Assembly (NCBI RefSeq): GCF_947503465.1
Contig: NZ_CANNDN010000001.1
Coordinates: 1,612,001-1,676,000, forward strand
DNA from: an uncultured Tateyamaria sp.
GTDB taxonomy: Bacteria; Pseudomonadota; Alphaproteobacteria; Rhodobacterales; Rhodobacteraceae
Length of the DNA: 64,000 bases
Direction of reading: 5' to 3'
Made by a program: the position numbers and the translations under genes. Below are positions 1-64,000 of this stretch, one piece after another. Every line of letters starts with the position of its first letter. Position 1 is the stretch's first letter. The notes beneath the pieces were generated by a model. The model worked only from the letters and a program-made list of their open reading frames with translations. It had not been told where the DNA came from and did no database searches.

Positions 1-347
1 TGGACATCATCAAGCTGTACGGTGCCGAGCCTGCCAACTTCCTGGATGTGGGCGGTGGCGCCACCAAGGAAAAGGTGACCGAGGCGTTCAAGATCATCAC
101 CTCGGACCCCAACGTCAAAGGGATCCTCGTCAACATCTTTGGCGGTATCATGCGCTGCGACGTGATTGCCGAAGGCGTGGTGGCAGCGGTCAAGGAAGTG
201 GGATTGCAAGTGCCGCTGGTGGTTCGGCTTGAGGGCACAAACGTCCAGCAGGGCAAGGACATCATCAACAACTCCGGCCTTGACGTGATTGCCGCCGACG
301 ACCTCAAGGACGGCGCCCAGAAGATCGTGACAGCGGTCAAGGGTTGA
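1..347 (+). CDS. sucC: Succinyl-CoA synthetase beta subunit, C-terminal part
   Basis: This is the 3' end of the ADP-forming succinate-CoA ligase beta subunit; the 5' part lies outside the window. The frame is open from base 3. The visible piece has the ligase-CoA domain features GGGATKEKV and a conserved [10 protein letters not shown] stretch, followed by VRLEGTN. The enzyme makes succinyl-CoA reversibly into succinate with ATP or GTP formation in the TCA cycle and works as a heterotetramer with SucD. Unusually, sucD is not the next gene but starts about 2 kb downstream. The stop codon is followed after 4 bases by the next start, so the downstream lipoprotein gene is probably co-transcribed. 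Confidence 0.97.
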
Positions 348-351
348 CGCA

Positions 352-1059
352 ATGATCCGCGCCGGATTGATCTTCGCAGTTGTTTCAACACTTGCGGCCT
401 GCAGCGCTGAGCGCAGGCCTGATGTCCCTGTCGGGGAAAACTTCCCCCCGGTTGGTTTGGCAAGCAGCGCCGTCTGGCTGGAAAACCGAAAGGCGCTTGC
501 GCCGGCTGCGCGACTAGGCGCAGAGCAGGCAAGGCAGGCGTCCGTCCCCGACGCAAGGCTGAACGCTCCTTCCGCGCGCGCATCAGCCGCAGTTGCCGTG
601 CCTGAACGCGCCGCACCCACCAGTACGATTGATCGGGCGCGCATGGCTTTTGCGGACATTTGCGTGGCATCTATGTCCGACGTGAACCGGTTGGGTCAAC
701 GGGCGCGACGTGTCAACTTGCGCGATTTTGGGGCACCCGTGCGTTCCCTCGATACGGATGCCAACGAAGATTACACGTTGGGCGGCGCTCGGCGCGACGG
801 TGTCGGCATCATCACGACCGTGAATTTTGGGCGCAGCCAGACAACGCAATGCGTGGTTTCCGTCTTTCGCGAGGACAACAGCGCCGCAGCTCAGGCGATG
901 GTCGATACGATTGCCGCAGCCGGGTTTGGCCTGACGCCAATTTCGGCCCGCAACCGCGCCCAGCAAAGCTGGTCCATCAGCGGCGCACCGGCGGGTACGA
1001 CAGTAAATGTCAGTTCGCGATCAAGCAGAAGCGTTGGAGTTTGGATCGCATGGCCTTAA
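352..1059 (+). CDS. Putative lipoprotein of unknown function
   Basis: The product of 235 residues starts with a short hydrophobic signal ending in a lipobox, LAAC, so Cys17 is probably lipidated and the protein anchored in an envelope membrane. No known domain is recognised. After the signal comes an Ala/Arg/Pro-rich low-complexity linker (about residues 45-85) and then a compact C-terminal part (about 90-235) with two Cys residues. It sits 4 bases after sucC and overlaps the next gene by 10 bases, so it belongs to the same transcription unit. The function cannot be stated. Confidence 0.8.
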
Positions 1060-1532
1060 GGGCACTACATATCATTGGCCTGTTTCTTTGGTCCGGTTCT
1101 GCCATGGCGCATCCCGCGATTGATGCGTTCACCACCTGGTGCTTCAAGGCAGGCCAAACGCCTGCGCGGGCACTGGCCAACATGCAGGACACCGCAGGCA
1201 ACCCCCTGCCCTTTGACCTGACCTTTTGGGATACGTCCCTCAAACCCGCGCCCGATGCTCCGGCCCATGCCGAGCGCCGATGCGAGGTGGCGTTCGATGG
1301 CGACCACGTGCGCGATGCCGTCAACGCCGTGCAGTCCAAGATGGCGACACCGCCCGTCTTCGGCACACCAATCCCCCTGCCCGCACCCTACGCGGCCGAA
1401 CCCGGTACAGCCTATATCGAAGGCCGCGAATTGTTGCGCGGCCGCGTGGCGGTTGTGCATATCGGGCGGCGCGGGACGCGCACCTTTATCGGGGTGGACC
1501 GCCTGCCCGCAGGGATGGGGTTGCCGGAGTGA
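1050..1532 (+). CDS. Small secreted protein of unknown function
   Basis: The ATG at 1050 overlaps the end of the previous gene and gives a 160-residue protein. It begins with a clear Sec signal peptide (hydrophobic core IIGLFLW, cleavage site after AMA near residue 20). The mature part has two Cys residues, one near its start and one in the middle, which could form a disulfide, and no family I can name. The upstream extension of this frame is not expected to be translated because it lies inside the lipoprotein gene. It is part of the run of three non-TCA genes between sucC and sucD. Confidence 0.7.
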   Translation: MALRALHIIGLFLWSGSAMAHPAIDAFTTWCFKAGQTPARALANMQDTAGNPLPFDLTFWDTSLKPAPDAPAHAERRCEVAFDGDHVRDAVNAVQSKMATPPVFGTPIPLPAPYAAEPGTAYIEGRELLRGRVAVVHIGRRGTRTFIGVDRLPAGMGLPE

Positions 1533-2350
1533 CCAAGGTCTATTGCGAAATGATCAACCTGGCGCAGGCGCAATCACGGCGCGACCTGATGGCCCCGCAA
1601 TTGCAGGCCGCACGCGTTGAACCCTACGTGCACCCTGCCTTTGACCACCGCCAAGACACGCGCGGCGACATCGACCGCCTGTCGCGCGCCTTCGGGGCCT
1701 GGGGTGTGTTCAAGCGGCAGGACCGCGCAATCACGATCAGCCATGCACAGGTGTGGCAACGCTTTGTCGACAGCGGTGCCAGCCATTGCCTCGTGATCGA
1801 GGATGACGTGTATCTCTCGCATGACCTGGGCCAATGGCTTTACGATCTGTGCTGGTGGCCGGAGAGCGCGCATATCGTCAAGCTGGAACGCTGGCGCAGC
1901 GAAACCCTCAAGGTGCTGATGCGCCCCGGTCACGAACATCTCGGTCGCGAGGTGCGCCAGGTCCTGTCCCGTCACACCGGGGCGGCCGGGTACATGCTGA
2001 CCCGTCATGCGGCCAAAGTGTTGCTGGACCAGCAGCCGTACAAGCTGACGGTTGATCAATTGCTGTTCAACCTCAACGCCTCGCGCGTGGCCCGCAAGCT
2101 GGGTGTGGCCCAGGTCACGCCAGCGCTTGTCGTGCAGGGCAACGAACCGCATGACCACGCCGCGCACAACGACGTGCGCAGCCGCCCGACCGGGTGGCAG
2201 TTGCGTCGTCAGAAGCTGCAGCGCGCTTATTATGAAATCGCCTATCCGCTTTCAACTTTCTTCGCCGTCGCGCGCGGGCATGCCCGCCTCGACCCCGTCC
2301 CCTTCGCCGAAACAACCCTCTCGCCGCAGACCCATGGCGTCTGCGCCTGA
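1529..2350 (+). CDS. Glycosyltransferase family 25 protein
   Basis: The 273-residue protein looks like a GT25 family (LPS biosynthesis type) glycosyltransferase. It has an N-terminal strand followed by [11 protein letters not shown], which matches the usual INLxxxxxR start of the family. The metal/nucleotide motif EDDVYL is near residue 91, and [12 protein letters not shown] near 150 is the typical GxxxYxlsrxaA region. The GTG at 1529 overlaps the previous stop and places the first beta strand correctly; ATG at 1550 is the alternative. GT25 enzymes add galactose or related sugars to surface glycans; acceptor and donor cannot be told from sequence. Its position between sucC and sucD is odd. 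Confidence 0.75.
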
Positions 2351-2369
2351 CCAACCAAGGAAAAGCTTC

Positions 2370-3254
2370 ATGGCCGTACTTATTGATGAAAACACCAAGG
2401 TGATTTGCCAGGGCCTCACCGGCTCGCAAGGCACATTCCATACCGAACAGGCCATCGCCTATGGAACCAAGATGGTGGGCGGGGTCACCCCGGGCAAAGG
2501 CGGGATGACGCATCTGGACCTGCCCGTCTTCAACTCGGTGCACGAAGCCATGGACGTGACCGAAGCCAACGCCAGCGTGATCTACGTGCCGCCGCCCTTC
2601 GCCGCGGATTCGATCCTTGAGGCCATCGACGCCGAGATGCCCCTGATCGTCTGCATCACCGAAGGCATTCCCGTGCTCGACATGATGAAGGTGCAGCGCG
2701 CCCTGGAAGGGTCGAAATCGCGCCTGATCGGCCCCAACTGCCCCGGTGTCATCACGCCTGACGCCTGCAAGATCGGCATCATGCCCGGCCACATTCACAA
2801 GCGCGGGAGCGTGGGTGTCGTAAGTCGTTCGGGCACGCTTACTTACGAGGCTGTGAAACAGACTACGGATATGGGCCTGGGCCAGTCGAGCGCGGTGGGC
2901 ATCGGCGGTGACCCCATCAAGGGGACCGAGCATATCGACGTGCTGGAAATGTTTCTGGCCGATGACGAAACGACAAGCATCATCATGATCGGCGAAATTG
3001 GCGGTTCTGCGGAAGAAGATGCCGCCCAGTTTCTGGCAGATGAGAAGAAGGCGGGCCGCTGGAAGCCCACCGCCGGTTTCATCGCGGGCCGCACCGCCCC
3101 TCCGGGCCGGCGCATGGGCCACGCGGGCGCGATTGTTGCGGGCGGCAAAGGTGGTGCCGAGGACAAGATCGAAGCGATGCGGGCCGCAGGGATTGTGGTG
3201 GCCGACAGCCCGGCAACGCTGGGTGAGGCGGTGATGGAGGCGATTAAAGGCTAG
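2370..3254 (+). CDS. sucD: Succinyl-CoA synthetase alpha subunit
   Basis: This 294-residue protein is a full-length alpha subunit of succinate-CoA ligase. The N-terminal CoA-binding Rossmann domain carries [17 protein letters not shown], and the ligase domain carries [10 protein letters not shown] and the RMGHAGAI motif, whose His (about residue 251) is the phosphorylated catalytic residue in this family. The start follows an aaggaaaa ribosome site. It partners SucC, whose gene ends about 2 kb upstream. Downstream the operon continues, after a GC-rich structured stretch, into a small secreted protein and sucA. Confidence 0.98.
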
Positions 3255-3301
3255 GGTATGCTGCGACGCTTGGCATCAAAACTGAGGGCATACACGCGCC
3301 G

Positions 3302-3326
3302 CGGGGTGGGCAGTATGCCCGCCCCG
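3302..3326 (+). other. GC-rich hairpin between sucD and the sucA-linked gene
   Basis: Bases 3302-3312 pair with 3316-3326 in an 11-bp stem (one G-U pair) around a 3-base loop. A second possible pairing joins GGGCATAC (3286-3293) with GTATGCCC (3313-3320). A further GC-rich palindromic stretch with GCATGC follows at about 3338-3351. No T-run follows, so it is not a classical terminator. It could be an attenuator, an RNA processing site or a dispersed palindromic element within the suc operon. Confidence 0.5.
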
Positions 3327-3365
3327 GGGGGGCGGTGCGGGCATGCCCGGCGGTGCCGGCGTTCA

Positions 3366-3926
3366 GTGTCTTTTGCTGTTTTGTTTTTGAGTTTGAGTTT
3401 GAGTTTGAACAATGCACAAGCCTGGGCCGAGTTCGAAGGAACTGGAACCATAACGGAACAATCATTGCGTATTTGCCTACTCATGCAGGACGACTTTGCG
3501 ACGGCGCGCGCAGCACTGCTGGCCTTGGGTTGGGATTATCCCAGCACAGCACCGGAGAAAGCGATCTTTTGGAAAGAAGCTTATGGTTTTGACTTGGGTC
3601 CGAGACAGGTCGTGCATTCGGATAAGAGCTTTCCCGGCATTATTATGGACGGGCAGAATTGGTATACAATCCAAATGAACTTCTTGGAAAACGTCAGTGA
3701 AAGATATGGCGTTTTGGAATGCACCCTCAAAACCACGGAAGCATTGGACGTTAAGTCATTTGCCAAAATGTTATCACCAGACGTCATCACCATTTACGAA
3801 GATGCCCAGCGGATCGCCGTAGACTTTGGGCTTTCAAGCATGACTGCGTTTTTTGAGACGACAAGAACTACAGGCGGTTTGACAATAAACACGACTGCAA
3901 ATTCCCCAAGGGAGATACTGCAATGA
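3366..3926 (+). CDS. Low-G+C secreted protein of unknown function, coupled to sucA
   Basis: From the GTG at 3366 the product has about 186 residues and starts directly with a signal peptide (VSFAVLFLSLSLSLNNAQA) with cleavage near AQA. An ATG at 3258 would add 36 mostly Arg/Gly-rich residues encoded by the GC-rich hairpin region, which I think is untranslated; neither start has a convincing ribosome site. The mature protein has no recognised domain. Its codons are visibly more A+T-rich than those of sucD and sucA. The stop overlaps the sucA ATG (ATGA), so translation is probably coupled to sucA. The compositional difference and lack of relatives I recognise suggest acquisition by transfer. 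Confidence 0.65.
   Translation: MSFAVLFLSLSLSLNNAQAWAEFEGTGTITEQSLRICLLMQDDFATARAALLALGWDYPSTAPEKAIFWKEAYGFDLGPRQVVHSDKSFPGIIMDGQNWYTIQMNFLENVSERYGVLECTLKTTEALDVKSFAKMLSPDVITIYEDAQRIAVDFGLSSMTAFFETTRTTGGLTINTTANSPREILQ
3386..3409 (+). repeat. In-frame TTTGAG hexanucleotide repeat in a signal peptide
   Basis: Three copies of TTTGAG plus a variant TTTGAA lie in tandem and encode the Leu-Ser repeats of the hydrophobic core of the signal peptide. Because the unit is six bases, gain or loss of units would lengthen or shorten the core by two residues without changing frame. Confidence 0.85.
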
Positions 3927-6880
3927 CCGACCAATCCTCCAACGACCAGTTCCATGCCTCGTCCTTCATGCAGGGGCACAACGCCGAATACCTCGAACAG
4001 ATGTACGCCCGCTATGCCAACGATCCTGCGGCGGTCGATGAAAGCTGGCAGGCGTTCTTCAAGGCGATGGGGGATGATGAGGTCAGCGTGAAACGCGAAG
4101 CCGAGGGGCCGTCCTGGGCGCGCACCGACTGGCCACCGCAACCGGGCGATGATCTGACCGCGGCCCTGACGGGCGAGTGGGCGCCCGAAGCTGAGGTTAA
4201 AGGCGCGGGAGACAAGATCAAGGCCAAGGCCGCCGAGAAAGGCGTCGAGGTCAGCGATGACCAGATCAAGCGCGCCGTCCTCGACAGCATCCGCGCGCTC
4301 ATGCTGATCCGGGCCTATCGCATCCGGGGCCACCTCGTGGCCGATCTTGACCCGCTGGGCATGCGCGACCAGACCCCGCATCCCGAACTTGATCCCAAAT
4401 CCTACGGCTTTACCGAGGCCGACATGGACCGGCCCATTTTTATCGACCAGGTGCTGGGCCTGGATGTCGCCTCCATGCGCGAGATCATCGAGATCGTGAA
4501 GCGCACCTATTGCGGCACCTTTGCGCTGCAGTACATGCACATCTCGAACCCCGAGGAAGCCAGCTGGCTCAAGGAACGGATCGAGGGGCTGGGCAAGGAA
4601 ATCCAGTTCACCCGCGAAGGGCGCAAGGCGATCCTGAACAAGATGGTCGAGGCCGAGGGCTTCGAGAAATTCCTGCACGTCAAATACATGGGCACCAAGC
4701 GGTTCGGCCTGGATGGCGGCGAAAGCCTGATCCCCGCGATGGAGCAGATCATCAAGCGCGGCGGCGCGCTGGGGGTCAAGGACATCGTGATCGGCATGCC
4801 CCACCGGGGGCGCCTGTCCGTCCTCGCCAACGTGATGGCCAAACCCTACAAGGCGATCTTCAACGAATTCCAGGGCGGCAGCTTCAAACCCGAGGACGTC
4901 GATGGCTCGGGCGACGTGAAATACCACCTGGGCGCGTCGAGCGACCGCGAATTTGACGGCAACACGGTACACTTATCGCTGACCGCCAACCCCTCCCACC
5001 TCGAAGCGGTGAACCCCGTTGTTCTGGGCAAGGCGCGCGCCAAGCAGGACCAGAACAACGACCGCGAACGCACGACGGTGATGCCGATCCTGCTGCACGG
5101 TGACGCGGCCTTTGCCGGGCAGGGCGTCGTGGCCGAATGCTTTGCCCTGTCGGGCCTGCGTGGTCACAAGACGGGTGGCACCATGCACCTGGTCGTCAAC
5201 AACCAAATCGGGTTCACGACGGCGCCGCACTTCTCGCGCTCCTCCCCCTATCCTACCGACAACGCGCTGGTGGTCGAGGCCCCGATCTTTCACGTCAACG
5301 GCGACGATCCCGAGGCTGTGGTCCACGCCGCCAAGGTCGCGACCGAGTTCCGCCAGAAGTTCCACAAGGACGTCGTCATCGACATCTTCTGCTACCGCCG
5401 GTTCGGCCATAACGAGGGCGACGAGCCCATGTTCACCAACCCGGTGATGTACAAGAAGATCAAGAAGCACAAAACGACCCTCACGCTCTATACCGAACGG
5501 CTGGTCAAGGACGGCCTGATCCCCGAGGGCGAGATCGAGGACATGAAGGCCGCCTTCCAGGCCCGCATGAACGACGAATTCGAAGCGGGCAAGGAATACA
5601 GGCCGAACAAGGCCGACTGGCTGGACGGCAAGTGGTCCCACCTCGACAAGAACAAGGAAGACTACCAGCGCGGCAAGACCGCCATCGCGCCGGGCACACT
5701 GGCCGACGTGGGCAAGGCGCTGACCACTGCGCCGGAAGGCTTTCCCATGCACAAGACCGTGGGCCGCCTGATCGACGCCAAGAAGGCGATGTTCGACAGC
5801 GGCGAAGGGTTTGACTGGGCCACGGGCGAGGCGCTGGCCTTTGGCTCGCTGCTGACCGAAGGCTTTCCGGTGCGTCTGGCCGGACAGGACAGCACGCGCG
5901 GCACGTTCAGCCAACGGCACTCCGGTTTCGTGAACCAGGAGACCGAGGAACGGTACTATCCGCTCAACAACATCCGCGCCGGGCAGGCCCAGTACGAGGC
6001 CATCGATTCGATGCTGTCGGAATACGCGGTACTGGGGTTCGAATACGGCTACTCCATGGCCGAACCCAACGCGTTGACACTGTGGGAAGCACAGTTCGGC
6101 GATTTCGCCAACGGCGCGCAGATCATGTTCGACCAGTTCATTTCGTCAGGCGAAAGCAAATGGCTGCGCATGTCCGGCCTGACTGTCCTGTTGCCGCACG
6201 GGTTCGAAGGCCAAGGCCCCGAACACTCGTCAGCCCGGCTGGAACGGTTCCTGCAAATGTGCGGGCAGGACAACTGGATCGTCGCCAACTGCACGACGCC
6301 GGCGAACTATTTCCACATCCTGCGCCGCCAGATCCACCGCGACTTCCGCAAGCCGCTGATCCTGATGACGCCCAAGTCGCTGTTGCGGCACAAGCTGGCC
6401 GTGTCGAAGGCCGAAGAGTTCACCACAGGGTCGTCTTTCCACCGCGTACTGTGGGATGACGCCGAACAGGGCAATTCGGACACCAGGCTGGTCAAGGATG
6501 ACAAGATCAAGCGCGTCGTCATGTGCTCGGGCAAGGTCTATTACGACCTGCTGGAAGAACGCGACGCCCGCGGGATCGATGACATCTACATCATGCGGAT
6601 CGAACAATATTATCCGTTCCCGGCCATCAGCCTTGTCAAGGAACTGGAACGGTTCAAGAAGGCCGAAATGGTCTGGTGCCAGGAAGAGCCCAAGAACCAG
6701 GGCGCATGGACATTCATCGAACCCAACATCGAATGGGTGCTGACCCGGATCAAGGCCAAGCACCAACGCCCCGCCTATGTGGGCCGCGCGACATCGGCCA
6801 GCCCCGCCACGGGTCTCGCCAGCCAGCACAAAGCACAACAATCAGCACTCGTGAACGACGCGCTGACCATCGAAGGATAA
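3923..6880 (+). CDS. sucA: 2-oxoglutarate dehydrogenase E1 component
   Basis: This 985-residue protein is the thiamine-diphosphate-dependent E1 of the 2-oxoglutarate dehydrogenase complex, which decarboxylates 2-oxoglutarate and loads succinyl onto SucB. The N-terminal [16 protein letters not shown] motif is the usual E1o peptide for contact with the complex core. Catalytic-domain motifs include [44 protein letters not shown] and NNQIGFTT (cofactor/metal site). The transketolase-like C-terminal half has [14 protein letters not shown] and [17 protein letters not shown]. The length is normal. The ATG overlaps the preceding stop by ATGA; sucB follows after 4 bases. Confidence 0.98.
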
Positions 6881-6884
6881 GACC

Positions 6885-8426
6885 ATGACCACCGAAGTCC
6901 GCGTGCCGACCCTCGGCGAAAGCGTCACCGAAGCCACCGTTGCCACCTGGTTCAAGAAACCGGGCGACGCGGTCGAGGTGGACGAAATGCTATGCGAGCT
7001 GGAAACCGACAAGGTAACGGTCGAGGTTCCTTCACCCGCCGCCGGCACCCTGGCCGATATCGTTGCCGCCGAAGGTGAAACCGTAGGTGTCGACGCGCTG
7101 CTCGCCAATATCTCGGAAGGCGCGTCAGCCGCCAAATCCGACGACGCCCCCAAGGCAGAACCCAAAGCCGACGCGCCCGCCGCCGACGCCCCGGCCGCAG
7201 GCGGCGACAGCGTCGATGTCATGGTCCCCACCCTGGGCGAAAGCGTGACCGAAGCGACCGTCAGCACATGGTTCAAGGCCGTCGGCGACAGCGTCGCGCA
7301 GGATGAAATGCTGTGCGAGCTGGAAACCGACAAGGTCAGCGTGGAAGTGCCCGCGCCAGCCGCTGGCGTGTTGACGGAAATCACTGCCCCCGAAGGCACC
7401 ACGGTCGACGCCTCGGCCAAGCTGGCGGTGATCTCGTCCTCCGGGTCGGGCGCGGCCCCGGCCACCACAGAAGGCAACCCTGAGCCCACCAGCAACTACC
7501 AGACCCCTGCCGCAGGCACGGACGGTCAGCGCAGCGATGTCGAAAACGCACCCTCCGCCCAGAAGGCGATGGCCGAAGCCGGGATCAGCGCAGATCAGGT
7601 AACCGGCACGGGCCGCGATGGCCGCGTGATGAAAGAGGATGTCGCCAAGGCCGTGGCCGCCGCCGCCTCCGCCCCCGCGCCTGCCCCGGCTGCCGCACCC
7701 CGCGCGCCCGTGGCCGCGGACGATGCCGCGCGCGAGGAACGGGTGAAGATGACCCGCCTGCGCCAGACCATCGCCAAGCGCCTGAAGGACAGCCAGAACA
7801 CCGCCGCCATGCTCACCACCTATAACGAGGTCGACATGACCGAGGTGATGGCCCTGCGCAACGAATACAAGGACCTGTTCCTGAAGAAACACGGGGTCAA
7901 GCTGGGCTTCATGTCCTTCTTCACCAAGGCGTGCTGCCACGCGCTGCGCGAGGTGCCCGAGGTGAACGCCGAGATTGACGGCACCGACATCGTCTACAAG
8001 AACTTCGTCCATATGGGCATTGCCGCCGGCACGCCAACGGGCCTGGTGGTGCCGGTGATCCGCGACGCGGATGCCATGTCCTTCCACGCCATCGAACAGG
8101 CCATCGCCGAAAAGGGCGCCCGCGCCCGCGACGGCAAGCTGAGCATGGCCGAAATGCAGGGCGGCACATTCACCATCTCGAATGGCGGCGTCTACGGCTC
8201 GCTCATGTCCTCGCCCATCCTGAACCCACCGCAATCGGGTATTCTGGGCATGCACAAGATCCAGGATCGTCCCATGGCGATAGGTGGTGAAGTCGTGATC
8301 CGGCCCATGATGTACCTGGCGCTCTCCTATGATCACCGGATCGTGGACGGCAAGGGGGCGGTGACGTTCCTTGTCCGGGTCAAGGAAGCGCTGGAAGATC
8401 CACGGCGGTTGTTGATGGATTTGTAG
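6885..8426 (+). CDS. sucB: 2-oxoglutarate dehydrogenase E2, dihydrolipoamide succinyltransferase, with two lipoyl domains
   Basis: The 513-residue E2 has two N-terminal lipoyl domains with the same ELETDKV motif; the lipoylated lysines are K43 and K150. Ala/Pro linkers separate them from an E3-binding domain (about residues 222-258) and the C-terminal catalytic domain, where SYDHRIVDG supplies H484 and D488. Most E2o proteins have a single lipoyl domain; two are common in Rhodobacterales and explain the length above the usual 400 residues. It passes succinyl to CoA and hands electrons to LpdA, encoded downstream beyond a four-gene cassette. Confidence 0.97.
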
Positions 8427-8430
8427 TCCG

Positions 8431-8790
8431 ATGTCACTGCGCCTGGCCCTTTTGAAGATCCCGGTATCCGATCTGGCAAGGTCTGTCCCCTTCTACGAGA
8501 CCGTGTTGGGACAGCCTGCCGCGTTCGTGGCGGCAGAGTTCGGCTGGGCACAGTTCCACCACCCCGAACCCGGCCTCGCCCTTTACGTTCCAGGACAGGG
8601 CGGCGGCGACAGGACACCCGGAGGGTCGGTGGATTTCCACCTAAGCGCACAGGACATCGACGCATTGCGTGACAGGATTGCGGCGATAGCTGACACAGCA
8701 CGCATTCACGAGAATGCGGACGGGTCCCGCAGCCTTGAGTTCAAAGACCCAGACGGCAATGACATCAAGATCATGGGAGCATCACAATGA
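8431..8790 (+). CDS. VOC/glyoxalase family protein
   Basis: The 119-residue protein is a single vicinal-oxygen-chelate domain: it opens with LLKIPVSDLARSVPFYETVLG and ends with LEFKDPDGNDIKI, the usual beta-alpha-beta-beta-beta start and metal-ligand end of glyoxalase/bleomycin-resistance/dioxygenase proteins. Members isomerise, bind or cleave small molecules; substrate is unknown. It begins 4 bases after sucB and its stop overlaps the next start (ATGA), so it leads a four-gene cassette placed between sucB and lpdA. Confidence 0.85.
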   Translation: MSLRLALLKIPVSDLARSVPFYETVLGQPAAFVAAEFGWAQFHHPEPGLALYVPGQGGGDRTPGGSVDFHLSAQDIDALRDRIAAIADTARIHENADGSRSLEFKDPDGNDIKIMGASQ

Positions 8791-9215
8791 CACCCGAACT
8801 CACCTACCTCACATACGCCGTGATCCTCCTGATCGCCCACGTTCTCATCCAGGCGACCCTGTCGGACCTGTCCAAAGGCATCGGCTGGGCGCTCGGCCCG
8901 CAGGACGAAAAGCGCGATCAGAACGCCGTTGCCGCGCGGATCGAACGCGCGCTCTGGAACTACGTCACCTACTTCCCCGCCTTCGCAGCAATCGCACTGG
9001 CGCTCACCCTCACCAACCTCAACACCGAAACCACGGCGCTCGGTGCCGCGCTTTGGTTCTGGGCGCGCGTTGTCTACGTCCCGGCCTACGCCTCGGGCAT
9101 CCCCCTCGTCCGCTCTGTTGCATGGATCGCCTCGATGGTCGGCCTGGTGATCATGGTGCTGGGGATGTTTGGCACGCCGCCCGACCCCGTATTGCTGCAA
9201 CCGGCCGACGGATGA
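8787..9215 (+). CDS. MAPEG family membrane protein (first copy)
   Basis: The 142-residue protein has four hydrophobic segments (about residues 8-28, 55-78, 85-105 and 112-132) and the MAPEG arrangement with RIERALWNYVTYFPAFAAIAL near residue 50 and an AAALWFWARVVYVPAYASGIP segment, here cited only as a region near 90-110. MAPEG proteins include membrane glutathione transferases and eicosanoid enzymes, but bacterial small members are uncharacterised. It overlaps both neighbours by ATGA. A divergent paralogue lies two genes downstream. Confidence 0.85.
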   Translation: MTPELTYLTYAVILLIAHVLIQATLSDLSKGIGWALGPQDEKRDQNAVAARIERALWNYVTYFPAFAAIALALTLTNLNTETTALGAALWFWARVVYVPAYASGIPLVRSVAWIASMVGLVIMVLGMFGTPPDPVLLQPADG

Positions 9216-9757
9216 CCCTGACAGCCGCATATACCCGCGCCATTGCCGCACGACGCGCCTTTGCCCTGCCCGGCTATCCAACGCTGGCGCAGGCGGGGTT
9301 CGATGGCGACTACGTCTCGCCCATCCAGATGACGTCCGGCAACCTGACCGGCCCGCTTCTGATGTCCAAGGACTGGCTTGACGCGCCCTCTGCCGCGGCG
9401 CACGAACACCAGCTGAAACGCACCGGTTACCTGCCGCACATCCCCTACAACAAGGTGATCGACCGGGTCCTGAACCTGCTGAACCTCACCCGCGCCGACA
9501 TCTACATCACGCCCATCTTCCACCTGCTGACGCCGAAACGGTCCAGCGCGATCCCGGCTGCCCATGCGCGCGCCAGTTTTGACGCCATCGGCAGGCACGA
9601 ACTCCTGGGCCGCCGCCCCGTGGCCTTGGGCACCGACAGCGCGCGGGTACTGCGCCATTTCCGCATCGACCATGTCACCGCCCCGCACCCCTCGGCCCGC
9701 ATCGGCAGTTACGACCTGCGCGCCGCCCAGATCGCAGAGGTGGTGCAAGCCGCATGA
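9212..9757 (+). CDS. Uracil-DNA-glycosylase-like protein (tentative)
   Basis: The 181-residue product is chosen from the ATG at 9212, which overlaps the previous stop by ATGA. It has features that resemble the uracil-DNA glycosylase superfamily: a central DIYITPIFHLL strand where family members usually have an N/D-containing motif, and a C-terminal VTAPHPSAR, like the conserved HPS motif that contacts uracil and DNA backbone. The typical GxDPG/GExPG first motif is not visible, so activity on uracil is doubtful. It lies between two MAPEG genes. The assignment is an inference from short motifs. Confidence 0.5.
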   Translation: MTLTAAYTRAIAARRAFALPGYPTLAQAGFDGDYVSPIQMTSGNLTGPLLMSKDWLDAPSAAAHEHQLKRTGYLPHIPYNKVIDRVLNLLNLTRADIYITPIFHLLTPKRSSAIPAAHARASFDAIGRHELLGRRPVALGTDSARVLRHFRIDHVTAPHPSARIGSYDLRAAQIAEVVQAA

Positions 9758-10176
9758 CACCAGAACTCACCGCCCTCGCACTCGCCGCCTTGCTGCAAGT
9801 GGTCCAGTTCGCGCTGATGGCCGTTCCGACAAATCTGGAACTGTCACCGGGCAAGACGCTGTCGCCGCGCGACCGCAAGCGCCTGGGCGGAGACATCCAG
9901 GACCAGGTGTCAGACAAAACCGCCCGCCTGATCCGCGCCTGGGAAAACCACTTCGAAAGCCTCGCGCTCTTCACCATCGCCGTCGTCGTGGTCACGCTGG
10001 CCGAGGCGAACACCGGCTTCACCGCCGCCTGTGCCTGGGCCTATCTGATCGCCCGCATCCTCTACATCCCCGCATACTATCTCGGCCTGACCCCATGGCG
10101 GTCGCTGATCTGGCTGGTGGGGTTCCTTGCGGCACCCGCAATGCTCATCGCAACTCTGATCCCATCTTCTGGCTGA
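9754..10176 (+). CDS. MAPEG family membrane protein (second copy)
   Basis: This 140-residue protein has four membrane segments and the MAPEG core [20 protein letters not shown], with [12 protein letters not shown] near residue 95. It is a diverged paralogue of the first MAPEG protein in the same cassette; both begin MTPELT. The last residues and the stop codon are provided by a dispersed repeat that begins at about 10164. Its function is unknown. Confidence 0.85.
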
Positions 10177-10209
10177 AAATACTTCGGGGGTCTGGGGGCT
10201 GGCCCCCAG
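10164..10209 (+). repeat. Dispersed palindromic repeat, copy A (before lpdA)
   Basis: The core TCTTCTGGCTGAAAATACTT is followed by CGGGGG and a hairpin CTGGGGGCTGGCCCCCAG. It is nearly identical in its left part to copies near 26044 and 57162. The stop codon of the second MAPEG gene lies inside the repeat, and lpdA starts 28 bases after it. Confidence 0.8.
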
Positions 10210-10237
10210 TTCCGTACACTCAAAAAGGACCGAACCC

Positions 10238-11626
10238 ATGGCTTCTTACGACGTAATCATCATCGGCTCCGGCCCGGGCGGCTATGTCTGCGCGATCCGC
10301 TGCGCGCAGCTGGGCCTGAAAACGGCCTGTGTCGAGGGGCGCGAGACGCTGGGCGGCACCTGCCTGAACGTGGGCTGCATTCCGTCCAAGGCGCTCTTGC
10401 ACGCGTCTCACATGCTGCACGAAGCCGAACACAACTTTGCCGCCATGGGTCTCAAGGGCAAACGCCCGTCGGTCGATTGGAAGCAGATGCTGCAATACAA
10501 GGCCGACACCATTGGACAGAACACCAAGGGCGTCGAGTTTCTGTTCAAGAAGAACAAGATCGACTGGCTCAAGGGCTGGGGCTCCATCCCCGAGGCCGGC
10601 AAGGTCAAGGTCGGAGACGAGGTGCACGAGGCGAAAAACATCATCATCGCATCGGGGTCGGATGTCGCTACCCTGCCCGGTGTCGAGATTGACGAGAAGA
10701 TCGTCGTGTCCTCGACCGGCGCGCTGGACCTGGGCAAGATCCCCAAGAAAATGGTCGTGATCGGCGCGGGCGTGATCGGGTTGGAACTTGGGTCGGTCTA
10801 CAGCCGTCTTGGATCAGAGGTTGAAGTGATCGAATTCCTTGACGCCGTCACACCGGGCATGGACGCCGAAGTGCAGCGCCAATTCCAGAAGATCATGACC
10901 AAGCAGGGCCTCAGCTTCACCATGGGCGCCGCAGTGCAATCGGTCGAGACAACCAAGGCCAAGGCCAAGGTCACCTATACGCTGCGCAAGGATGACAGCG
11001 AGCACGTCGTGGATGCGGATGTGGTCCTCGTCGCCACCGGGCGCAAACCCTATACCGACGGGCTGGGCCTTGATGCGCTTGGGATCAAGATGACCGACCG
11101 TGGCCAGATCGCCGTAGACGCCCATTGGCAAACGAACATCCCCGGCATCTACGCCATCGGCGACGTGATCGAGGGCCCAATGCTGGCCCACAAGGCCGAG
11201 GACGAGGGCATGGCCGCCGCCGAACAGGTCGCGGGCAAGCATGGGCACGTGAACTATGGCGTTATCCCCGGCGTGATCTATACACATCCCGAGGTCGCCA
11301 ATGTCGGCAAGACCGAAGAACAGCTGAAGGATGAGGGCCGCGCGTACAAGGCGGGCAAGTTCAGCTTCATGGGCAATGGTCGGGCAAAGGCGAACTTTGC
11401 CGCCGACGGCTTCGTCAAGATCCTCGCCGATGCCGAAACCGACCGTATCCTGGGCGCACATATCATCGGGCCCAGCGCGGGTGACCTGATCCACGAGGTC
11501 TGCGTCGCGATGGAATTCGGCGCCTCTGCCGAAGACCTGGCCCTGACCTGCCACGCACACCCCACCTATTCCGAAGCGGTGCGCGAGGCGGCGCTTGCCT
11601 GCGGTTTGGGGCCGATTCACAGCTAA
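10238..11626 (+). CDS. lpdA: Dihydrolipoyl dehydrogenase (E3)
   Basis: The 462-residue flavoprotein reoxidises dihydrolipoamide of the 2-oxoglutarate dehydrogenase complex with NAD+. It opens with the FAD-binding [16 protein letters not shown]; the redox-active disulfide is C42-C47 in [16 protein letters not shown]. The NAD-binding fold has [16 protein letters not shown], and the dimer interface ends with [15 protein letters not shown], which includes the catalytic His-Glu pair. The ribosome site aaaaagga precedes the ATG. Although separated from sucB by a cassette, the strand and spacing are consistent with a shared role. A clear terminator follows. Confidence 0.97.
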
Positions 11627-11650
11627 GGCACGACCAGACACCCCTGAATT

Positions 11651-11689
11651 GCCCGGCGAACGGCTGCGACCGCTCGGCCGGGCTTTTTT
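11651..11689 (+). terminator. Rho-independent terminator after lpdA
   Basis: GCCCGGC at 11651-11657 pairs with GCCGGGC at 11677-11683 and is followed directly by six T residues. It ends the suc/lpdA transcription unit 25 bases after the lpdA stop. Confidence 0.85.
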
Positions 11690-11774
11690 GGTCCACAGAC
11701 CCACACCTGCGTCCACGCCCCATCGCAAACAGCGCCAAAGCAGCACATTCCCGCCGATCCGGACCATACGGAGG

Positions 11775-11800
11775 GGAACAATTCTGCCGAGCACTACGTT
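11775..11800 (+). promoter_or_regulatory. Candidate EcfG-type promoter upstream of the fasciclin gene
   Basis: GGAAC at 11775-11779 and CGTT at 11797-11800 are 17 bases apart, which fits the general-stress sigma factor (EcfG) promoter pattern of Alphaproteobacteria. It would give a leader of roughly 100 bases before the fasciclin ATG. Not every Rhodobacteraceae genome encodes EcfG, so this rests on the motif alone. Confidence 0.4.
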
Positions 11801-11910
11801 CTTGTCCGGGGGGTGCCCCGCAGGTCATTGTCTTTGGCCACATCCGCACCCTTTGATAACCGGGCCAGCTTTGGCCCAGGACGCATTAGGAACGACAAAA
11901 GGACAGCACC

Positions 11911-12411
11911 ATGGATCGTCGCAGCACTTTGAAACTGATCGGGGGCGCCGCCGCCCTTGCAACCCTTGCCGCCTGCGCACAGCCGCAAGACCCCGATATC
12001 GTGGACATCGCCGCGGGCGATCCGAATTTTTCAACGCTGGTTGCTGCCGTACAGGCCGCCGGTCTTGTCGACACACTGAAAGGGCCCGGCCCCTTCACGG
12101 TCTTCGCCCCCACCAACGACGCCTTCGCAGCCTTGCCTGCAGGCACCGTCGACAATCTGCTGTTGCCCGAAAACCGCGACCAACTGGTCAATATCCTGAC
12201 CTACCACGTCGTACCGGGCCAGATCACGGCGGGCGACGTGCTGGGCACGCGCCAGAACGTGACCACCGTTCAGGGTGGCACGCTGGATGTGAACGGAATC
12301 GTGGGCAAGTTCGGCTCGGGCGTGAAGGTGAACGACGCCAATGTCATCCAGGCCGATATCTTTGCCTCGAACGGCGTGATCCACGCCATTGATCAGGTCC
12401 TTCTGCCCTAA
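11911..12411 (+). CDS. Fasciclin (FAS1) domain lipoprotein
   Basis: The 166-residue protein starts with [12 protein letters not shown] and a lipobox LAAC, so it is a predicted lipoprotein, possibly exported by Tat because of the Arg pair. One FAS1 domain fills residues 35-165, with the hallmark [12 protein letters not shown] near 67 and LTYHVVPG near 96. FAS1 domains mediate adhesion or ligand binding at the cell surface; the exact role is unknown. The ribosome site aaaagga lies 6-10 bases before the ATG. It is monocistronic, with a candidate stress promoter upstream and a palindromic bidirectional terminator downstream. Confidence 0.92.
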
Positions 12412-12412
12412 A

Positions 12413-12450
12413 TTAACATAATCTGTCCCCGCGGGGACAGATTATGTTAA
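12413..12450. terminator. 38-bp perfect palindrome between convergent genes
   Basis: The half-site TTAACATAATCTGTCCCCG (12413-12431) is followed directly by its exact reverse complement (12432-12450). It begins 2 bases after the fasciclin stop and ends 2 bases before the stop of the convergent flavoprotein gene. A GC-rich core with A/T-rich outer arms fits a bidirectional terminator, though the arms are not pure T-runs and the perfection suggests a REP-like element. Confidence 0.75.
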
Positions 12451-12451
12451 A

Positions 12452-13054
12452 TCACCACATGGTCCGGGCCGCGCGCTCGGGCCATGCGTCGTCATAGGGT
12501 TTGCCACCCTCTTCGCCTTGCGACACCTCGGCCAATATCTCGCCCGGTGTCGGCAGGCCATCGGCATCATTGCGCGACCACAGATCGGCCCGGATCAACG
12601 CGCGGGCGCATTGGGTGTAAACCTCGCCCACCTTGATCACGATCACCGTACCGGGGTGACGGCCCTTTTGCTCGAACCGGGCCCGCACATCCGCGTCCGC
12701 CGTCAAACGTGCCTGCCCGTTCACCCGCACCACGGTGTTCGATCCCGGCACCATGAACATCAACGACACCCGCCCGTCCGACACGATGTTGCGCAAACTG
12801 TCGAGACGCTGGTTGCCCCGCCAGTCGGGCATCGCGAGGGTCTTGGGATCAAGCTGCAACACAACGGGGCCATCATCACCGCGCGGGCTGCCGTCGGTGC
12901 CGTCAGGGCCCACGGTTGTCAGCACCACAAAGCGCGAGGCGGCGATCCACTTGGAATAGAGCGGGGTCAGATGATCCGCGACCTTGCGGATCGATGCGGC
13001 CCCCGGCGTGCCGTAAAGCGCTTCAAGCGCTGGAATATCTTCAATGAACTCCAT
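12452..13054 (-). CDS. Pyridoxamine-5'-phosphate-oxidase-fold flavoprotein (MSMEG_1061-like)
   Basis: The 200-residue protein has a split-barrel FMN-binding fold of the PPOX family: ASRFVVLTTVGPDGTDGSPRGD, GNQRLDSLRNI and VSLMFMVPG lie in the order found in the MSMEG_1061 type. Such proteins bind FMN, F420 or heme; the substrate is unknown. An ATG at 13075 would add seven residues, but those codons contain the aaggagg ribosome site for the ATG at 13054, which decides the start. The start overlaps the upstream acyltransferase gene by 14 bases, so it is the last gene of the ftsE operon. Confidence 0.85.
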   Translation of the reverse strand: MEFIEDIPALEALYGTPGAASIRKVADHLTPLYSKWIAASRFVVLTTVGPDGTDGSPRGDDGPVVLQLDPKTLAMPDWRGNQRLDSLRNIVSDGRVSLMFMVPGSNTVVRVNGQARLTADADVRARFEQKGRHPGTVIVIKVGEVYTQCARALIRADLWSRNDADGLPTPGEILAEVSQGEEGGKPYDDAWPERAARTMW

Positions 13055-13772
13055 CGGGATCAAACCCTCCTTCACGCATCAGCGCATCCGAGCGTGTTTC
13101 GACCCGGTCTTCGAGTTGGGCCAGAAATGTCTCTTTGTCCAATCCATCCGGCATGGCTGACAGAAACTCGACAATCGCGGTCCCCGGCTTGCGCAAGATG
13201 CCCGTCCGCGGCCAGAACACACCCACATTGGTGGCCACGGGCACACAGGGTTGCCCCAATTGTTCATACAGGACCGCCGTGCCGACCTTGTAGGGCTTCC
13301 TGACGCCGGGGGCCACACGCGTGCCCTGGGAATAGATGATCAACTGGCCGGGTGTGGCGCGGCCTGCTTCCACATCCTCGACCATCTTGGCAATGGCCGC
13401 GCCGCGCTTGCCGCGATCGACGGGCACGCATTCCAGCCGCTTGGCATAAAGCCCGATGATCGGCGTCCACAGGATTGACCGTTTCATGATGAATTTGGCC
13501 GAGGGCAGCGCCGTGAAGATCATCATGATGTCGAGGAAGGACTGATGCTTGGCTGCGATCAGCACCTCGCCCTCGGGCACGTGCCCGCGCACTTCGGCCT
13601 TCAACCCCACCATCCAGCGCATCGACCAGAATACATAGCGGCTATAGCTTTTGCAGGCCGACCGCGCGCCATGTTTGCTGACGATGGCGTAAGGCGCCCA
13701 AAGCAGCCCGATCACCAGCATCATAACATAGATATGGCCGACAAAGACCAGGGAACGCAGGTATTGGATCAT
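13041..13772 (-). CDS. 1-acylglycerol-3-phosphate acyltransferase family protein
   Basis: This 243-residue protein is a PlsC-type acyltransferase. After an N-terminal membrane segment (about residues 8-28) it shows the catalytic HX4D motif in AKHQSFLDIMM, then KRSILWTPIIGLYAKRL, VDRGKRGAAI and IIYSQGTRVAPG, matching blocks II-IV of the family. It would make phosphatidic acid from lysophosphatidic acid at the inner membrane, or an analogous acyl transfer. The start overlaps the ftsX stop (ATGA), placing a lipid enzyme in the ftsEX operon. Confidence 0.9.
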   Translation of the reverse strand: MIQYLRSLVFVGHIYVMMLVIGLLWAPYAIVSKHGARSACKSYSRYVFWSMRWMVGLKAEVRGHVPEGEVLIAAKHQSFLDIMMIFTALPSAKFIMKRSILWTPIIGLYAKRLECVPVDRGKRGAAIAKMVEDVEAGRATPGQLIIYSQGTRVAPGVRKPYKVGTAVLYEQLGQPCVPVATNVGVFWPRTGILRKPGTAIVEFLSAMPDGLDKETFLAQLEDRVETRSDALMREGGFDPDGVH

Positions 13773-14674
13773 GTGAGGGTCCTCAGGGCGCGGCTGGCGG
13801 CATAGGCGGTGGCAAAAAGCGCAACGGCCCCGCAGATGAGCGGCACCAGCAGAGGCACCAGCCACCCGGCGCCCTGAAAACCAAGCCCGGTCAAAAAGCC
13901 GGGCGTGTCCCCGCCCGACGGCATCAGCCACACGGCCACCAAGCCGATACTCACACCCGCCGCAGATCCCGCAAGCGCGCGCAAGGTGAACCGGCGCACA
14001 AAGGCGTTGGCGATGTAACTGTCGGTGGCCCCCACAAGGCGCAGCACCGCGATCACCTGCGCATTGGCGGCAAGCGCCGCATTGGCCGCCAGCGTCACCA
14101 TGGCGGCGACCGCCCCCGTGATCAGCAGGGCGACCGTCCAGCCCAGCAGGCGCAAACGGTTTGCCGCTGACACCAAGGGCGCGCGCCACCGCCCGTGATC
14201 ATCCAGAACGGCCCCCGGCACTTCGGCCGCAAGGCGCAGGCGCAGGCCCGTGGCGTCAAATCCCTGTTCCGTGGCCTCGATCTCGATCAGGCGCGGGACG
14301 GGCAGGCTGTTCAACGGCAGGTCCTGCCCGAACCACGGCGCCAGCAGCGCCTGCTGTTCCTCATCCGTCAGTGCCCGGGCCGCGGCGATCCCCGGTGTCG
14401 TGGACAACACTTGCAACGCGGCGGTGGTCTGGAGTGCGCGTTGATCTTCGGGGGCAACGATGCGGATGGTTGCGGTACGCGCCAATTCGGCGCCCCACCG
14501 ATCCGCCAGCCGCCCCGCCGCCAGGGACAAGGCCAGCGCAAAAACCGCCAAAAAGGCCATCGCACCCGACACGAACAAGGTCAGTTGCGCGGTGAATCCG
14601 GTGGGTGGCACCACCCGGTCCGCGTGGCGGTCGCCTGCCAGCAGGGCGCGCAGGGTCTGCATGTCGAAGGTCAC
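13769..14674 (-). CDS. ftsX: Cell division protein FtsX
   Basis: The 301-residue membrane protein has the FtsX layout: an N-terminal transmembrane segment (about 30-52), a periplasmic loop (about 55-165) and three C-terminal membrane segments (about 175-200, 225-245, 270-295). The family motif IAVLRLVGATDSYIANAFVRRF lies near residue 210 (cited by its first residues IAVLRLVGATDSY). FtsEX couples ATP hydrolysis to activation of septal peptidoglycan hydrolases. It overlaps ftsE upstream and the acyltransferase downstream by ATGA. Confidence 0.93.
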   Translation of the reverse strand: MTFDMQTLRALLAGDRHADRVVPPTGFTAQLTLFVSGAMAFLAVFALALSLAAGRLADRWGAELARTATIRIVAPEDQRALQTTAALQVLSTTPGIAAARALTDEEQQALLAPWFGQDLPLNSLPVPRLIEIEATEQGFDATGLRLRLAAEVPGAVLDDHGRWRAPLVSAANRLRLLGWTVALLITGAVAAMVTLAANAALAANAQVIAVLRLVGATDSYIANAFVRRFTLRALAGSAAGVSIGLVAVWLMPSGGDTPGFLTGLGFQGAGWLVPLLVPLICGAVALFATAYAASRALRTLT

Positions 14675-15348
14675 AGATCGGCCCCCGCAAGCTGCACACG
14701 TCTGTTGGAAATGCGCAGGACACGGGCCTGCACCTGCGCCTTGGCCGCACGGATCAGCGACAGGTCATGCGTGGCGATCAGCACGGTCTTGCCCATCTTG
14801 TTCAGTTCCACCAGCAGCGTCAGCAGGCGCTGGGACATGTCCCAATCCACGTTGCCCGTGGGTTCATCCGCCAGCACCACATCGGGTGACATGATGACGG
14901 CGCGGGCCAGTGCAGCACGCTGGCGTTCCCCGCCCGACAGTTCGGGCGGCATAGCCTGCGCGCGGTTGGTCAGCCCGACCCAGGCCAATAGTTCGGTCAG
15001 ATCGCCATTTGCCGCCTCGGCCTGTCGTCCAGACACGGTCAGGGGCAACGCCACGTTGTCCGACACATCGAGGTGATCAAGAAACTGCACATCCTGATGC
15101 ACGACACCCACGCGGCGGCGCACCTTGGCCACATCATCGCGCTCCAGCGACCGCACGTCCCGATCAAAGACCCGGATATGGCCCGCTGTCGGCAGCAAGG
15201 CCCCATAGCACAGCTTGAGAAAAGTGGTTTTGCCCGCACCCGACGGGCCGGTCAGGAAATGGAACGATCCCGGCGCCAGCTTGACTGAAATATCGGACAA
15301 AAGCTCGCCCCCGCCATAGCTGTAGGCTACATTTTCCAGCTCGATCAC
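14671..15348 (-). CDS. ftsE: Cell division ATP-binding protein FtsE
   Basis: This 225-residue ABC ATPase has Walker A GPSGAGKTT, signature LSGGERQRAALARA, Walker B VVLADEPTGNVD and the switch histidine in IATHDLSLI. Its length and context next to ftsX identify it as FtsE rather than a LolD-like protein. It powers the FtsX channel at the division site. It is the first gene of a four-gene operon with ftsX, an acyltransferase and a PPOX-fold protein; the promoter should lie in the 147-base gap shared with the divergent zinc-ribbon gene. Confidence 0.94.
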   Translation of the reverse strand: MIELENVAYSYGGGELLSDISVKLAPGSFHFLTGPSGAGKTTFLKLCYGALLPTAGHIRVFDRDVRSLERDDVAKVRRRVGVVHQDVQFLDHLDVSDNVALPLTVSGRQAEAANGDLTELLAWVGLTNRAQAMPPELSGGERQRAALARAVIMSPDVVLADEPTGNVDWDMSQRLLTLLVELNKMGKTVLIATHDLSLIRAAKAQVQARVLRISNRRVQLAGADL

Positions 15349-15495
15349 GTGTGTCCCCGCCCCTTTGGCACCTGTTGTGCCTCAGCACCATGCCGGATTC
15401 AATGTGTATGCGTTCGGCAGGGCGCACGCACTTATGTCTTTTCTGCGCCACGCCTACAACATATGGTGAAACGCAAAACCGAGGCAGGACCCGAC

Positions 15496-16308
15496 ATGCG
15501 GCTGATATGTCCCAATTGCGATGCGCAATACGAGGTTGTGGATGACGTGATCCCGACCGAAGGGCGCGACGTGCAGTGTTCCAACTGCGGCCAGACCTGG
15601 TTTCAGCACCATCCAGACCACGCCCCGGCCGACCCCGAAGAGGTGGACGGGCCCGAGGATCTGGCCCCGGTTGAAGATACGCCCGGCCCCGACGAAGAAC
15701 GTGCCCCCGCCCCCGAACCACAGCGCCGCGAACTGGATCCGTCCGTGGCTGACATCCTGCGCGAAGAGGCAGAGATCGAAGCCCAGGCGCGCGCCGCGGA
15801 CGCAGACGTGCTGGAAAGCCAGCCGGATCTGGGCCTTGAAAGCGGCGAAACCGATGCCGACCGTCGCGCGCGCGAGGCCCGCGATCGCATGGCCCGGATG
15901 CGTGGCGAAAGCGCCGAACCGCCCGAACAGGTGTCCGAAGCCGTCGCCACCGCAGCCGCCATCGGATCGCGCCGCGATCTGTTGCCCGATATCGAGGAAA
16001 TCAACTCGACCCTGCGATCCACCGGCGATCGCCAGTCCGGGCCCGGCAATGAGACCTCGGTTGACGCGACCGAGGCGGCCCCGCGCAAGTCGGGGTTCCG
16101 CCGGGGCTTTACCCTGATGGTGCTGTTGGCGGTGATCCTGGGGGCGATCTATGTCTTTGCGCCCGATATCGCCCGCTCGGTACCGCAGGCCGATCCGTTC
16201 CTAAGCGCTTATGTGGCGCAGGTCGACGCGGCACGGCTGTGGCTGGATGGACAGGTGGCGGCAGGGCTGACCTGGCTGGACAACCTGACAGCCCCGGAAG
16301 GCGAATAG
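15496..16308 (+). CDS. Zinc-ribbon (MJ0042-type) membrane protein
   Basis: The 270-residue protein starts with MRLICPNCDAQYEV and VQCSNCGQTWF, a two-CxxC zinc ribbon of the MJ0042 type. A long acidic, Ala/Pro/Glu-rich linker (about 45-195) follows, then one membrane segment near residues 205-225 and a short C-terminal tail. Proteins of this layout are common and uncharacterised in Rhodobacteraceae, next to ftsE. An ATG at 15463 is possible, but the family normally begins at the zinc ribbon. It is divergent from ftsE and ends 3 bases from the convergent DUF4175 gene. Confidence 0.85.
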   Translation: MRLICPNCDAQYEVVDDVIPTEGRDVQCSNCGQTWFQHHPDHAPADPEEVDGPEDLAPVEDTPGPDEERAPAPEPQRRELDPSVADILREEAEIEAQARAADADVLESQPDLGLESGETDADRRAREARDRMARMRGESAEPPEQVSEAVATAAAIGSRRDLLPDIEEINSTLRSTGDRQSGPGNETSVDATEAAPRKSGFRRGFTLMVLLAVILGAIYVFAPDIARSVPQADPFLSAYVAQVDAARLWLDGQVAAGLTWLDNLTAPEGE

Positions 16309-16311
16309 GTC

Positions 16312-18915
16312 CTAGAACCGGTCCAGCAGCCGCTTGAGATAATCCAGTTCCACATCGGGGCGTTCCCCCTCGCCCGAACGGCGGCGGATTTCGTCCAGCA
16401 GGTCACGCGCCCTGCGGTACACATCTTCGCCCTGCAACAGCCCTTCTTCGGTGCCGACCGATCCGTTCGAGCCCGGATCGCGCCCCAGCGGATCGCGGGC
16501 GTCGGCCCGGCGGTCGCTTTCCGAGGTGCCCTGCCCCTGCTGGGCATTCTGCTGCTCCTGCTGCATCGCCTCGCCCAGCGCGCGCATGCCCTCGCGCAGC
16601 GCTTCCATGGCCTGTGACTGGTTGTCGATGGCCTCGGCAAAGTCTTCCTGCCGCAACGCCTCTTCGGCGCCATCCATGGCCCGGCCCGCACGGTCCAGCG
16701 CATCACGGGCGGCGTCGCCTTCGGGTGTACCTGCCCCGGGCAGGCTGCCCTGCTGGCGGCGCAGTTCGTCGCGCAGCGCCTGTTGGCGGTCGGCCAATGA
16801 CCCATTGCCTTCGCCCGCGTTTTGATCGCTGCCGTCGCCACCGCCCTCGTCGGTGCTCTGCTCGCCCTGACCATCGCCGCCCTGGCTGTGCTGGTTGCCG
16901 CGTCCCTGGCCGCCGTCCCGGCCTTCGTTGCCCTGGCTTTCACCGGCCTGCGCATTGGGATTGAACTGTTCCTGCAGGTCGCGGAAGGCCTGATCGCTCA
17001 GCCCCTGCTGTTCCCGCAAGGTCTCGGCCAGACCTTCCATGGCCTGTTCCCCGGGGCTTTGGCCGTCGCCGCCCTCCCCTTGGGTGACCTGCATGTTTTC
17101 CAGCATCTCCTGCAACTGGCGCAGGGCGTCTTCGGCCTCGGCCATGCGGCCCTGTTCCATCAGTTCCTGAATGCGGTCCATCATGCGCTGGATGTCATCC
17201 TGCGTCATCTGCATCTGGTTCTGGTTTTGCTGGTTGCGCGGGTTTTCGTCGTTTTCCTGGCGGTCCAGTTCGGCCTGCCGCGACAGTTGGCGCATGTAAT
17301 CATCCGTGGCGCGGCGCAATTCCTGCATCAGTTCTTCGATCTCGGCAGGGCTGGCCCCGTCCCGCATGGCCTGTTCCAGACGTTCGCGCGCCCGGCGCAG
17401 GCGTTCCAGCGCATCCGACAGGTCGCCTTCCTCGATCCCGAGGGCCAGGTCCCACATATCGCGTGAGATATCTTCGCGCTGCTCATCCGTCAGGCCATAG
17501 CTGGCCAGCGTCTCAAGCTTGGTGATCACCCGTTTGAGGCGCAGCTGATCCACTTCTCGGCGGAACACGTCATCCGGGCGGTGCGCCACCGCCCGCAGGA
17601 TTTGGGCGACACGCGTGCTGTTGTCCTTGGACCACAGGATGTCACGGCGTTGTTCGATGATCGACGCCGCCAGCGGGTCAAAGAACCGTCGCCCCGGCAG
17701 GATCATCCGGAACGGTTCGGTTTCCGACTGCTGTTCTGCCGCGTCCAGCGCGGTCATGACAACCGTGACGGGCAGGTTGGCCCACGGGTGTTCGGAAAAA
17801 TCCTCGACCAGCGCCTCTTGAAACTCGGTCCGGTCGCCGGTGAACGGCATGGGCAGCGCAGCGGTGATGTCGGGGCGTGGTTCCGGCGCAATGGCAAGGC
17901 CGTGACGGCGGTCCACCTCGCTCAGATCAAGGGCAAAGCGTGCCTCGCCCGCCTCGACGCCGTAATCGTCCGAGGCGGCGTAGGGCAACGTCATCTCACC
18001 CAAGGCCGTCGCTTCGGGGCCATCCAGCACTTCGATACTGGGCGCCTCGTCCGGCAACACGGCAACGGTCCATCTCCGGCCACCGGGGCCGTTGATCGCG
18101 ATTTCACCCGACTGGACAACGGTGAAATCCTGTTCCGAGGCCGAGGCCGGGGGCACATCACCCGTGCGGCCCGATACGGTTTCGGCCACGGTCAGGGCGC
18201 CCACTTCGCCATAGATGCGCAGCGTTATCAGCGATCCGGCGGGCACTTCCAGCGGCCCTTCGGCGATGTCGTTCAAATAGATCGTGGGCCGCCCGGTATA
18301 GCGGGGGCTTTCGGCCCAGCCTTCCCACACGGGTCCCGTGGCAAGGCCATCGCCCGCACCCGGCGCCATCTCGGCCACCGAACCGACGCGCCAGATCGAT
18401 CCAAAGATCAGGGCCACGGCAAACACCAGCACCGCGACATAGCGCAGCGCATAAGGGTCGCGGCGCGCGATACGCAGGTCTGCAGGCACGGGCGTGGCCC
18501 GTGCCGCCCGTTCGGCCATGCGCGCCTGGTGCGCGCGCCACACCGCGGTGGATGCCGCATCGTCATCGCCGATCGCCTGTTCATCCATCAGCGCCTGAAT
18601 GGGCCGCCCTGGCAAGGTTTCATCCAGCCGGACCAGCGCCGCCTCGCGCGTGGGAATACGGAATGTGCGCAGCGCATAGACCAGCGCGCCGACGGCTGCA
18701 CCAAAGGCAACAACGCCCAGACCCCACACCAGTTCAACCATCACGCTGTCCTGAAGGCCCAGCATCAGCACCGCCAGCACCGCCAGAACGACGGTCGCAA
18801 GCGGCCAGGTCGCCTGCCAGAACGCTTCGGCAAACATGCCCGCACGGGTCATTGCCAGCGGCCAGCGCAATGCCTTCAGCCCACGTCGCACGTCATGTCT
18901 GGAAAAACTGGCCAT
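16312..18915 (-). CDS. DUF4175 / TIGR02302 family membrane protein
   Basis: The 867-residue protein has two to three N-terminal membrane segments (about 28-80 and 160-180), a large periplasmic-type region and a long C-terminal part very rich in Gln, Glu, Asn and Gly (roughly residues 570-800) that looks coiled-coil or disordered. This matches the TIGR02302 family, restricted to Alphaproteobacteria and of unknown function. ATG 18966 would add 17 residues without a ribosome site; the ATG at 18915 has aaggga 8 bases upstream. It lies 67 bases after lysA and probably belongs to its operon. Confidence 0.9.
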   Translation of the reverse strand: MASFSRHDVRRGLKALRWPLAMTRAGMFAEAFWQATWPLATVVLAVLAVLMLGLQDSVMVELVWGLGVVAFGAAVGALVYALRTFRIPTREAALVRLDETLPGRPIQALMDEQAIGDDDAASTAVWRAHQARMAERAARATPVPADLRIARRDPYALRYVAVLVFAVALIFGSIWRVGSVAEMAPGAGDGLATGPVWEGWAESPRYTGRPTIYLNDIAEGPLEVPAGSLITLRIYGEVGALTVAETVSGRTGDVPPASASEQDFTVVQSGEIAINGPGGRRWTVAVLPDEAPSIEVLDGPEATALGEMTLPYAASDDYGVEAGEARFALDLSEVDRRHGLAIAPEPRPDITAALPMPFTGDRTEFQEALVEDFSEHPWANLPVTVVMTALDAAEQQSETEPFRMILPGRRFFDPLAASIIEQRRDILWSKDNSTRVAQILRAVAHRPDDVFRREVDQLRLKRVITKLETLASYGLTDEQREDISRDMWDLALGIEEGDLSDALERLRRARERLEQAMRDGASPAEIEELMQELRRATDDYMRQLSRQAELDRQENDENPRNQQNQNQMQMTQDDIQRMMDRIQELMEQGRMAEAEDALRQLQEMLENMQVTQGEGGDGQSPGEQAMEGLAETLREQQGLSDQAFRDLQEQFNPNAQAGESQGNEGRDGGQGRGNQHSQGGDGQGEQSTDEGGGDGSDQNAGEGNGSLADRQQALRDELRRQQGSLPGAGTPEGDAARDALDRAGRAMDGAEEALRQEDFAEAIDNQSQAMEALREGMRALGEAMQQEQQNAQQGQGTSESDRRADARDPLGRDPGSNGSVGTEEGLLQGEDVYRRARDLLDEIRRRSGEGERPDVELDYLKRLLDRF

Positions 18916-18982
18916 TCGTCGCGTCCCTTGCCGGTGGCGCGGCGCACCATAGCGCCTGTAACCCATATAGGCGCTGAACGGG

Positions 18983-20248
18983 TCAGAGCCACCTTGGAAT
19001 GGTATCGCGATTTATGATTTCGTCAAAGGTGGGCCGTGCGCGGATCACCGCGTATTGATCGCCATTGACCAGAACTTCGGGGATCAGGGGGCGGGTGTTG
19101 TATTCACTGCTCATCACCGCGCCATAGGCGCCCGCAGACCGGAAGGCGACAAGATCCCCGGCACGTAGCGGCGGCATCATGCGCTGCTTGGCAAATGTGT
19201 CCCCGGATTCGCAGACGGGCCCGACGATATCATAGGGTGCCTGGTCCGTGCCCGGGGCCGGTTCGATGACGGGAATGATGTCGTGATAGGCCTCGTACAT
19301 GGCGGGCCGGATCAGGTCGTTCATCGCCCCGTCGAGGATCAGAAAATCGCGGCCCTCTCCCGATTTGACATAGATGACCTCGGATACCATCAGACCGGCA
19401 TTGCCAGCGATCAGGCGCCCCGGTTCAATCTCGACCTCACAGCCCAGATGTCCGACCGTGCGTTTGATCAGCGCGCCATAGTCCGTTGGCAGCGGCGGCG
19501 CCTCGTTCGACCGGGCATAGGGAATGCCAAGGCCGCCGCCCAGATCAAGGCGGCGAATGTCGTGGCCGTCCTCGCGCAGTTGCAAGGTCAGTTCCGCAAC
19601 CTTCTGGTAAGCAAGCTCGAACGGGGCCAATTCCGTCAGTTGCGATCCGATATGCACGTCGATGCCGATCACATCGATATGTTCCATCGCGCCCGCCATG
19701 GCATAGACCTCGCGCGCCCGCGCGATGGGAATGCCGAACTTGTTCTCGGACTTGCCGGTGGCGATCTTGGCGTGGGTCTTGGCGTCCACATCCGGGTTGA
19801 CACGGATGGTGATGGGGGCGCGGGCACCCACCTCACCTGCGACGCGGTTCAGGACTTCCATCTCGGGTTCGGATTCGACGTTGAACTGGCGGATGCCGCC
19901 GGTCAGCGCCATGCGGATTTCATCCGCCGTTTTGCCCACGCCCGAGAACACGATCCTGTCGCCGGGCACGCCTGCGGCCTTGGCGCGCGCGTATTCTCCG
20001 CCCGACACCACATCCATACCAGCACCGGCCCGGGCCAGTGTCTTGAGGATCGCCTGATTGCTGGCTGCCTTCATGGCGTAGCAGACAAGATGGTCCATCC
20101 CCTCAAGTGCTTCGTCAAAAAGGGTAAAGTGGCGCAGCAGCGTTGCCGTCGAATAAACATAGAACGGCGTGCCCACGGTGGCGGCAATGTCAGCCACCGG
20201 CACATCCTCGGCGTGCAGAACGCCGTCGCGGTACAGAAAATGATCCAT
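18983..20248 (-). CDS. lysA: Diaminopimelate decarboxylase
   Basis: This 421-residue PLP enzyme makes lysine from meso-diaminopimelate. The PLP lysine is K60 in VCYAMKAASNQAIL; VIGIDVHIGSQL, LDLGGGLGIPY and EIEPGRLIAGNAG are the usual phosphate- and substrate-binding blocks, and GPVCESGDTFAK carries the active-site Cys-Glu of the partner subunit. The length is normal. The order argH, small lipoprotein, lysA, DUF4175 is common in the family, but here two extra genes separate lysA from the lipoprotein. Confidence 0.97.
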   Translation of the reverse strand: MDHFLYRDGVLHAEDVPVADIAATVGTPFYVYSTATLLRHFTLFDEALEGMDHLVCYAMKAASNQAILKTLARAGAGMDVVSGGEYARAKAAGVPGDRIVFSGVGKTADEIRMALTGGIRQFNVESEPEMEVLNRVAGEVGARAPITIRVNPDVDAKTHAKIATGKSENKFGIPIARAREVYAMAGAMEHIDVIGIDVHIGSQLTELAPFELAYQKVAELTLQLREDGHDIRRLDLGGGLGIPYARSNEAPPLPTDYGALIKRTVGHLGCEVEIEPGRLIAGNAGLMVSEVIYVKSGEGRDFLILDGAMNDLIRPAMYEAYHDIIPVIEPAPGTDQAPYDIVGPVCESGDTFAKQRMMPPLRAGDLVAFRSAGAYGAVMSSEYNTRPLIPEVLVNGDQYAVIRARPTFDEIINRDTIPRWL

Positions 20249-20293
20249 GAGCGCCTGCCTAAATCAGCAGGCGCTCACCTTCAATGCGTCAGA

Positions 20294-21475
20294 TCACTGT
20301 TTGCGATCCTTGATGCGCTCGCGGGCCAGCTGGTTGCGTTCATCGCTGATCTTTTTCGAATAGGCAGCGGCGGCGTCAAAGCGCGGCATGTGGTCCGGGT
20401 TCATTACACCCCGGCCCGTGGCAAGCTGGTAGAGCATGTGGAACGGGTTGGCGTTGCATTCGATGACCAGCGGGCCGTCCTTGCCCATGGCGATGTCCCA
20501 GCCGATGACCCCGAAGTCGGGGAACAGCATATGGGTGTCCGATGCCAGTTTCAGCACCTCGTCCCAATGCGGGATCTGTGCGCCCACGATGGGCTTTTCG
20601 CTGACCGGATGTGTGTCGATCCACTCGGCGGCCAGGCCGGTGCCGCGCTTGCAGCGGGTCACGACGCCGTCCGCGCCGATTTCTGCAATCATGGACCCCG
20701 CCTGCCAGAAATTGTCCGACATGGCCGAGGGGGACGGCAGCTTCCACACATGGTACAGCGGCGCCGCACCGTTTTCGTCGCGCAGCGTTACCACGCGCAG
20801 CGTGCCGACGGCCGGACCCGTGATCGAGGACAGCGCCGCGTGCTGGTCCACGGCGGATTGCAGGATGAACCCTTCGGGATAATCCTCGATCAGCTCGTGG
20901 GCGAAGCCCATCAGGTCCACCTCGCGCCCGTTGCCAAGCGTCAACATGTCGCCGCTGCACCCGGTGATCAGGGCCGACCCCACGCTTTGCGACCCTTCGC
21001 AGGGTTTGCCAAAGACGGGATAGACCGCGTCATGCGTCATGAAATCGGCAATGGCCTGCGGGTCGCGCAGAACCGGCAGCGTGCCGAAGGTGCGGTTGTC
21101 ATGCACCACGGCCTGTGTCCGTGTCGTGGGCACGCCCAGACTGTCCAGAAGGGCGGAATACATCACCTTGTCGCGCACAAAGGTACGAATGGTTGTCAGG
21201 GCCTTGGGCGACAGCCGGTTGTTCAGCTTATAGCTGCCCGTACGCCCCACGAATTCCAGCTTGGCGGTCATCGGCAGGTCCGGGTTGAACACCCCCGTCG
21301 CATGATATTCGTCGCTGCGGATCTTGCCCGTGCTCCGGCGCAGTGTCCACATTTCGCGCAGCTGCCGGAACGGACTGACGCCATGGGCCTTGGCCACATC
21401 GACAATAGCCTGAGCCGCCGGAGGGATCGGATGTGCGGGTGGGGCCAGAAGGGCCTTGGGGGCTGTCTGTTCCAT
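20294..21475 (-). CDS. ATP-grasp protein, sugar-transfer-associated type
   Basis: The 393-residue protein resembles the sugar-transfer-associated ATP-grasp family. The N-terminal part (about 30-100) precedes an ATP-grasp core with VFGKPCEGSQSVGS (nucleotide lysine), EGFILQSAVDQH, GTLRVVTLR and the metal site FGVIGWDIAMGKDGPLVIECN. The product is expected to ligate an amine or acid using ATP, often in surface glycan or capsule pathways; substrates are unknown. The ATG at 21475 has agaggaaag upstream and was preferred over 21529. It lies 45 bases upstream of lysA, between it and DUF2834. Confidence 0.8.
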   Translation of the reverse strand: MEQTAPKALLAPPAHPIPPAAQAIVDVAKAHGVSPFRQLREMWTLRRSTGKIRSDEYHATGVFNPDLPMTAKLEFVGRTGSYKLNNRLSPKALTTIRTFVRDKVMYSALLDSLGVPTTRTQAVVHDNRTFGTLPVLRDPQAIADFMTHDAVYPVFGKPCEGSQSVGSALITGCSGDMLTLGNGREVDLMGFAHELIEDYPEGFILQSAVDQHAALSSITGPAVGTLRVVTLRDENGAAPLYHVWKLPSPSAMSDNFWQAGSMIAEIGADGVVTRCKRGTGLAAEWIDTHPVSEKPIVGAQIPHWDEVLKLASDTHMLFPDFGVIGWDIAMGKDGPLVIECNANPFHMLYQLATGRGVMNPDHMPRFDAAAAYSKKISDERNQLARERIKDRKQ

Positions 21476-21567
21476 GAAAATATCTTTCCTCTGCTCGAAC
21501 GCATTGTGCCTGCACGCGAAACAATACAAAGGAATGGGGCGAAATTAGGGCCTCGACCGCTGCAATT

Positions 21568-21885
21568 TTAGGTAACGGGCCGTGACCGCAGGAACAGGTA
21601 CAGGGGCAGACCGCAACTGACCCCGATGCAGAACGTGGCCGGGATCGCAATCAGGGCGGACCAGTTCCGCCGCACCGACACTTCGGAGATGATCCAGACG
21701 GTCAACGCCACGGCCGCAATGGTCAGGTCCCAGACCAGCCCGCTGGTCGCGGTGTTCACGTGCCACGCATCGACCATCGCCATGATGTCCCACGTGTTCG
21801 CCTGAAACCAGCTGATGAAATAGTACATAGGGTGGATGGCGCCCCAAATGGCCAGCGCCAGAAAGATCATGCGAACCGGCGCCAT
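21568..21885 (-). CDS. DUF2834 small membrane protein
   Basis: The 105-residue protein has three membrane segments (about residues 5-25, 48-66 and 77-98) and the conserved spacing of DUF2834 proteins, whose function is unknown. It starts 3 bases after the stop of the small lipoprotein gene and therefore belongs to the argH transcription unit. ATG 21885 was used because there is no upstream alternative in the gap. Confidence 0.75.
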   Translation of the reverse strand: MAPVRMIFLALAIWGAIHPMYYFISWFQANTWDIMAMVDAWHVNTATSGLVWDLTIAAVALTVWIISEVSVRRNWSALIAIPATFCIGVSCGLPLYLFLRSRPVT

Positions 21886-21888
21886 ATC

Positions 21889-22065
21889 TCAGAACAGGCT
21901 CACACCGACAGACAACGGTCCCCGGCTGACGCCGACCGTACCGCCCGCATGGACACCACCCGACCCGACGCCGATGTTCACACCGGCATGGGGCTGCACA
22001 GGCTCACCATCTGCACCGCAGGCCACCAGGGCCAGCAACGACAAGACACTCAAGATGCGGGTCAT
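21889..22065 (-). CDS. Very small lipoprotein next to argH
   Basis: The 58-residue product starts at the ATG overlapping the argH stop (ATGA). It has a 14-residue hydrophobic signal with lipobox LVAC. The remaining 43 residues are Gly/Val-rich with repeated GVxVG-type patterns ([19 protein letters not shown]), likely extended and exposed. A tiny lipoprotein directly after argH is a recurring arrangement, resembling LptM (YifL)-type placement next to lysA, but the sequence identity to LptM is not clear. Confidence 0.75.
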
Positions 22066-23453
22066 GCGATCACCTCTCTCCACCGGGCGACCTGCGCGCG
22101 CACCTGGGCGGGCGCGGTCCCTCCGTAACTTGTACGCGATGCAACGGAATTTTCCACGCTCAAAACGGTGAAAACATCCGCGGTTATGCCGTCATGCGCC
22201 GTTTTCATCTGGTCCAGGGTCAGATCCGGCAGGTCTTTGCCTTCCGCTTCGGCCAGCGCCACAAGGCTTCCGGTGATGTGGTGCGCATCGCGGAAGGGCA
22301 GGCCCAGCACCCGCACCAGCCAATCGGCCAGATCGGTCGCCGTGCTGAAACCTGACCCGGCCGCTGCGGCAAGGCTGTCGCGATTGGCCGTCATGTCGCG
22401 CACCATCCCGTCCATTGCCGCCAGCGCCATCATCCAGTTGTCGGCAGCGTCGAACACCTGTTCCTTGTCTTCCTGCATGTCCTTTGAATAGGCCAGTGGC
22501 AGCCCCTTCATCACCATCATCAACGCCGTGTTTGCCCCAAAGATGCGGCCCACCTTGGCCCGGATCAGTTCGGCGGCATCCGGGTTCTTTTTCTGCGGCA
22601 TGATCGACGACCCGGTCGAGAACCGGTCCGACAGGGTGACAAAGCGGAACTGGGCCGAGGACCAGATCACCAACTCTTCGGCAAAGCGGCTCAGGTGCAC
22701 CGCGCAAATGCTGGCCGTGCTCAGAAACTCCAACGCAAAGTCGCGGTCGCTGACCGCATCCAGCGAGTTGGCGGCGGGCCGGTCAAAGCCCAACGCCTTG
22801 GCCGTCATCTGCCGGTCGATGGGGAAAGATGTGCCTGCCAGTGCCGCAGCGCCCAGCGGGCTTTCATTCATCCGCGCCCGCGCATCGCGCACGCGCGACA
22901 GGTCGCGGCCAAACATTTCGACATAGGCCATCATGTGATGCCCCCAGGTCACGGGCTGGGCGGTCTGCAGATGGGTGAAACCGGGCATGACCCAACCGGC
23001 CCCCACCTCTGCCTGATCCAGAAGGGCCGCGATCAGCGACAACAGCGCGCCCTCGGCTGCATCGAACTGGTCACGCACCCACAGCTTGAAATCGGTCGCC
23101 ACCTGATCGTTTCGGCTGCGCCCCGTGTGCAGACGCCCGGCAGGTGCGCCAATGACCTCTTTCAACCGCGCCTCCACATTCATGTGGATGTCTTCAAGTG
23201 CCGTCGAAAACTGAAACGTGCCCGCTTCGATTTCTGACAAGACCGTGAGCAGCCCTTCCCGGATCGCCTCCACATCCTTATCACTCAGGATGCCGGTGGC
23301 GCCCAACATGGCGGCATGGGCCCGCGAGCCTGCTATATCTTGGGACGCCATGCGCTGGTCAAATCCGATCGAGGCATTAATTGCCTCCATGATCGCATCG
23401 GGACCTGCCGCAAACCGGCCCCCCCACATTTCATTCGCGGTTTTGTCGGACAT
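22062..23453 (-). CDS. argH: Argininosuccinate lyase
   Basis: This 463-residue enzyme splits argininosuccinate into arginine and fumarate. It begins [13 protein letters not shown], contains [12 protein letters not shown], and has the superfamily signature [18 protein letters not shown] with the catalytic serine loop. The length fits the family. The ATG at 23453 is preceded by aaggtgg. Its start is only 24 bases from the divergent thioredoxin-like gene, so the two promoters must overlap each other or the coding regions. Confidence 0.97.
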
Positions 23454-23477
23454 GAACGTGCCACCTTGAGGAAGATG

Positions 23478-24044
23478 ATGAAAAAGCTTGTTACCGCAGC
23501 CCTCTACATGGCCCTGAGCGTGGGCGCAATTCCTGCCCTCGCCGACACGTCGGCAGCCGAAGCCCTGCGCGACGGCGACATGAAGAAACTGATCTTCCAC
23601 AGCACGCCCGAAGCAGTGTCGAAGCAATCCTTCGACCTGGCAGACGGCGCAGGCACAGCCACGCTGGCCGACTACGAAGGCAAGCATATCCTGGTGAACT
23701 TCTGGGCCACATGGTGCGCGCCCTGCCGTCACGAGATGCCGATGCTGGCCGAACTGCAAGCAGAATTTGGCGGCGACGATTTCGAGGTGGTCACCATCGC
23801 CACGGGCCGCAACAACCCCGCCGCCATCCAGAAATTCCTGGCCGAGATTGACGCCACGAACCTGCCCCGCCACCAGGATCCCAAGCAGAAGCTGGCCGCC
23901 CAGATGGGCATCTTCGGCCTGCCCATCACGGTGATCATCGACCCCGAAGGCCGCGAGATCGCCCGCCTGCGCGGCGATGCGGATTGGTCGTCGGACAGCG
24001 CCAAGGCGATTATCGCAACGCTGATCGGGGCCGAAAGCAGCTAG
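23478..24044 (+). CDS. TlpA/ResA-like periplasmic thiol-disulfide protein
   Basis: The 188-residue protein has a Sec signal peptide ([20 protein letters not shown], cleavage after ALA) and a thioredoxin-fold domain with the redox motif WCAPC in [16 protein letters not shown] and the cis-proline in [13 protein letters not shown]. This matches TlpA-type reductases used in cytochrome c maturation or periplasmic redox repair. Two ATGs lie in tandem (23475 and 23478); the second has better spacing from the gagg site. The gene is divergent from argH, a conserved arrangement in related genomes. Confidence 0.9.
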
Positions 24045-24071
24045 GCTCAGGACCCGTCTTGTGAAGGGGCG

Positions 24072-24548
24072 ATGCGGCAGCTACCCTTGTCCGCACTGCC
24101 TTTTGTCCTGTCCAATGCGCAAGTCCGACATATGCCAGTCTGGTATCGCCCTGTCCCGGGCCAGCCCCTGTTTCACGTGATCTATTCCGGTCACATCACA
24201 TTGAATGACGTTCTGGGGTTCTTTGACACGTTCGAGATGGATTTCCGGCGTCATCCCGACTTTGACGAATTGTGTGATGTGGGACAGGTCACCACGATCG
24301 ATTTCGAAGATCGTGACGTGCAATCCCTGTTCGCACTGGTGGTCGGCATCTATCGGCGCAACGCCTGCCGCAAGCGGATTGCCTTCGTTGGCGGCAATGA
24401 CAGTGTGCGCCCGGTGTTGGATCAGATGATCAGGCGCTTTGACATAGACTATCCAAATGTGCGGGGCCGGCTGTTCGATACGCCGGAACAGGCTCACGAC
24501 TATCTTGGTCTGCCTGCTGCCTTTGTGCCAACCAAAGGGTTGCATTAG
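24072..24548 (+). CDS. Conserved hypothetical protein, STAS-like
   Basis: The 158-residue protein has no assigned domain I can name with confidence. The pattern of a strand-turn-strand start ([20 protein letters not shown]), a [16 protein letters not shown] centre and a C-terminal helix followed by [15 protein letters not shown] resembles SpoIIAA/STAS-like folds. The ATG is preceded by aagggg; another ATG at 24132 would drop 20 residues. It starts 27 bases after the TlpA-like gene. Confidence 0.6.
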
Positions 24549-24587
24549 AGGCAAAGCCGCCCGCGCGTACTGTGCATTTCCTGAAAT

Positions 24588-24630
24588 TTAACGAATTTTA
24601 ACAAAGCCTTGCGGTTACCCATGGGTAACC
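24588..24630. promoter_or_regulatory. TTAAC direct repeat and 18-bp palindrome in the 24.55-24.72 kb gap
   Basis: TTAAC at 24588-24592 is repeated at 24598-24602, close to a CtrA site but with six instead of seven bases between the TTAA boxes. A perfect palindrome GGTTACCCATGGGTAACC follows at 24613-24630. Both lie upstream of the gene at 24724 and may be its operator region. Nothing else is seen in this gap. Confidence 0.45.
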
Positions 24631-24723
24631 CCACGCGCCCCACCGTGCGCTCTGGCTGACGCCACGCAACACTTGACCTTGGCCCGCGCAGTCCGCTGAA
24701 TTGCAAGCAGGGAGGATCAGGCC

Positions 24724-25113
24724 GTGCCATTGCACATCCTGTTGATTTTGGTTGCGGGCGGTATCGCGGGCATCGCGCTCGCGCTGCACCTGCTGGGCCT
24801 GTCGCAGGCACCGGCATTCACCCGTTCAACGGCCCGTGCTGCATGGCTGCGGGCCCGCCCGGACGACACCGTCTTGGATGTGGTGCTGACGCGCGACGGC
24901 CGCGCGGCCAGGATCACCACGGATCATGGCGCGGGCCTGCTCTGGCAGATGGGGGCCGACAGTTGCGCCCGGCTGCTGACGGGCCAGGAAACGCTGCGCA
25001 TCAAGGACCGGCACGCGACCCTCCTCCTGGGGGATTATGCGGCCCCCCGGGTGCGCCTCTCCCTGTCGCCTGAAGACGCGAAAGACTGGCAGGATTGGAT
25101 TGCAAGGACATGA
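24724..25113 (+). CDS. Membrane-anchored hypothetical protein
   Basis: The 129-residue protein starts at a GTG with a good gggagg ribosome site. One N-terminal membrane segment (about residues 4-25) is followed by a cytoplasmic or periplasmic part with no recognised domain; it contains DDTVLDVVLTRDGRAARI and ends with DAKDWQDWIART. The stop overlaps the start of the fatty-acid hydroxylase gene, so both are expressed together and may share a role. Confidence 0.65.
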   Translation: MPLHILLILVAGGIAGIALALHLLGLSQAPAFTRSTARAAWLRARPDDTVLDVVLTRDGRAARITTDHGAGLLWQMGADSCARLLTGQETLRIKDRHATLLLGDYAAPRVRLSLSPEDAKDWQDWIART

Positions 25114-26039
25114 TGGCTGACCTCACCTACCCCGACGTCGTGCAACTCGCCGTCCCCTTCTTCATCGCCGCGATCGCCATCGAACTCGCCTGGATCGTGA
25201 TCAAGGGGCGCGGCGGGCGGTATGAAACCCGCGACGCCGTCACCTCGCTGATCATGGGCGCGGGCAATGTCGCCTCCGGCATCCTCTTGGGGTTCATCGC
25301 CTGGGGCTTTTTCATGTGGCTCTGGACCATCACTCCGATTGATCTGGGCACAAGCATCTGGATTGTTCTGCTCTGCTTTGTGCTCGATGACCTGCGCTAC
25401 TACTGGGTGCACCGGTTCGGGCACCGCATCCGCTGGGTCTGGGCCAGCCACGTGAACCACCACTCGTCCCAGCACTACAACCTGACCACGGCACTGCGAC
25501 AGACCTGGACCGGCTCCTTCACCTTCATGATGGTGGTGCGGGCACCTCTGATCCTGCTGGGCTTTCACCCGGCCATGGTGCTGTTCGTCGGTGGCCTGAA
25601 CCTGATCTACCAGTTCTGGATCCACACCGAAGCCATCGGCAAGCTGCCCCGCTGGGTCGAGGCTGTGATGAACACCCCCAGCCATCACCGCGTGCACCAC
25701 GGGCGAAACGCGCGGTACCTGGATGCCAACTACGCCGGCGTGTTCATCATCTGGGACAGGATGTTCGGCACCTTCGTGCCCGAACTCGACAGCGAAAAAC
25801 CGGATTACGGGCTGGTTCAGAACCTGGGCACCTTCAACCCGATCCGCGTGGCGTTCCATGAATGGGTCGGCATCTGGAAGGACATCACGCAAAAAGGCCT
25901 GACTCTCAAGGACCGGGTGCTTTACGCCGTGGCCCCACCGGGTTGGAGCCATGACGGCTCACGCGATACGTCCGAACAGATCAAGGCCAAACACCTCGTC
26001 CGCACGCCCGAGGACAAAGGCACCGCCGGGTTCACTTGA
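25113..26039 (+). CDS. Sterol desaturase / fatty acid hydroxylase family membrane protein
   Basis: The 308-residue protein belongs to the di-iron fatty-acid hydroxylase superfamily. Histidine clusters are HRFGHR, HVNHHSSQH and HHRVHHG, with a further His in FWIHTEAIG; these form the iron ligands. Four or more membrane segments surround them (about 12-30, 50-75, 80-100, 135-165). It inserts hydroxyl groups or double bonds into lipids; the substrate, perhaps a carotenoid or ornithine lipid, is unknown. Tandem ATGs at 25110 and 25113 are possible; the second fits the aagga site better. Confidence 0.9.
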   Translation: MADLTYPDVVQLAVPFFIAAIAIELAWIVIKGRGGRYETRDAVTSLIMGAGNVASGILLGFIAWGFFMWLWTITPIDLGTSIWIVLLCFVLDDLRYYWVHRFGHRIRWVWASHVNHHSSQHYNLTTALRQTWTGSFTFMMVVRAPLILLGFHPAMVLFVGGLNLIYQFWIHTEAIGKLPRWVEAVMNTPSHHRVHHGRNARYLDANYAGVFIIWDRMFGTFVPELDSEKPDYGLVQNLGTFNPIRVAFHEWVGIWKDITQKGLTLKDRVLYAVAPPGWSHDGSRDTSEQIKAKHLVRTPEDKGTAGFT

Positions 26040-26043
26040 GCCT

Positions 26044-26094
26044 GTTCTTCTGGCCGAAAATACTTCGGGGTGTTTGAGGGGCAGAGCCCCTCAT
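26044..26094 (+). repeat. Dispersed palindromic repeat, copy B
   Basis: The core GTTCTTCTGGCCGAAAATAC continues with TTCGGGG and ends in the perfect hairpin GAGGGGCAGAGCCCCTC. It starts five bases after the fatty-acid hydroxylase stop. Its left part matches copies near 10164 and 57162. Confidence 0.85.
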
Positions 26095-26136
26095 TCCCAA
26101 AAATGAATCGTGTCGCGCGCACGCGCGTCCGTCGGA

Positions 26137-27201
26137 TCACGCCACGTGATTGAGGATCGCCGCCTCGCTCGAGCTCAGGTTCCGTCGGGCATAGCTGCCA
26201 TAGGTGTGCGGATCCAACTCGAGGTTCGGCATCGCCGCAACCAGCCGCGCCCGGTCATTGTCGTTCAGCATCGACAGCGCCGTGCTGGCGGGATGGAAAC
26301 TCTCGGTCTCGACACCGTTGGCCCGCAGCACTTCGTGGCGCGGCAACAGCAGGTGCACATAGGTGACAGACCGGGCCTTCAGATCGACGGTGATGTTCGA
26401 GCCGTTCACCAGATCCTTTGCCGCCACCAGCACTTCGGGTGTGTTAAAGAGATCGCGGGCCACGTCGCCCCGGACCAGCATCCGATGTTCGGGCGACACC
26501 AGCAACTCCTGATCGGGGCGTTCCACCCCCAAAGCGCCGGTGGCGATCCGGATCGGGCGCAACCGCGGCAATGCAAAGAGCCGTGCGCCGGTCATGCGAC
26601 GGCTGCCCGTCCACAAGATCTCCTGAGCGCCATTGTCCTGTGTCTGGACCTTGTCGCCTTCGCGCAATTCCTCGATCAGGCGCGGGCCGTCCGGCGTGTC
26701 GATGCGGGTGCCGGGTGTAAAGCAGATCACGCCGCCCCCACCGTCCGGCGTCGGATCGCCCTGTGCGGTGTTGATGGTGTGATGCACCACCCAAAGATCT
26801 GTTTTGCGCGGCGGGATGTCATCCAGAAACATCAGCAAAGGCGGCGCACCGCGCCCCACTTCGATCAGGGTGACGGTGTAGCTTTTGGCCCCGTCGGTCA
26901 CCACAAAACTGCTGTCGGTCATCAGCGCGTCCGGCTCTGCCGTATCAGGTGCCAAGGGGGTGTTGTCGACCGCTGCGCCAACCAGCCTGTGCACCATGCG
27001 CGCCGCGCGGCGCCGAATTGCATCTTCTCCGTTTGCCCTGTCCAAGCGCAATACATCTTGCGGACCATCGACCCGTACGGCGTCCCCACGCCAGGCCCAT
27101 GCTGCACCCACCGTCAGCGACGGCAAGGGCGCGGCCTCGAGACCGTCCACTTCTGTTTGCGACCAGGAGATGACAAACGTGCCTCGAAAGCCCGTTTCCA
27201 T
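26137..27201 (-). CDS. Hint-domain (Hedgehog/intein fold) protein
   Basis: The 354-residue protein has an N-terminal region with no named domain and, from about residue 159, a Hint domain with ICFTPGTRIDTPDGPRLIEE and GDKVQTQDNG. SPEHRMLVRG follows further on, which is the usual block of the Hint family common in Rhodobacteraceae. In related proteins the Cys in CFTPGT starts an N-S acyl shift, but the downstream intein Asn/Cys end is not present, so splicing is unlikely and self-cleavage is possible. A perfect TTAA-N7-TTAA site lies about 30-45 bases upstream of the start, suggesting CtrA control. Confidence 0.85.
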   Translation of the reverse strand: METGFRGTFVISWSQTEVDGLEAAPLPSLTVGAAWAWRGDAVRVDGPQDVLRLDRANGEDAIRRRAARMVHRLVGAAVDNTPLAPDTAEPDALMTDSSFVVTDGAKSYTVTLIEVGRGAPPLLMFLDDIPPRKTDLWVVHHTINTAQGDPTPDGGGGVICFTPGTRIDTPDGPRLIEELREGDKVQTQDNGAQEILWTGSRRMTGARLFALPRLRPIRIATGALGVERPDQELLVSPEHRMLVRGDVARDLFNTPEVLVAAKDLVNGSNITVDLKARSVTYVHLLLPRHEVLRANGVETESFHPASTALSMLNDNDRARLVAAMPNLELDPHTYGSYARRNLSSSEAAILNHVA

Positions 27202-27230
27202 TGCCTGTATGCCTGCCTTGTCTTTTTTTA

Positions 27231-27246
27231 TTAACGATAGGTTAAC
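27231..27246. promoter_or_regulatory. CtrA-type binding site upstream of the Hint gene
   Basis: TTAACGATAGGTTAAC fits the full CtrA consensus TTAA-N7-TTAAC exactly. It lies 30 bases upstream of the start codon of the Hint-domain gene on the minus strand, within a promoter-like A/T-rich stretch. CtrA controls motility, gene transfer agent and other genes in Rhodobacterales. Confidence 0.6.
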
Positions 27247-27356
27247 AAGCGATTTCTCGCCTGTGAAGTCCGGAATTGTATCAGATTCCAGTGTGTTGCA
27301 TGTCGAACATCACGTAAATTGAGACATTTGCCTGACGTAAGACGATTCAACGTAAA

Positions 27357-28274
27357 CTAGAAGGGAACGCGCCAACGGATCGCGCCGACGATTTGGCCTT
27401 CGTCCTGACCGTCGAATTCCTCGCCCAGATAGGTGAGCCCGTAAAAGCCGGTGATCCCGGTTTCGCTGCGCCACATGACGCCGGCCCGCACACGTTCGCG
27501 GGTGTCCTCATGGGTGATGCCCCGCTCGGCCGGCAGGAATTCACTGTCCGTCACACGGGCGATGTCAGCCCCCAGAACAAAGCTGAAGCCGGTCCAGTCG
27601 CCCTGCACCACGCGGTAGCGTTGCCCGCTGACCCCGTCCCGCACAAGCAATTCCCCCCGGCCCAATGCGCCGTAGGTAAAGTCGACGCCCGCGCGCACCA
27701 TGGTCTCGACCCCGGCGCGTGCCTCGACAAAGGGGCGGATCGACGACGCCTTGCCGATGTCAAAACTGCGGCCCGCCTCGACCACCACGTTGGGCAAGAT
27801 ATCGTTTTCGATCTGCGCATCGCGCACCGCGTCGGACGGGCGCACGATGTTGAACGTGTCGTGGAAGGCATCCTGGAATTCATCCAGCCGCGTTTGCGGC
27901 CCCAGGAACACGATGTCACCGCCCACGGAGTATTCCATCGGGCCGCGCGTGAAATGGGTGTGCAGGCCCACGGACAGCGCACCCGCATAGGGCCTGTCAC
28001 CCGGTGCCGGGGTGCGGATGTCGTCGGGTGCAATGATCTCTGCCGCCAGACGCAATTCCAGCAGCTGGCCGAACCCGGTGGGCGCCACGCCGTCCCAGTC
28101 CGGACCCCAGACACGCGAGGACTGGAACCCGCCCGTGCGCCACCTGTCTTCGCCGTCGCCGAAGAAGTCATTGGTGATCAGACGGCCATAGCCCAGGCGT
28201 TGACGGTCCTGCGCATCCGCAAGATCCGCGAGGCAAAACGTTGCGCAAAGCGCAACGGCCAGTGTTTTCAGCAT
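27357..28274 (-). CDS. LpxR-like outer-membrane lipid A deacylase family (DUF2219)
   Basis: The 305-residue protein starts at the ATG at 28274 with a Sec signal ending ADAQD. The mature part has alternating strands of an outer-membrane barrel and the motif GRLITNDFFGDGEDRWRTGG (cited only by its start), which holds the Asn-Asp of the LpxR active-site region, and ends with the aromatic WRVPF. LpxR removes the 3'-acyloxyacyl group of lipid A; whether this protein does so is an inference. It is transcribed alone, with the Hint gene about 155 bases downstream. Confidence 0.8.
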   Translation of the reverse strand: MLKTLAVALCATFCLADLADAQDRQRLGYGRLITNDFFGDGEDRWRTGGFQSSRVWGPDWDGVAPTGFGQLLELRLAAEIIAPDDIRTPAPGDRPYAGALSVGLHTHFTRGPMEYSVGGDIVFLGPQTRLDEFQDAFHDTFNIVRPSDAVRDAQIENDILPNVVVEAGRSFDIGKASSIRPFVEARAGVETMVRAGVDFTYGALGRGELLVRDGVSGQRYRVVQGDWTGFSFVLGADIARVTDSEFLPAERGITHEDTRERVRAGVMWRSETGITGFYGLTYLGEEFDGQDEGQIVGAIRWRVPF

Positions 28275-28398
28275 CAGGATGCCCCGATAAGTGTGCCCCC
28301 CCGGGCTGGTCCGGCATATCGCAACCAGCGGTGGTTTGCCTAGTGCCGTTTGGCCACACTGTGTGAAACTTGACCATCGCGTGTGCCTCATTTCTGCC

Positions 28399-29430
28399 CT
28401 ACTTGACGGGCTGATGCGCCAGCGCTGCGACTTGGGGCGTGGTTCTGAAATTTTGCCGGTACTCTGCCGGCGACACCTTGATCCCGCGCCAGAAGGCCCT
28501 GCGCATGCGGTCTTCGTCCCCGAACCCGCACCGGTCGGCCACCTGTTTCAAGCTTTGATCCGTTGTCTCAAGCAGATCCTGCGCCATTTCTACGCGCATC
28601 GCTTCGACGGCCTTGGCCGGGGTCAGGCCCATGGTTCTGGTATAGACACGCGCAAAATTGCGCGCGCTCATCCGTGCCTGTTCCGCCAATGTGTCTACCG
28701 TCAGGTTGCGACGCAGATTGTGCGACATCCAGGTGTGCAGCGCATCGAATTGCCCGGCACCGTCCTGCGCCTGACGGTTGAGCACGGGGCTGAACTGCGA
28801 TTGCCCGCCCGATCGCACCATCTGTGCCACCATGGATCGCGCCACGGCCATGGCCGACGTCCGCCCCAGATCCTCGGCCACGATGGCCAGTGCCATGTCG
28901 ATGCCCGCCGTGATCCCCGCCGAGGTCCAGACCGGTCCGTCCTTGATAAAGATCGGGTCCATTTCGACCTGCACCTGCGGAAACTCGTCCGCCAGCATCT
29001 TGCAATCGTCCCAATGCGTCACGGCCCGCCGCCCGTCCAGCCATCCGGTCGCGGCCAGGATCAGCGCGCCAGAGCAGACCGAACAGACACGCTGCGCCGT
29101 GCCTGCCAGCGTTTTTGCCGCCGCGACCAGCGCGGCGTCCTTTCTGCCCGGGATGGCCCCATCGCCCCCCACGACCACCAGCGTGTGAATATCCCGGTCC
29201 ACCACATCGCCAACGGCGACCGTCGGGATCGTCAGCACGGTATTTGTCAGCGTCGCCGCACCGGCGACCGAAGCCACGAGGCAGGTGTATCCCGGCCCGC
29301 CTGCCCGGGCATCCGGCGCGTGGCTGAACACCTGCAACGGTCCGACAAGGTCCAGCAAGACGATGTCGGGGTAGACCAGAAACACCACAAGCCTTTGCCC
29401 GGTGTCTGTTTTGGCAGTTTTTACAGTCAT
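28399..29430 (-). CDS. GlxA-family AraC-type transcriptional regulator
   Basis: The 343-residue protein has an N-terminal DJ-1/PfpI-like domain (about 14-190) and a C-terminal AraC helix-turn-helix domain (about 235-330). VCSVCSGALILAATG carries the conserved cysteine region, and MRVEMAQDLLETTDQSLKQVA with FRTTPQ-like end typifies the DNA-binding part. GlxA regulators sense small nitrogen compounds such as betaine, carnitine or arginine in related proteins. It is divergent from a DUF1272 gene; a TGGCA-N4-TGCCA site lies in between. The catabolic operon starting at 30413 is the nearest candidate target. Confidence 0.9.
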   Translation of the reverse strand: MTVKTAKTDTGQRLVVFLVYPDIVLLDLVGPLQVFSHAPDARAGGPGYTCLVASVAGAATLTNTVLTIPTVAVGDVVDRDIHTLVVVGGDGAIPGRKDAALVAAAKTLAGTAQRVCSVCSGALILAATGWLDGRRAVTHWDDCKMLADEFPQVQVEMDPIFIKDGPVWTSAGITAGIDMALAIVAEDLGRTSAMAVARSMVAQMVRSGGQSQFSPVLNRQAQDGAGQFDALHTWMSHNLRRNLTVDTLAEQARMSARNFARVYTRTMGLTPAKAVEAMRVEMAQDLLETTDQSLKQVADRCGFGDEDRMRRAFWRGIKVSPAEYRQNFRTTPQVAALAHQPVK

Positions 29431-29432
29431 AT

Positions 29433-29446
29433 TGGCATTTCTGCCA
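29433..29446. promoter_or_regulatory. Inverted repeat in the GlxA/DUF1272 divergent promoter
   Basis: TGGCATTTCTGCCA is a perfect inverted repeat with a four-base spacer. It lies 2 bases upstream of the GlxA-family start and 47 bases from the DUF1272 start, a good position for autoregulation. Confidence 0.45.
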
Positions 29447-29492
29447 GATCATCCCACGCTAATCTAGCGGCATGTGATGAAAGGAGCGTGTG

Positions 29493-29738
29493 ATGCTTGT
29501 TCTGAAACCCAATTGCGAATGCTGCGACAAGGATTTGCCACCCACCGCGCTGGATGCGCGCATCTGCACCTATGAATGTACCTTTTGCGTCAGCTGTGTG
29601 GAAACGCGGCTGGGTCATATCTGCCCTAATTGCGGCGGCAATTTCGTACAGCGTCCCATCCGGCCAGAACCGATGTTGCGCAAGGACCCCGCCTCGACCC
29701 GCCGTGTGACGAAACCGCACGCCGTCTGTGCACAGTGA
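29493..29738 (+). CDS. DUF1272 small zinc-binding protein
   Basis: The 81-residue protein has Cys pairs CECCDKD, CTYECTFCVSC and CPNCGG, the arrangement of DUF1272, predicted to bind zinc; the molecular role is unknown. The ATG at 29493 has the aaggag site at the right spacing, whereas GTG at 29490 is too close. It is divergent from the GlxA regulator and precedes a phosphatase-like gene by 16 bases. Confidence 0.9.
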   Translation: MLVLKPNCECCDKDLPPTALDARICTYECTFCVSCVETRLGHICPNCGGNFVQRPIRPEPMLRKDPASTRRVTKPHAVCAQ

Positions 29739-29754
29739 AGACCGGAGCCACAGC

Positions 29755-30225
29755 ATGACTGACCTGCCCCATATCCTGAATTGGCGCCGGATCACCCCGC
29801 GCATCACCACTTCTGGTCAGCCTAGCGCGCGTGAACTGGCCGAGATCCGCGCTCTGGGCGTGACCCACATCATTAATCTGGGCATTCACAACACGGAAGG
29901 CGCGTTGCCGGACGAGGCCGGGACCGTTGCGGACCTCGGGATGACCTATGTCCATATCCCGGTCGACTTCGTGGCACCAACGGATCAGGATTTCGAGGAT
30001 TTCGCAGCCGCGCTTGCGGCGCTGCCGGACACAAAGATCCATGTCCATTGCATTTACAATGCCCGGGTCAGCGCGTTTTTCTATCGCCACGCGCAGGACG
30101 ATGCGCGCGCAGCCGCCTTTGACACCATGGACAGCATCTGGAGGCCCGGGGACGATTGGGCCGATTTCATTGGTGACCCGAAGGCCAAAGGTCAGCCCAA
30201 CCGCTATGCCGGAGACGACTACTGA
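29755..30225 (+). CDS. Protein tyrosine phosphatase-like protein
   Basis: The 156-residue protein resembles dual-specificity phosphatases: GVTHIINLGIHNTEGAL, YVHIPVDFVAPT and a P-loop VHCIYNARVSAF with Cys99 and Arg104. The loop has four residues between Cys and Arg instead of the usual five, a shorter form also found in related proteobacterial proteins. It may therefore bind rather than hydrolyse phosphate. It begins 16 bases after DUF1272 and ends 187 bases before the ABC-transporter operon. Confidence 0.75.
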   Translation: MTDLPHILNWRRITPRITTSGQPSARELAEIRALGVTHIINLGIHNTEGALPDEAGTVADLGMTYVHIPVDFVAPTDQDFEDFAAALAALPDTKIHVHCIYNARVSAFFYRHAQDDARAAAFDTMDSIWRPGDDWADFIGDPKAKGQPNRYAGDDY

Positions 30226-30412
30226 CCCCGTGCTGAACCATCCGCCCCACCAAGCGCGGCTTTTTTTTTCACCGCAATGCCGCATTTTTGGGCGGAAACC
30301 CGCCTGAAGCTGGGCCACAGTGGTGTTGCCCGGCCCTCTTGTCTTTCTTTCGGTTCGCCAAGTCGCATTCTGTTTTTCCATGTGATGCCAAACCACAGGG
30401 GAGACGTCTTTC

Positions 30413-31399
30413 ATGCAAAAACTTGCGCTTACAACGGCCTTGGCCGTATTGCCCTTTGCCGCCATGGCACAGGACCTGACACCGGTCACATTCGGCACCA
30501 ACTGGCTGGCCCAGGCGGAACATGGCGGGTTCTATCAATCCGTTGCCGATGGCACCTATGCCGCGTGCGGGCTGGACGTCACCATCGTGTCGGGCGGTCC
30601 ACAGGTGAACAATCGGGCCCTTCTGCTGGCCGACCGCATCCAGTTCCACATGGGCGGCGACATGTTGCAGGCCTTCAATGCCGTTGCCGAAGAGATTCCG
30701 GTGGTGGCCGTGGCCGCCATCTTCCAGAAACACCCGCAGGTCATCGTGGCGCATCCGGATGTCACCAGCTGGGACGCATTGAAGGACAAGACCCTACTGA
30801 TCGGCGACAATGGCTATTCCAGCTATTACCAGTGGATGATTGCCGAACACGGGTTCACGGCCGAACAGCGCCAGCCCTACACCTTCAACCCTGCGCCGTT
30901 CATCGCCAACACCGACACTGCCATGCAAGGCTACCTGTCATCAGAACCGTACCTGGTTGAGAAGGAGGCCGGGTTCAAACCCAACGTCTTCCTGATCGCC
31001 GACAATGGCTATTCGTCCTATGCCACCACGATCGAGGTGATGCAGGCCACGATCGACGAGACCCCCGAGCAGGTCGAATGCTTTGTCGATGCGTCGCTGA
31101 CCGGCTGGTACAACTACCTTTACGGCGACAGTGCCGCGGCGGACGCCCTGATCCTTGAGGCCAACGCCGACATGACCCAGGACAAGATCGACTTTGCCAA
31201 GAACATGATGCGCGACGAAGGCATCGTGGACAGCGGCAAGACGCTGGAGCTGGGCATAGGCGCGATGTCGGATGAGGTCATCGGTGACTTTTACCAGAAG
31301 ATGGTCGATGCTGGCGTGATCGGCGCCGATCTTGATTGGAAAGCGGCCTATACGCTCGACTTTACCAACAAGAAGGTCGGGATCGACATCAAACCCTGA
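30413..31399 (+). CDS. ABC transporter substrate-binding protein, NMT1/ThiY-like
   Basis: This 328-residue protein has a Sec signal (MQKLALTTALAVLPFAAMAQ) and the NMT1/THI5-like fold with FGTNWLAQAEHGGFYQSVADG and CGLDVTIVSGGP, typical of importers for pyrimidine or thiamine fragments and other small heterocycles. The ligand is not known. The ribosome site aggggaga lies before the ATG. It is the first gene of a nine-gene operon. The 187-base leader holds a poly-T stretch, a possible GGCGG/CCGCC hairpin near 30290 and no recognised riboswitch. Confidence 0.93.
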   Translation: MQKLALTTALAVLPFAAMAQDLTPVTFGTNWLAQAEHGGFYQSVADGTYAACGLDVTIVSGGPQVNNRALLLADRIQFHMGGDMLQAFNAVAEEIPVVAVAAIFQKHPQVIVAHPDVTSWDALKDKTLLIGDNGYSSYYQWMIAEHGFTAEQRQPYTFNPAPFIANTDTAMQGYLSSEPYLVEKEAGFKPNVFLIADNGYSSYATTIEVMQATIDETPEQVECFVDASLTGWYNYLYGDSAAADALILEANADMTQDKIDFAKNMMRDEGIVDSGKTLELGIGAMSDEVIGDFYQKMVDAGVIGADLDWKAAYTLDFTNKKVGIDIKP

Positions 31400-31462
31400 T
31401 CCGCAACACCGTTCGGAAAGAGCGTCCCCGGGTTTGCGGACCCGGGGCAACCGGAGTGTGAG

Positions 31463-32245
31463 ATGGCGCAAATCGCCCCCTTTGCCGCGCGCGATGAGTT
31501 GATGCGTGTGAATGCCGTGGACAAGGTGTTTCCCGGTGACGTGCAGGCGCTGCGTGCCATGTCGCTGACCGTCCGCGAGGGCGATTTCATCTCGCTTTTG
31601 GGGCCGTCGGGCTGTGGCAAGTCCACCGCGTTGCGCCTGATCGCCGGCCTGTCCGAGCCAACGGCGGGCCGTATCGAATGGGCCAGGCCACGGGCGCAAG
31701 GCGATCTGGGTGTGGTGTTTCAGGAACCCACGCTGATGCCCTGGGCCACGGTGGCGCAGAACGTCTTCCTGCCCTTCCGGCTTGAGGGGAAAACCTATGC
31801 CACGGTGAAGGACGATATTCTTGAGGTGTTGAAACTGGTAGGGCTGGAGAAGTTCCAGAACGCCTATCCAAGGGAACTGTCCGGCGGCATGAAGATGCGC
31901 GTGTCCATTGCCCGCGCCATGGTCACGCAACCCAAGCTGATCCTGATGGACGAGCCGTTCGCCGCGCTGGATGAGATCACCCGCTTCAAACTGAACAACG
32001 ACCTTCTGGAGATGCAGGCGCGCATCGGGTGCACGGTGATCTTCGTCACCCACTCGGTCTTTGAAAGTGTGTTCCTGTCGGATCGCGTCGTCGTCATGGC
32101 CGCCCGTCCCGGACGCGTGATCGAGGAGTTGCACGTGGACGAACCCTATCCCCGGGGCGAGGTGTTCCGCACCTCGGCAGAGTACGTTGCGCATTGCCGG
32201 GCCGCGTCGCAGGCGTTGGAGCAGGCGTTGGAGGCCGCCGCATGA
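31463..32245 (+). CDS. NitT/TauT-type ABC transporter ATP-binding protein
   Basis: The 260-residue ATPase has Walker A LLGPSGCGKST, signature LSGGMKMRVSIARA, Walker B LILMDEPFAALD and switch histidine FVTHSVFES. VFQEPTLMPWATVAQNV is typical of the nitrate/sulfonate/taurine subfamily. It energises the uptake of the ligand bound by the upstream protein. It begins 63 bases after that gene and overlaps the permease gene by ATGA. Confidence 0.95.
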   Translation: MAQIAPFAARDELMRVNAVDKVFPGDVQALRAMSLTVREGDFISLLGPSGCGKSTALRLIAGLSEPTAGRIEWARPRAQGDLGVVFQEPTLMPWATVAQNVFLPFRLEGKTYATVKDDILEVLKLVGLEKFQNAYPRELSGGMKMRVSIARAMVTQPKLILMDEPFAALDEITRFKLNNDLLEMQARIGCTVIFVTHSVFESVFLSDRVVVMAARPGRVIEELHVDEPYPRGEVFRTSAEYVAHCRAASQALEQALEAAA

Positions 32246-33102
32246 GCGTGACAGGCCTGGACCAACCGGCCACCGCAACGGTCGACGCGGAAGAGGCACG
32301 CCGTGCCCGTGCCCGCCGCATTGAAAAGACCGCGCGCTGGCTGCTGCCCTTGCTGGTCATGGCGCTGATGATCTGGATCTGGGACCGCATCGTGGTCTGG
32401 AACGAGATCCCGCATTTCATCCTGCCCAGCCCTGCCCGTGTCTGGGGCAGCCTGACAGGGGATTGGGCGATCCTGTGGGACAGCGCGCTGTTGACAGGTC
32501 GCATCACGCTGATGGCGTTGGTCATTGCCGTTGTCGGCGGCGCGGGCCTTGCCATCCTGTTCAATCAGAACCGCATGTTGGAACTGTCGCTGTATCCCTA
32601 CGCCGTGATCCTGCAAGTGACACCCGTGGTCGCGATTGCGCCGCTGATCTTTATCTATGTGGAAAGCAAGACGGTCGGCATGTTGTTGTGCGCCTGGCTT
32701 GTGGCGTTCTTTCCGGTGCTCAGTTCCACGACTTTGGGCCTGAATTCGGTTGATCACAACCTGCGCGACCTGTTCCGCATTTACGGGGCAACCCGGTGGC
32801 AGCGGTTGTGGATGCTGCAATTGCCATCGGCCCTGCCCTATTTCCTGGGCGGGTTGAAGATTGCCGGTGGTCTGTCGCTGATCGGGGCCGTGGTGGCCGA
32901 ATTGGTGGCGGGCACGGGCGGTGTGGGCACGGGCCTTGCCTTTCGCATTCAGGAAGCGGGATATCGGTTGAACATCGCCCGCATGTTTGCCGCGTTGGCC
33001 ATTGTGGCCGCCATGGGCGTGTTCATCTTTGCCGCCCTGTCGTTGCTGTCCCATATGCTGCTGCGCAAGTGGCACGAGAGCGCCATCAAACGGGAGTATT
33101 AA
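32242..33102 (+). CDS. NitT/TauT-type ABC transporter permease
   Basis: The 286-residue membrane protein has six predicted segments; the EAA loop region is FRIYGATRWQRLWMLQLPSALPY, cited by its start FRIYGATRWQRLW near residue 175. IPHFILPSPARVW near the N-terminus is common in the family. It forms the channel of the importer as a homodimer. The last base of its stop is shared with the ATG of the deaminase gene (TAATG). Confidence 0.94.
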   Translation: MSVTGLDQPATATVDAEEARRARARRIEKTARWLLPLLVMALMIWIWDRIVVWNEIPHFILPSPARVWGSLTGDWAILWDSALLTGRITLMALVIAVVGGAGLAILFNQNRMLELSLYPYAVILQVTPVVAIAPLIFIYVESKTVGMLLCAWLVAFFPVLSSTTLGLNSVDHNLRDLFRIYGATRWQRLWMLQLPSALPYFLGGLKIAGGLSLIGAVVAELVAGTGGVGTGLAFRIQEAGYRLNIARMFAALAIVAAMGVFIFAALSLLSHMLLRKWHESAIKREY

Positions 33103-34364
33103 TGGACTTTCGCGCCCTGCCCAGCGGACCCATAACCCTTGCAAATGTCACCGTGCCTGCCTGCCTTGTCGGGCAGGAGGGCGATCTGATCCTTACAGAC
33201 CTGCATGTCGCCGAGGGACGGTTGACAGACATACCGGGCGCCCGCGTCGACATGGCCCGCGCCATGGTCCTGCCCTGTTTCACTGACATGCATGTACATC
33301 TGGACAAGGGGCACATCTGGCCCCGTGCCGCCAACCCCGACGGGTCTTTCCCCGGGGCCCTTACCACGGTGCGCGCCGATCATGCCAACTGGTCCGCGAA
33401 GGATCTGCACGCGCGGATGGAGTTCGGCCTGGCCTGCGCCTATGCCCATGGCACCCGCGCCGTGCGCACGCATCTGGACAGCATTCCGCCGCAGCCACAG
33501 ATCACGTGGCCCGTTTTTGCCGCGTTGCGGGACGAGTGGGCAGGACGCGTCGACGTGCAGGGGGTTTGCCTGATCGGGTGCGACCACTTCTCGGAAGATG
33601 GTGATTTCCGTGTGACCGCCGATCTGGTGGCAGAGCATGGCGGCGTGCTGGGCATGGTCACCTACCCGGTGCCGGACCTGCGCGACCGGCTCGAAGGGTT
33701 TTTTCGGCTTGCCGCTGCGCGTGGTCTGAACGTCGATTTCCACGTGGACGAGACGATGGACGCGTCATCGGAAACCCTGCGTCTGATCGCAGAAGTTGCG
33801 ATGCAAACCGGCTTTGACGGCCGGATCGTCGTAGGCCATTGCTGTTCGCTGTCCACCCAAAATGAGGCGCGCGCCATGGACACGCTGGATCTGGTGGCAC
33901 GCGCAGGCATCCATGTGGTCAGCCTGCCGATGTGCAATCTTTACCTGCAAGACCGCCACGCGCACCGCACTCCACGGGGACGCGGTGTCACGCTGGTGCA
34001 CGAGATGAAGGCACGCGGCATCCCCATTTCCTTTGCGTCTGACAACACGCGCGATCCGTTCTATGCCTATGGCGATCTTGATATGCTCGAAGTCATGCGG
34101 CAGGCGACGCGCATCGCGCATCTGGATCATTCAAGCACCGATTGGGTCACCTCCTTTACCACACAGCCGACCGACACGTGCGGGTTTGACGCACAGGGGT
34201 TGAGCCCCGGCGACCCTGCCGATCTGGTGATCTTCAAGGCCCGTGAATGGACCGAACTTTATGCCCGACCCCAATCTGACCGCATCGTACTGCGGAATGG
34301 CACCGCCATCGACCGCACGTTGCCCGACTATGCAACCCTCGACCACCTGTGGGAGACATCATGA
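33102..34364 (+). CDS. CodA-like cytosine deaminase / amidohydrolase
   Basis: The 420-residue protein is a COG0402-type amidohydrolase. The metal-binding start is TDMHVHLDKGH (His64, His66); further ligands are in FHVDET, VVGHCC and ASDNTRDPF, as in cytosine deaminase. It hydrolyses an exocyclic or ring C-N bond of a small heterocycle. True cytosine activity is uncertain because the family also deaminates isoguanine, creatinine-type and other substrates. It overlaps its neighbours and is embedded in the importer/oxidase operon. Confidence 0.85.
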   Translation: MDFRALPSGPITLANVTVPACLVGQEGDLILTDLHVAEGRLTDIPGARVDMARAMVLPCFTDMHVHLDKGHIWPRAANPDGSFPGALTTVRADHANWSAKDLHARMEFGLACAYAHGTRAVRTHLDSIPPQPQITWPVFAALRDEWAGRVDVQGVCLIGCDHFSEDGDFRVTADLVAEHGGVLGMVTYPVPDLRDRLEGFFRLAAARGLNVDFHVDETMDASSETLRLIAEVAMQTGFDGRIVVGHCCSLSTQNEARAMDTLDLVARAGIHVVSLPMCNLYLQDRHAHRTPRGRGVTLVHEMKARGIPISFASDNTRDPFYAYGDLDMLEVMRQATRIAHLDHSSTDWVTSFTTQPTDTCGFDAQGLSPGDPADLVIFKAREWTELYARPQSDRIVLRNGTAIDRTLPDYATLDHLWETS

Positions 34365-35755
34365 ACCTTGACGCCGCCAAAGCCGCCCTTGCCCATCTGG
34401 ACATTGATGAGAAGGAAACGAGTATCCGCGCCGCCTCGCGCGATTTCTTCTGGTACTCGCCTGTGCTCAAGGATCGGCTCGACCATGTGGTGGCGGATTT
34501 TGTGGTGCGCCCAAGGAACGAGGCCGAGGTGATCGAAATCCTCAGGGTCTGTTACCAACACGACGTACCTGTCACCACGCGCGGCGCGGGCACGGGCAAC
34601 TACGGACAGGCCATGCCGCTTGAGGGTGGGTGCGTGATGCACCTGCGCTGGATGGATCAGGTCAAGGAGGTGCATCCGGGCCGTGTGATCGTCGAGCCGG
34701 GCTGTCTGCTTAAGGATCTTGATTCGGTGTGCAAGGAACAGTCAGGGCAGGAAATTCGCATGTTTTCCAGCACATGGGCGACCGCGACCATCGGTGGCTT
34801 TATCGCCGGTGGATCGGGCGGCGTGGGCTCGTGCACATGGGGATCCTTGCGCGATCTGGGCAACATCATCCGCCTGCGCGTGGTCACGATGGAGGAAGAG
34901 CCGCGCGTCCTTGAGTTCCGCGGCGAGGAACTGGCCCGCGTCAGTCACGCCTATGGCACCAACGGGATCATCACCGAAATCGAAATGCCGCTGGCCCCCG
35001 CTTATGACTGGGTCGAGATGTTCGTGAAGACCACCGACTTCATGGCTGCCGCGCGTTTTGCCGAGGATCTGGCGAATGAGGACGGCATCCTGATCAAGCT
35101 GGCCACCGTGTTCGAAGCGCCGATCGCCAAGGACTATTTCCAGCGCGTCGCGCGCCATGTGGAGGCGACCGACAACCTGATCGGCCTGATGGTCGCGCCC
35201 CATTCCATGGACGGGTTCGAGACGTTTCTGGGCCGCAGGCCGGAGATGGACCTGATTTACCGCAGCGATGATCACACCTGGGACCGTGCGCCCGGCATGG
35301 TCTTTGAGTATGGCTGGAACCACACGACGCTACGCGCGCTCAAGGTCGATCCGTCGATCACCTATTTGCAAGTGCGCTATGGCTACCCCCAACATCTCGC
35401 CCTGATCGAGAAGATGCGCGATGCCTTGTCACCAGAGGTGTTGCAACACCTTGAAGTGTTGAAGGAGGGCGGCAAGGTCATGTTTGCGGGGTTGTCCCTT
35501 GTCAAGTTCACCACCGAAGAGCGGCTGGACGAGATCGTGAAGATGCACGAGGACGCAGGCGCGATGATCTTCAACCCGCACCGCTACACGTTGGAGGAAG
35601 GCGGGCGGCAGACCGTGGATGACCGGCAATTGCGATTCAAGCAGGAGGCGGACCCCAAGGGCTTGCTGAACCCCGGCAAGATGATCGCATGGGATGATCC
35701 CGATTTCGATTTCGCCAAGATGTATGCCTATCCCAAGATGCAGATCGCCGAATGA
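34361..35755 (+). CDS. FAD-linked (PCMH-type) oxidase/dehydrogenase
   Basis: This 464-residue protein is an FAD-binding oxidoreductase of the vanillyl-alcohol-oxidase/GlcD fold. PVTTRGAGTGNYGQAMPLEGG, cited by TTRGAGTGNYGQ, is the FAD pyrophosphate loop; FSSTWATATIGGFIAGGSGG matches the second FAD block, and it ends with DPKGLLNPGKM. No His attachment site for covalent FAD is clear. The enzyme would oxidise a hydroxy or amine group of the imported compound. ATG 34361 overlaps the deaminase stop. Confidence 0.88.
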   Translation: MNLDAAKAALAHLDIDEKETSIRAASRDFFWYSPVLKDRLDHVVADFVVRPRNEAEVIEILRVCYQHDVPVTTRGAGTGNYGQAMPLEGGCVMHLRWMDQVKEVHPGRVIVEPGCLLKDLDSVCKEQSGQEIRMFSSTWATATIGGFIAGGSGGVGSCTWGSLRDLGNIIRLRVVTMEEEPRVLEFRGEELARVSHAYGTNGIITEIEMPLAPAYDWVEMFVKTTDFMAAARFAEDLANEDGILIKLATVFEAPIAKDYFQRVARHVEATDNLIGLMVAPHSMDGFETFLGRRPEMDLIYRSDDHTWDRAPGMVFEYGWNHTTLRALKVDPSITYLQVRYGYPQHLALIEKMRDALSPEVLQHLEVLKEGGKVMFAGLSLVKFTTEERLDEIVKMHEDAGAMIFNPHRYTLEEGGRQTVDDRQLRFKQEADPKGLLNPGKMIAWDDPDFDFAKMYAYPKMQIAE

Positions 35756-36363
35756 CACGCGCGCCGACCGTCCCGGCAGAGCCGCAGCACGCGCTTGTCC
35801 TTGCCGCGCACCCAGTGCCGGACAGCTTCAACGCGGCCCTGCATGCGCAGGTGGTTCAGTCATTGCGTGGCCGCGGTTGGACAGTGGATGATTGCGATCT
35901 TTATGCCGAAGGGTTTGATCCGGTGATGTCCGAAGCCGACAGGCGCGGGTATCACGACGTGCCGGGCAATACCGGCCCGGTTCAGAACTATGTCGACCGT
36001 CTGCGCGCCGCCGACGCGTTGATCATGGTCTTTCCCGTTTGGAACTTCGGCTATCCTGCGATCCTGAAAGGGTTTCTGGACCGGGTGTTTTTGCCAGGCG
36101 TGTCGTTCCGGTTGGACGATGGCAAGGTCGTTCCGAACCTGACACGTATCCGGCGTCTTGCGGCGGTGACCACCTATGGCGGCACGCGTCTGCGGGCGAT
36201 GCTGTGCGGTGATCCGCCTCGTAAATGCGTGACGCGCGCCGTCTGGCATGTGTGCCGCCCGCGCACCACCAAATACCTTGCCCTATACGACATGAACCGG
36301 GCCAGCGATGCAAAACGCCGTCAATTCCTGGCCCATGTCGGAGATCAACTAAGGACCTTCTGA
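35752..36363 (+). CDS. Flavodoxin-fold NAD(P)H-dependent oxidoreductase (first copy)
   Basis: The 203-residue protein belongs to the NQO1/MdaB-like flavodoxin-fold family (PF02525): VLAAHPVPDSFNAAL at the FMN phosphate loop, ADALIMVFPVWNFGYPAILKGFLDRVF for the central strand and helix (cited by MVFPVWNFGYPAILKG) and VTTYGGT near the end. It reduces quinones or free flavin with NAD(P)H. A close homologue follows directly, so the two may form a heterodimer or serve separate steps. It overlaps the FAD oxidase gene by ATGA. Confidence 0.9.
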   Translation: MTRAPTVPAEPQHALVLAAHPVPDSFNAALHAQVVQSLRGRGWTVDDCDLYAEGFDPVMSEADRRGYHDVPGNTGPVQNYVDRLRAADALIMVFPVWNFGYPAILKGFLDRVFLPGVSFRLDDGKVVPNLTRIRRLAAVTTYGGTRLRAMLCGDPPRKCVTRAVWHVCRPRTTKYLALYDMNRASDAKRRQFLAHVGDQLRTF

Positions 36364-36959
36364 TGCGTGCGCTTATTGTTTTTTGCCACCCGAAAGAGGA
36401 CAGTTTCAACGCCGCCGTGCTGAGCACGGTCACAACCCAGCTGGACAAGGCAGGCGTCGAATATCGCCTGCGGGACCTTTACCGGTCGAATTTCATGCCC
36501 GTGCTGACGGCGCATGAATTGGACTGTTATCTTGACGAGACCTGCAATGCCGATCCTGTCGCGCAGGACGTGGCAGACGTGCAATGGGCGGATGCGCTGA
36601 TCTTTGTCTATCCGACATGGTGGTACGGGTTGCCCGCGATGCTCAAGGGGTGGCTGGACCGAGTGTTGTTGCCCGGCGTGGCCTTTATCATGCCGCAGGG
36701 TGACGGCGACAACATTCGCCCGGGCCTGACCCACATCAAACGACTGGGGGTGTTCACCACCTGCGGCGCGTCCTGGTGGTTGACCACGCTGATCGGGTCG
36801 CCGGGCCGCAAGATGCTGACGCGCGGCGTGCGGGCCATTTGCGCCAAACGCTGCCGCACTGTCTTTGCAGCGCATTACCTCATGGACAGCTCGACAGATG
36901 CGTCCCGTGCACGCTATCTCAGACAGGTGGCGGCACGGATGGAGAGGCTGACGGCATGA
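36363..36959 (+). CDS. Flavodoxin-fold NAD(P)H-dependent oxidoreductase (second copy)
   Basis: This 198-residue protein is a paralogue of the gene before it, with IVFCHPKEDSFNAAVL, FVYPTWWYGLPAMLKGWLDRV (cited by YPTWWYGLPAML) and FTTCGASWWL. The Tyr/Trp-rich active-site loop differs from its neighbour's, suggesting different substrates or a heterodimer. The ATG shares its first base with the previous stop (TGATG), consistent with strict co-translation. Confidence 0.9.
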   Translation: MRALIVFCHPKEDSFNAAVLSTVTTQLDKAGVEYRLRDLYRSNFMPVLTAHELDCYLDETCNADPVAQDVADVQWADALIFVYPTWWYGLPAMLKGWLDRVLLPGVAFIMPQGDGDNIRPGLTHIKRLGVFTTCGASWWLTTLIGSPGRKMLTRGVRAICAKRCRTVFAAHYLMDSSTDASRARYLRQVAARMERLTA

Positions 36960-37876
36960 TACCCGTTCTGGACTGGACAGAGGTGCGCAACGACCGCCCC
37001 GCCTTTACGGCCAAGCTGGGCCAGGCGGTACGCGAAACCGGTTTCTTCCTGCTGTCCAATGCCGATGTCCCTGCTGATTTGCGGTCAGACGTTCTGCGGC
37101 TGGCTGATCAGTTCTTTGACCAGCCCCGCGCGGAAAAGGCCAAACTGTCGATCCTCGACACCCCGCATTTTCGCGGATGGGGCAAACCGGGCGACGAGTC
37201 GCTGGATGAAACGCGGCCTGAGGTGGATACGAAGGAAACCTTTAACATCGGGTACGATCTGGCCCCTGACGATCCGCGCGTCCTTGCCAACGAACCCTTT
37301 CGTGGCGTGAACCGCTGGCCCGAGATCGCGGGCTTCAGTGCCACGATGCTGGCCTATTACGATGCGTGCCAAGCGCAGGCCTCTGCCCTGCTGAGCATAA
37401 TGGCAGATGACCTGGGCCTGCATGTCGATCACTTTTCCGACCTGTTTACCGAACCGCTGTCCGCCATGCGCCTTTTGCATTACCCACCCGCGACAGGGGC
37501 GGAGAACGAGATCGGGGCCGGGGCGCATACGGATTACGGTGCGATCACATTGCTGATGACCGACGGTGAACCTGGCCTTCAGGTGCGCCCGCGCGGAGGC
37601 GACTGGATTGATGTGCCGCATGTGCCCGGCGCCTATGTCGTCAATATCGGAGACTGCCTGATGCGGTGGACAAACGACATCTATGTGTCGACCCCGCACC
37701 GTGTTCTGCCCCCCAAACGCCAACGCCGATCCGTCGCGTTTTTCTGCGAAGCCAATCCCGATGCGCTGGTCGCCGCCCTGCCCGGCACGGGCCCGGCCAA
37801 GTACCCGCCGATCCGCGCCGCCGACTACCTGGCCTCGCGGCTCGCGGCCACCTATGCCCCGAAGGATACCGAATGA
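36956..37876 (+). CDS. Isopenicillin-N-synthase-family Fe(II) oxygenase
   Basis: The 306-residue protein is a non-heme iron oxygenase of the IPNS/2-oxoglutarate family. N-terminal IPVLDWTEV and GFFLLSNADVP are typical; iron ligands are His191, Asp193 (GAHTDYGAITLL) and His248 (STPHRVLPP), and Arg258 before SVAFF binds the co-substrate. It would hydroxylate or demethylate the compound handled by this operon. It is joined by ATGA overlaps to the reductase upstream and the creatininase downstream. Confidence 0.92.
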   Translation: MIPVLDWTEVRNDRPAFTAKLGQAVRETGFFLLSNADVPADLRSDVLRLADQFFDQPRAEKAKLSILDTPHFRGWGKPGDESLDETRPEVDTKETFNIGYDLAPDDPRVLANEPFRGVNRWPEIAGFSATMLAYYDACQAQASALLSIMADDLGLHVDHFSDLFTEPLSAMRLLHYPPATGAENEIGAGAHTDYGAITLLMTDGEPGLQVRPRGGDWIDVPHVPGAYVVNIGDCLMRWTNDIYVSTPHRVLPPKRQRRSVAFFCEANPDALVAALPGTGPAKYPPIRAADYLASRLAATYAPKDTE

Positions 37877-38685
37877 GCGCACGCGATTGGGCCGACCTGA
37901 GGATGCCCGAGTTCGAGAATTTGAACCCTGACCGGACAATTGTGATCCTGCCCACGGCCGCCATCGAACAGCACGGGCCGCATCTGCCGGTTGGCACGGA
38001 CACGCTGATTGCCGAGGGGATGCTGGACGCGCTGCGCGCCGCATGCCCCGCTGATCTGGATCTGCTGATCCTGCCCGTGCAGGCCGTCGGCAAGTCCAAC
38101 GAACATCTGTGGGCCGCCGGGACCTGCACCTTGACCGCCGAAACCGCCCTGCGGGCCTGGACCGAAATTGGCATTTCCGTCGCCCGCGCAGGTCTGAAAA
38201 AGCTGATGATCATCAACTCGCATGGCGGCAACCTGGATCTGATTTCCATTCTCAGCCGCGAGTTGCGGGTGCAGGCCGGGATGCTTGCCGTCAAGGCGCA
38301 GTGGGGATCGTTTGGGGCGCCGGAGGGCCTGTTCAGCGATCAGGAAAACCGGTTTGGCATCCATGGCGGCGACAGCGAAACCTCCCTCATGCTCGCCTTC
38401 CGCCCTGACACCGTGGACATGGATGCTGCGCGTAATTTTCGATCCAGCGCGGAAACATCTGCCATTTCGCCGATCGGGCCGATTTCCTATGGCTGGATCG
38501 CGTCCGATCTGTCCGGCAGCGGTGTCGTGGGCGAAGCGCATCTTGCAACGGCCGAAAAAGGTCATGCGCTGGCCGCGCATCAGGCGGCGGGATGTGTGGC
38601 GCTGGCCCGCCAAATGGTAGAGACGCCTGTGCCTGCAGCACCGGCCGTGCGGCCCGTGATACATCCACCCTCGCATTCGTCTTGA
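37873..38685 (+). CDS. Creatininase-family amidohydrolase
   Basis: The 270-residue protein has the creatininase signature VILPTAAIEQHGPHLPVGTD (Glu32, His34, Asp43) and SHGGN near residue 117, which together bind two metal ions. Relatives hydrolyse cyclic amides such as creatinine or deformylate a pyrimidine intermediate (ArfB type). It is the last gene of the operon; 168 bases without an obvious gene separate it from the convergent subtilase. Confidence 0.9.
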   Translation: MSARDWADLRMPEFENLNPDRTIVILPTAAIEQHGPHLPVGTDTLIAEGMLDALRAACPADLDLLILPVQAVGKSNEHLWAAGTCTLTAETALRAWTEIGISVARAGLKKLMIINSHGGNLDLISILSRELRVQAGMLAVKAQWGSFGAPEGLFSDQENRFGIHGGDSETSLMLAFRPDTVDMDAARNFRSSAETSAISPIGPISYGWIASDLSGSGVVGEAHLATAEKGHALAAHQAAGCVALARQMVETPVPAAPAVRPVIHPPSHSS

Positions 38686-38853
38686 ACGTCTGATGGCGAC
38701 CATCCGGACCAAGCAACCGGGTCTGGCGCAAAGCCGAAGGATGCACCCGCGGCACATGGCACGCGTTCAAGCCCGAGCGGTGACCCAGCCAGCCAGGCAC
38801 ACCGGCTGCCGGCAGCGTGCCCGGACCAGAACCGTCACGCGGCAAGGACAGGA

Positions 38854-41133
38854 CTAAACCTTGCGACGGACGTCGCGCATGATGTTGTCCTCAAGGACAG
38901 GGTGAGGTTTGATCAGCCCGTTATCGTTTTGGACACGTTGTTCCCGGACACGACGATTTCCTGCGCGTTCAGGGGTGTCATTATCAGGCCTGAGGACCGG
39001 GCGCGCCTTGCGATCCGGATCTTCGACATCGGCAATGGAGTCGTCCTTCAGAAATTTGATCGCATTGAACGATGCGTATTTCGCAGGATTGAGACGCGAC
39101 AGTTCGCCTGCGAGGCACCGCGCGACCTGCGGCGCGGCGACGCTTGTCCCACCCATCGCCACCTGTCCGCCGTTGCGGGTGGCTGCCCCCAGAATACCCT
39201 GCAAAACCCCCGATGTCTCAGATGGGGCGAGAAAATGCGGCGCGCTGAGTGTGTCGTCGTTGCCCGCCGCACTGTAGATCGCCGCCCTGTCGCTGTCCCA
39301 TAGCGCACCGCCGACGGACAGAAGTGGGGTGTCCGGACCGACCGTGTTGGTTGCAATGCCAGACACGGTTCCATCGCGTTTGACGATGCTTTCGGGTCGG
39401 CCCGCATCCCTGACCACCACATCGCCGAACCTGTCAAAGCGATTGTTCTCATAGGCGGTATCGTCGAAATAGGCCTGCCTTCCACGCGTTCCGAAACCGC
39501 CGACTGCTTCATCCCGCTGGATCCAGGCCCGGACAGGCCCGTTGCCGTGCGTATCGCCTTTGCACGCTACCTTCCAGATGCCGTGTGGGCATGCGGGTTG
39601 GTTCGCACCCAGACACGTGCTGGGTCCAAGCGCAAGCAGGACCCGCCAGAAAGGCGTGCAATCTTCTGTGGCGGGATGCTGGTGTGCGTGCCCCGCCCCA
39701 GCCGGTTTCTCGTTGGGTCGGTCGATGGAAATTCGCGCAATGACTGTACCCTCTTCAAACCCTGCGCCGCCATCTTGTTTCGGTTCGGCCAATACATAGT
39801 CATTGGCCAGCGAAACACTGCTGTCATATGGACCTGAAATGTCGAACGAAAATGTCTTCGACACAGCGCCCGGCGGTGTCACCGTCACTTCGATAAGCTT
39901 TGTTTTGGCGCTGAACCAGATTTCTACAAAGCTGGCACTACGATCATCCGGTTGAACGCGCATGTCAAAATCAAGAACCGGCGCACGATCCGCCTGTCCC
40001 GCGGGTCCTGTCGCGTGTGTTTTCGACAAATGCCCATTGCCCGCAGGTAGGGCAATCTCGGCTGGGGCCGAAATACCAGGATACGGTGTGTCTGCGATTT
40101 TGGCCGTTTCCTTTCGGTACTCCTCGGCCATCGCGCGCAATGTACGCTCGACGATGTGTTTCCCATTTTTGGGGCCGCCGCCAAAACCATAGCTGAAGTT
40201 CACCACGACCGGTATCGGGACTTTGTTGGCATCACTCATCTCAAGCGCACGATCGAAGATGTACCGCGCTGCCGCGATGATCGACGTCATCAGGGATGCA
40301 CCCGACGTGTCCTGCGACGCGAAGGTTGGCAGTTGAACCGCGATTATTCTGTGATTGATGGCTTTTTCGTCATCAGGATCGTAGCCCGCTGCCAAATCAG
40401 CCACATGGGTGCCATGAGAGCCGCGCAGCTTGAGCGACGTGGGCAAATATGGCCGATCCGTTGTGGCGATCAGGTCCAGCTGTCGCATCAGCGCATCATC
40501 ATCATCCGGATGCAGCTGAATGGCCTGGGACGTTACCTCGGAGGTGAATTCACGGCCGAAGGGCACGCTGTTCTGTCCTTCCCACTGTGCATCGTGGATC
40601 CAGGCAAAGTCGACGCGGCTTTTTCCATCCGCGTCGCGAAATCTGCGGTGGCCGATGTTGATGGAATCGTCAATCAACCCCGAGATGACGAGTTTATCGG
40701 CGCTTGCGGCTTCGGGCAAAGGGGGGACACCACTGCCGAGTACCCTGACACTCCCCGGTGCGATGTCGGGGCCAGCGCTGGCTTCCCGTATCGGGAGACG
40801 ACCAAAGAACACATCCTCGATCGGAACGGATTCGGAATCAGACGATGAGAGAAAAGGCGGATCGGTGAAGTCAAACCGTTCAGAGAAAAAGTCGACCCTT
40901 TCGTCACGCTCAATAACGATCAGGGCAAAGTCAAAGTCAGTTTCGGCCACCTTGGGGATTTCCTCGGTATATGCGAACTGTGCGCCGTGTCGTGCGATCC
41001 ACTGGGAATAGGCGTCGACAACCCGGACCCTGCCTTTTTTGGCGCCGTCGCCAGGCGTGTCACGCGGAAGGGACACCTTTTTTTCGGACAGATAGGTCAC
41101 CTTGTCCGGAAACCACGCGCGGGCCTGTGCCAT
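38854..41133 (-). CDS. Subtilisin-like (S8) serine peptidase without signal peptide
   Basis: The 759-residue protein has the S8 triad: Asp at 155 or 156 in SGLIDDSINIGH, His240 in SHGTHVADLAAG and Ser664 in GGTSVAAPQVAR; the region between His and Ser is much longer than in classical subtilases and includes a beta-rich insert (about 380-560). No signal peptide or membrane segment is present, so it is cytosolic or exported by a non-Sec route. The ATG at 41133 has a strong aaggggg site, preferred to 41160. The gene directly follows the PAP2-like gene, and its function is unknown. Confidence 0.85.
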   Translation of the reverse strand: MAQARAWFPDKVTYLSEKKVSLPRDTPGDGAKKGRVRVVDAYSQWIARHGAQFAYTEEIPKVAETDFDFALIVIERDERVDFFSERFDFTDPPFLSSSDSESVPIEDVFFGRLPIREASAGPDIAPGSVRVLGSGVPPLPEAASADKLVISGLIDDSINIGHRRFRDADGKSRVDFAWIHDAQWEGQNSVPFGREFTSEVTSQAIQLHPDDDDALMRQLDLIATTDRPYLPTSLKLRGSHGTHVADLAAGYDPDDEKAINHRIIAVQLPTFASQDTSGASLMTSIIAAARYIFDRALEMSDANKVPIPVVVNFSYGFGGGPKNGKHIVERTLRAMAEEYRKETAKIADTPYPGISAPAEIALPAGNGHLSKTHATGPAGQADRAPVLDFDMRVQPDDRSASFVEIWFSAKTKLIEVTVTPPGAVSKTFSFDISGPYDSSVSLANDYVLAEPKQDGGAGFEEGTVIARISIDRPNEKPAGAGHAHQHPATEDCTPFWRVLLALGPSTCLGANQPACPHGIWKVACKGDTHGNGPVRAWIQRDEAVGGFGTRGRQAYFDDTAYENNRFDRFGDVVVRDAGRPESIVKRDGTVSGIATNTVGPDTPLLSVGGALWDSDRAAIYSAAGNDDTLSAPHFLAPSETSGVLQGILGAATRNGGQVAMGGTSVAAPQVARCLAGELSRLNPAKYASFNAIKFLKDDSIADVEDPDRKARPVLRPDNDTPERAGNRRVREQRVQNDNGLIKPHPVLEDNIMRDVRRKV

Positions 41134-41144
41134 GACCGCCCCCC

Positions 41145-42371
41145 TTACCGTTTCTTCCATTCAAGAACGGATTTGTCCCACAAGAACTTCAATGGCGCGC
41201 TCACCAGCATCGGCGAAGCCGGTATCGGGCTGTCCATATTGGTGACAATGCCGTCGTGTTCAGGTGCACGTACCAACGGATCAGCATGTTCACGCAGGTA
41301 GTTTTCCGTTTTGAAATCAACAGTCACGGACGGGCCGTCTTCGGCTTCCGGTGACGTCACCACCTTTGTGCCGTCAAACTGGACGGGATACAGACATCCC
41401 GCTCCGGTTGCGCGGGCCACCAGATATTGACCGATCACCAGCCCAAGCATCGCGCCAGCCATCGAGTCAGCTGGAAAGTGTACGCCGGCCACTGTTCTGT
41501 TGATCGCGATGCGGGCGGCTTGTCGCATCAGTTGATCGACATACAGGTCGTCTGGGGCGCCCTGGCCCCGTTCGATCTCGATCAACCGGGACAGGACAAC
41601 GGCCATGGCGAAGGCTTCGGTCGCATGTCCGCTGGGCAATGTGCCATGACCGGGCGTGGGTATCACGGGCTGCACCTGAGGCGAAAAAGCATCTGGGCGA
41701 TGGCAAGCCAAGGCTTGCTTTGTTGCGAGCACGATGTGGGTCGCAAAGACCTGTGTGATGCCCAGAAGCTCGTGTGTGAATTGTTTGCGGCCCGGGTGAA
41801 GATCTGCAATCGCAGTCATGTAAGGCACTGGATATCCCGCCTGAGACAGGATTTCCGGCAACCGATCCGCTCTGAGGTCGGCGTAGTCTCTGACCAGTTC
41901 GAGTTGCGCAACGAATTGATCGTGCCCAGGACGTGTGAAGGCCGCCAATCGCTGGGCCTTGATCTTGAACGTGTCTGCCATCGCAGTTGTATCGGATGAG
42001 CGGCTGAAGTGGTAAAACGACACCTCGGGCGTGCAGCCTTCGGTGCCGAACGCCACACCGCTGTTCGTCAACAGATCCTGGAGCACGACCATCGTGCGCA
42101 CCATTTGCGACCAGTCTTCCAGATTTGCCGGTTCATTCAGGCTCCGCTCGGTCGGGTTCAGCGTGGCACCGGCCCACTGACCGACAATGCCATCCCGTGC
42201 GAACAACAGGCCGGCGGCGGTGGTCGCGTCATAGTTGCCCGCCGCAGCGGCGTTGCCTGACATTGCCGTCATCGCAGTCATGGCGGTCGAACCACTCATT
42301 GCCGTCATCGCTGTCATGGCGGTCATGGCCGTCATTGCTGTCATGGCGGTCCCGGTAGCTTGGCTTGACAT
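41145..42371 (-). CDS. PAP2 / vanadium-haloperoxidase-like protein with Thr-Ala-Met repeats
   Basis: The 408-residue protein has the three-part acid phosphatase/haloperoxidase signature: K-x6-RP in KQALACHRP, PSGH with His249 in TLPSGHATEAF, and R-x5-H-x3-D with His298 and Asp302 in NRTVAGVHFPAD. It could be a phosphatase or a vanadate-dependent haloperoxidase. The N-terminus has tandem TAM repeats (residues 8-25 and 29-37) and no signal peptide. It ends 11 bases before the subtilase start. Confidence 0.8.
   Translation of the reverse strand: MSSQATGTAMTAMTAMTAMTAMTAMSGSTAMTAMTAMSGNAAAAGNYDATTAAGLLFARDGIVGQWAGATLNPTERSLNEPANLEDWSQMVRTMVVLQDLLTNSGVAFGTEGCTPEVSFYHFSRSSDTTAMADTFKIKAQRLAAFTRPGHDQFVAQLELVRDYADLRADRLPEILSQAGYPVPYMTAIADLHPGRKQFTHELLGITQVFATHIVLATKQALACHRPDAFSPQVQPVIPTPGHGTLPSGHATEAFAMAVVLSRLIEIERGQGAPDDLYVDQLMRQAARIAINRTVAGVHFPADSMAGAMLGLVIGQYLVARATGAGCLYPVQFDGTKVVTSPEAEDGPSVTVDFKTENYLREHADPLVRAPEHDGIVTNMDSPIPASPMLVSAPLKFLWDKSVLEWKKR
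42261..42350 (-). repeat. Tandem nine-base repeat encoding Thr-Ala-Met
   Basis: About nine units of ACNGCNATG, in blocks of six and three split by a Ser-Gly-Ser spacer, encode the N-terminal Thr-Ala-Met tract of the PAP2-like protein. Third-codon positions vary between units, so the tract is not a fresh expansion. Each unit supplies an in-frame ATG. Confidence 0.9.
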
Positions 42372-42396
42372 GAGTTCGTTCTCCCGATGTTTGGAT

Positions 42397-44064
42397 TTAC
42401 CGAGCAGGTACGCCCGCGTCTCGTAGGGCGTCGGCCCATTTTCTTGTCATGGGACGGTCGCCGGCCGGATGATTTCTGAGGTAACCTTCGATTGTCAGAC
42501 CGGGTTCGAGGCGTTTCAGCAGATTGGCCGCTGCGGCGGCCTCCCGATCTCGGCCCATCAAGGATAGCGCGATAACCCGGACCCGGTGCGAAGACGTATG
42601 TCGGGGATTGGCGTCGATGGACTTGTTCGCGAGATCCAGCGCATCGACATAGTTTTCGCAAATCGAAAGGGCGCTGGCCCTGATAATATCGAAAAAGTAT
42701 CCATAGGGATCAATGGGGGACAATACGCAGGCCCGTTCTGCGAAACGCAACGCCAATTCGCCGTTTCCGTCGAACATATGCAGTCGCGAATACATCAGCC
42801 ATGCCAACGAATTGTTTGGGTCGATCTCGACCGCGCGATCAAATTGCGCTTCGGCCTTTGACAGATTTGCCAGATCGCTGGATCGGATCATGCCATCAAA
42901 TGTCAGCGACAATGGGCAATGCGGGTTCCGGTCCAAAGCGCGTTTTGTGCTGTCGATCGCGTTTCGACTGTCGGATTTGGGGTCGCTGCTCCAGCCTTGC
43001 GCGATGGACAGTACGTACCACTTTCCAAGCCAGGCATGCAGTTCCGAATTGCCGGGCGTGCGCGAAATCAGTTCTTCCAACTGGCTACGTGCACGGGCGA
43101 AACCGGCAAGCCGATGTTGATGCATGTTCGAAACGGCAGACATCAGCAGAACATGGCTTGCAACATCGCCGGGTGCCCGCCCCCGCGCCATTTCGACCGA
43201 GGCAGACAATATGCCGTGCCCGATCTGCGAACACAGGTCCAGCAAGTCATGTGCATCGTTGAGCAGATCGGCCAAGCGGCCAGAAATCTGCCGCGTCAAT
43301 TCGATATGGCCGTTTGCCGTTTGGACCAGCTCTGCGTCGATCCGGTAGCGGCCGTCATGCAACCCAACGGTTCCGTAGACGATGTAATCGACGTCCAGCA
43401 TGTCGCGTATCTTCAAGATGTCCAGAAGCGTCCCATCCACGCGGCGACTGGAGAGGTGCGAGATGACGCGAATGAGCCGCGAACGGGACAGGGAACGCGA
43501 CACCTCTTGGGCGACCAGATCGCTGAGGTGCAGCTCATCTTTCGCCATATGTCGAGTCGCGAACGGCACAATCGCGATCTTGGGCGCGATGCGACTGTGC
43601 GGGGACCGGGATGACAGCAAAAAGTCGTTGTTCAGCAGTTTGCGCTTCTGACCGACCCACTGAACAAATCCTTCTTCGTGGATCTTGATGCCTTCCGCGA
43701 ATTCTCCATCCAGATGGTTTCCGACCAATTCGAACGCATCTGGATCAAGCTGGATGTCGGCATTGGTCGTTTTGAAAATGCGCTCAAAATCGTCCCCAAA
43801 GATCTTGCGCAAGTCCGACAGCGACCGGCGCAGGCTGGCGCGCCCATGCTCTTCACCGGCTCTGCGCCACAGTGTGTCCTGTATCCAGCTGCGCGTGTGT
43901 GTACCATTCGGGGCTGTCGCGAGAAGGGCAATGAGGGCGCGATGCTTTGCCCCGCGCACCTCGACCACCTGACCGGTGTTCCAGCGGCAGGAAAAACTGC
44001 CGTACAGTCGTATCTGAAGCGTCCGAATAGCCAAAACTGCGCAATCAAATAAGTGAGGTATCAA
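42397..44064 (-). CDS. SARP-like winged-helix regulator with TPR repeats
   Basis: The 555-residue protein has an N-terminal OmpR/SARP-type winged-helix domain (about 14-110) with LWRRAGEEHGRASLRRSLSDLRK, cited by ASLRRSLSDLRK. A middle region (about 165-290) holds the FGAxxFxxxS-like YIVYGTVGLHDGRYRIDAELVQ seen in adenylate-cyclase-associated regulators, and a C-terminal TPR array covers about 320-530. The start is uncertain: TTG at 44064 or TTG at 44034, neither with a clear ribosome site. It lies 25 bases upstream of the PAP2-like gene and is the likely regulator of that pair. Confidence 0.8.
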   Translation of the reverse strand: MIPHLFDCAVLAIRTLQIRLYGSFSCRWNTGQVVEVRGAKHRALIALLATAPNGTHTRSWIQDTLWRRAGEEHGRASLRRSLSDLRKIFGDDFERIFKTTNADIQLDPDAFELVGNHLDGEFAEGIKIHEEGFVQWVGQKRKLLNNDFLLSSRSPHSRIAPKIAIVPFATRHMAKDELHLSDLVAQEVSRSLSRSRLIRVISHLSSRRVDGTLLDILKIRDMLDVDYIVYGTVGLHDGRYRIDAELVQTANGHIELTRQISGRLADLLNDAHDLLDLCSQIGHGILSASVEMARGRAPGDVASHVLLMSAVSNMHQHRLAGFARARSQLEELISRTPGNSELHAWLGKWYVLSIAQGWSSDPKSDSRNAIDSTKRALDRNPHCPLSLTFDGMIRSSDLANLSKAEAQFDRAVEIDPNNSLAWLMYSRLHMFDGNGELALRFAERACVLSPIDPYGYFFDIIRASALSICENYVDALDLANKSIDANPRHTSSHRVRVIALSLMGRDREAAAAANLLKRLEPGLTIEGYLRNHPAGDRPMTRKWADALRDAGVPAR

Positions 44065-44192
44065 TGAATAATGAGCAGAATAGCAGAGATTGATAGGCCG
44101 CTCACATTTTTTTCACGCGACCCGTGCGATCCGCGAAAGGCATATTGGAAGGTGCAGCGTGACAGTTTGAAATTCTTCGTTGGGACAACGAC

Positions 44193-44405
44193 TTGAGCAA
44201 TCCAGATGACACCGACACCGAAATCTCTGGCCAGAGCGTACGGGACCTGAGCGATTTCTGTGAAGCATGGCCCGAATTGAGACAATCGGTTTTGCATCAC
44301 ATTCAGCGCGATGCGCTGAGAGACCCTGAATTGAAAGCGACCTTGAAATGGATGTGTCTATTGTCTGACCGAATTTGCGCACAGGCGTCGGATTTCGAAC
44401 TTTGA
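44193..44405 (+). CDS. Small hypothetical protein (TTG start)
   Basis: The 70-residue acidic, helical product would start at a TTG with a weak ggga site. No domain is recognised. It is divergent from the regulator within a 500-base region that is A/T-richer than its surroundings and otherwise appears to hold no gene. It could be a partner of the subtilase island or not expressed. Confidence 0.4.
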   Translation: MSNPDDTDTEISGQSVRDLSDFCEAWPELRQSVLHHIQRDALRDPELKATLKWMCLLSDRICAQASDFEL

Positions 44406-44562
44406 CCAAAACAGACCCAAGTTCTCGGCGGATTAGTCAAATCCGTCGTTCGCGGTCACACTTGCAATGAACAACCTTGTTCGTCGTGCGGAAGCGTGAG
44501 CCAAGGCGCGCAATGGAAACACACCTTTATCTCAACCGGTCACGGCGCAAGCTCCGTTCAGC

Positions 44563-46851
44563 CTAGCCGCATTTGGAAAAACCGCACGACGCGCACGTCA
44601 TGCAACCTTCGATCATGCGCATTTCGTAGCTGCCGCAGCTTGAGCAGGCTTTGCCTCGTGGCGCGCCCAGGCCCACAACTTCGGCCTGCGGATCGGATTT
44701 GAGGCCCATGCCTTCACCTTCGATGAACCCGGTGGCGATCATGTGCTTTTCAATGACACCCCCGATGGCGGCAAGGATCGACGGGATGTACTTGCCCTGC
44801 ATCCACGCACCACCGCGCGGGTCAAACACCGCCTTCAGCTCTTCGACCACAAAGGACACATCCCCACCCCGGCGGAACACGGCAGAGATCATGCGCGTCA
44901 GCGCCACGGTCCACGCGAAATGTTCCATGTTCTTTGAGTTGATGAACACCTCGAACGGACGACGGTGGCCGCCGATGACCAGATCGTTGATTGTGATGTA
45001 AAGCGCATGTTCACTGTCGGGCCACTTGACCTTGTAAGTGTTGCCCTCCAGCGCGTTGGGCCGATCGAGTGGCTCGGCCATATAGATGACGTCACCATGG
45101 GGTTGCAGCGGTTCGGCGTCGTCGTTGGCGAGGACGGGTGCGTCTTTCGGCTTCTCCTCTGCCACGGTCAGTACCGACCCGGTGACCGCGTTGGGCCGAT
45201 AGGTCGTGCACCCTTTGCAGCCAGTATCCCACGCTTGCATGTAGACGTCCTTGAAGTCATCAAAGCTGATGTCTTCTGGGCAATTGATCGTCTTGGAGAT
45301 GGACGAATCCACCCATTTTTGCGCGGCTGCCTGCATCTTCACGTGATCAGACGGGGTCAACGTCTGGGCATTGACGAAATAGTCGGGCAATTCGGCATCC
45401 CCGAACGTGTCGCGCCACATCTGCACGGCGTAATCCACGACTTCCTCTTCGGTCCGGGTGCCGTCCTTCTGCAAGACCTTGCGGGTGTAGGCATAGGCGA
45501 ACACCGGTTCGATCCCCGACGACACGTTCCCGGCATAAAGGCTGATGGTGCCCGTGGGTGCGATGGACGTCAGCAGCGCGTTGCGGATACCATGTTCCGC
45601 GATGGCGTCCCGCACGTCCGCATCCATGGCCTGCATTGTGCCACTGGCCAGATAGCCGTCGGCGTCAAAAAGCGGAAAGGCCCCTTTTTCTTTCGCGAGG
45701 TCGACCGAGGCCAGATAGGAGGCGCGGGCAATCGCCTTCAACCACGTTTCCGTCCGGTGCGCCGCCTCGTCCGAGCCATAGCGCAGGCCCAGCATCAAGA
45801 GCGCATCGGCCAGACCGGTCACGCCAAGGCCAATGCGGCGCTTGGCGGCCGCTTCCCGCGCTTGTTCCTCAAGCGGGAAGCGAGAGGCATCTACGACATT
45901 GTCCATCATGCGTACGGCCGTCGTGACCAGATCGGCCAAGGCGGCTTCGTTCAATTCGGCCGTTTCTTCGAACGGGTCGCTGACCAGACGGGCCAGGTTG
46001 ATCGACCCCAACAGGCATGCCCCATAGGGTGGCAGCGGCTGTTCACCGCACGGATTGGTGGCGGCAATGGTCTCGCAATAGTTCAGGTTGTTCGCGGCGT
46101 TGATGCGGTCAATGAAGATCACGCCGGGTTCCGCGTAGTCAAACGTCGACTTCATTATGCCGTTCCACAAGTCACGCGCCTGCACGGATTTATAAACCGT
46201 GCCATCAAACACGAGGTCCCAGGACCCGTCGGCCTTGACCGCTTCCATAAAGGCGTCCGTCACCAATACAGACACATTGAACATGCGCAGGCGGGCGGCA
46301 TCGGATTTTGCGGTGATGAAATCCTCGATATCCGGGTGATCGCAGCGCATCGTCGCCATCATCGCGCCCCGACGGCTGCCAGCGGACATGATCGTGCGGC
46401 ACATCGCATCCCAGACATCCATAAAGGACAAAGGCCCCGATGCGTCCGCAGCCACCCCTTTGACCCCAGCCCCCTTGGGCCGGATCGTAGAGAAATCATA
46501 GCCGATGCCGCCGCCTTGCTGCATGGTCAGCGCAGCCTCTTTCAACATGTCAAAAATGCCTGCCATGCTGTCCGGGATCGTGCCCATGACAAAGCAGTTG
46601 AACAAAGTCACCGACCGCGCAGTCCCGGCCCCGGCGGTAATCCGGCCCGCTGGCAGGAACTTGAAGTCCTCAAGCGCCTCGTAAAACGTGTCTTCCCACT
46701 GCGCTGGGTCTTGTTCGACTTTCGCCAGATCGCGCGCGATGCGCCGCCAGCTATCTTCGACCGTTGCGTCGATGGGGGTGCCGTCCGCCTCTTTGAAACG
46801 GTACTTCATATCCCAAATCTGTTCGGCAATCGGCGCTGCGAAACGTGTCAT
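44563..46851 (-). CDS. nrdJ: Vitamin B12-dependent (class II) ribonucleotide reductase
   Basis: The 762-residue enzyme makes deoxyribonucleotides with adenosylcobalamin. Typical blocks are FLPAGRITAGAGT, CFVMGTIPDSM, GGGIGYDFSTIRP and ATNPCGEQPLPPYG (about residue 300), where Asn-Cys-Glu are the radical residues. The C-terminus has ACSSCGSYEM and CMTCASCGFSKCG, redox-active/zinc-type cysteines. The ATG at 46851 has aagggg upstream and is preferred to 46914. A perfect DnaA box and an NrdR-like box lie upstream. The strain needs B12 for DNA synthesis if this is its only reductase. Confidence 0.95.
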   Translation of the reverse strand: MTRFAAPIAEQIWDMKYRFKEADGTPIDATVEDSWRRIARDLAKVEQDPAQWEDTFYEALEDFKFLPAGRITAGAGTARSVTLFNCFVMGTIPDSMAGIFDMLKEAALTMQQGGGIGYDFSTIRPKGAGVKGVAADASGPLSFMDVWDAMCRTIMSAGSRRGAMMATMRCDHPDIEDFITAKSDAARLRMFNVSVLVTDAFMEAVKADGSWDLVFDGTVYKSVQARDLWNGIMKSTFDYAEPGVIFIDRINAANNLNYCETIAATNPCGEQPLPPYGACLLGSINLARLVSDPFEETAELNEAALADLVTTAVRMMDNVVDASRFPLEEQAREAAAKRRIGLGVTGLADALLMLGLRYGSDEAAHRTETWLKAIARASYLASVDLAKEKGAFPLFDADGYLASGTMQAMDADVRDAIAEHGIRNALLTSIAPTGTISLYAGNVSSGIEPVFAYAYTRKVLQKDGTRTEEEVVDYAVQMWRDTFGDAELPDYFVNAQTLTPSDHVKMQAAAQKWVDSSISKTINCPEDISFDDFKDVYMQAWDTGCKGCTTYRPNAVTGSVLTVAEEKPKDAPVLANDDAEPLQPHGDVIYMAEPLDRPNALEGNTYKVKWPDSEHALYITINDLVIGGHRRPFEVFINSKNMEHFAWTVALTRMISAVFRRGGDVSFVVEELKAVFDPRGGAWMQGKYIPSILAAIGGVIEKHMIATGFIEGEGMGLKSDPQAEVVGLGAPRGKACSSCGSYEMRMIEGCMTCASCGFSKCG

Positions 46852-46944
46852 CAAAGCATCCCCTTGGCGGCTGTCGAATCTTTTGGTCGGCGGAAGATCA
46901 CCACCGTACCACACCCCAACAGATTGCAGAAGCAGAGATACACG

Positions 46945-46960
46945 CTACAATATAGAGTGT
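46945..46960 (-). promoter_or_regulatory. NrdR-box-like site upstream of nrdJ
   Basis: On the minus strand ACACTCTATATTGTAG matches most positions of the NrdR consensus ACACwAtATaTwGtgT. It lies about 94-109 bases upstream of the nrdJ start. A second box at the usual spacing was not found, so it is a weak candidate. Confidence 0.35.
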
Positions 46961-46976
46961 GGCTTGGGGACGACTC

Positions 46977-46985
46977 TGTGGATAA
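46977..46985 (+). promoter_or_regulatory. Perfect DnaA box in the nrdJ upstream region
   Basis: TGTGGATAA is the exact reverse complement of the consensus DnaA box TTATCCACA. It lies about 126 bases upstream of nrdJ and overlaps the GTG start of the divergent DUF1489 gene. Confidence 0.6.
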
Positions 46986-47409
46986 GTTTATCAACCTGAT
47001 CAAACTGTCAGTGGGCAGCGACAGCTATGACGATCTCGTCGCATGGCAGCAGACCAAGCGTGCCCAAACCGCAGATGGTTATCCCCGACATGTGACGCGC
47101 ATGTGGCCCAAACGCGAAGCCGAGATCCTGAACGGCGGATCGATCTTTTGGGTTGTCAAAGGTGTTCTGACCTGTCGCCAGCGGATCATCCGCCTGGATG
47201 AGGTGATCGGCAGTGACGGCATCCGCCGCTGCGCCATCGTGTCGGATCCAGAGCTTGTCCGTGTTCAGTCGGCCTTGAAACGCCCGTTTCAGGGCTGGCG
47301 GTATCTGAAACCCGAAGACACGCCGCCGGACCTGCCCAAGGGGCGCGACCGCGAAGAACCGCTGCCTGTCGAACTGAACCGCGCGCTTGCCGAGATCGGG
47401 GTTCTTTAA
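46978..47409 (+). CDS. DUF1489 family protein
   Basis: The 143-residue protein matches DUF1489: FINLIKLSVGSDS, RHVTRMWPKREAEILNGGSI and RPFQGWRYLKPED appear in the order of that alphaproteobacterial family of unknown function. The GTG at 46978 has a gggga site and overlaps a DnaA box; no ATG lies near the conserved N-terminus. The gene is divergent from nrdJ and its stop overlaps the convergent hisG stop by four bases. Confidence 0.88.
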   Translation: MDKFINLIKLSVGSDSYDDLVAWQQTKRAQTADGYPRHVTRMWPKREAEILNGGSIFWVVKGVLTCRQRIIRLDEVIGSDGIRRCAIVSDPELVRVQSALKRPFQGWRYLKPEDTPPDLPKGRDREEPLPVELNRALAEIGVL

Positions 47410-48098
47410 CGCGCGTTCAGCCGGTCCAGAAGCGTGTTCAGCGTGGCCTGTTCGTCGCCTGTCATCTCTGCCACGCGGCTGCGCCACAGCGTTGCCTGAC
47501 TGGCCAGGATCAATCCGTCGTCCAAGACCTTGAGGTGATTGGCGCGCAGCGTCTCACCGGACGAGGTGATGTCGGCAATGGCCTCTGCCGTTTCGTTCGC
47601 GACCGTGCCTTCGGTCGCGCCTTGGCTGTCCACAAGCGCATAGTCGGCAACGCCTGCATCGCGCAGGAAATCCCGCACAAGGCGGTGGTACTTTGTGGCG
47701 ATCCGCAGCCGAAAACCATGCGTGGCCCGGAAGGCGGCGGCCGCCGCGTCCAAATCGTCCGTCAGGTCCACATCCGTCCACGCCTTCGGCACGGCGATGA
47801 TCAGATCGGCATGGCCGAACCCCATCTCGGCCATCGGTTCGACCTGTTGTTCCCAGAGGGGGAGTTTTTCGTGGATGAGATCGGTGCCAGTGACACCCAG
47901 ATGAATGCGCCCGGCGGCAAGCTCGCGTGGGACCTCTCCTGCCGACAGAAGAACCAGCGAAACGCCATCGATCCCATCGACCGCGCCCGCGTATTCCCGG
48001 TCCGACCCGGTGCGGGTCAGCGTAATGCCGCGCTTGTCAAACCACTGGAATGTCTTTTCCATCAGCCGCCCCTTGGACGGTACACCCAGCTTGATCAT
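47406..48098 (-). CDS. hisG: ATP phosphoribosyltransferase, short form
   Basis: The 230-residue enzyme starts histidine synthesis by joining PRPP and ATP. It is the short HisG form, which lacks the C-terminal regulatory domain and needs HisZ: KLGVPSKGRLMEKT at the start and VDSQGATEGTVANETAEAIADI (cited by SQGATEGTVANETAEAI) at the PRPP site. hisZ is directly upstream, overlapping by ATGA. It completes a hisS-hisZ-hisG operon. Confidence 0.95.
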   Translation of the reverse strand: MIKLGVPSKGRLMEKTFQWFDKRGITLTRTGSDREYAGAVDGIDGVSLVLLSAGEVPRELAAGRIHLGVTGTDLIHEKLPLWEQQVEPMAEMGFGHADLIIAVPKAWTDVDLTDDLDAAAAAFRATHGFRLRIATKYHRLVRDFLRDAGVADYALVDSQGATEGTVANETAEAIADITSSGETLRANHLKVLDDGLILASQATLWRSRVAEMTGDEQATLNTLLDRLNAR

Positions 48099-49165
48099 GC
48101 GGCGGCCTCCAGTTCGACCAGCAGACCGGGTCGGATGACCGCGCCCACCGCCGGGATTTCCTGGCCTGCGCCAAGACGGCGGGTCAACGCGTCATAGCGC
48201 CCGCCTGAGGCGACAGGCGGCAGGTCGGGGCGTCTCTCGGCATAGAAACCAAACACAAACCCGTCGTAATACTCCATCGACGTGCGGCCAAAGCTGGCCT
48301 CGAATTCCAATGTGTCAACGTCGATGCCGCGTTTGGTCAGGGCCTCTGCCCGCGCGTCCACCCGTTCCACCGCCGTGCGGATCGCGGGCAGGTCGACACA
48401 CAGGTTGTGCATCTGCGCCAGCGCGAATGGCAGCGTTTCGCGCACGTTCAACAGCGCATCCAGACATTCCATTTGCGCGCCAGACAGGGGTGGTTCGGCC
48501 GCGTCGTCGTGCAGCGCCCTGATCCGTGCGTCGATCTCGGCCTGGCTGCGCATGCCGGTCAGGGGTGCGTCAGTCTGCACCTTGCCGGCCAGCAAGGCCG
48601 CGCGCGTTTCGGGCACTGGGCTGCGCCCGGAGAAACGGTCAAGCAGGGCGCGGAAGCGGCGCGGGCGCCAGATGTGACGCCGCAGGGCCGCCTTGCGCCG
48701 GTCGCTCGTGTCCAGACCGTCCACAGCGGCCATCAGAACCCCAATGTCACCGGTGGCCGCCCGCAAGGCGACCCCCTTCGTGGCGTCCGCAATCAGCGCA
48801 AACACCTCGGCATCTGCCGCGGCCGGGCCTGCGCGGTCAAACACTTCGTAACCTACTTGCAGGTATTCGCTCGCGCGGTCAGGGTCTTCTTCCTGCCTGC
48901 GAAACACCTCGCCAGCATAGGTATAGCGGGCGGGTTCTGCACCACAGTCCATGTGCATCTGCACCACGGGCACCGTGAAATCCGGGCGCAGCATCTGCTC
49001 CCCGCGCATGGCGTCGGACGTCACATAGGCGCGGGCGCGAATGTCTTCGCCATAAAGATCAAGAAGCAGGTCCGCCGGTTGCAGGATCGGCGGCTCGACC
49101 ACCTGCGCGCCCTGTGCCACAAAACTGTCCCGCAGGGCGTAGGCCCGCTGGCGCGCATGGGTCAT
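48095..49165 (-). CDS. hisZ: ATP phosphoribosyltransferase regulatory subunit
   Basis: The 356-residue protein is a paralogue of the catalytic core of histidyl-tRNA synthetase used as the regulatory subunit of short His[34 protein letters not shown] and the C-terminal [17 protein letters not shown] follow class II synthetase motifs without an anticodon domain. It lies between hisS and hisG and overlaps both by four bases, which ties paralogue and partner together in one transcript. Confidence 0.94.
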
Positions 49166-50637
49166 TGGTTCAGGATCTCTTTGACCTTGGCGAGCATCTG
49201 GTCACGCGGCACTTCAAACTGGCTGGGGCGGTCTTTCCATTCCTCAACGCTGGCTGTTTCGGCGATCTTGGCCCCCAGAACAAGGTCCTTGATCTGCACG
49301 ACACCACGCTCTTTCTCGTCTGCGCCTTCGATGATGGCGATGGGGGAGTTCCGCTTGTCCGCGTATTTGAGCTGGTTGCCAAAGTTCTTCGGGTTGCCCA
49401 GGTAAACTTCGGCCCGGATGCCCGCGCCGCGCAGGTCAGCGACCATGGCCTGATAATCAGCCATGCGGTCGCGGTCCATGACCGTGACGACAACGGGCCC
49501 CTGTTCGGCGGTGCCGATGCGGTTCGTGGCGCGGAGCGCGGCCAGCAAGCGGTCGACACCGATGGAGACGCCCGTGGCAGGCACTTCCTGCCCGGTGAAA
49601 CGCTTGACGAGGTCATCATAGCGCCCCCCACCCGCGACAGATCCGAACTGGACCGTCTGGCCCTTTTCGTTCTGGACGTCGAAGGTGAGTTCGGCCTCGT
49701 AGACGGGGCCAGTGTAGTAGCCGAGGCCCCGGACCACGGACGGATCGATGACGATGCGGTCGGAGCCGTAGCCTGCAGCGTCGAGAAGCGCGGCGATCTC
49801 TTCGAGTTCCGCAACACCTTTGGCCCCGATGTCAGAGCCTTGAACCAGGTCGTTCAGGCGCGCGACTGTATCGGGACCTGTGTCGCGCTTTGCATCCATA
49901 AAGCCCATGATGATTTCCGCCTCAGCATCGGCCAGGCCCGCACCTTTGGTGAAGTCGCCACTTTCGTCCTTGCGCCCCTCGCCCAACAACGCACGGACGC
50001 CATCCGGGCCGAGACGATCCAGCTTGTCGATTGCGCGCAAAACGATGCCCCGTTCGGCGTCCTTGTCATCTCCTGCAAGGCCCGCCACCTCCATCACCCC
50101 ATTCAGCACTTTTCGGTTGTTGATGCGGATCACATAGTCGCCGCGCTGGATCCCCACGGCTTCGAGCGTATCGGACAGCATCGCGCAAATCTCGGCGTCC
50201 GCAGCCATGCTTGCCGTGCCCACCGTGTCTGCATCGCATTGATAAAACTGCCGAAACCGGCCTGGCCCAGGCTTTTCATTGCGCCAGACAGGCCCCACCG
50301 TATAACGGCGATAGGGGGTGGGCAGATCGTTGCGGTGCTGAGCGTAAACGCGCGCCAGCGGCGCCGTCATATCGTAGCGCAATGCCAGCCAGTCACCATC
50401 TTCCTCCTGCCAGGCGAACACCCCTTCGTTCGGGCGATCCACATCAGGCAGGAACTTGCCCAGCGCCTCGACCGTTTCCACGGCACTGGATTCGAGCGCG
50501 TCAAACCCGTAGCGATGATACACCCCGGCGATCTTTTGCAGCATCTCGGCCCGGTCGGTGACATCCGTGCCAAAATAGTCGCGAAACCCCTTTGGCGTCT
50601 GGGCCTTGGGGCGGGGAGTTTTCTTGGGCTTGGCCAT
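49162..50637 (-). CDS. hisS: Histidine-tRNA ligase
   Basis: The 491-residue class II synthetase charges tRNA-His. Motifs include [45 protein letters not shown] (cited by [15 protein letters not shown]), [14 protein letters not shown] and [12 protein letters not shown], followed by the anticodon-binding domain. The N-terminal Lys/Pro-rich extension is short. It is the first gene of the hisS-hisZ-hisG operon; slyX is divergent upstream by 87 bases. Confidence 0.96.
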
Positions 50638-50724
50638 GCTGGCGCTCCGACTGCGGGTTCGGGCGCGTCACTACCTCAGGCATGGGGGCTGGGCAAGCGC
50701 AGCCTGAGATGGCAGGAGGGGGGC

Positions 50725-50919
50725 ATGAACAAGCTGGAAGAACAAATCGCACATCTTGAACGGACGGTGGATGACCTGTCTGACGTGGTCGCACGGCAAG
50801 AGACCGAGATCGCGCTGCTGACGCGACGGGTGCAGATGCTGATGGAACGCGAGGCGCAGCGCGACGCAGACGGCGGCGGCGGAGTCGTAATCGGAGATGA
50901 ACGTCCACCGCACTACTGA
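50725..50919 (+). CDS. slyX: SlyX family protein
   Basis: The 64-residue protein is almost entirely a coiled coil (LEEQIAHLERTVDDLSDVVA then LLTRRVQMLMEREAQR) and ends in PPHY, the typical SlyX tail. The function is unknown; the family is cytosolic and may form trimers. The strong aggagggg site fixes the ATG at 50725. It is divergent from hisS. Confidence 0.9.
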   Translation: MNKLEEQIAHLERTVDDLSDVVARQETEIALLTRRVQMLMEREAQRDADGGGGVVIGDERPPHY

Positions 50920-50978
50920 AGCGGTTGATCTAGGTGGCACATCCGCCGCGAAGGACCGTTTCCCGCTGCCGCCCAGCG

Positions 50979-52046
50979 TCAGGGCGCTTTGAGGGCGGCC
51001 GCAAGCACGCTGCCGTCATGCAAGAGCATATCCGCCCAGCGCCCGTTGTCGGTGAACTTTTCATACGCACTGATGAACGTCGTGTTTCGTGACAAGCGAT
51101 CAATGCGGTCCCCGCACGGCGTATTGCGCCCGACATTGCACACCTTGCGCTTCAGCTTTTCATAGGCTTCGTCCGTGGTCGAATAGGGGTATTCCTCTGC
51201 CGGCAACCCGTACCGCAGCTGTTCATGAAAGGCCGGGTCACCGAACAGGGCAAGCGCAGCCGTGAACTGACGTGGGCAATTGTCGGCAAACCCGGTGACA
51301 TAGAAGGTCCGAGGTTGCGTGCTTTCGGGTGCCGTATCGTACAGAACATATCCCCGGCCCTTGCGCGCGGCCTTGTCCACGACCTTGCCCAGACCCGCAG
51401 GCTTGGCCGTGCAATTGCGGGCGATCTGCCCAAATGGAACACTCATTCCGGGCGCGACATCCACCGCATCGGGGCCATTTCTTGTTTCGGCACGTGGCGC
51501 GCCAAACAATCCACGCCGCTTTTCAGGTTCCACGAGATCCGGAGACGCAGATACCGGCAGCGCTGCAACGGTCGTCTCGGCCTCATCCTCGATGGCTGGG
51601 GCCGGCAGCGCTGTTTGGGCGTCCGCTGCGTCATCGGGCTGTGCCGCTTGACGCAGCCATGCCAGAACGCCGCCGCGCGCCCTTGGTGCTGGTGCACCGG
51701 TTTTGGCGTCGCTGATACGTGGGGCCTCTGTCGCCAATGCCCCATCATGTGCGCCAACCACCTGTGCGCTGGCCAGGGTGTCGGTGTCTTCTGGTTGCGT
51801 TGGCACCTGGTCCGGGGTTCCGGCCCGCTGTTCATCGTCAACGCGTGTCTCCGCATGGGCCTGCGGCGCAAAAAGCTCCGCGAGGATGCTGCCCTCGCGC
51901 GCCAGTTCCTCCTCGGTCGGCAACGCGCGTGTGCCCGGCTCGGCTGGCAGTACGGCCCCTTCGGAGACGCGGCCGATCCCTTCCAACGGGTCGCCACAAG
52001 CGCTCAGACCAAGCAGCAGCACATATGCCAATGCAAGTCGCGTCAC
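50979..52046 (-). CDS. Lipoprotein with long acidic linker, unknown function
   Basis: The 355-residue protein has a signal peptide with lipobox LSAC (MTRLALAYVLLLGLSACGD), a long Ala/Glu/Pro-rich region (about 20-190) and a C-terminal domain (about 195-350) with four cysteines in ARNC, DNCP, KVCN and TPCG that may form two disulfides. No known family is recognised. It is transcribed in the same direction as dnaE, 90 bases downstream of it, and is conserved in appearance with Roseobacter-type envelope proteins. Confidence 0.75.
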   Translation of the reverse strand: MTRLALAYVLLLGLSACGDPLEGIGRVSEGAVLPAEPGTRALPTEEELAREGSILAELFAPQAHAETRVDDEQRAGTPDQVPTQPEDTDTLASAQVVGAHDGALATEAPRISDAKTGAPAPRARGGVLAWLRQAAQPDDAADAQTALPAPAIEDEAETTVAALPVSASPDLVEPEKRRGLFGAPRAETRNGPDAVDVAPGMSVPFGQIARNCTAKPAGLGKVVDKAARKGRGYVLYDTAPESTQPRTFYVTGFADNCPRQFTAALALFGDPAFHEQLRYGLPAEEYPYSTTDEAYEKLKRKVCNVGRNTPCGDRIDRLSRNTTFISAYEKFTDNGRWADMLLHDGSVLAAALKAP

Positions 52047-52136
52047 GCGCCTGTCCTCCCAAACCGTTAAAAGTGTCCCAAAGCCGTACCTAGCCGGAAC
52101 AGCCGCTTTGGTCCAGTCGGGCGCGCGGTTGACCGC

Positions 52137-55100
52137 CTAGATGTCCTGAACCTCGACCACGCCGGACAGCGATTTGATGGCGCCCTTGATCTGGGGCGTA
52201 ACCGGGAATTCGGCGCCCAGGTCCATTTCGACCTCACCCGGCAGGCTGTCATCCATCAGGCATACGGTGATCGGTCCGCGCCCGGCGCCCCTGGCAGTCT
52301 TTGCGGCACCTTCCAGAACGGTGGCGACCGACGCCAGCGCCGTGGGCGCTTCGACGAATATCCGCAGTCCCATGCCCCCGACATCGGCGACAACACTGTC
52401 AATCGGCGCAACCGACCGGCCCAGCAGTTTCAACTGGTCCGACTCCATCGTCGCTTCGACCGTCACTATCACCTTGGCGCCTGTCACCAGGGTATCCTGC
52501 GCCTTTTCAAGGCTTTCCGAAAACAGCGTGACCTCGTACGCGCCCGTCGTGTCCGACATCTGGCAGAAGGCAAATCGGTTGCCCTTGGCCGATTTACGCA
52601 CCTGCAAACCGGACACGACGCCCGCCAGCTTTGCAACCAGGGGCTGGCTTTCGGCCTTGGTCGTCACCTCGTCCAACGTGATGACGCCCTTGCGTTTCAA
52701 TGGACCCATGTAGTCGTCAAGCGGGTGACCGGAAAGGTAGAAACCGACAGCCTTGTGTTCTTCGCCCAGCCGTTCGGCAGGCAACCAATCGTCCAGCGGC
52801 AAAAGCCGTGGTTCGGGAAGGTCGTCACCCGCTTCACCAAACAAAGACACCTGGTTGGAGTTCTTTTGATCATGTACCGCAGCGGAGTAGGCAGACAGCG
52901 CATCCAACGCGTCAAACACGCGGCGCCGGTTGGGATCGAGTTGATCGAAGGCCCCGGCGCGCGCCAACATCTCAAGCGGCCGCTTTCCGACCTTCTTCAG
53001 GTCGACCCGACGCGCAAAGTCGAACAGGTTGACAAAGGGCTTGCTGTCGCGCGCCTCTTGCACCAACCGCATCGCTTCGACGCCGACATTCTTCAGCGCA
53101 CCCAGCGCATAGACCAGGGCGCCGTCCACCACTTTGAACGTGGCATCCGAGCGGTTCACGCATGGTGGCACCCATGGCAAATCCAACCCCTTGCGCACTT
53201 CCTCGAAATACACGGCCAGCTTGTCCGTCAGGTGGATATCGCAATTCATCACCCCGGCCATGAATTCGACCGGGTGGTTCGCCTTCAGCCATGCCGTCTG
53301 GTAGCTGACCACGGCATAGGCCGCGGCGTGGGACTTGTTGAAGCCGTAGTTCGCGAACTTGTCGAGAAGATGCCAGACCTCCAACGCCTTGTCCTCGTCC
53401 ACGCCGTTTTCCTTGGCCCCGGCAAGGAACTTGGGCCGCTCGGCGTCCATGGCCTCCTGGATTTTCTTGCCCATCGCGCGGCGCAGCAGGTCGGCACCGC
53501 CAAGCGAGTAGCCCGCCATTTCCTGCGCGATCTGCATCACCTGTTCCTGGTACACGATGATACCCTGCGTTTCGTCCAGGATATGATCAATCGAAGGGTG
53601 CAGCGTGTCCCTGTCGCTCAGCCCGTTCTTGACCTCGCAAAACTTCGGGATGTTTTCCATGGGCCCGGGACGGTAGAGGGCGACGAGCGCGATGATGTCC
53701 TCGATACAGTCGGGCTTCATCCGCTTGAGCGCGTCGATCATGCCCGAGCTTTCCACCTGGAACACGGCGACCGTCTTGCCCGCAGCATAAAGCTTGTAAG
53801 ACGCCTCATCATCCAGAGGGATGCCGCCGATGTCATTCTCCATCCCGTCCGCGGGCGTGTAGAGTTCGGTGCCGTCCGCAGCGATGTGCAATGCGCGCCC
53901 GGACGCCAGGATCTGATCCACCGCGTTCTGGATCACCGTCAGGGTTTTCAGGCCAAGAAAGTCGAATTTGACAAGGCCCGCCTGTTCCACCCATTTCATA
54001 TTGAACTGGGTCGCCGGCATGTCGGATCGCGGATCCTGATACAGCGGGACCAGCGCATCCAGTGGCCTGTCCCCAATCACCACGCCAGCGGCGTGGGTCG
54101 AGGCGTTGCGCAGCAGCCCCTCGACCTGTTGGCCGTAGGTGAGCAGGCGGTCCACAACCTCTTCATTGCGCGCCTCTTCGCGCAGCCGCGGTTCGTCCGT
54201 CAGCGCCTTTTCGATGCTGACAGGTTTCACACCTTCGACCGGGATCAGCTTGGACAATCGATCGACCTGGCCATAGGGCATCTGCAGGACACGCCCGATA
54301 TCGCGCACGGCGGCCTTCGACAGAAGCGCACCAAAGGTGATGATCTGGCCCACCTTGTCGCGGCCATACTTCTCCTGCACGTAGCGGATCACTTCCTCGC
54401 GCCGATCCATGCAAAAGTCGATGTCGAAGTCGGGCATGGAAACCCGCTCGGGATTAAGGAACCGTTCGAACAGCAAGGCGTATCGCAAGGGGTCAAGGTC
54501 GGTAACGGTCAGCGCGTAGGCCACGAGGCTGCCCGCGCCCGAGCCCCGGCCGGGACCCACCGGGATGTTATGATCCTTCGCCCATTTGATGAAATCGGCG
54601 ACAATCAGAAAGTAGCCGGGAAAGCCCATGCCTTCGATGATGTCGAGTTCGAAATCGAGCCGTTTCTGGTATTCCTCCACGCTGGTGGCGTGCGGAATGA
54701 CCTTCAGCCGTTCTTGCAAGCCATCGTTGGCCTGACGCCTCAGTTCTTCAACTTCGTCGTCCGCAAACTTGGGCAGGATCGGATCACGGCGATACGCCAT
54801 GAAGGCACAGCGCCGTGCAATTTCCACCGTGTTTTCTATGGCTTCCGGCAGATCGGCAAACAGCGTCACCATTTCGGCCTGGCTCTTGAAATAGTGCTGC
54901 GCGGTCAAACGACGGCGCGGTTCCTGCTGGTCGACATAGGCACCTTCGGCGATGCAGATCAGCGCGTCATGGCTTTCATACATGTCCGGCTTCGGAAAAT
55001 AGACGTCGTTCGTGGCGACCAGCGGCACATCCATAGCATAGGCCATTTCAATCAGCGGCCGTTCCGTCAGACGCTCGGCCTCGGGCTGCCCCCCCTCGCC

Positions 55101-55637
55101 CGGATGCCGCTGCAATTCGACGTAGAGCCGGTCGGCAAAGATGTCCCTGAGCCGATCCATCAGCGCTTGCGCAGCAGGCACCTGACCGGTTTGCAACAGC
55201 ATCCCGACAGGTCCGCCCGGCCCGCCGGTCAGGCAGATGACGTCTGCGGAATGGCCCGCCAGCTCCTCCACCGTGACATGGGGCAATTCGGACGCCTCGC
55301 GCAGATAAAGGCACGAGTTGAGCTTCATCAGGTTTTCATAGCCCGCCTCGGTCTGTGCCAACAGGACCAGCGGGGCCGGGTCACGCAGGCGTTCGCCGGG
55401 GCGCGGTGCGACATATTGCAGGTCAACCTGGCAACCGATGATGGGCTGCACACCCGCCCCCGCCATGCCCACAGAAAACTCCAGCGCGGCGAACATGTTG
55501 TTCGTATCGGTCAGTGCAATGGCAGGCATACCTGCATCCCGCACCAGGCCGGGCAGCTTTTTGAGGCGCATCGCCCCTTCCAGCAGCGAGTATTCGGAAT
55601 GCGTGCGCAGGTGAATGAATCGGGGGGCGTCGGTCAT
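52137..55637 (-). CDS. dnaE: DNA polymerase III alpha subunit
   Basis: The 1166-residue replicative polymerase has the N-terminal PHP domain ([19 protein letters not shown], cited by start), catalytic aspartates in [13 protein letters not shown] near residue 403 with [23 protein letters not shown] before it, the helix-hairpin-helix region and an OB-fold near residue 1000. The length is usual. ATG 55637 ([10 protein letters not shown]) fits the family; ATG 55679 adds 14 unconserved residues. An exact DnaA box and the arsR control region lie in the 122 bases upstream. Confidence 0.97.
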   Translation of the reverse strand: [1166 protein letters not shown]

Positions 55638-55685
55638 CCGCCCACGATATGTCGTAGCGGGCCCGTCGGAAAGCCCCATGGAGTG

Positions 55686-55694
55686 TTATCCACA
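55686..55694 (+). promoter_or_regulatory. Perfect DnaA box upstream of dnaE
   Basis: TTATCCACA matches the consensus DnaA box exactly. It lies 49 bases upstream of the dnaE start codon in the gap shared with the divergent arsR-type gene. Confidence 0.6.
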
Positions 55695-55714
55695 GCCTAA
55701 TGGTAAGCGAACAC

Positions 55715-55756
55715 GCTAAGTATCTTGACGTGACTCGCCACAGCGTGATACTTAGC
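55715..55756 (+). promoter_or_regulatory. ArsR-type operator overlapping a leaderless promoter
   Basis: GCTAAGTATC (55715-55724) and GATACTTAGC (55747-55756) form a perfect 10-bp inverted repeat with a 22-base spacer. A -35 TTGACG (55725-55730) and -10 GATACT (55747-55752), 16 bases apart, lie within it; transcription would start at or next to the ATG at 55760. Confidence 0.65.
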
Positions 55757-55759
55757 AAC

Positions 55760-56089
55760 ATGGCTAACAAACTGGACAGCTTTTTCAGCGCCCTGTCGGA
55801 CCCGACGCGCCGCGCGGTGGTGGAACACCTGATCCACGGCCCCGCCACGGTCAGCACGCTGCACGGCGCGCATGACATGGCGCTGCCAACGTTCTTGCGC
55901 CACCTCAAGGTGCTTGAAGACAGCGGATTGGTCACAAGCAGCAAGACGGGGCGCGTGCGCACCGTTGAAATGCAACCCGACGCCCTGCGCACCGGCGCGG
56001 AATGGCTCGATGCGCACAGAACCATGTGGGAGGGCCGTATGGCACGGCTGTCCCGTCTGGCCACCCAGATGGAAAGGACACGATCATGA
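55760..56089 (+). CDS. ArsR-family transcriptional regulator
   Basis: The 109-residue winged-helix protein has FFSALSDPTRRAVVEHLIHGPAT (cited by ALSDPTRRAVVEHL) and a recognition helix LPTFLRHLKVLEDSGLV. It lacks the CVC metal motif and belongs to the ArsR group that is usually paired with SRPBCC proteins. The ATG at 55760 has no ribosome site, consistent with a leaderless transcript; ATG 55700 would place the operator inside the gene. Its stop overlaps the SRPBCC start (ATGA). Confidence 0.9.
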   Translation: MANKLDSFFSALSDPTRRAVVEHLIHGPATVSTLHGAHDMALPTFLRHLKVLEDSGLVTSSKTGRVRTVEMQPDALRTGAEWLDAHRTMWEGRMARLSRLATQMERTRS

Positions 56090-56544
56090 GCACCGATACC
56101 GGACATTTTGACCTTACCCGCACCATGCCGCTGACGCCGGACCGGCTGTGGCATCTGCTGACGGATGCCCGGATGCGCGAAACCTGGGGCGCGCCAGAAG
56201 AAGGCATGGTGCTGACCATGGAACAGTCCGACCTGCGCGTTGGCGGCTTCGAAACGCACCGATGCGGGCCCGCTGACAATCCCGAGTTTACGGTGGACAC
56301 ACGGTGGTACCGTCTTGACGGCCCGCACGACGCCGCCTTTACCGAAACGGTGCACGTGGGCGGTTCGACCATCGCAACAACGCTTGTCACGTATCGGGTC
56401 ACCGCAGAAGGTGCGGGCTCACGACTGGATGTTGCCGTGGCCGTGTCCTCTTTCACCGGGCCGGATGCCGACAACGAATTCAGGGCCGGGTGGGAGGCCG
56501 GATTGTCCAACCTCGCGGCACTGGCCACGAAAATGGCTGCCTGA
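56086..56544 (+). CDS. SRPBCC / AHSA1-like domain protein
   Basis: The 152-residue protein is a START-like ligand-binding domain of the AHSA1 group: FDLTRTMPLTPDRLWHLLTD at the start, WGAPEEG and the long C-terminal helix ending WEAGLSNLAALATKM. Members bind hydrophobic ligands; in this arrangement the protein often works with the ArsR-type regulator to respond to a small molecule. The pair is an ATGA-coupled two-gene operon. Confidence 0.88.
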   Translation: MSTDTGHFDLTRTMPLTPDRLWHLLTDARMRETWGAPEEGMVLTMEQSDLRVGGFETHRCGPADNPEFTVDTRWYRLDGPHDAAFTETVHVGGSTIATTLVTYRVTAEGAGSRLDVAVAVSSFTGPDADNEFRAGWEAGLSNLAALATKMAA

Positions 56545-56675
56545 ACAGGCCGGACAACTTGCCATTGCCTGTCTGACTGCCCTACGCTATCGGCCGACAG
56601 CCCGCCCTTCGGTCTACGCCGCATCGACCGAGGGGCCGCACAGGGGCGTTGGTACCGCGGCGGGCACAAGAAAAC

Positions 56676-58061
56676 ATGCGCACGACCTTTCTTCTGAATG
56701 GAAGCGAGATCACGGCTGAGACTTCTCCGACAACGACATTGCTGGACTGGCTGCGGGACCGCCCCGGCCTGACGGGCACCAAGGAAGGCTGCAACGAAGG
56801 CGATTGTGGCGCCTGTTCGGTGATGGTGACGGACGAGATCGGCGCGCGGGCACTGAATGCCTGCATCCTGTTCGTGCCGCAGATTGCGGGCAAGGCGGTA
56901 CGCACAGTTGAAGGGATCGCCGCCCCTGACGGCACATTGCACCCCGTCCAGCAAGCCATGATCGATCATCACGGAAGCCAGTGCGGCTTTTGCACGCCCG
57001 GGTTTGTCACCACGATGGCAACGGCGCATCTGAATGGTGAGACGGACCATGACACGGCGTTGGCGGGCAACCTCTGCCGGTGTACCGGGTATGCGCCCAT
57101 CGTTCGAGCCGCCGAAGCGGCCCAACATGCGCCGGTCCCGGATCATGTGAACGACGCCCCCCTTCTTCTGGCCCGAAATACTTCGGGGGAGGCTCCGCAG
57201 GAGCCGGGGGCAGAGCCCCCAACGACGCCCGATGCCCTCGCGAAATGGATGCATGAAAACCCTGGCGGCACGCTCGTGGCCGGCGCGACGGATGTGGGCC
57301 TGTGGGTGACCAAGGACCTTCGCGATCTGGGTCCGGTGGCGTTTCTCAACCGGATTCCAGAATTGGCAGGCGTCACGGTCACAGACGAACACATCCGTAT
57401 CGGCGCGGCCACGACCTTGACAGATCTGCATGGGATCATGGGCGATCACCACCCGGCCTTTGCCGAATTGATCCGTCGCTACGGATCCGTCCAGGTGCGC
57501 AACGCCGCGACAATCGGCGGCAATGTCGCAAACGGCTCGCCCATCGGCGACGGCTCACCTGCACTGATTGCGCTGGGGGCAACAGTCCATCTGCGCTCCG
57601 TGGACGGTGTCCGGGCTCGACCGATCGAGGAATTCTTCATCGACTACGGCAAGCAAGACCGCGCACCAAACGAGTTTGTCGAGGCGATCACCATTCCACG
57701 GCAGGACGATCACCTGCGGTGTTACAAACTGTCCAAACGGTTCGATCAGGACATTTCGGCCGTATGTGGCTGTTTCTGGATCGACGTACGCGACGGCGAA
57801 GTGGCCAACATACGTCTGGCCTTCGGCGGTATGGCGGGCACGCCCAAACGGGCCGTACATGCCGAGGCGGCGCTACGCGGCATGCCATGGACAGACGCGA
57901 CAGTGGCCTCGGCGATGCAAGCCATGACCCGGGATTTCACGCCGCTCAGCGACATGCGCGCCTCTGCCGGTTACCGCATGGAGGCGGCACAGAACATGCT
58001 ACTGCGGGCGTGGCTGGAAGATCAGGGTCAGGCCGCCAACGTGTTGGAGGTCACCCCATGA
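56676..58061 (+). CDS. xdhA: Xanthine dehydrogenase small subunit
   Basis: The 461-residue subunit oxidises xanthine-derived electrons through two [2Fe-2S] clusters and FAD. Cluster I uses C39, C44, C47 and C63 ([13 protein letters not shown]); cluster II uses C103, C106, C134 and C136 ([15 protein letters not shown]). The FAD domain (about 190-370) has [14 protein letters not shown] and [14 protein letters not shown]. Residues 162-181, between the two domains, are encoded by a dispersed palindromic repeat. The gene overlaps xdhB by ATGA. Confidence 0.96.
57162..57220 (+). repeat. Dispersed palindromic repeat, copy C, in frame inside xdhA
   Basis: The core CTTCTTCTGGCCCGAAATAC is followed by TTCGGGGG and two hairpins, GGCTCC-GCA-GGAGCC and GGGGGC-AGA-GCCCCC. 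It matches the intergenic copies near 10164 and 26044. It stays open in frame and encodes the inter-domain linker [20 protein letters not shown]. Confidence 0.85.
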
Positions 58062-60358
58062 GCGTCGCCAGGCCGCTGCCCCACGATGCCGCGCACCTGC
58101 ATGTGACGGGCGCCGCCCGCTACGTGGATGACATGCCGACGCCTGTAGGCGCATTGCACCTGGCCTTTGGCACCAGCAGTGTTGCGAAGGGTCGGATCAC
58201 GCAGATGGACCTGTCTGCCGTGCGCGACGCACCGGACGTCATCGCGGTCCTGACCGCGGATGACCTGCCCTTTGCGAACGATGTTTCGCCGTCCGCCCAT
58301 GACGAGCCGCTTTTGTCCGATGGCGCGGTGCATTACGTGGGCCAGCCGCTGTTTCTGGTCGTGGCGCGGTCGCATCTGGCAGCGCGACACGCGGCACGGC
58401 TTGGCAGGATTGATGTTGCGGAAGAAACGCCGGTCCTGACGATCGACGCGGCTTTGGCGGCGGGCAGTCGGTTCGAGGATGGTCCACGCATCTATGCCCG
58501 CGGCGGTGCCGCCCTGGGCCTGGACGGGGCACAGCACCGCCTGACCGGGTCGGTCCATATTGGCGGACAGGAACACTTTTACCTCGAAGGGCAGGCCGCG
58601 CTGGTTCTGCCGGGCGAAGACGGCGACATGCATGTCATCTCGTCCACCCAGCATCCGACCGAAATCCAGCACAAGGTGGCCGATGCCATTGGCAAACCCA
58701 TGCACGCGGTTCGCGTCGAAACGCGGCGCATGGGCGGCGGGTTCGGAGGCAAGGAAAGCCAGGGCAATGCGCTGGCCGTGGCCTGCGCGGTGGCCGCGCG
58801 GCTGACCGGCGTGCCCTGCAAGATGCGCTATGATCGCGATGACGACATGGTCATTACCGGCAAGCGGCATGATTTCCGCATCGACTATGACGTGGGGTTT
58901 GACGCGTCGGGCAAAATCACCGCGCTGGACGTCCGCCAATATGCCCGCTGCGGTTGGGCGATGGACCTGTCGCTGCCCGTCGCCGACCGGGCCATGCTGC
59001 ACGCCGACAACGCCTATTGGCTGCCCAATGTGCGGATCGAAAGCCACCGGCTGCGCACCAACACCCAATCGGCCACCGCCTTTCGGGGGTTTGGCGGACC
59101 GCAAGGCATGCTTGGGATGGAACGGATCGTCGACCATGTCGCACACCATCTGCGCCTTGATCCGCTTGAGGTGCGGAGTGCCAATTTTTATGCCTCCGGC
59201 GGTCGTATTTCGGGTCGGAAGAAGCAAACAACGCCCTATGGGCAAGAGGTCGACGACTTCATCGCGGACGCGATCGTGGCACAAGTGCGCAAGACCTCGG
59301 ACTATGATGCGCGGCGCGCGGCTGTTGCCGCATGGAATGCCGCCAACCCGGTGCTGAAAAAGGGCATCGCGCTGACGCCGGTCAAGTTCGGGATCAGTTT
59401 CACCCTCACGCATCTGAACCAGGCCGGGGCGCTTGTTCATGTCTATGCCGACGGGTCAATCCACCTGAACCACGGCGGGACCGAGATGGGTCAGGGCTTG
59501 TTTCAGAAAGTCGCGCAAGTCGCGGCAAGCCGATTTGGCGTGCCGCTCGACGCGGTCAAGATCACCGCAACGGACACGGCCAAAGTACCCAACACGTCGG
59601 CCACGGCCGCATCATCCGGCAGCGATCTGAACGGCATGGCCGTCAAGGCAGCGTGTGACACCATCCGCACACGGATGGCAGAACACCTGTCGCAACTGCA
59701 CCAATGCCGCCCGGATGACGTCGTCTTTGCCGACGGCCGGGTCCGTGCCGGATCCGGGGACTACAGTTTTACCGACGTGGCGACGCTGGCCTACAATGCG
59801 CGGATCAGCCTGTCGGCCACCGGGTTCTACAAGACGCCCGATATCGAATGGGACCGTATCAAGGGTCAGGGCCGCCCGTTCTTCTACTTTGCCTATGGCG
59901 CGGCGGTCACCGAGGTGGTCATTGATACGTTGACCGGAGAAAACCGCATTCTGCGGGCCGACATTCTGCATGATGCCGGTGCCTCCTTGAATCCGGCGCT
60001 GGATATCGGACAGATCGAAGGCGGCTATGTCCAGGGTGCGGGATGGCTGACGACCGAGGAACTGGTCTGGGACGACGCCGGACGGCTGCGGACACATGCC
60101 CCGTCGACCTACAAGATACCGGCATGTGGCGACCGGCCCGATATTTTCAACGTCGCCTTGTGGGATGGCGAGAACCGGGCCGATACGATCTACAAATCGA
60201 AAGCGGTCGGAGAGCCGCCCCTGATGCTGGGCATTTCGGCCTTTCTGGCGCTCAACGACGCAGCAGCAAGCTGTGGACCACACTATCCGGACCTGCACGC
60301 CCCGGCCACGGCCGAAGCCGTCTTGAGGGCGGTGCACACTGCACGTGGCGATGTTTGA
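58058..60358 (+). CDS. xdhB: Xanthine dehydrogenase molybdenum-binding subunit
   Basis: The 766-residue subunit binds the molybdopterin cofactor and xanthine. Motifs include [26 protein letters not shown] (substrate Arg), [17 protein letters not shown] and [17 protein letters not shown], followed by the C-terminal [10 protein letters not shown] with the catalytic Glu. It acts with XdhA in purine breakdown. Residues near 378-389 ([12 protein letters not shown]) lie in a repeat-derived segment with unusual composition for this family. It overlaps xdhC by a few bases. Confidence 0.96.
59192..59226 (-). repeat. Dispersed repeat, copy E, in frame inside xdhB
   Basis: On the plus strand the core GTCGTATTTCGGGTCGGAAG (59202-59221) matches copy D at 62802-62821 with one mismatch and is the reverse complement of the left arm of the other copies. 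It encodes [10 protein letters not shown] within xdhB without breaking the frame. Confidence 0.75.
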
Positions 60359-61274
60359 TCGCGCGGGCCTTATTGCTGCCTGCAACGCCCACGGGCGGGT
60401 GGTACGGGTGGTTGTGGCCCATGTGCAGGGATCGGCCCCGCGCGAAGCGGGGGCAGCCATGCTGGTCTGGGACGGCGGGCAATCCGGCACCATCGGCGGC
60501 GGGGCGCTGGAATACGAACTGGCCGCAACCGCACGGACGTTGCGACACGACACACGGTCCCGCCATGCGCTTGGTCCCGACCTGGGCCAATGCTGTGGCG
60601 GTGCAGTCGACATTCTGTGCGAGGTCTATGATACAAACCGCGCCCGCGCCCTGCCCCACGATCTGGTCGCGCGGGGGCCGGACCCCATGCCGCTGTCCAT
60701 CAAACGGATGATGAAGGCGGCGCGCAATCAGGGACGACCGCCACCGGCGCAGATGAAGGACGGGTGGATGATCGAACCGGTCCAACCGCCCGATCAGGCG
60801 GTGTGGATCTGGGGGGCGGGCCATGTGGGCCGCGCGCTGGTGAACATCCTTCATCACATGCCGGGCTACCGGCTGACCTGGGCCGATACAGCAGCCACAC
60901 GGTTCCCTGACGACGTTCCGGGCACCGTCACCTCGATACCGGCGGCGGATTTGCCAACGCTGGCCGGGCATGCGCCCCAGGATGCGCACCACCTGATCCT
61001 GACCTATGCCCACGATATCGACCTGGGGCTGTGCCATGCGCTGCTTGGGCGCGGGTTCGCATCCTGCGGGCTGATCGGATCCGCCACGAAATGGGCGCGC
61101 TTTCGGAAGCGGCTGGCCGAACTGGGCCACCTGGCAACTGATATTGACCGTATCACATGCCCCATTGGCGATCCGTCCTTGGGCAAGGATCCGCATTTGA
61201 TTGCGATTGGGGTCGCCTATCGGCTAGCACAGTCCACGGAAACCATACCGCAACGACTGGAGACGCGTGCGTGA
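60351..61274 (+). CDS. xdhC: XdhC, molybdenum cofactor insertion protein
   Basis: The 307-residue protein inserts the cofactor into XdhB. It has the N-terminal VVVAHVQGSAPREAGAAML and GTIGGGALEYE with LGQCCGG, and a C-terminal Rossmann part with VWIWGAGHVGRALVNIL and ASCGLIGSATKWARF. The ATG at 60351 is preferred to a GTG at 60345 because of the conserved start. It ends with a stop that overlaps the GTG of the ABC ATPase, linking purine oxidation with transport. Confidence 0.94.
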   Translation: MFDRAGLIAACNAHGRVVRVVVAHVQGSAPREAGAAMLVWDGGQSGTIGGGALEYELAATARTLRHDTRSRHALGPDLGQCCGGAVDILCEVYDTNRARALPHDLVARGPDPMPLSIKRMMKAARNQGRPPPAQMKDGWMIEPVQPPDQAVWIWGAGHVGRALVNILHHMPGYRLTWADTAATRFPDDVPGTVTSIPAADLPTLAGHAPQDAHHLILTYAHDIDLGLCHALLGRGFASCGLIGSATKWARFRKRLAELGHLATDIDRITCPIGDPSLGKDPHLIAIGVAYRLAQSTETIPQRLETRA

Positions 61275-62785
61275 GCCCCCTTTTGTCCCTGACCGGATTG
61301 ACCAAGGCCTATCCCGGTGTGGTGGCGAATGACGATGTGTCGCTGGCCATCGCACCTGGTGAAATTCACGCGCTTCTAGGCGAAAATGGTGCGGGCAAGT
61401 CGACGCTGGTCAAGATGATCTATGGTCTGGTCAAACCGGATGCAGGTCGGATGCAGATGAACGGCGCCGACTTTGCGCCGGTTGATCCACGGGCGGCCCG
61501 TGCGGCTGGCGTTGGCATGGTGTTTCAACACTTTTCGCTGTTTGACGCGCTGAGCGTGGCCGAGAACATCGCGCTGGGAATGGAAACACCACCCCCCATG
61601 CGGACCTTGGCGGCCCGGATCAGCGAGGTGTCCGAGACCTACGGCCTGCCTCTGGCCCCGGATCGCATTGTCGGCGACCTGTCAGCGGGCGAGCGCCAGA
61701 GGGTCGAGATCATTCGATGCCTTCTACAGGACCCCCGGCTTCTTATCATGGATGAACCAACTTCGGTCCTCACCCCGCAAGAGGTTGATATCCTGTTCGA
61801 AACCCTGCGCAAGTTGAGCGCGGAAGGCACCGCCATCCTGTACATTTCGCACAAGCTCGAGGAGATCCGGGCGCTTTGCGATGCGGCCACGATCCTGCGG
61901 GGCGGCAAGGTTGTGGGCAGTTGCGTACCCCGCGACACCTCGGCGCGCGACATGGCCGAGATGATGGTGGGCAGCACGCTTGCCACACCCAAGGCAGCAG
62001 CCCACAGCGCGGGGGATGTGCTGTTGTCGGTGACCGGCTTGTCCGTTGCATCGCCTTCGGCATTTGGCATGGCGCTCAAAGACATTTCTTTCGATGTGCG
62101 CGCAGGCGAAGTGCTGGGCATAGGGGGGGTTGCAGGGAACGGACAGGACGAATTGCTGGCGGTCCTGTCGGGCGAGTTGCCCTGTCAGGTCGGCATGGTG
62201 CGGTTTCGCGCACGCGATCTGGCCAAGGACGGTCCGGAAGCGCGCCGCGGGCTGGGCGTGCTGGCCGCGCCCGAGGAACGGTTGGGACATGCGGCGGCGC
62301 CCAACATGTCCCTAATCGAAAATGCCATGCTCACGGGGTCCGCCCGCGAGGGGCTGGTGCATCGGGGCCTGTTGAACTGGACCAAGACGCGCGCCTTTGC
62401 AGAGCGGATCATCGCGGGCTTTGATGTGCGCACGCCGGGGCCCGAAAACGCGGCACGGTCGCTGTCCGGGGGGAACCTGCAGAAATTCGTGATCGGACGC
62501 GAGGTGTTGCAACGGCCCGAAGTTCTGGTCGTGAACCAACCCACCTGGGGTGTGGACGCGGCGGCCGCGGCCGCGATCCGTCAGGCCTTGCTGGATCTGG
62601 CCGCAAACGGGTCAGCCGTTGTGGCAATTTCGCAGGACCTTGACGAGTTGATGGAAATCTCGGACCGGTTTGCCGCCCTGAACGAAGGGCGCCTGAGCGA
62701 TCCACAACCGACCGCCGGTCTGAATGTGGAACACATCGGTCTCATGCTTGGCGGTGCCCACGGAATGGAGGTTGCACATGTTTGA
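61271..62785 (+). CDS. Nucleoside ABC transporter ATP-binding protein (BmpA/YufO type)
   Basis: The 504-residue protein has two fused ABC domains. The first has Walker A LLGENGAGKST, signature LSAGERQRVEI and Walker B LLIMDEPTSVLTPQEV; the second has a degenerate Walker A GVAGNGQDE and signature LSGGNLQKFVIGRE. Such ATPases power importers of purine nucleosides. The GTG overlaps the xdhC stop, which fits uptake of a purine for XdhAB. The second permease and binding protein should follow beyond the window. Confidence 0.93.
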   Translation: MSPLLSLTGLTKAYPGVVANDDVSLAIAPGEIHALLGENGAGKSTLVKMIYGLVKPDAGRMQMNGADFAPVDPRAARAAGVGMVFQHFSLFDALSVAENIALGMETPPPMRTLAARISEVSETYGLPLAPDRIVGDLSAGERQRVEIIRCLLQDPRLLIMDEPTSVLTPQEVDILFETLRKLSAEGTAILYISHKLEEIRALCDAATILRGGKVVGSCVPRDTSARDMAEMMVGSTLATPKAAAHSAGDVLLSVTGLSVASPSAFGMALKDISFDVRAGEVLGIGGVAGNGQDELLAVLSGELPCQVGMVRFRARDLAKDGPEARRGLGVLAAPEERLGHAAAPNMSLIENAMLTGSAREGLVHRGLLNWTKTRAFAERIIAGFDVRTPGPENAARSLSGGNLQKFVIGREVLQRPEVLVVNQPTWGVDAAAAAAIRQALLDLAANGSAVVAISQDLDELMEISDRFAALNEGRLSDPQPTAGLNVEHIGLMLGGAHGMEVAHV

Positions 62786-62790
62786 TATGG

Positions 62791-62824
62791 GCCCTCCGGG
62801 GGTCGTATTTTGGGTCGGAAGAAA
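62791..62824 (-). repeat. Dispersed repeat, copy D, before the permease gene
   Basis: The plus-strand core GTCGTATTTTGGGTCGGAAG is the reverse complement of the left arm of the repeat family and nearly identical to copy E inside xdhB. It supplies the ggaag that looks like the ribosome site of the permease gene. Confidence 0.8.
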
Positions 62825-62833
62825 CATGCAGGT

Positions 62834-63922
62834 GTGCCCGTGATCCGCCTTGAGGCGCGGCCGCAACCGTCGGCCATGATGGCCTATGCGACACCGGTTC
62901 TGGCGGTTGTGTTGACCATGATTTTTGGCGGTGTCCTGTTTGCCGTTCTGGGAAAGGACCCGTTTCAGGCCATCACCACGATCTTCTGGGATCCGATCTT
63001 TGGCGAGTTCGCCTTTTTCTATCGCCCCCAACTGCTGATCAAGGGCGCGCCACTTGTTCTGATCGCCATTGGCCTCGCGCTTGGGTTTCGCGCGGGCATC
63101 TGGAACATCGGGGCCGAGGGGCAATACATCATCGGGGCCATCTGCGGCGCGGGCGCGGGGCTGGCGTTTTATCCGACCGAGAGCGTTCTGATCTTTCCGC
63201 TGATGGTGCTGGCCGGCGCCTTGGGCGGTTGGGCCTGGGCCATGATCCCGGCCGTTTTGAGGGTCAAGTTCGGCACCAACGAGATTTTGGTCTCGCTCAT
63301 GCTGGTCTATGTGGCCGAGCAGCTTCTCGCCTCCATGTCCTTGGGTTTGTTGAAAAACCCCGAAGGGTTCGGCTTTCCCGGGTCACGCAATTTGCAGCAA
63401 TACCCATCAGCCCATAATGCCGAGATCATCGCAGGCACGGGCATGCATTGGGGCGTCGTGGCGGCGCTGATCGCGGTGATCTTTGCCTATGTTCTGCTGA
63501 CGCGGCACCGGTTGGGCTTTGCCATCCGGGTGACGGGCGAGGCACCGCGCGCGGCCAAGTTCGGCGGTGTGAACCCCGGTCGGCTGGTGCTCTTTTGTCT
63601 GGGCATGTCGGGTCTGCTGGCCGGGCTTGCGGGCATGTTCGAAGTGGCAGGACCGTCGGGCCAGATCAGCATCGACTTCAATGTGGGCTATGGGTTTACG
63701 GCGATCATCGTGGCGTTTCTCGGGCGGCTCAATCCGCTGGGGATCGTGGCGGCAGGGCTGTTGATGGCGCTGACTTACATTGGCGGGGACATCGCGCAGT
63801 CGCAGCTGGGTCTGCCCGCCGCAGCCATTCAGGTCTTCCAGGGGATGCTGTTGTTCTTCCTGCTGGCGCTGGATGTTCTGACGAATTACCGCGTGCGGTT
63901 TGGCGGGGCGGAGGTGGCGTGA
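62834..63922 (+). CDS. Nucleoside ABC transporter permease (YufP type)
   Basis: The 362-residue protein is a BPD_transp_2 permease with about nine membrane segments; GAPLVLIAIGLALGFRAGIWNIGAEGQ (cited by GFRAGIWNIGAEGQ) is the hallmark of nucleoside-type permeases. The GTG at 62834 (or 62840) fits the family start VIRLEARP; an in-frame TTG at 62810 would make the first residues from the repeat. The stop overlaps the next ATG. It works with the ATPase upstream. Confidence 0.92.
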   Translation: MPVIRLEARPQPSAMMAYATPVLAVVLTMIFGGVLFAVLGKDPFQAITTIFWDPIFGEFAFFYRPQLLIKGAPLVLIAIGLALGFRAGIWNIGAEGQYIIGAICGAGAGLAFYPTESVLIFPLMVLAGALGGWAWAMIPAVLRVKFGTNEILVSLMLVYVAEQLLASMSLGLLKNPEGFGFPGSRNLQQYPSAHNAEIIAGTGMHWGVVAALIAVIFAYVLLTRHRLGFAIRVTGEAPRAAKFGGVNPGRLVLFCLGMSGLLAGLAGMFEVAGPSGQISIDFNVGYGFTAIIVAFLGRLNPLGIVAAGLLMALTYIGGDIAQSQLGLPAAAIQVFQGMLLFFLLALDVLTNYRVRFGGAEVA

Positions 63923-64000
63923 TGCGTCAAATCCATCTGCTCATATCCGCATTCTTCTTAGGGTGTTTTGTTTTGCCCTTTTGCCTGTGGGCGGCCGATC
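63922..64000 (+). CDS. Start of a secreted or membrane protein, truncated by the window end
   Basis: Only the first 26 residues are visible: MRQIHLLISAFFLGCFVLPF continues with CLWAAD, which looks like a signal peptide or membrane anchor. The ATG overlaps the permease stop. The usual next gene in this kind of locus is a second permease, which does not obviously begin this way, so the identity is open. Confidence 0.55.
   Translation, partial: MRQIHLLISAFFLGCFVLPFCLWAAD

Follow-up and report, generated by a model that had tools for sequence, protein, structure and literature searches.

What does a marine bacterium import with an operon that joins an ABC transporter to a series of oxidative and hydrolytic enzymes? 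The operon consists of nine head-to-tail genes, all on the + strand, at positions 30413–38685 of the window, the whole stretch of 64,000 nucleotides that was analyzed. A preliminary description had read it as an uptake-and-oxidation operon for an N-heterocycle, and the present analysis supports that reading. With a probability of roughly 0.6, the operon imports a pterin and opens its ring; the substrate, the order of reactions, and the products are predicted. A pterin, a pyrimidine fused to a pyrazine, supplies the ring moiety of folate, a vitamin. The pterin is the best reading because a FAD enzyme resembling PDB 6v42, an altered CodA-like deaminase, and a binding-protein fold resembling pyrimidine and thiamine binders occur together.

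The first gene encodes a periplasmic binding protein of the NMT1/THI5-like family, 328 aa in length (30413–31399; Pfam NMT1, 66.6 bits). By gene coordinates, a gap of 63 bp (31400–31462) separates it from the ABC transporter ATPase (31463–32245; ABC_tran, 115.8 bits), which is followed by the permease (32242–33102; BPD_transp_1, 82.5 bits). Next come a CodA-like amidohydrolase, a putative deaminase of the NF005759 group (33102–34364; Amidohydro_3), a FAD-binding enzyme of the VAO fold (34361–35755; FAD_binding_4), and two flavodoxin-fold NAD(P)H reductases (35752–36363 and 36363–36959; Flavodoxin_2, 100.4 and 118.1 bits). The operon closes with an IPNS-like oxygenase of the Fe(II)/2-oxoglutarate type (36956–37876; DIOX_N and 2OG-FeII_Oxy) and a metal amidohydrolase of the creatininase family (37873–38685; Creatininase, 231.9 bits). 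Overlaps of 4 bases join ATPase to permease, deaminase to FAD enzyme, FAD enzyme to first reductase, second reductase to oxygenase, and oxygenase to creatininase-family enzyme, and overlaps of 1 base join permease to deaminase and the two reductases to each other. All nine genes of the preliminary description were recovered at this position and strand, its family names agree with the Pfam assignments, and its 1- or 4-base overlaps hold for every junction from the ATPase onward. Its phrase "without gaps" fits seven of the eight junctions, the gap after the binding protein being the exception.

The FAD enzyme provides the link to pterins. Its relative 6v42 was titled by its depositors 'flavin oxygenase with cofactor bound involved in folate catabolism'. 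In phmmer, residues 1–452 align with 6v42/6v43 at an E value of 6.6e-166, a homology over nearly the whole length, and Foldseek ranks 6v42 first for the structure model (pLDDT 79.8), at 54% identity and a TM of 0.90, with a runner-up that is just 16% identical. In a midpoint-rooted tree of FAD proteins longer than 400 aa, 6v42 nests among the FAD enzymes of operon-bearing loci; the deeper nodes have supports of 1.0, 0.95, and 0.96, and its closest pairing 0.63. Loci L072, L073, and L074, which hold the nearest relatives of 6v42 in this tree, also encode a transporter, a deaminase, and a reductase. The window enzyme and 6v42 thus share a clade, yet the two proteins differ at about 45% of their residues; the folate link derives from one PDB title, and an identity of 54–56% does not settle the substrate. 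The best matches to 6v42 among plasmids, 385 genomes of the class, and 80 related loci reach ~66–68% identity. No literature on 6V42 or 6V43 was found in open-access PMC papers.

Because the title of 6v42 names folate catabolism, it favors a pterin over a free pyrimidine or an imidazole. The N-heterocycle suggested earlier is thus supported, but a pyrimidine- or imidazole-like ring is the less likely choice, and to call the heterocycle "unknown" was too pessimistic.

The deaminase bears on the same choice. It scores 609.5 bits against NF005759, a group named cytosine deaminase, above the curated cut-off of 403. The metal and catalytic positions that it has in common with cytosine deaminase CodA (PDB 1k6w) and with 4r7w of the same family are retained, and these two match it in sequence only at E ~1e-26 to 1e-28. 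The retained positions are His64 and His66, invariant in the 76 of 80 loci that aligned there, and His214, Glu217, His246, and Asp314, invariant in 77 aligned of the 80. By contrast, CodA residues Gln156, Asp314, and Trp319, which we take to be its substrate-recognition residues, align to Gly159, Asn315, and Phe320 of the window enzyme, and Asn315 and Phe320 are invariant in 77 loci. A single changed recognition position would not be decisive alone, since 4r7w, also named a cytosine deaminase, has Ser at CodA Asp314 while keeping the Gln and Trp. Because all three are replaced, by Gly, Asn, and Phe, the window enzyme is probably not a cytosine deaminase, and that literal function is unlikely. 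If the pterin reading is true, the automatic name 'cytosine deaminase' attached through NF005759 is called into question for this protein.

Pterin deaminases have precedent. PMC9513972 describes a pterin deaminase and a carboxypeptidase G in the folate-degrading Variovorax sp. F1 and cites Arad3529 of A. radiobacter as another experimentally known pterin deaminase. The Variovorax deaminase is 399 aa long and the window deaminase 420 aa. According to the abstract of that paper, the mechanism by which folic acid is degraded in the environment 'has not been fully elucidated'; the terms 'creatininase', 'RidA', 'oxygenase', and 'gene cluster' are all absent from its text. Searches of the open-access PMC literature found no description of the gene set or, judging by titles and the openings of abstracts, of the full pathway.

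The binding protein has a confident model (pLDDT 92.2), whose nearest folds are 3ix1 and 4nmy (TM 0.71–0.73). Its sequence similarity to the ThiY type is weak (E 0.0024 for 4nmy and 0.0092 for 3ix1). The top 23 fold matches are formylaminopyrimidine-, thiamine-, and Thi5-type chains together with two chains of 3qsl, a Bordetella protein of unassigned function, and taurine and sulfonate binders enter the ranking at rank 24. The modeled fold thus most resembles those of formylaminopyrimidine-, thiamine-, and Thi5/PLP-type proteins. This likeness also suits a free pyrimidine or thiamine fragment, in which an HMP-like, cytosine-like, or hydantoin/creatinine-type compound is imported and the deaminase and creatininase-family enzyme act on a single ring. 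The homology of the deaminase to CodA, the presence of a creatininase family member, and the relation of the oxygenase to thymine dioxygenase (E 1.1e-42) speak for it as well. Against these stand the replaced CodA recognition residues and the deposition of the closest solved relative of the FAD enzyme for folate catabolism, and a single-ring substrate is unlikely.

The last two enzymes retain the catalytic residues of their families. In 49 aligned loci, oxygenase residues His191, Asp193, His248, Arg257, and Ser259 are invariant, and the window protein carries the full HxD...H triad and RxS motif, the signature of a Fe(II)/2-oxoglutarate oxygenase. In the creatininase-family enzyme, Glu32, His34, Asp43, His117, and Glu169, the metal-binding residues of the family, are invariant in 68 aligned loci, and the operon copy is the sole creatininase match in its own genome. 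Characterized members of the family were considered and rejected as its identity: it scores 82.0 bits against true creatininase (TIGR04448; equivalog cut-off 235), 102.1 against MftE (cut-off 172), and 24.5 against ArfB (cut-off 180).

Conservation of the block had been put forward as a way to check the operon, and lack of conservation as a refutation; that refutation did not hold. Among 80 related loci, 65 have enough flanking DNA to be counted and the other 15 were omitted; all 65 combine the transporter with the deaminase, the FAD enzyme, and one or more reductases. Two or more flavodoxin-fold reductases are found in 51/65, and the creatininase-family gene in 58/65 (not found at 7/65). The oxygenase occurs at 41 loci and was not found at 24 of the 65, a pattern that follows lineage, with 41 of 53 Rhodobacteraceae-like loci against 0 of 12 others. 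As the block recurs across Rhodobacteraceae and Hyphomicrobiales, it is more than a chance association.

The preliminary description had its nine genes right but missed a frequent tenth partner, a divergent upstream RidA gene present in 46 of the 65 loci. RidA is an imine/enamine hydrolase. It was not found at the locus in 19/65, including all 5 of Tateyamaria, and the closest RidA of this genome lies on another contig, adjoining a second deaminase–FAD pair. Since RidA, creatininase, and oxygenase were not found at some loci, the later steps of the pathway are not universal. The Variovorax sp. F1 genes called 'endoribonuclease', which lie downstream of the pterin deaminase genes (PMC9513972), look like the same neighbor, because Pfam names the RidA family Endoribonuclease L-PSP.

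Neighboring genes speak for the pterin but also introduce another possible ring. Rhizobium TA1, R. johnstonii 3841, and A. tumefaciens CFBP7129 have genes of the PaoABC/xanthine-dehydrogenase type near or adjoining the block; R. tumorigenes does not. Such enzymes can oxidize pterins and aromatic aldehydes, which fits the pterin reading. The xanthine-dehydrogenase-type genes near the block in Rhizobium and Agrobacterium, and the ability of CodA-like enzymes to deaminate isoguanine, also favor a purine-type substrate (xanthine, urate, isoguanine, or an 8-oxopurine), for which the same chemistry would act on fused pyrimidine and imidazole rings. A Klebsiella plasmid adds a xanthine riboswitch (RF03054, 63.4 bits), the sole riboswitch in an Rfam scan of seven relatives' loci, but it precedes a neighboring, separate transcription unit with an NMT1-type binding-protein gene and has no counterpart in the six other scanned loci. 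An Rfam scan of 29600–39300 likewise found no folate or xanthine riboswitch near the window operon. The xdhABC genes of this genome form a separate locus (56.6–61.3 kb) and were rejected as part of the system, because they lie 18 kb away with ribonucleotide reductase, hisG/hisZ/hisS, and dnaE genes between. The title of 6v42 also says folate, not purine, and a purine is quite unlikely.

The intergenic region upstream of the operon (30226–30412, + strand) contains no sigma-70-like promoter and no Rfam match. A SAM-IV match on the opposite strand, inside the upstream gene, is attributed to chance (24.9 bits against a cut-off of 38; E 0.54). Terminator-like sites near the operon are uninformative (9 found, 6.4 expected). 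Against the pterin reading, and in addition to the missing folate riboswitch, none of 16 annotated regions includes a gene whose name refers to folate or pterins; two of these regions (L134 and L135) have a related amidohydrolase only. In A. tumefaciens CFBP6625, the related cluster L094 also lacks an annotated deaminase.

A second clade of FAD enzymes, at ~35–42% identity, sits in other clusters, found in Klebsiella, Pantoea, Roseateles, Alloyangia, Pseudosulfitobacter, and a Comamonadaceae plasmid, where the FAD enzyme is ~37–41.5% identical to that of the window. These clusters have in common an NMT1-type binding protein, ATPase, permease, amidohydrolase, FAD enzyme, creatininase, and RidA; sequence comparison relates the amidohydrolase of five of them to the window deaminase, and that of Alloyangia is assigned by annotation only. 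A PDR/VanB-type oxidoreductase is present in Klebsiella and Pantoea, Alloyangia and the Comamonadaceae plasmid each have one NAD(P)H-dependent oxidoreductase, and none is annotated beside the cluster in Roseateles and Pseudosulfitobacter. Unlike the window operon, none of the six regions has an annotated 2OG oxygenase. This second clade could hint at some other natural or man-made N-heterocycle, such as lumichrome or flavin fragments, a glycosylated pteridine from algae, or pyrrolopyrimidines; the 6v42 enzyme would then act on folate compounds only as a side activity. The oxygenase and second reductase of Rhodobacteraceae could likewise mean a substrate more decorated than a plain pterin, but no particular compound is directly supported, and such a substrate is very unlikely. 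As a separate observation, the amidohydrolases of pADP-1 and Agrobacterium leguminum are 44% identical to the Pantoea enzyme and lie near atz genes, in stretches with no annotated FAD oxidoreductase.

For a pterin, the proposed reaction sequence would begin with uptake of free pterin, pterin-6-carboxylate, biopterin, or a similar breakdown product of folate or pteridines by the NMT1-type ABC transporter. The CodA-like metal amidohydrolase would remove the 2-amino group to give a lumazine, and the FAD enzyme would oxygenate or oxidize the pyrazine part, with electrons from one or both flavodoxin-fold reductases or from its own substrate. RidA, encoded elsewhere in this genome, could then hydrolyze the resulting imine or enamine, after which the creatininase-family enzyme would cleave an amide left by ring opening. 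A side chain may be trimmed or hydroxylated by the Fe(II)/2-oxoglutarate oxygenase in many Rhodobacteraceae. Pteridines that algae and cyanobacteria release would in this way serve the cell as a source of nitrogen and perhaps of carbon.

A stronger claim is tentative and has somewhat less than even odds: that these genes form a complete aerobic pathway for mineralizing pterins, undescribed in the open literature searched and widespread in marine Rhodobacteraceae. It would run from import through deamination to lumazine and flavin-dependent ring oxygenation to hydrolysis by RidA and creatininase, and the lineage-specific Fe(II)/2OG step would serve substituted pterins. If it is true, phytoplankton pteridines and oxidized folate would become a recognized marine nitrogen source. 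The pterin reading, if correct, would also supply substrates for unassigned members of the NMT1 binding-protein, creatininase-like, RidA, and IPNS-like families. As a coupled set of importer and enzymes, the operon offers a short list of defined proteins for testing.

In 199 Rhodobacteraceae genomes (completeness filter 90, one per genus, own genome included), the FAD enzyme has a match at E ≤ 1e-80 in 63, and 46 of these 63 have one of at least 68% identity. One of the 46 genomes (G148) is split over two contigs.

The operon of an NMT1 binding protein, ATPase, permease, CodA-like deaminase, FAD enzyme, two reductases, Fe(II)/2OG oxygenase and creatininase-like protein is best read as a system for pterin import and oxidative ring breakdown, with a probability of roughly 0.6. 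Gene finding in the window places the nine-gene block at 30413-38685 (+ strand), as the preliminary description had it, and Pfam bears out all nine family assignments. The gapless packing described there holds from the ATPase onward, where neighbouring genes overlap by 1 or 4 bases at all seven junctions, and fails after the binding protein, which is followed by a 63-bp gap. Directly before the block, in its own orientation, is a phosphatase-like gene; an AraC/GlxA-type regulator gene also lies upstream on the other strand, and a subtilase gene occupies the opposite strand beyond 38685. In a comparison of loci other than the window itself, the Tateyamaria loci L010-L012 have upstream gene families in common that are missing in L008 and L009, and because of this the conserved unit seems to begin at the binding-protein gene. 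An Rfam scan finds no folate riboswitch near the operon, which counts against the pterin reading.

The sole very close solved relative of the FAD enzyme found by sequence search is 6v42/6v43. The PDB title of 6v42, "Crystal structure of the flavin oxygenase with cofactor bound involved in folate catabolism", already claims the role of the enzyme; no publication on either entry was found in the open-access literature. The folate link is this one deposited title, from which we therefore infer the substrate of the operon, and its being a single title counts against the pterin reading. The model used for structure search has a pLDDT of 79.8 and is weak at 406-417 and 440-464; the match to 6v42 stands on sequence without help from the model. 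A midpoint-rooted tree with 88 FAD enzymes nests 6v42 in the operon-borne clade; its closest neighbour is the enzyme of locus L074 (a pairing with weak support, 0.63; deeper nodes 0.95-1.0), and those of L072 and L073 come next. These three loci contain transporter, deaminase (on the opposite strand in L074) and reductase genes, and no creatininase was found at them. Two other genomes carry tandem genes of this FAD-enzyme family, three at G325:C15:200857-204904 and two at G427:C289:17227-19904, which suggests a division of labour among paralogues.

Conservation of the block was assessed by a genome-collection scan with the FAD enzyme as query, which by design detects close relatives only. From the best 80 of 86 confirmed places, we counted the 65 loci whose FAD gene is flanked by 5.8 kb or more on the left and 5.5 kb or more on the right. 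The block is conserved, a point that the preliminary description had proposed to check: binding protein, ATPase, permease, deaminase and at least one flavodoxin-fold reductase occur in all 65, two or more reductases in 51, a creatininase gene in 58, RidA in 46 (always upstream and on the opposite strand) and the full nine-gene set in 38. The oxygenase is present in 41 of these 65 from the best 80; all 41 belong to the 53 loci that we assigned to a Rhodobacteraceae-like class, and it was found in none of the other 12. New in the Rhodobacteraceae version are the second reductase and the oxygenase; no published description of the nine-gene set was found in open-access papers. That some loci have no RidA, creatininase or oxygenase gene counts against the pterin reading. 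Arrangement varies, with RidA downstream and convergent on annotated Rhizobium and Agrobacterium plasmids, where the creatininase lies upstream of the binding protein on the same strand, behind a LysR gene; in the Devosia group it is upstream and divergent. With the own genome included, the FAD enzyme has matches at E <= 1e-80 in 63 of 199 Rhodobacteraceae genomes (46 of them at >=68% identity), and 6v42 has matches at E <= 1e-60 in 19 of 385 alphaproteobacterial genomes.

The deaminase falls in NF005759, which NCBI calls "cytosine deaminase", and it keeps all metal and catalytic residues of CodA, invariant in the 76-77 aligned of 80 loci. Three CodA positions that we take to be substrate-recognising have changed: Q156 is G159 (G in 61 of 76 loci, otherwise A, S, T, P or N), and D314 and W319 are N315 and F320 (each 77/77). 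The D314 position is S in 4r7w, another protein named cytosine deaminase, so a change there alone is little proof. Loss of the three residues fits a substrate that carries something fused to its C5-C6 edge, a pterin for instance, and a purine would suit these positions equally. As substrate of the operon, a single-ring pyrimidine is unlikely and a purine somewhat more doubtful still. CodA-like amidohydrolases also adjoin a BMP-type transporter at L134:7941-9269 and L135:8941-10245, on pADP-1 and on a plasmid of Agrobacterium, in both cases close to atrazine (atz) genes, and are 44% identical to the enzyme of a Pantoea cluster.

For the binding protein, an AlphaFold model (24 sequences, pLDDT 92.2) best matches formylaminopyrimidine-binding 3ix1 and thiamine-bound 4nmy, followed by Thi5 enzymes (some with PLP) and 3qsl; taurine and sulfonate binders appear from rank 24 and PQQ-binding PqqT at rank 34. 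The modelled fold favours a flat N-heterocycle, as a class and not as a named compound. A heterocycle other than pterin, pyrimidine or purine is the least probable substrate.

The oxygenase keeps the HxD...H and RxS motifs in locus alignments; among solved structures, sequence search puts it nearest to thymine dioxygenase and 9ovh, a "2-oxoglutarate-dependent ethylene/succinate-forming enzyme". The creatininase-like protein keeps the family metal residues; equivalog cut-offs rule out a true creatininase, MftE or ArfB. None of the five Tateyamaria loci has RidA, an imine/enamine hydrolase. Among five RidA-family genes in this genome, the one at C4:103445, on another contig, is 65% identical to a relative's operon-type RidA (the other four about 35% or less, or no match) and adjoins a second deaminase-FAD pair, which suggests that one RidA may serve both loci. 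This paralogous RidA/CodA-like deaminase/FAD locus (G000:C4:103445-107170; L118, about 6937-10716) has a 4-base overlap of deaminase and FAD genes, a FAD enzyme 37% identical, and no transporter or creatininase genes recognised by similarity in 19 kb.

A pterin deaminase study by Fan et al. in 2013 reportedly used genome context to propose a pterin degradation pathway not described before. In the folate degrader Variovorax sp. F1, genes called "endoribonuclease" are situated downstream of those for pterin deaminase (PMC9513972); the Pfam family of RidA carries the name Endoribonuclease L-PSP, so these look like the neighbour seen here. Across 16 annotated regions, two of which have a related amidohydrolase only, no gene has a name from folate or pterin metabolism, which counts against the pterin reading. 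A second FAD clade, at about 35-42% identity, clusters with an NMT1-type transporter, amidohydrolase, creatininase and RidA in Klebsiella, Pantoea, Roseateles, Alloyangia, Pseudosulfitobacter and a Comamonadaceae plasmid; the A. tumefaciens CFBP6625 cluster has an IPNS-type oxygenase and no annotated deaminase. On the Klebsiella plasmid, a xanthine riboswitch (NMT1 RNA, 63.4 bits; L090:1345-1398) precedes a separate NMT1-type binding-protein gene neighbouring the cluster.

Elsewhere in the window, a 9/18/27-bp tandem repeat at 42261-42351, inside the start of a PAP2-family gene (41148-42371, - strand), encodes a repeated Thr-Ala-Met run at the N-terminus. At 56649-63922 lie xdhA, xdhB and xdhC, each scoring above its equivalog cut-off, and behind them an ABC ATPase and a BPD_transp_2 permease. 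The latter two score best with "putative B6" transporter models, below cut-off; the whole is probably a locus for purine oxidation and nucleobase-type uptake.
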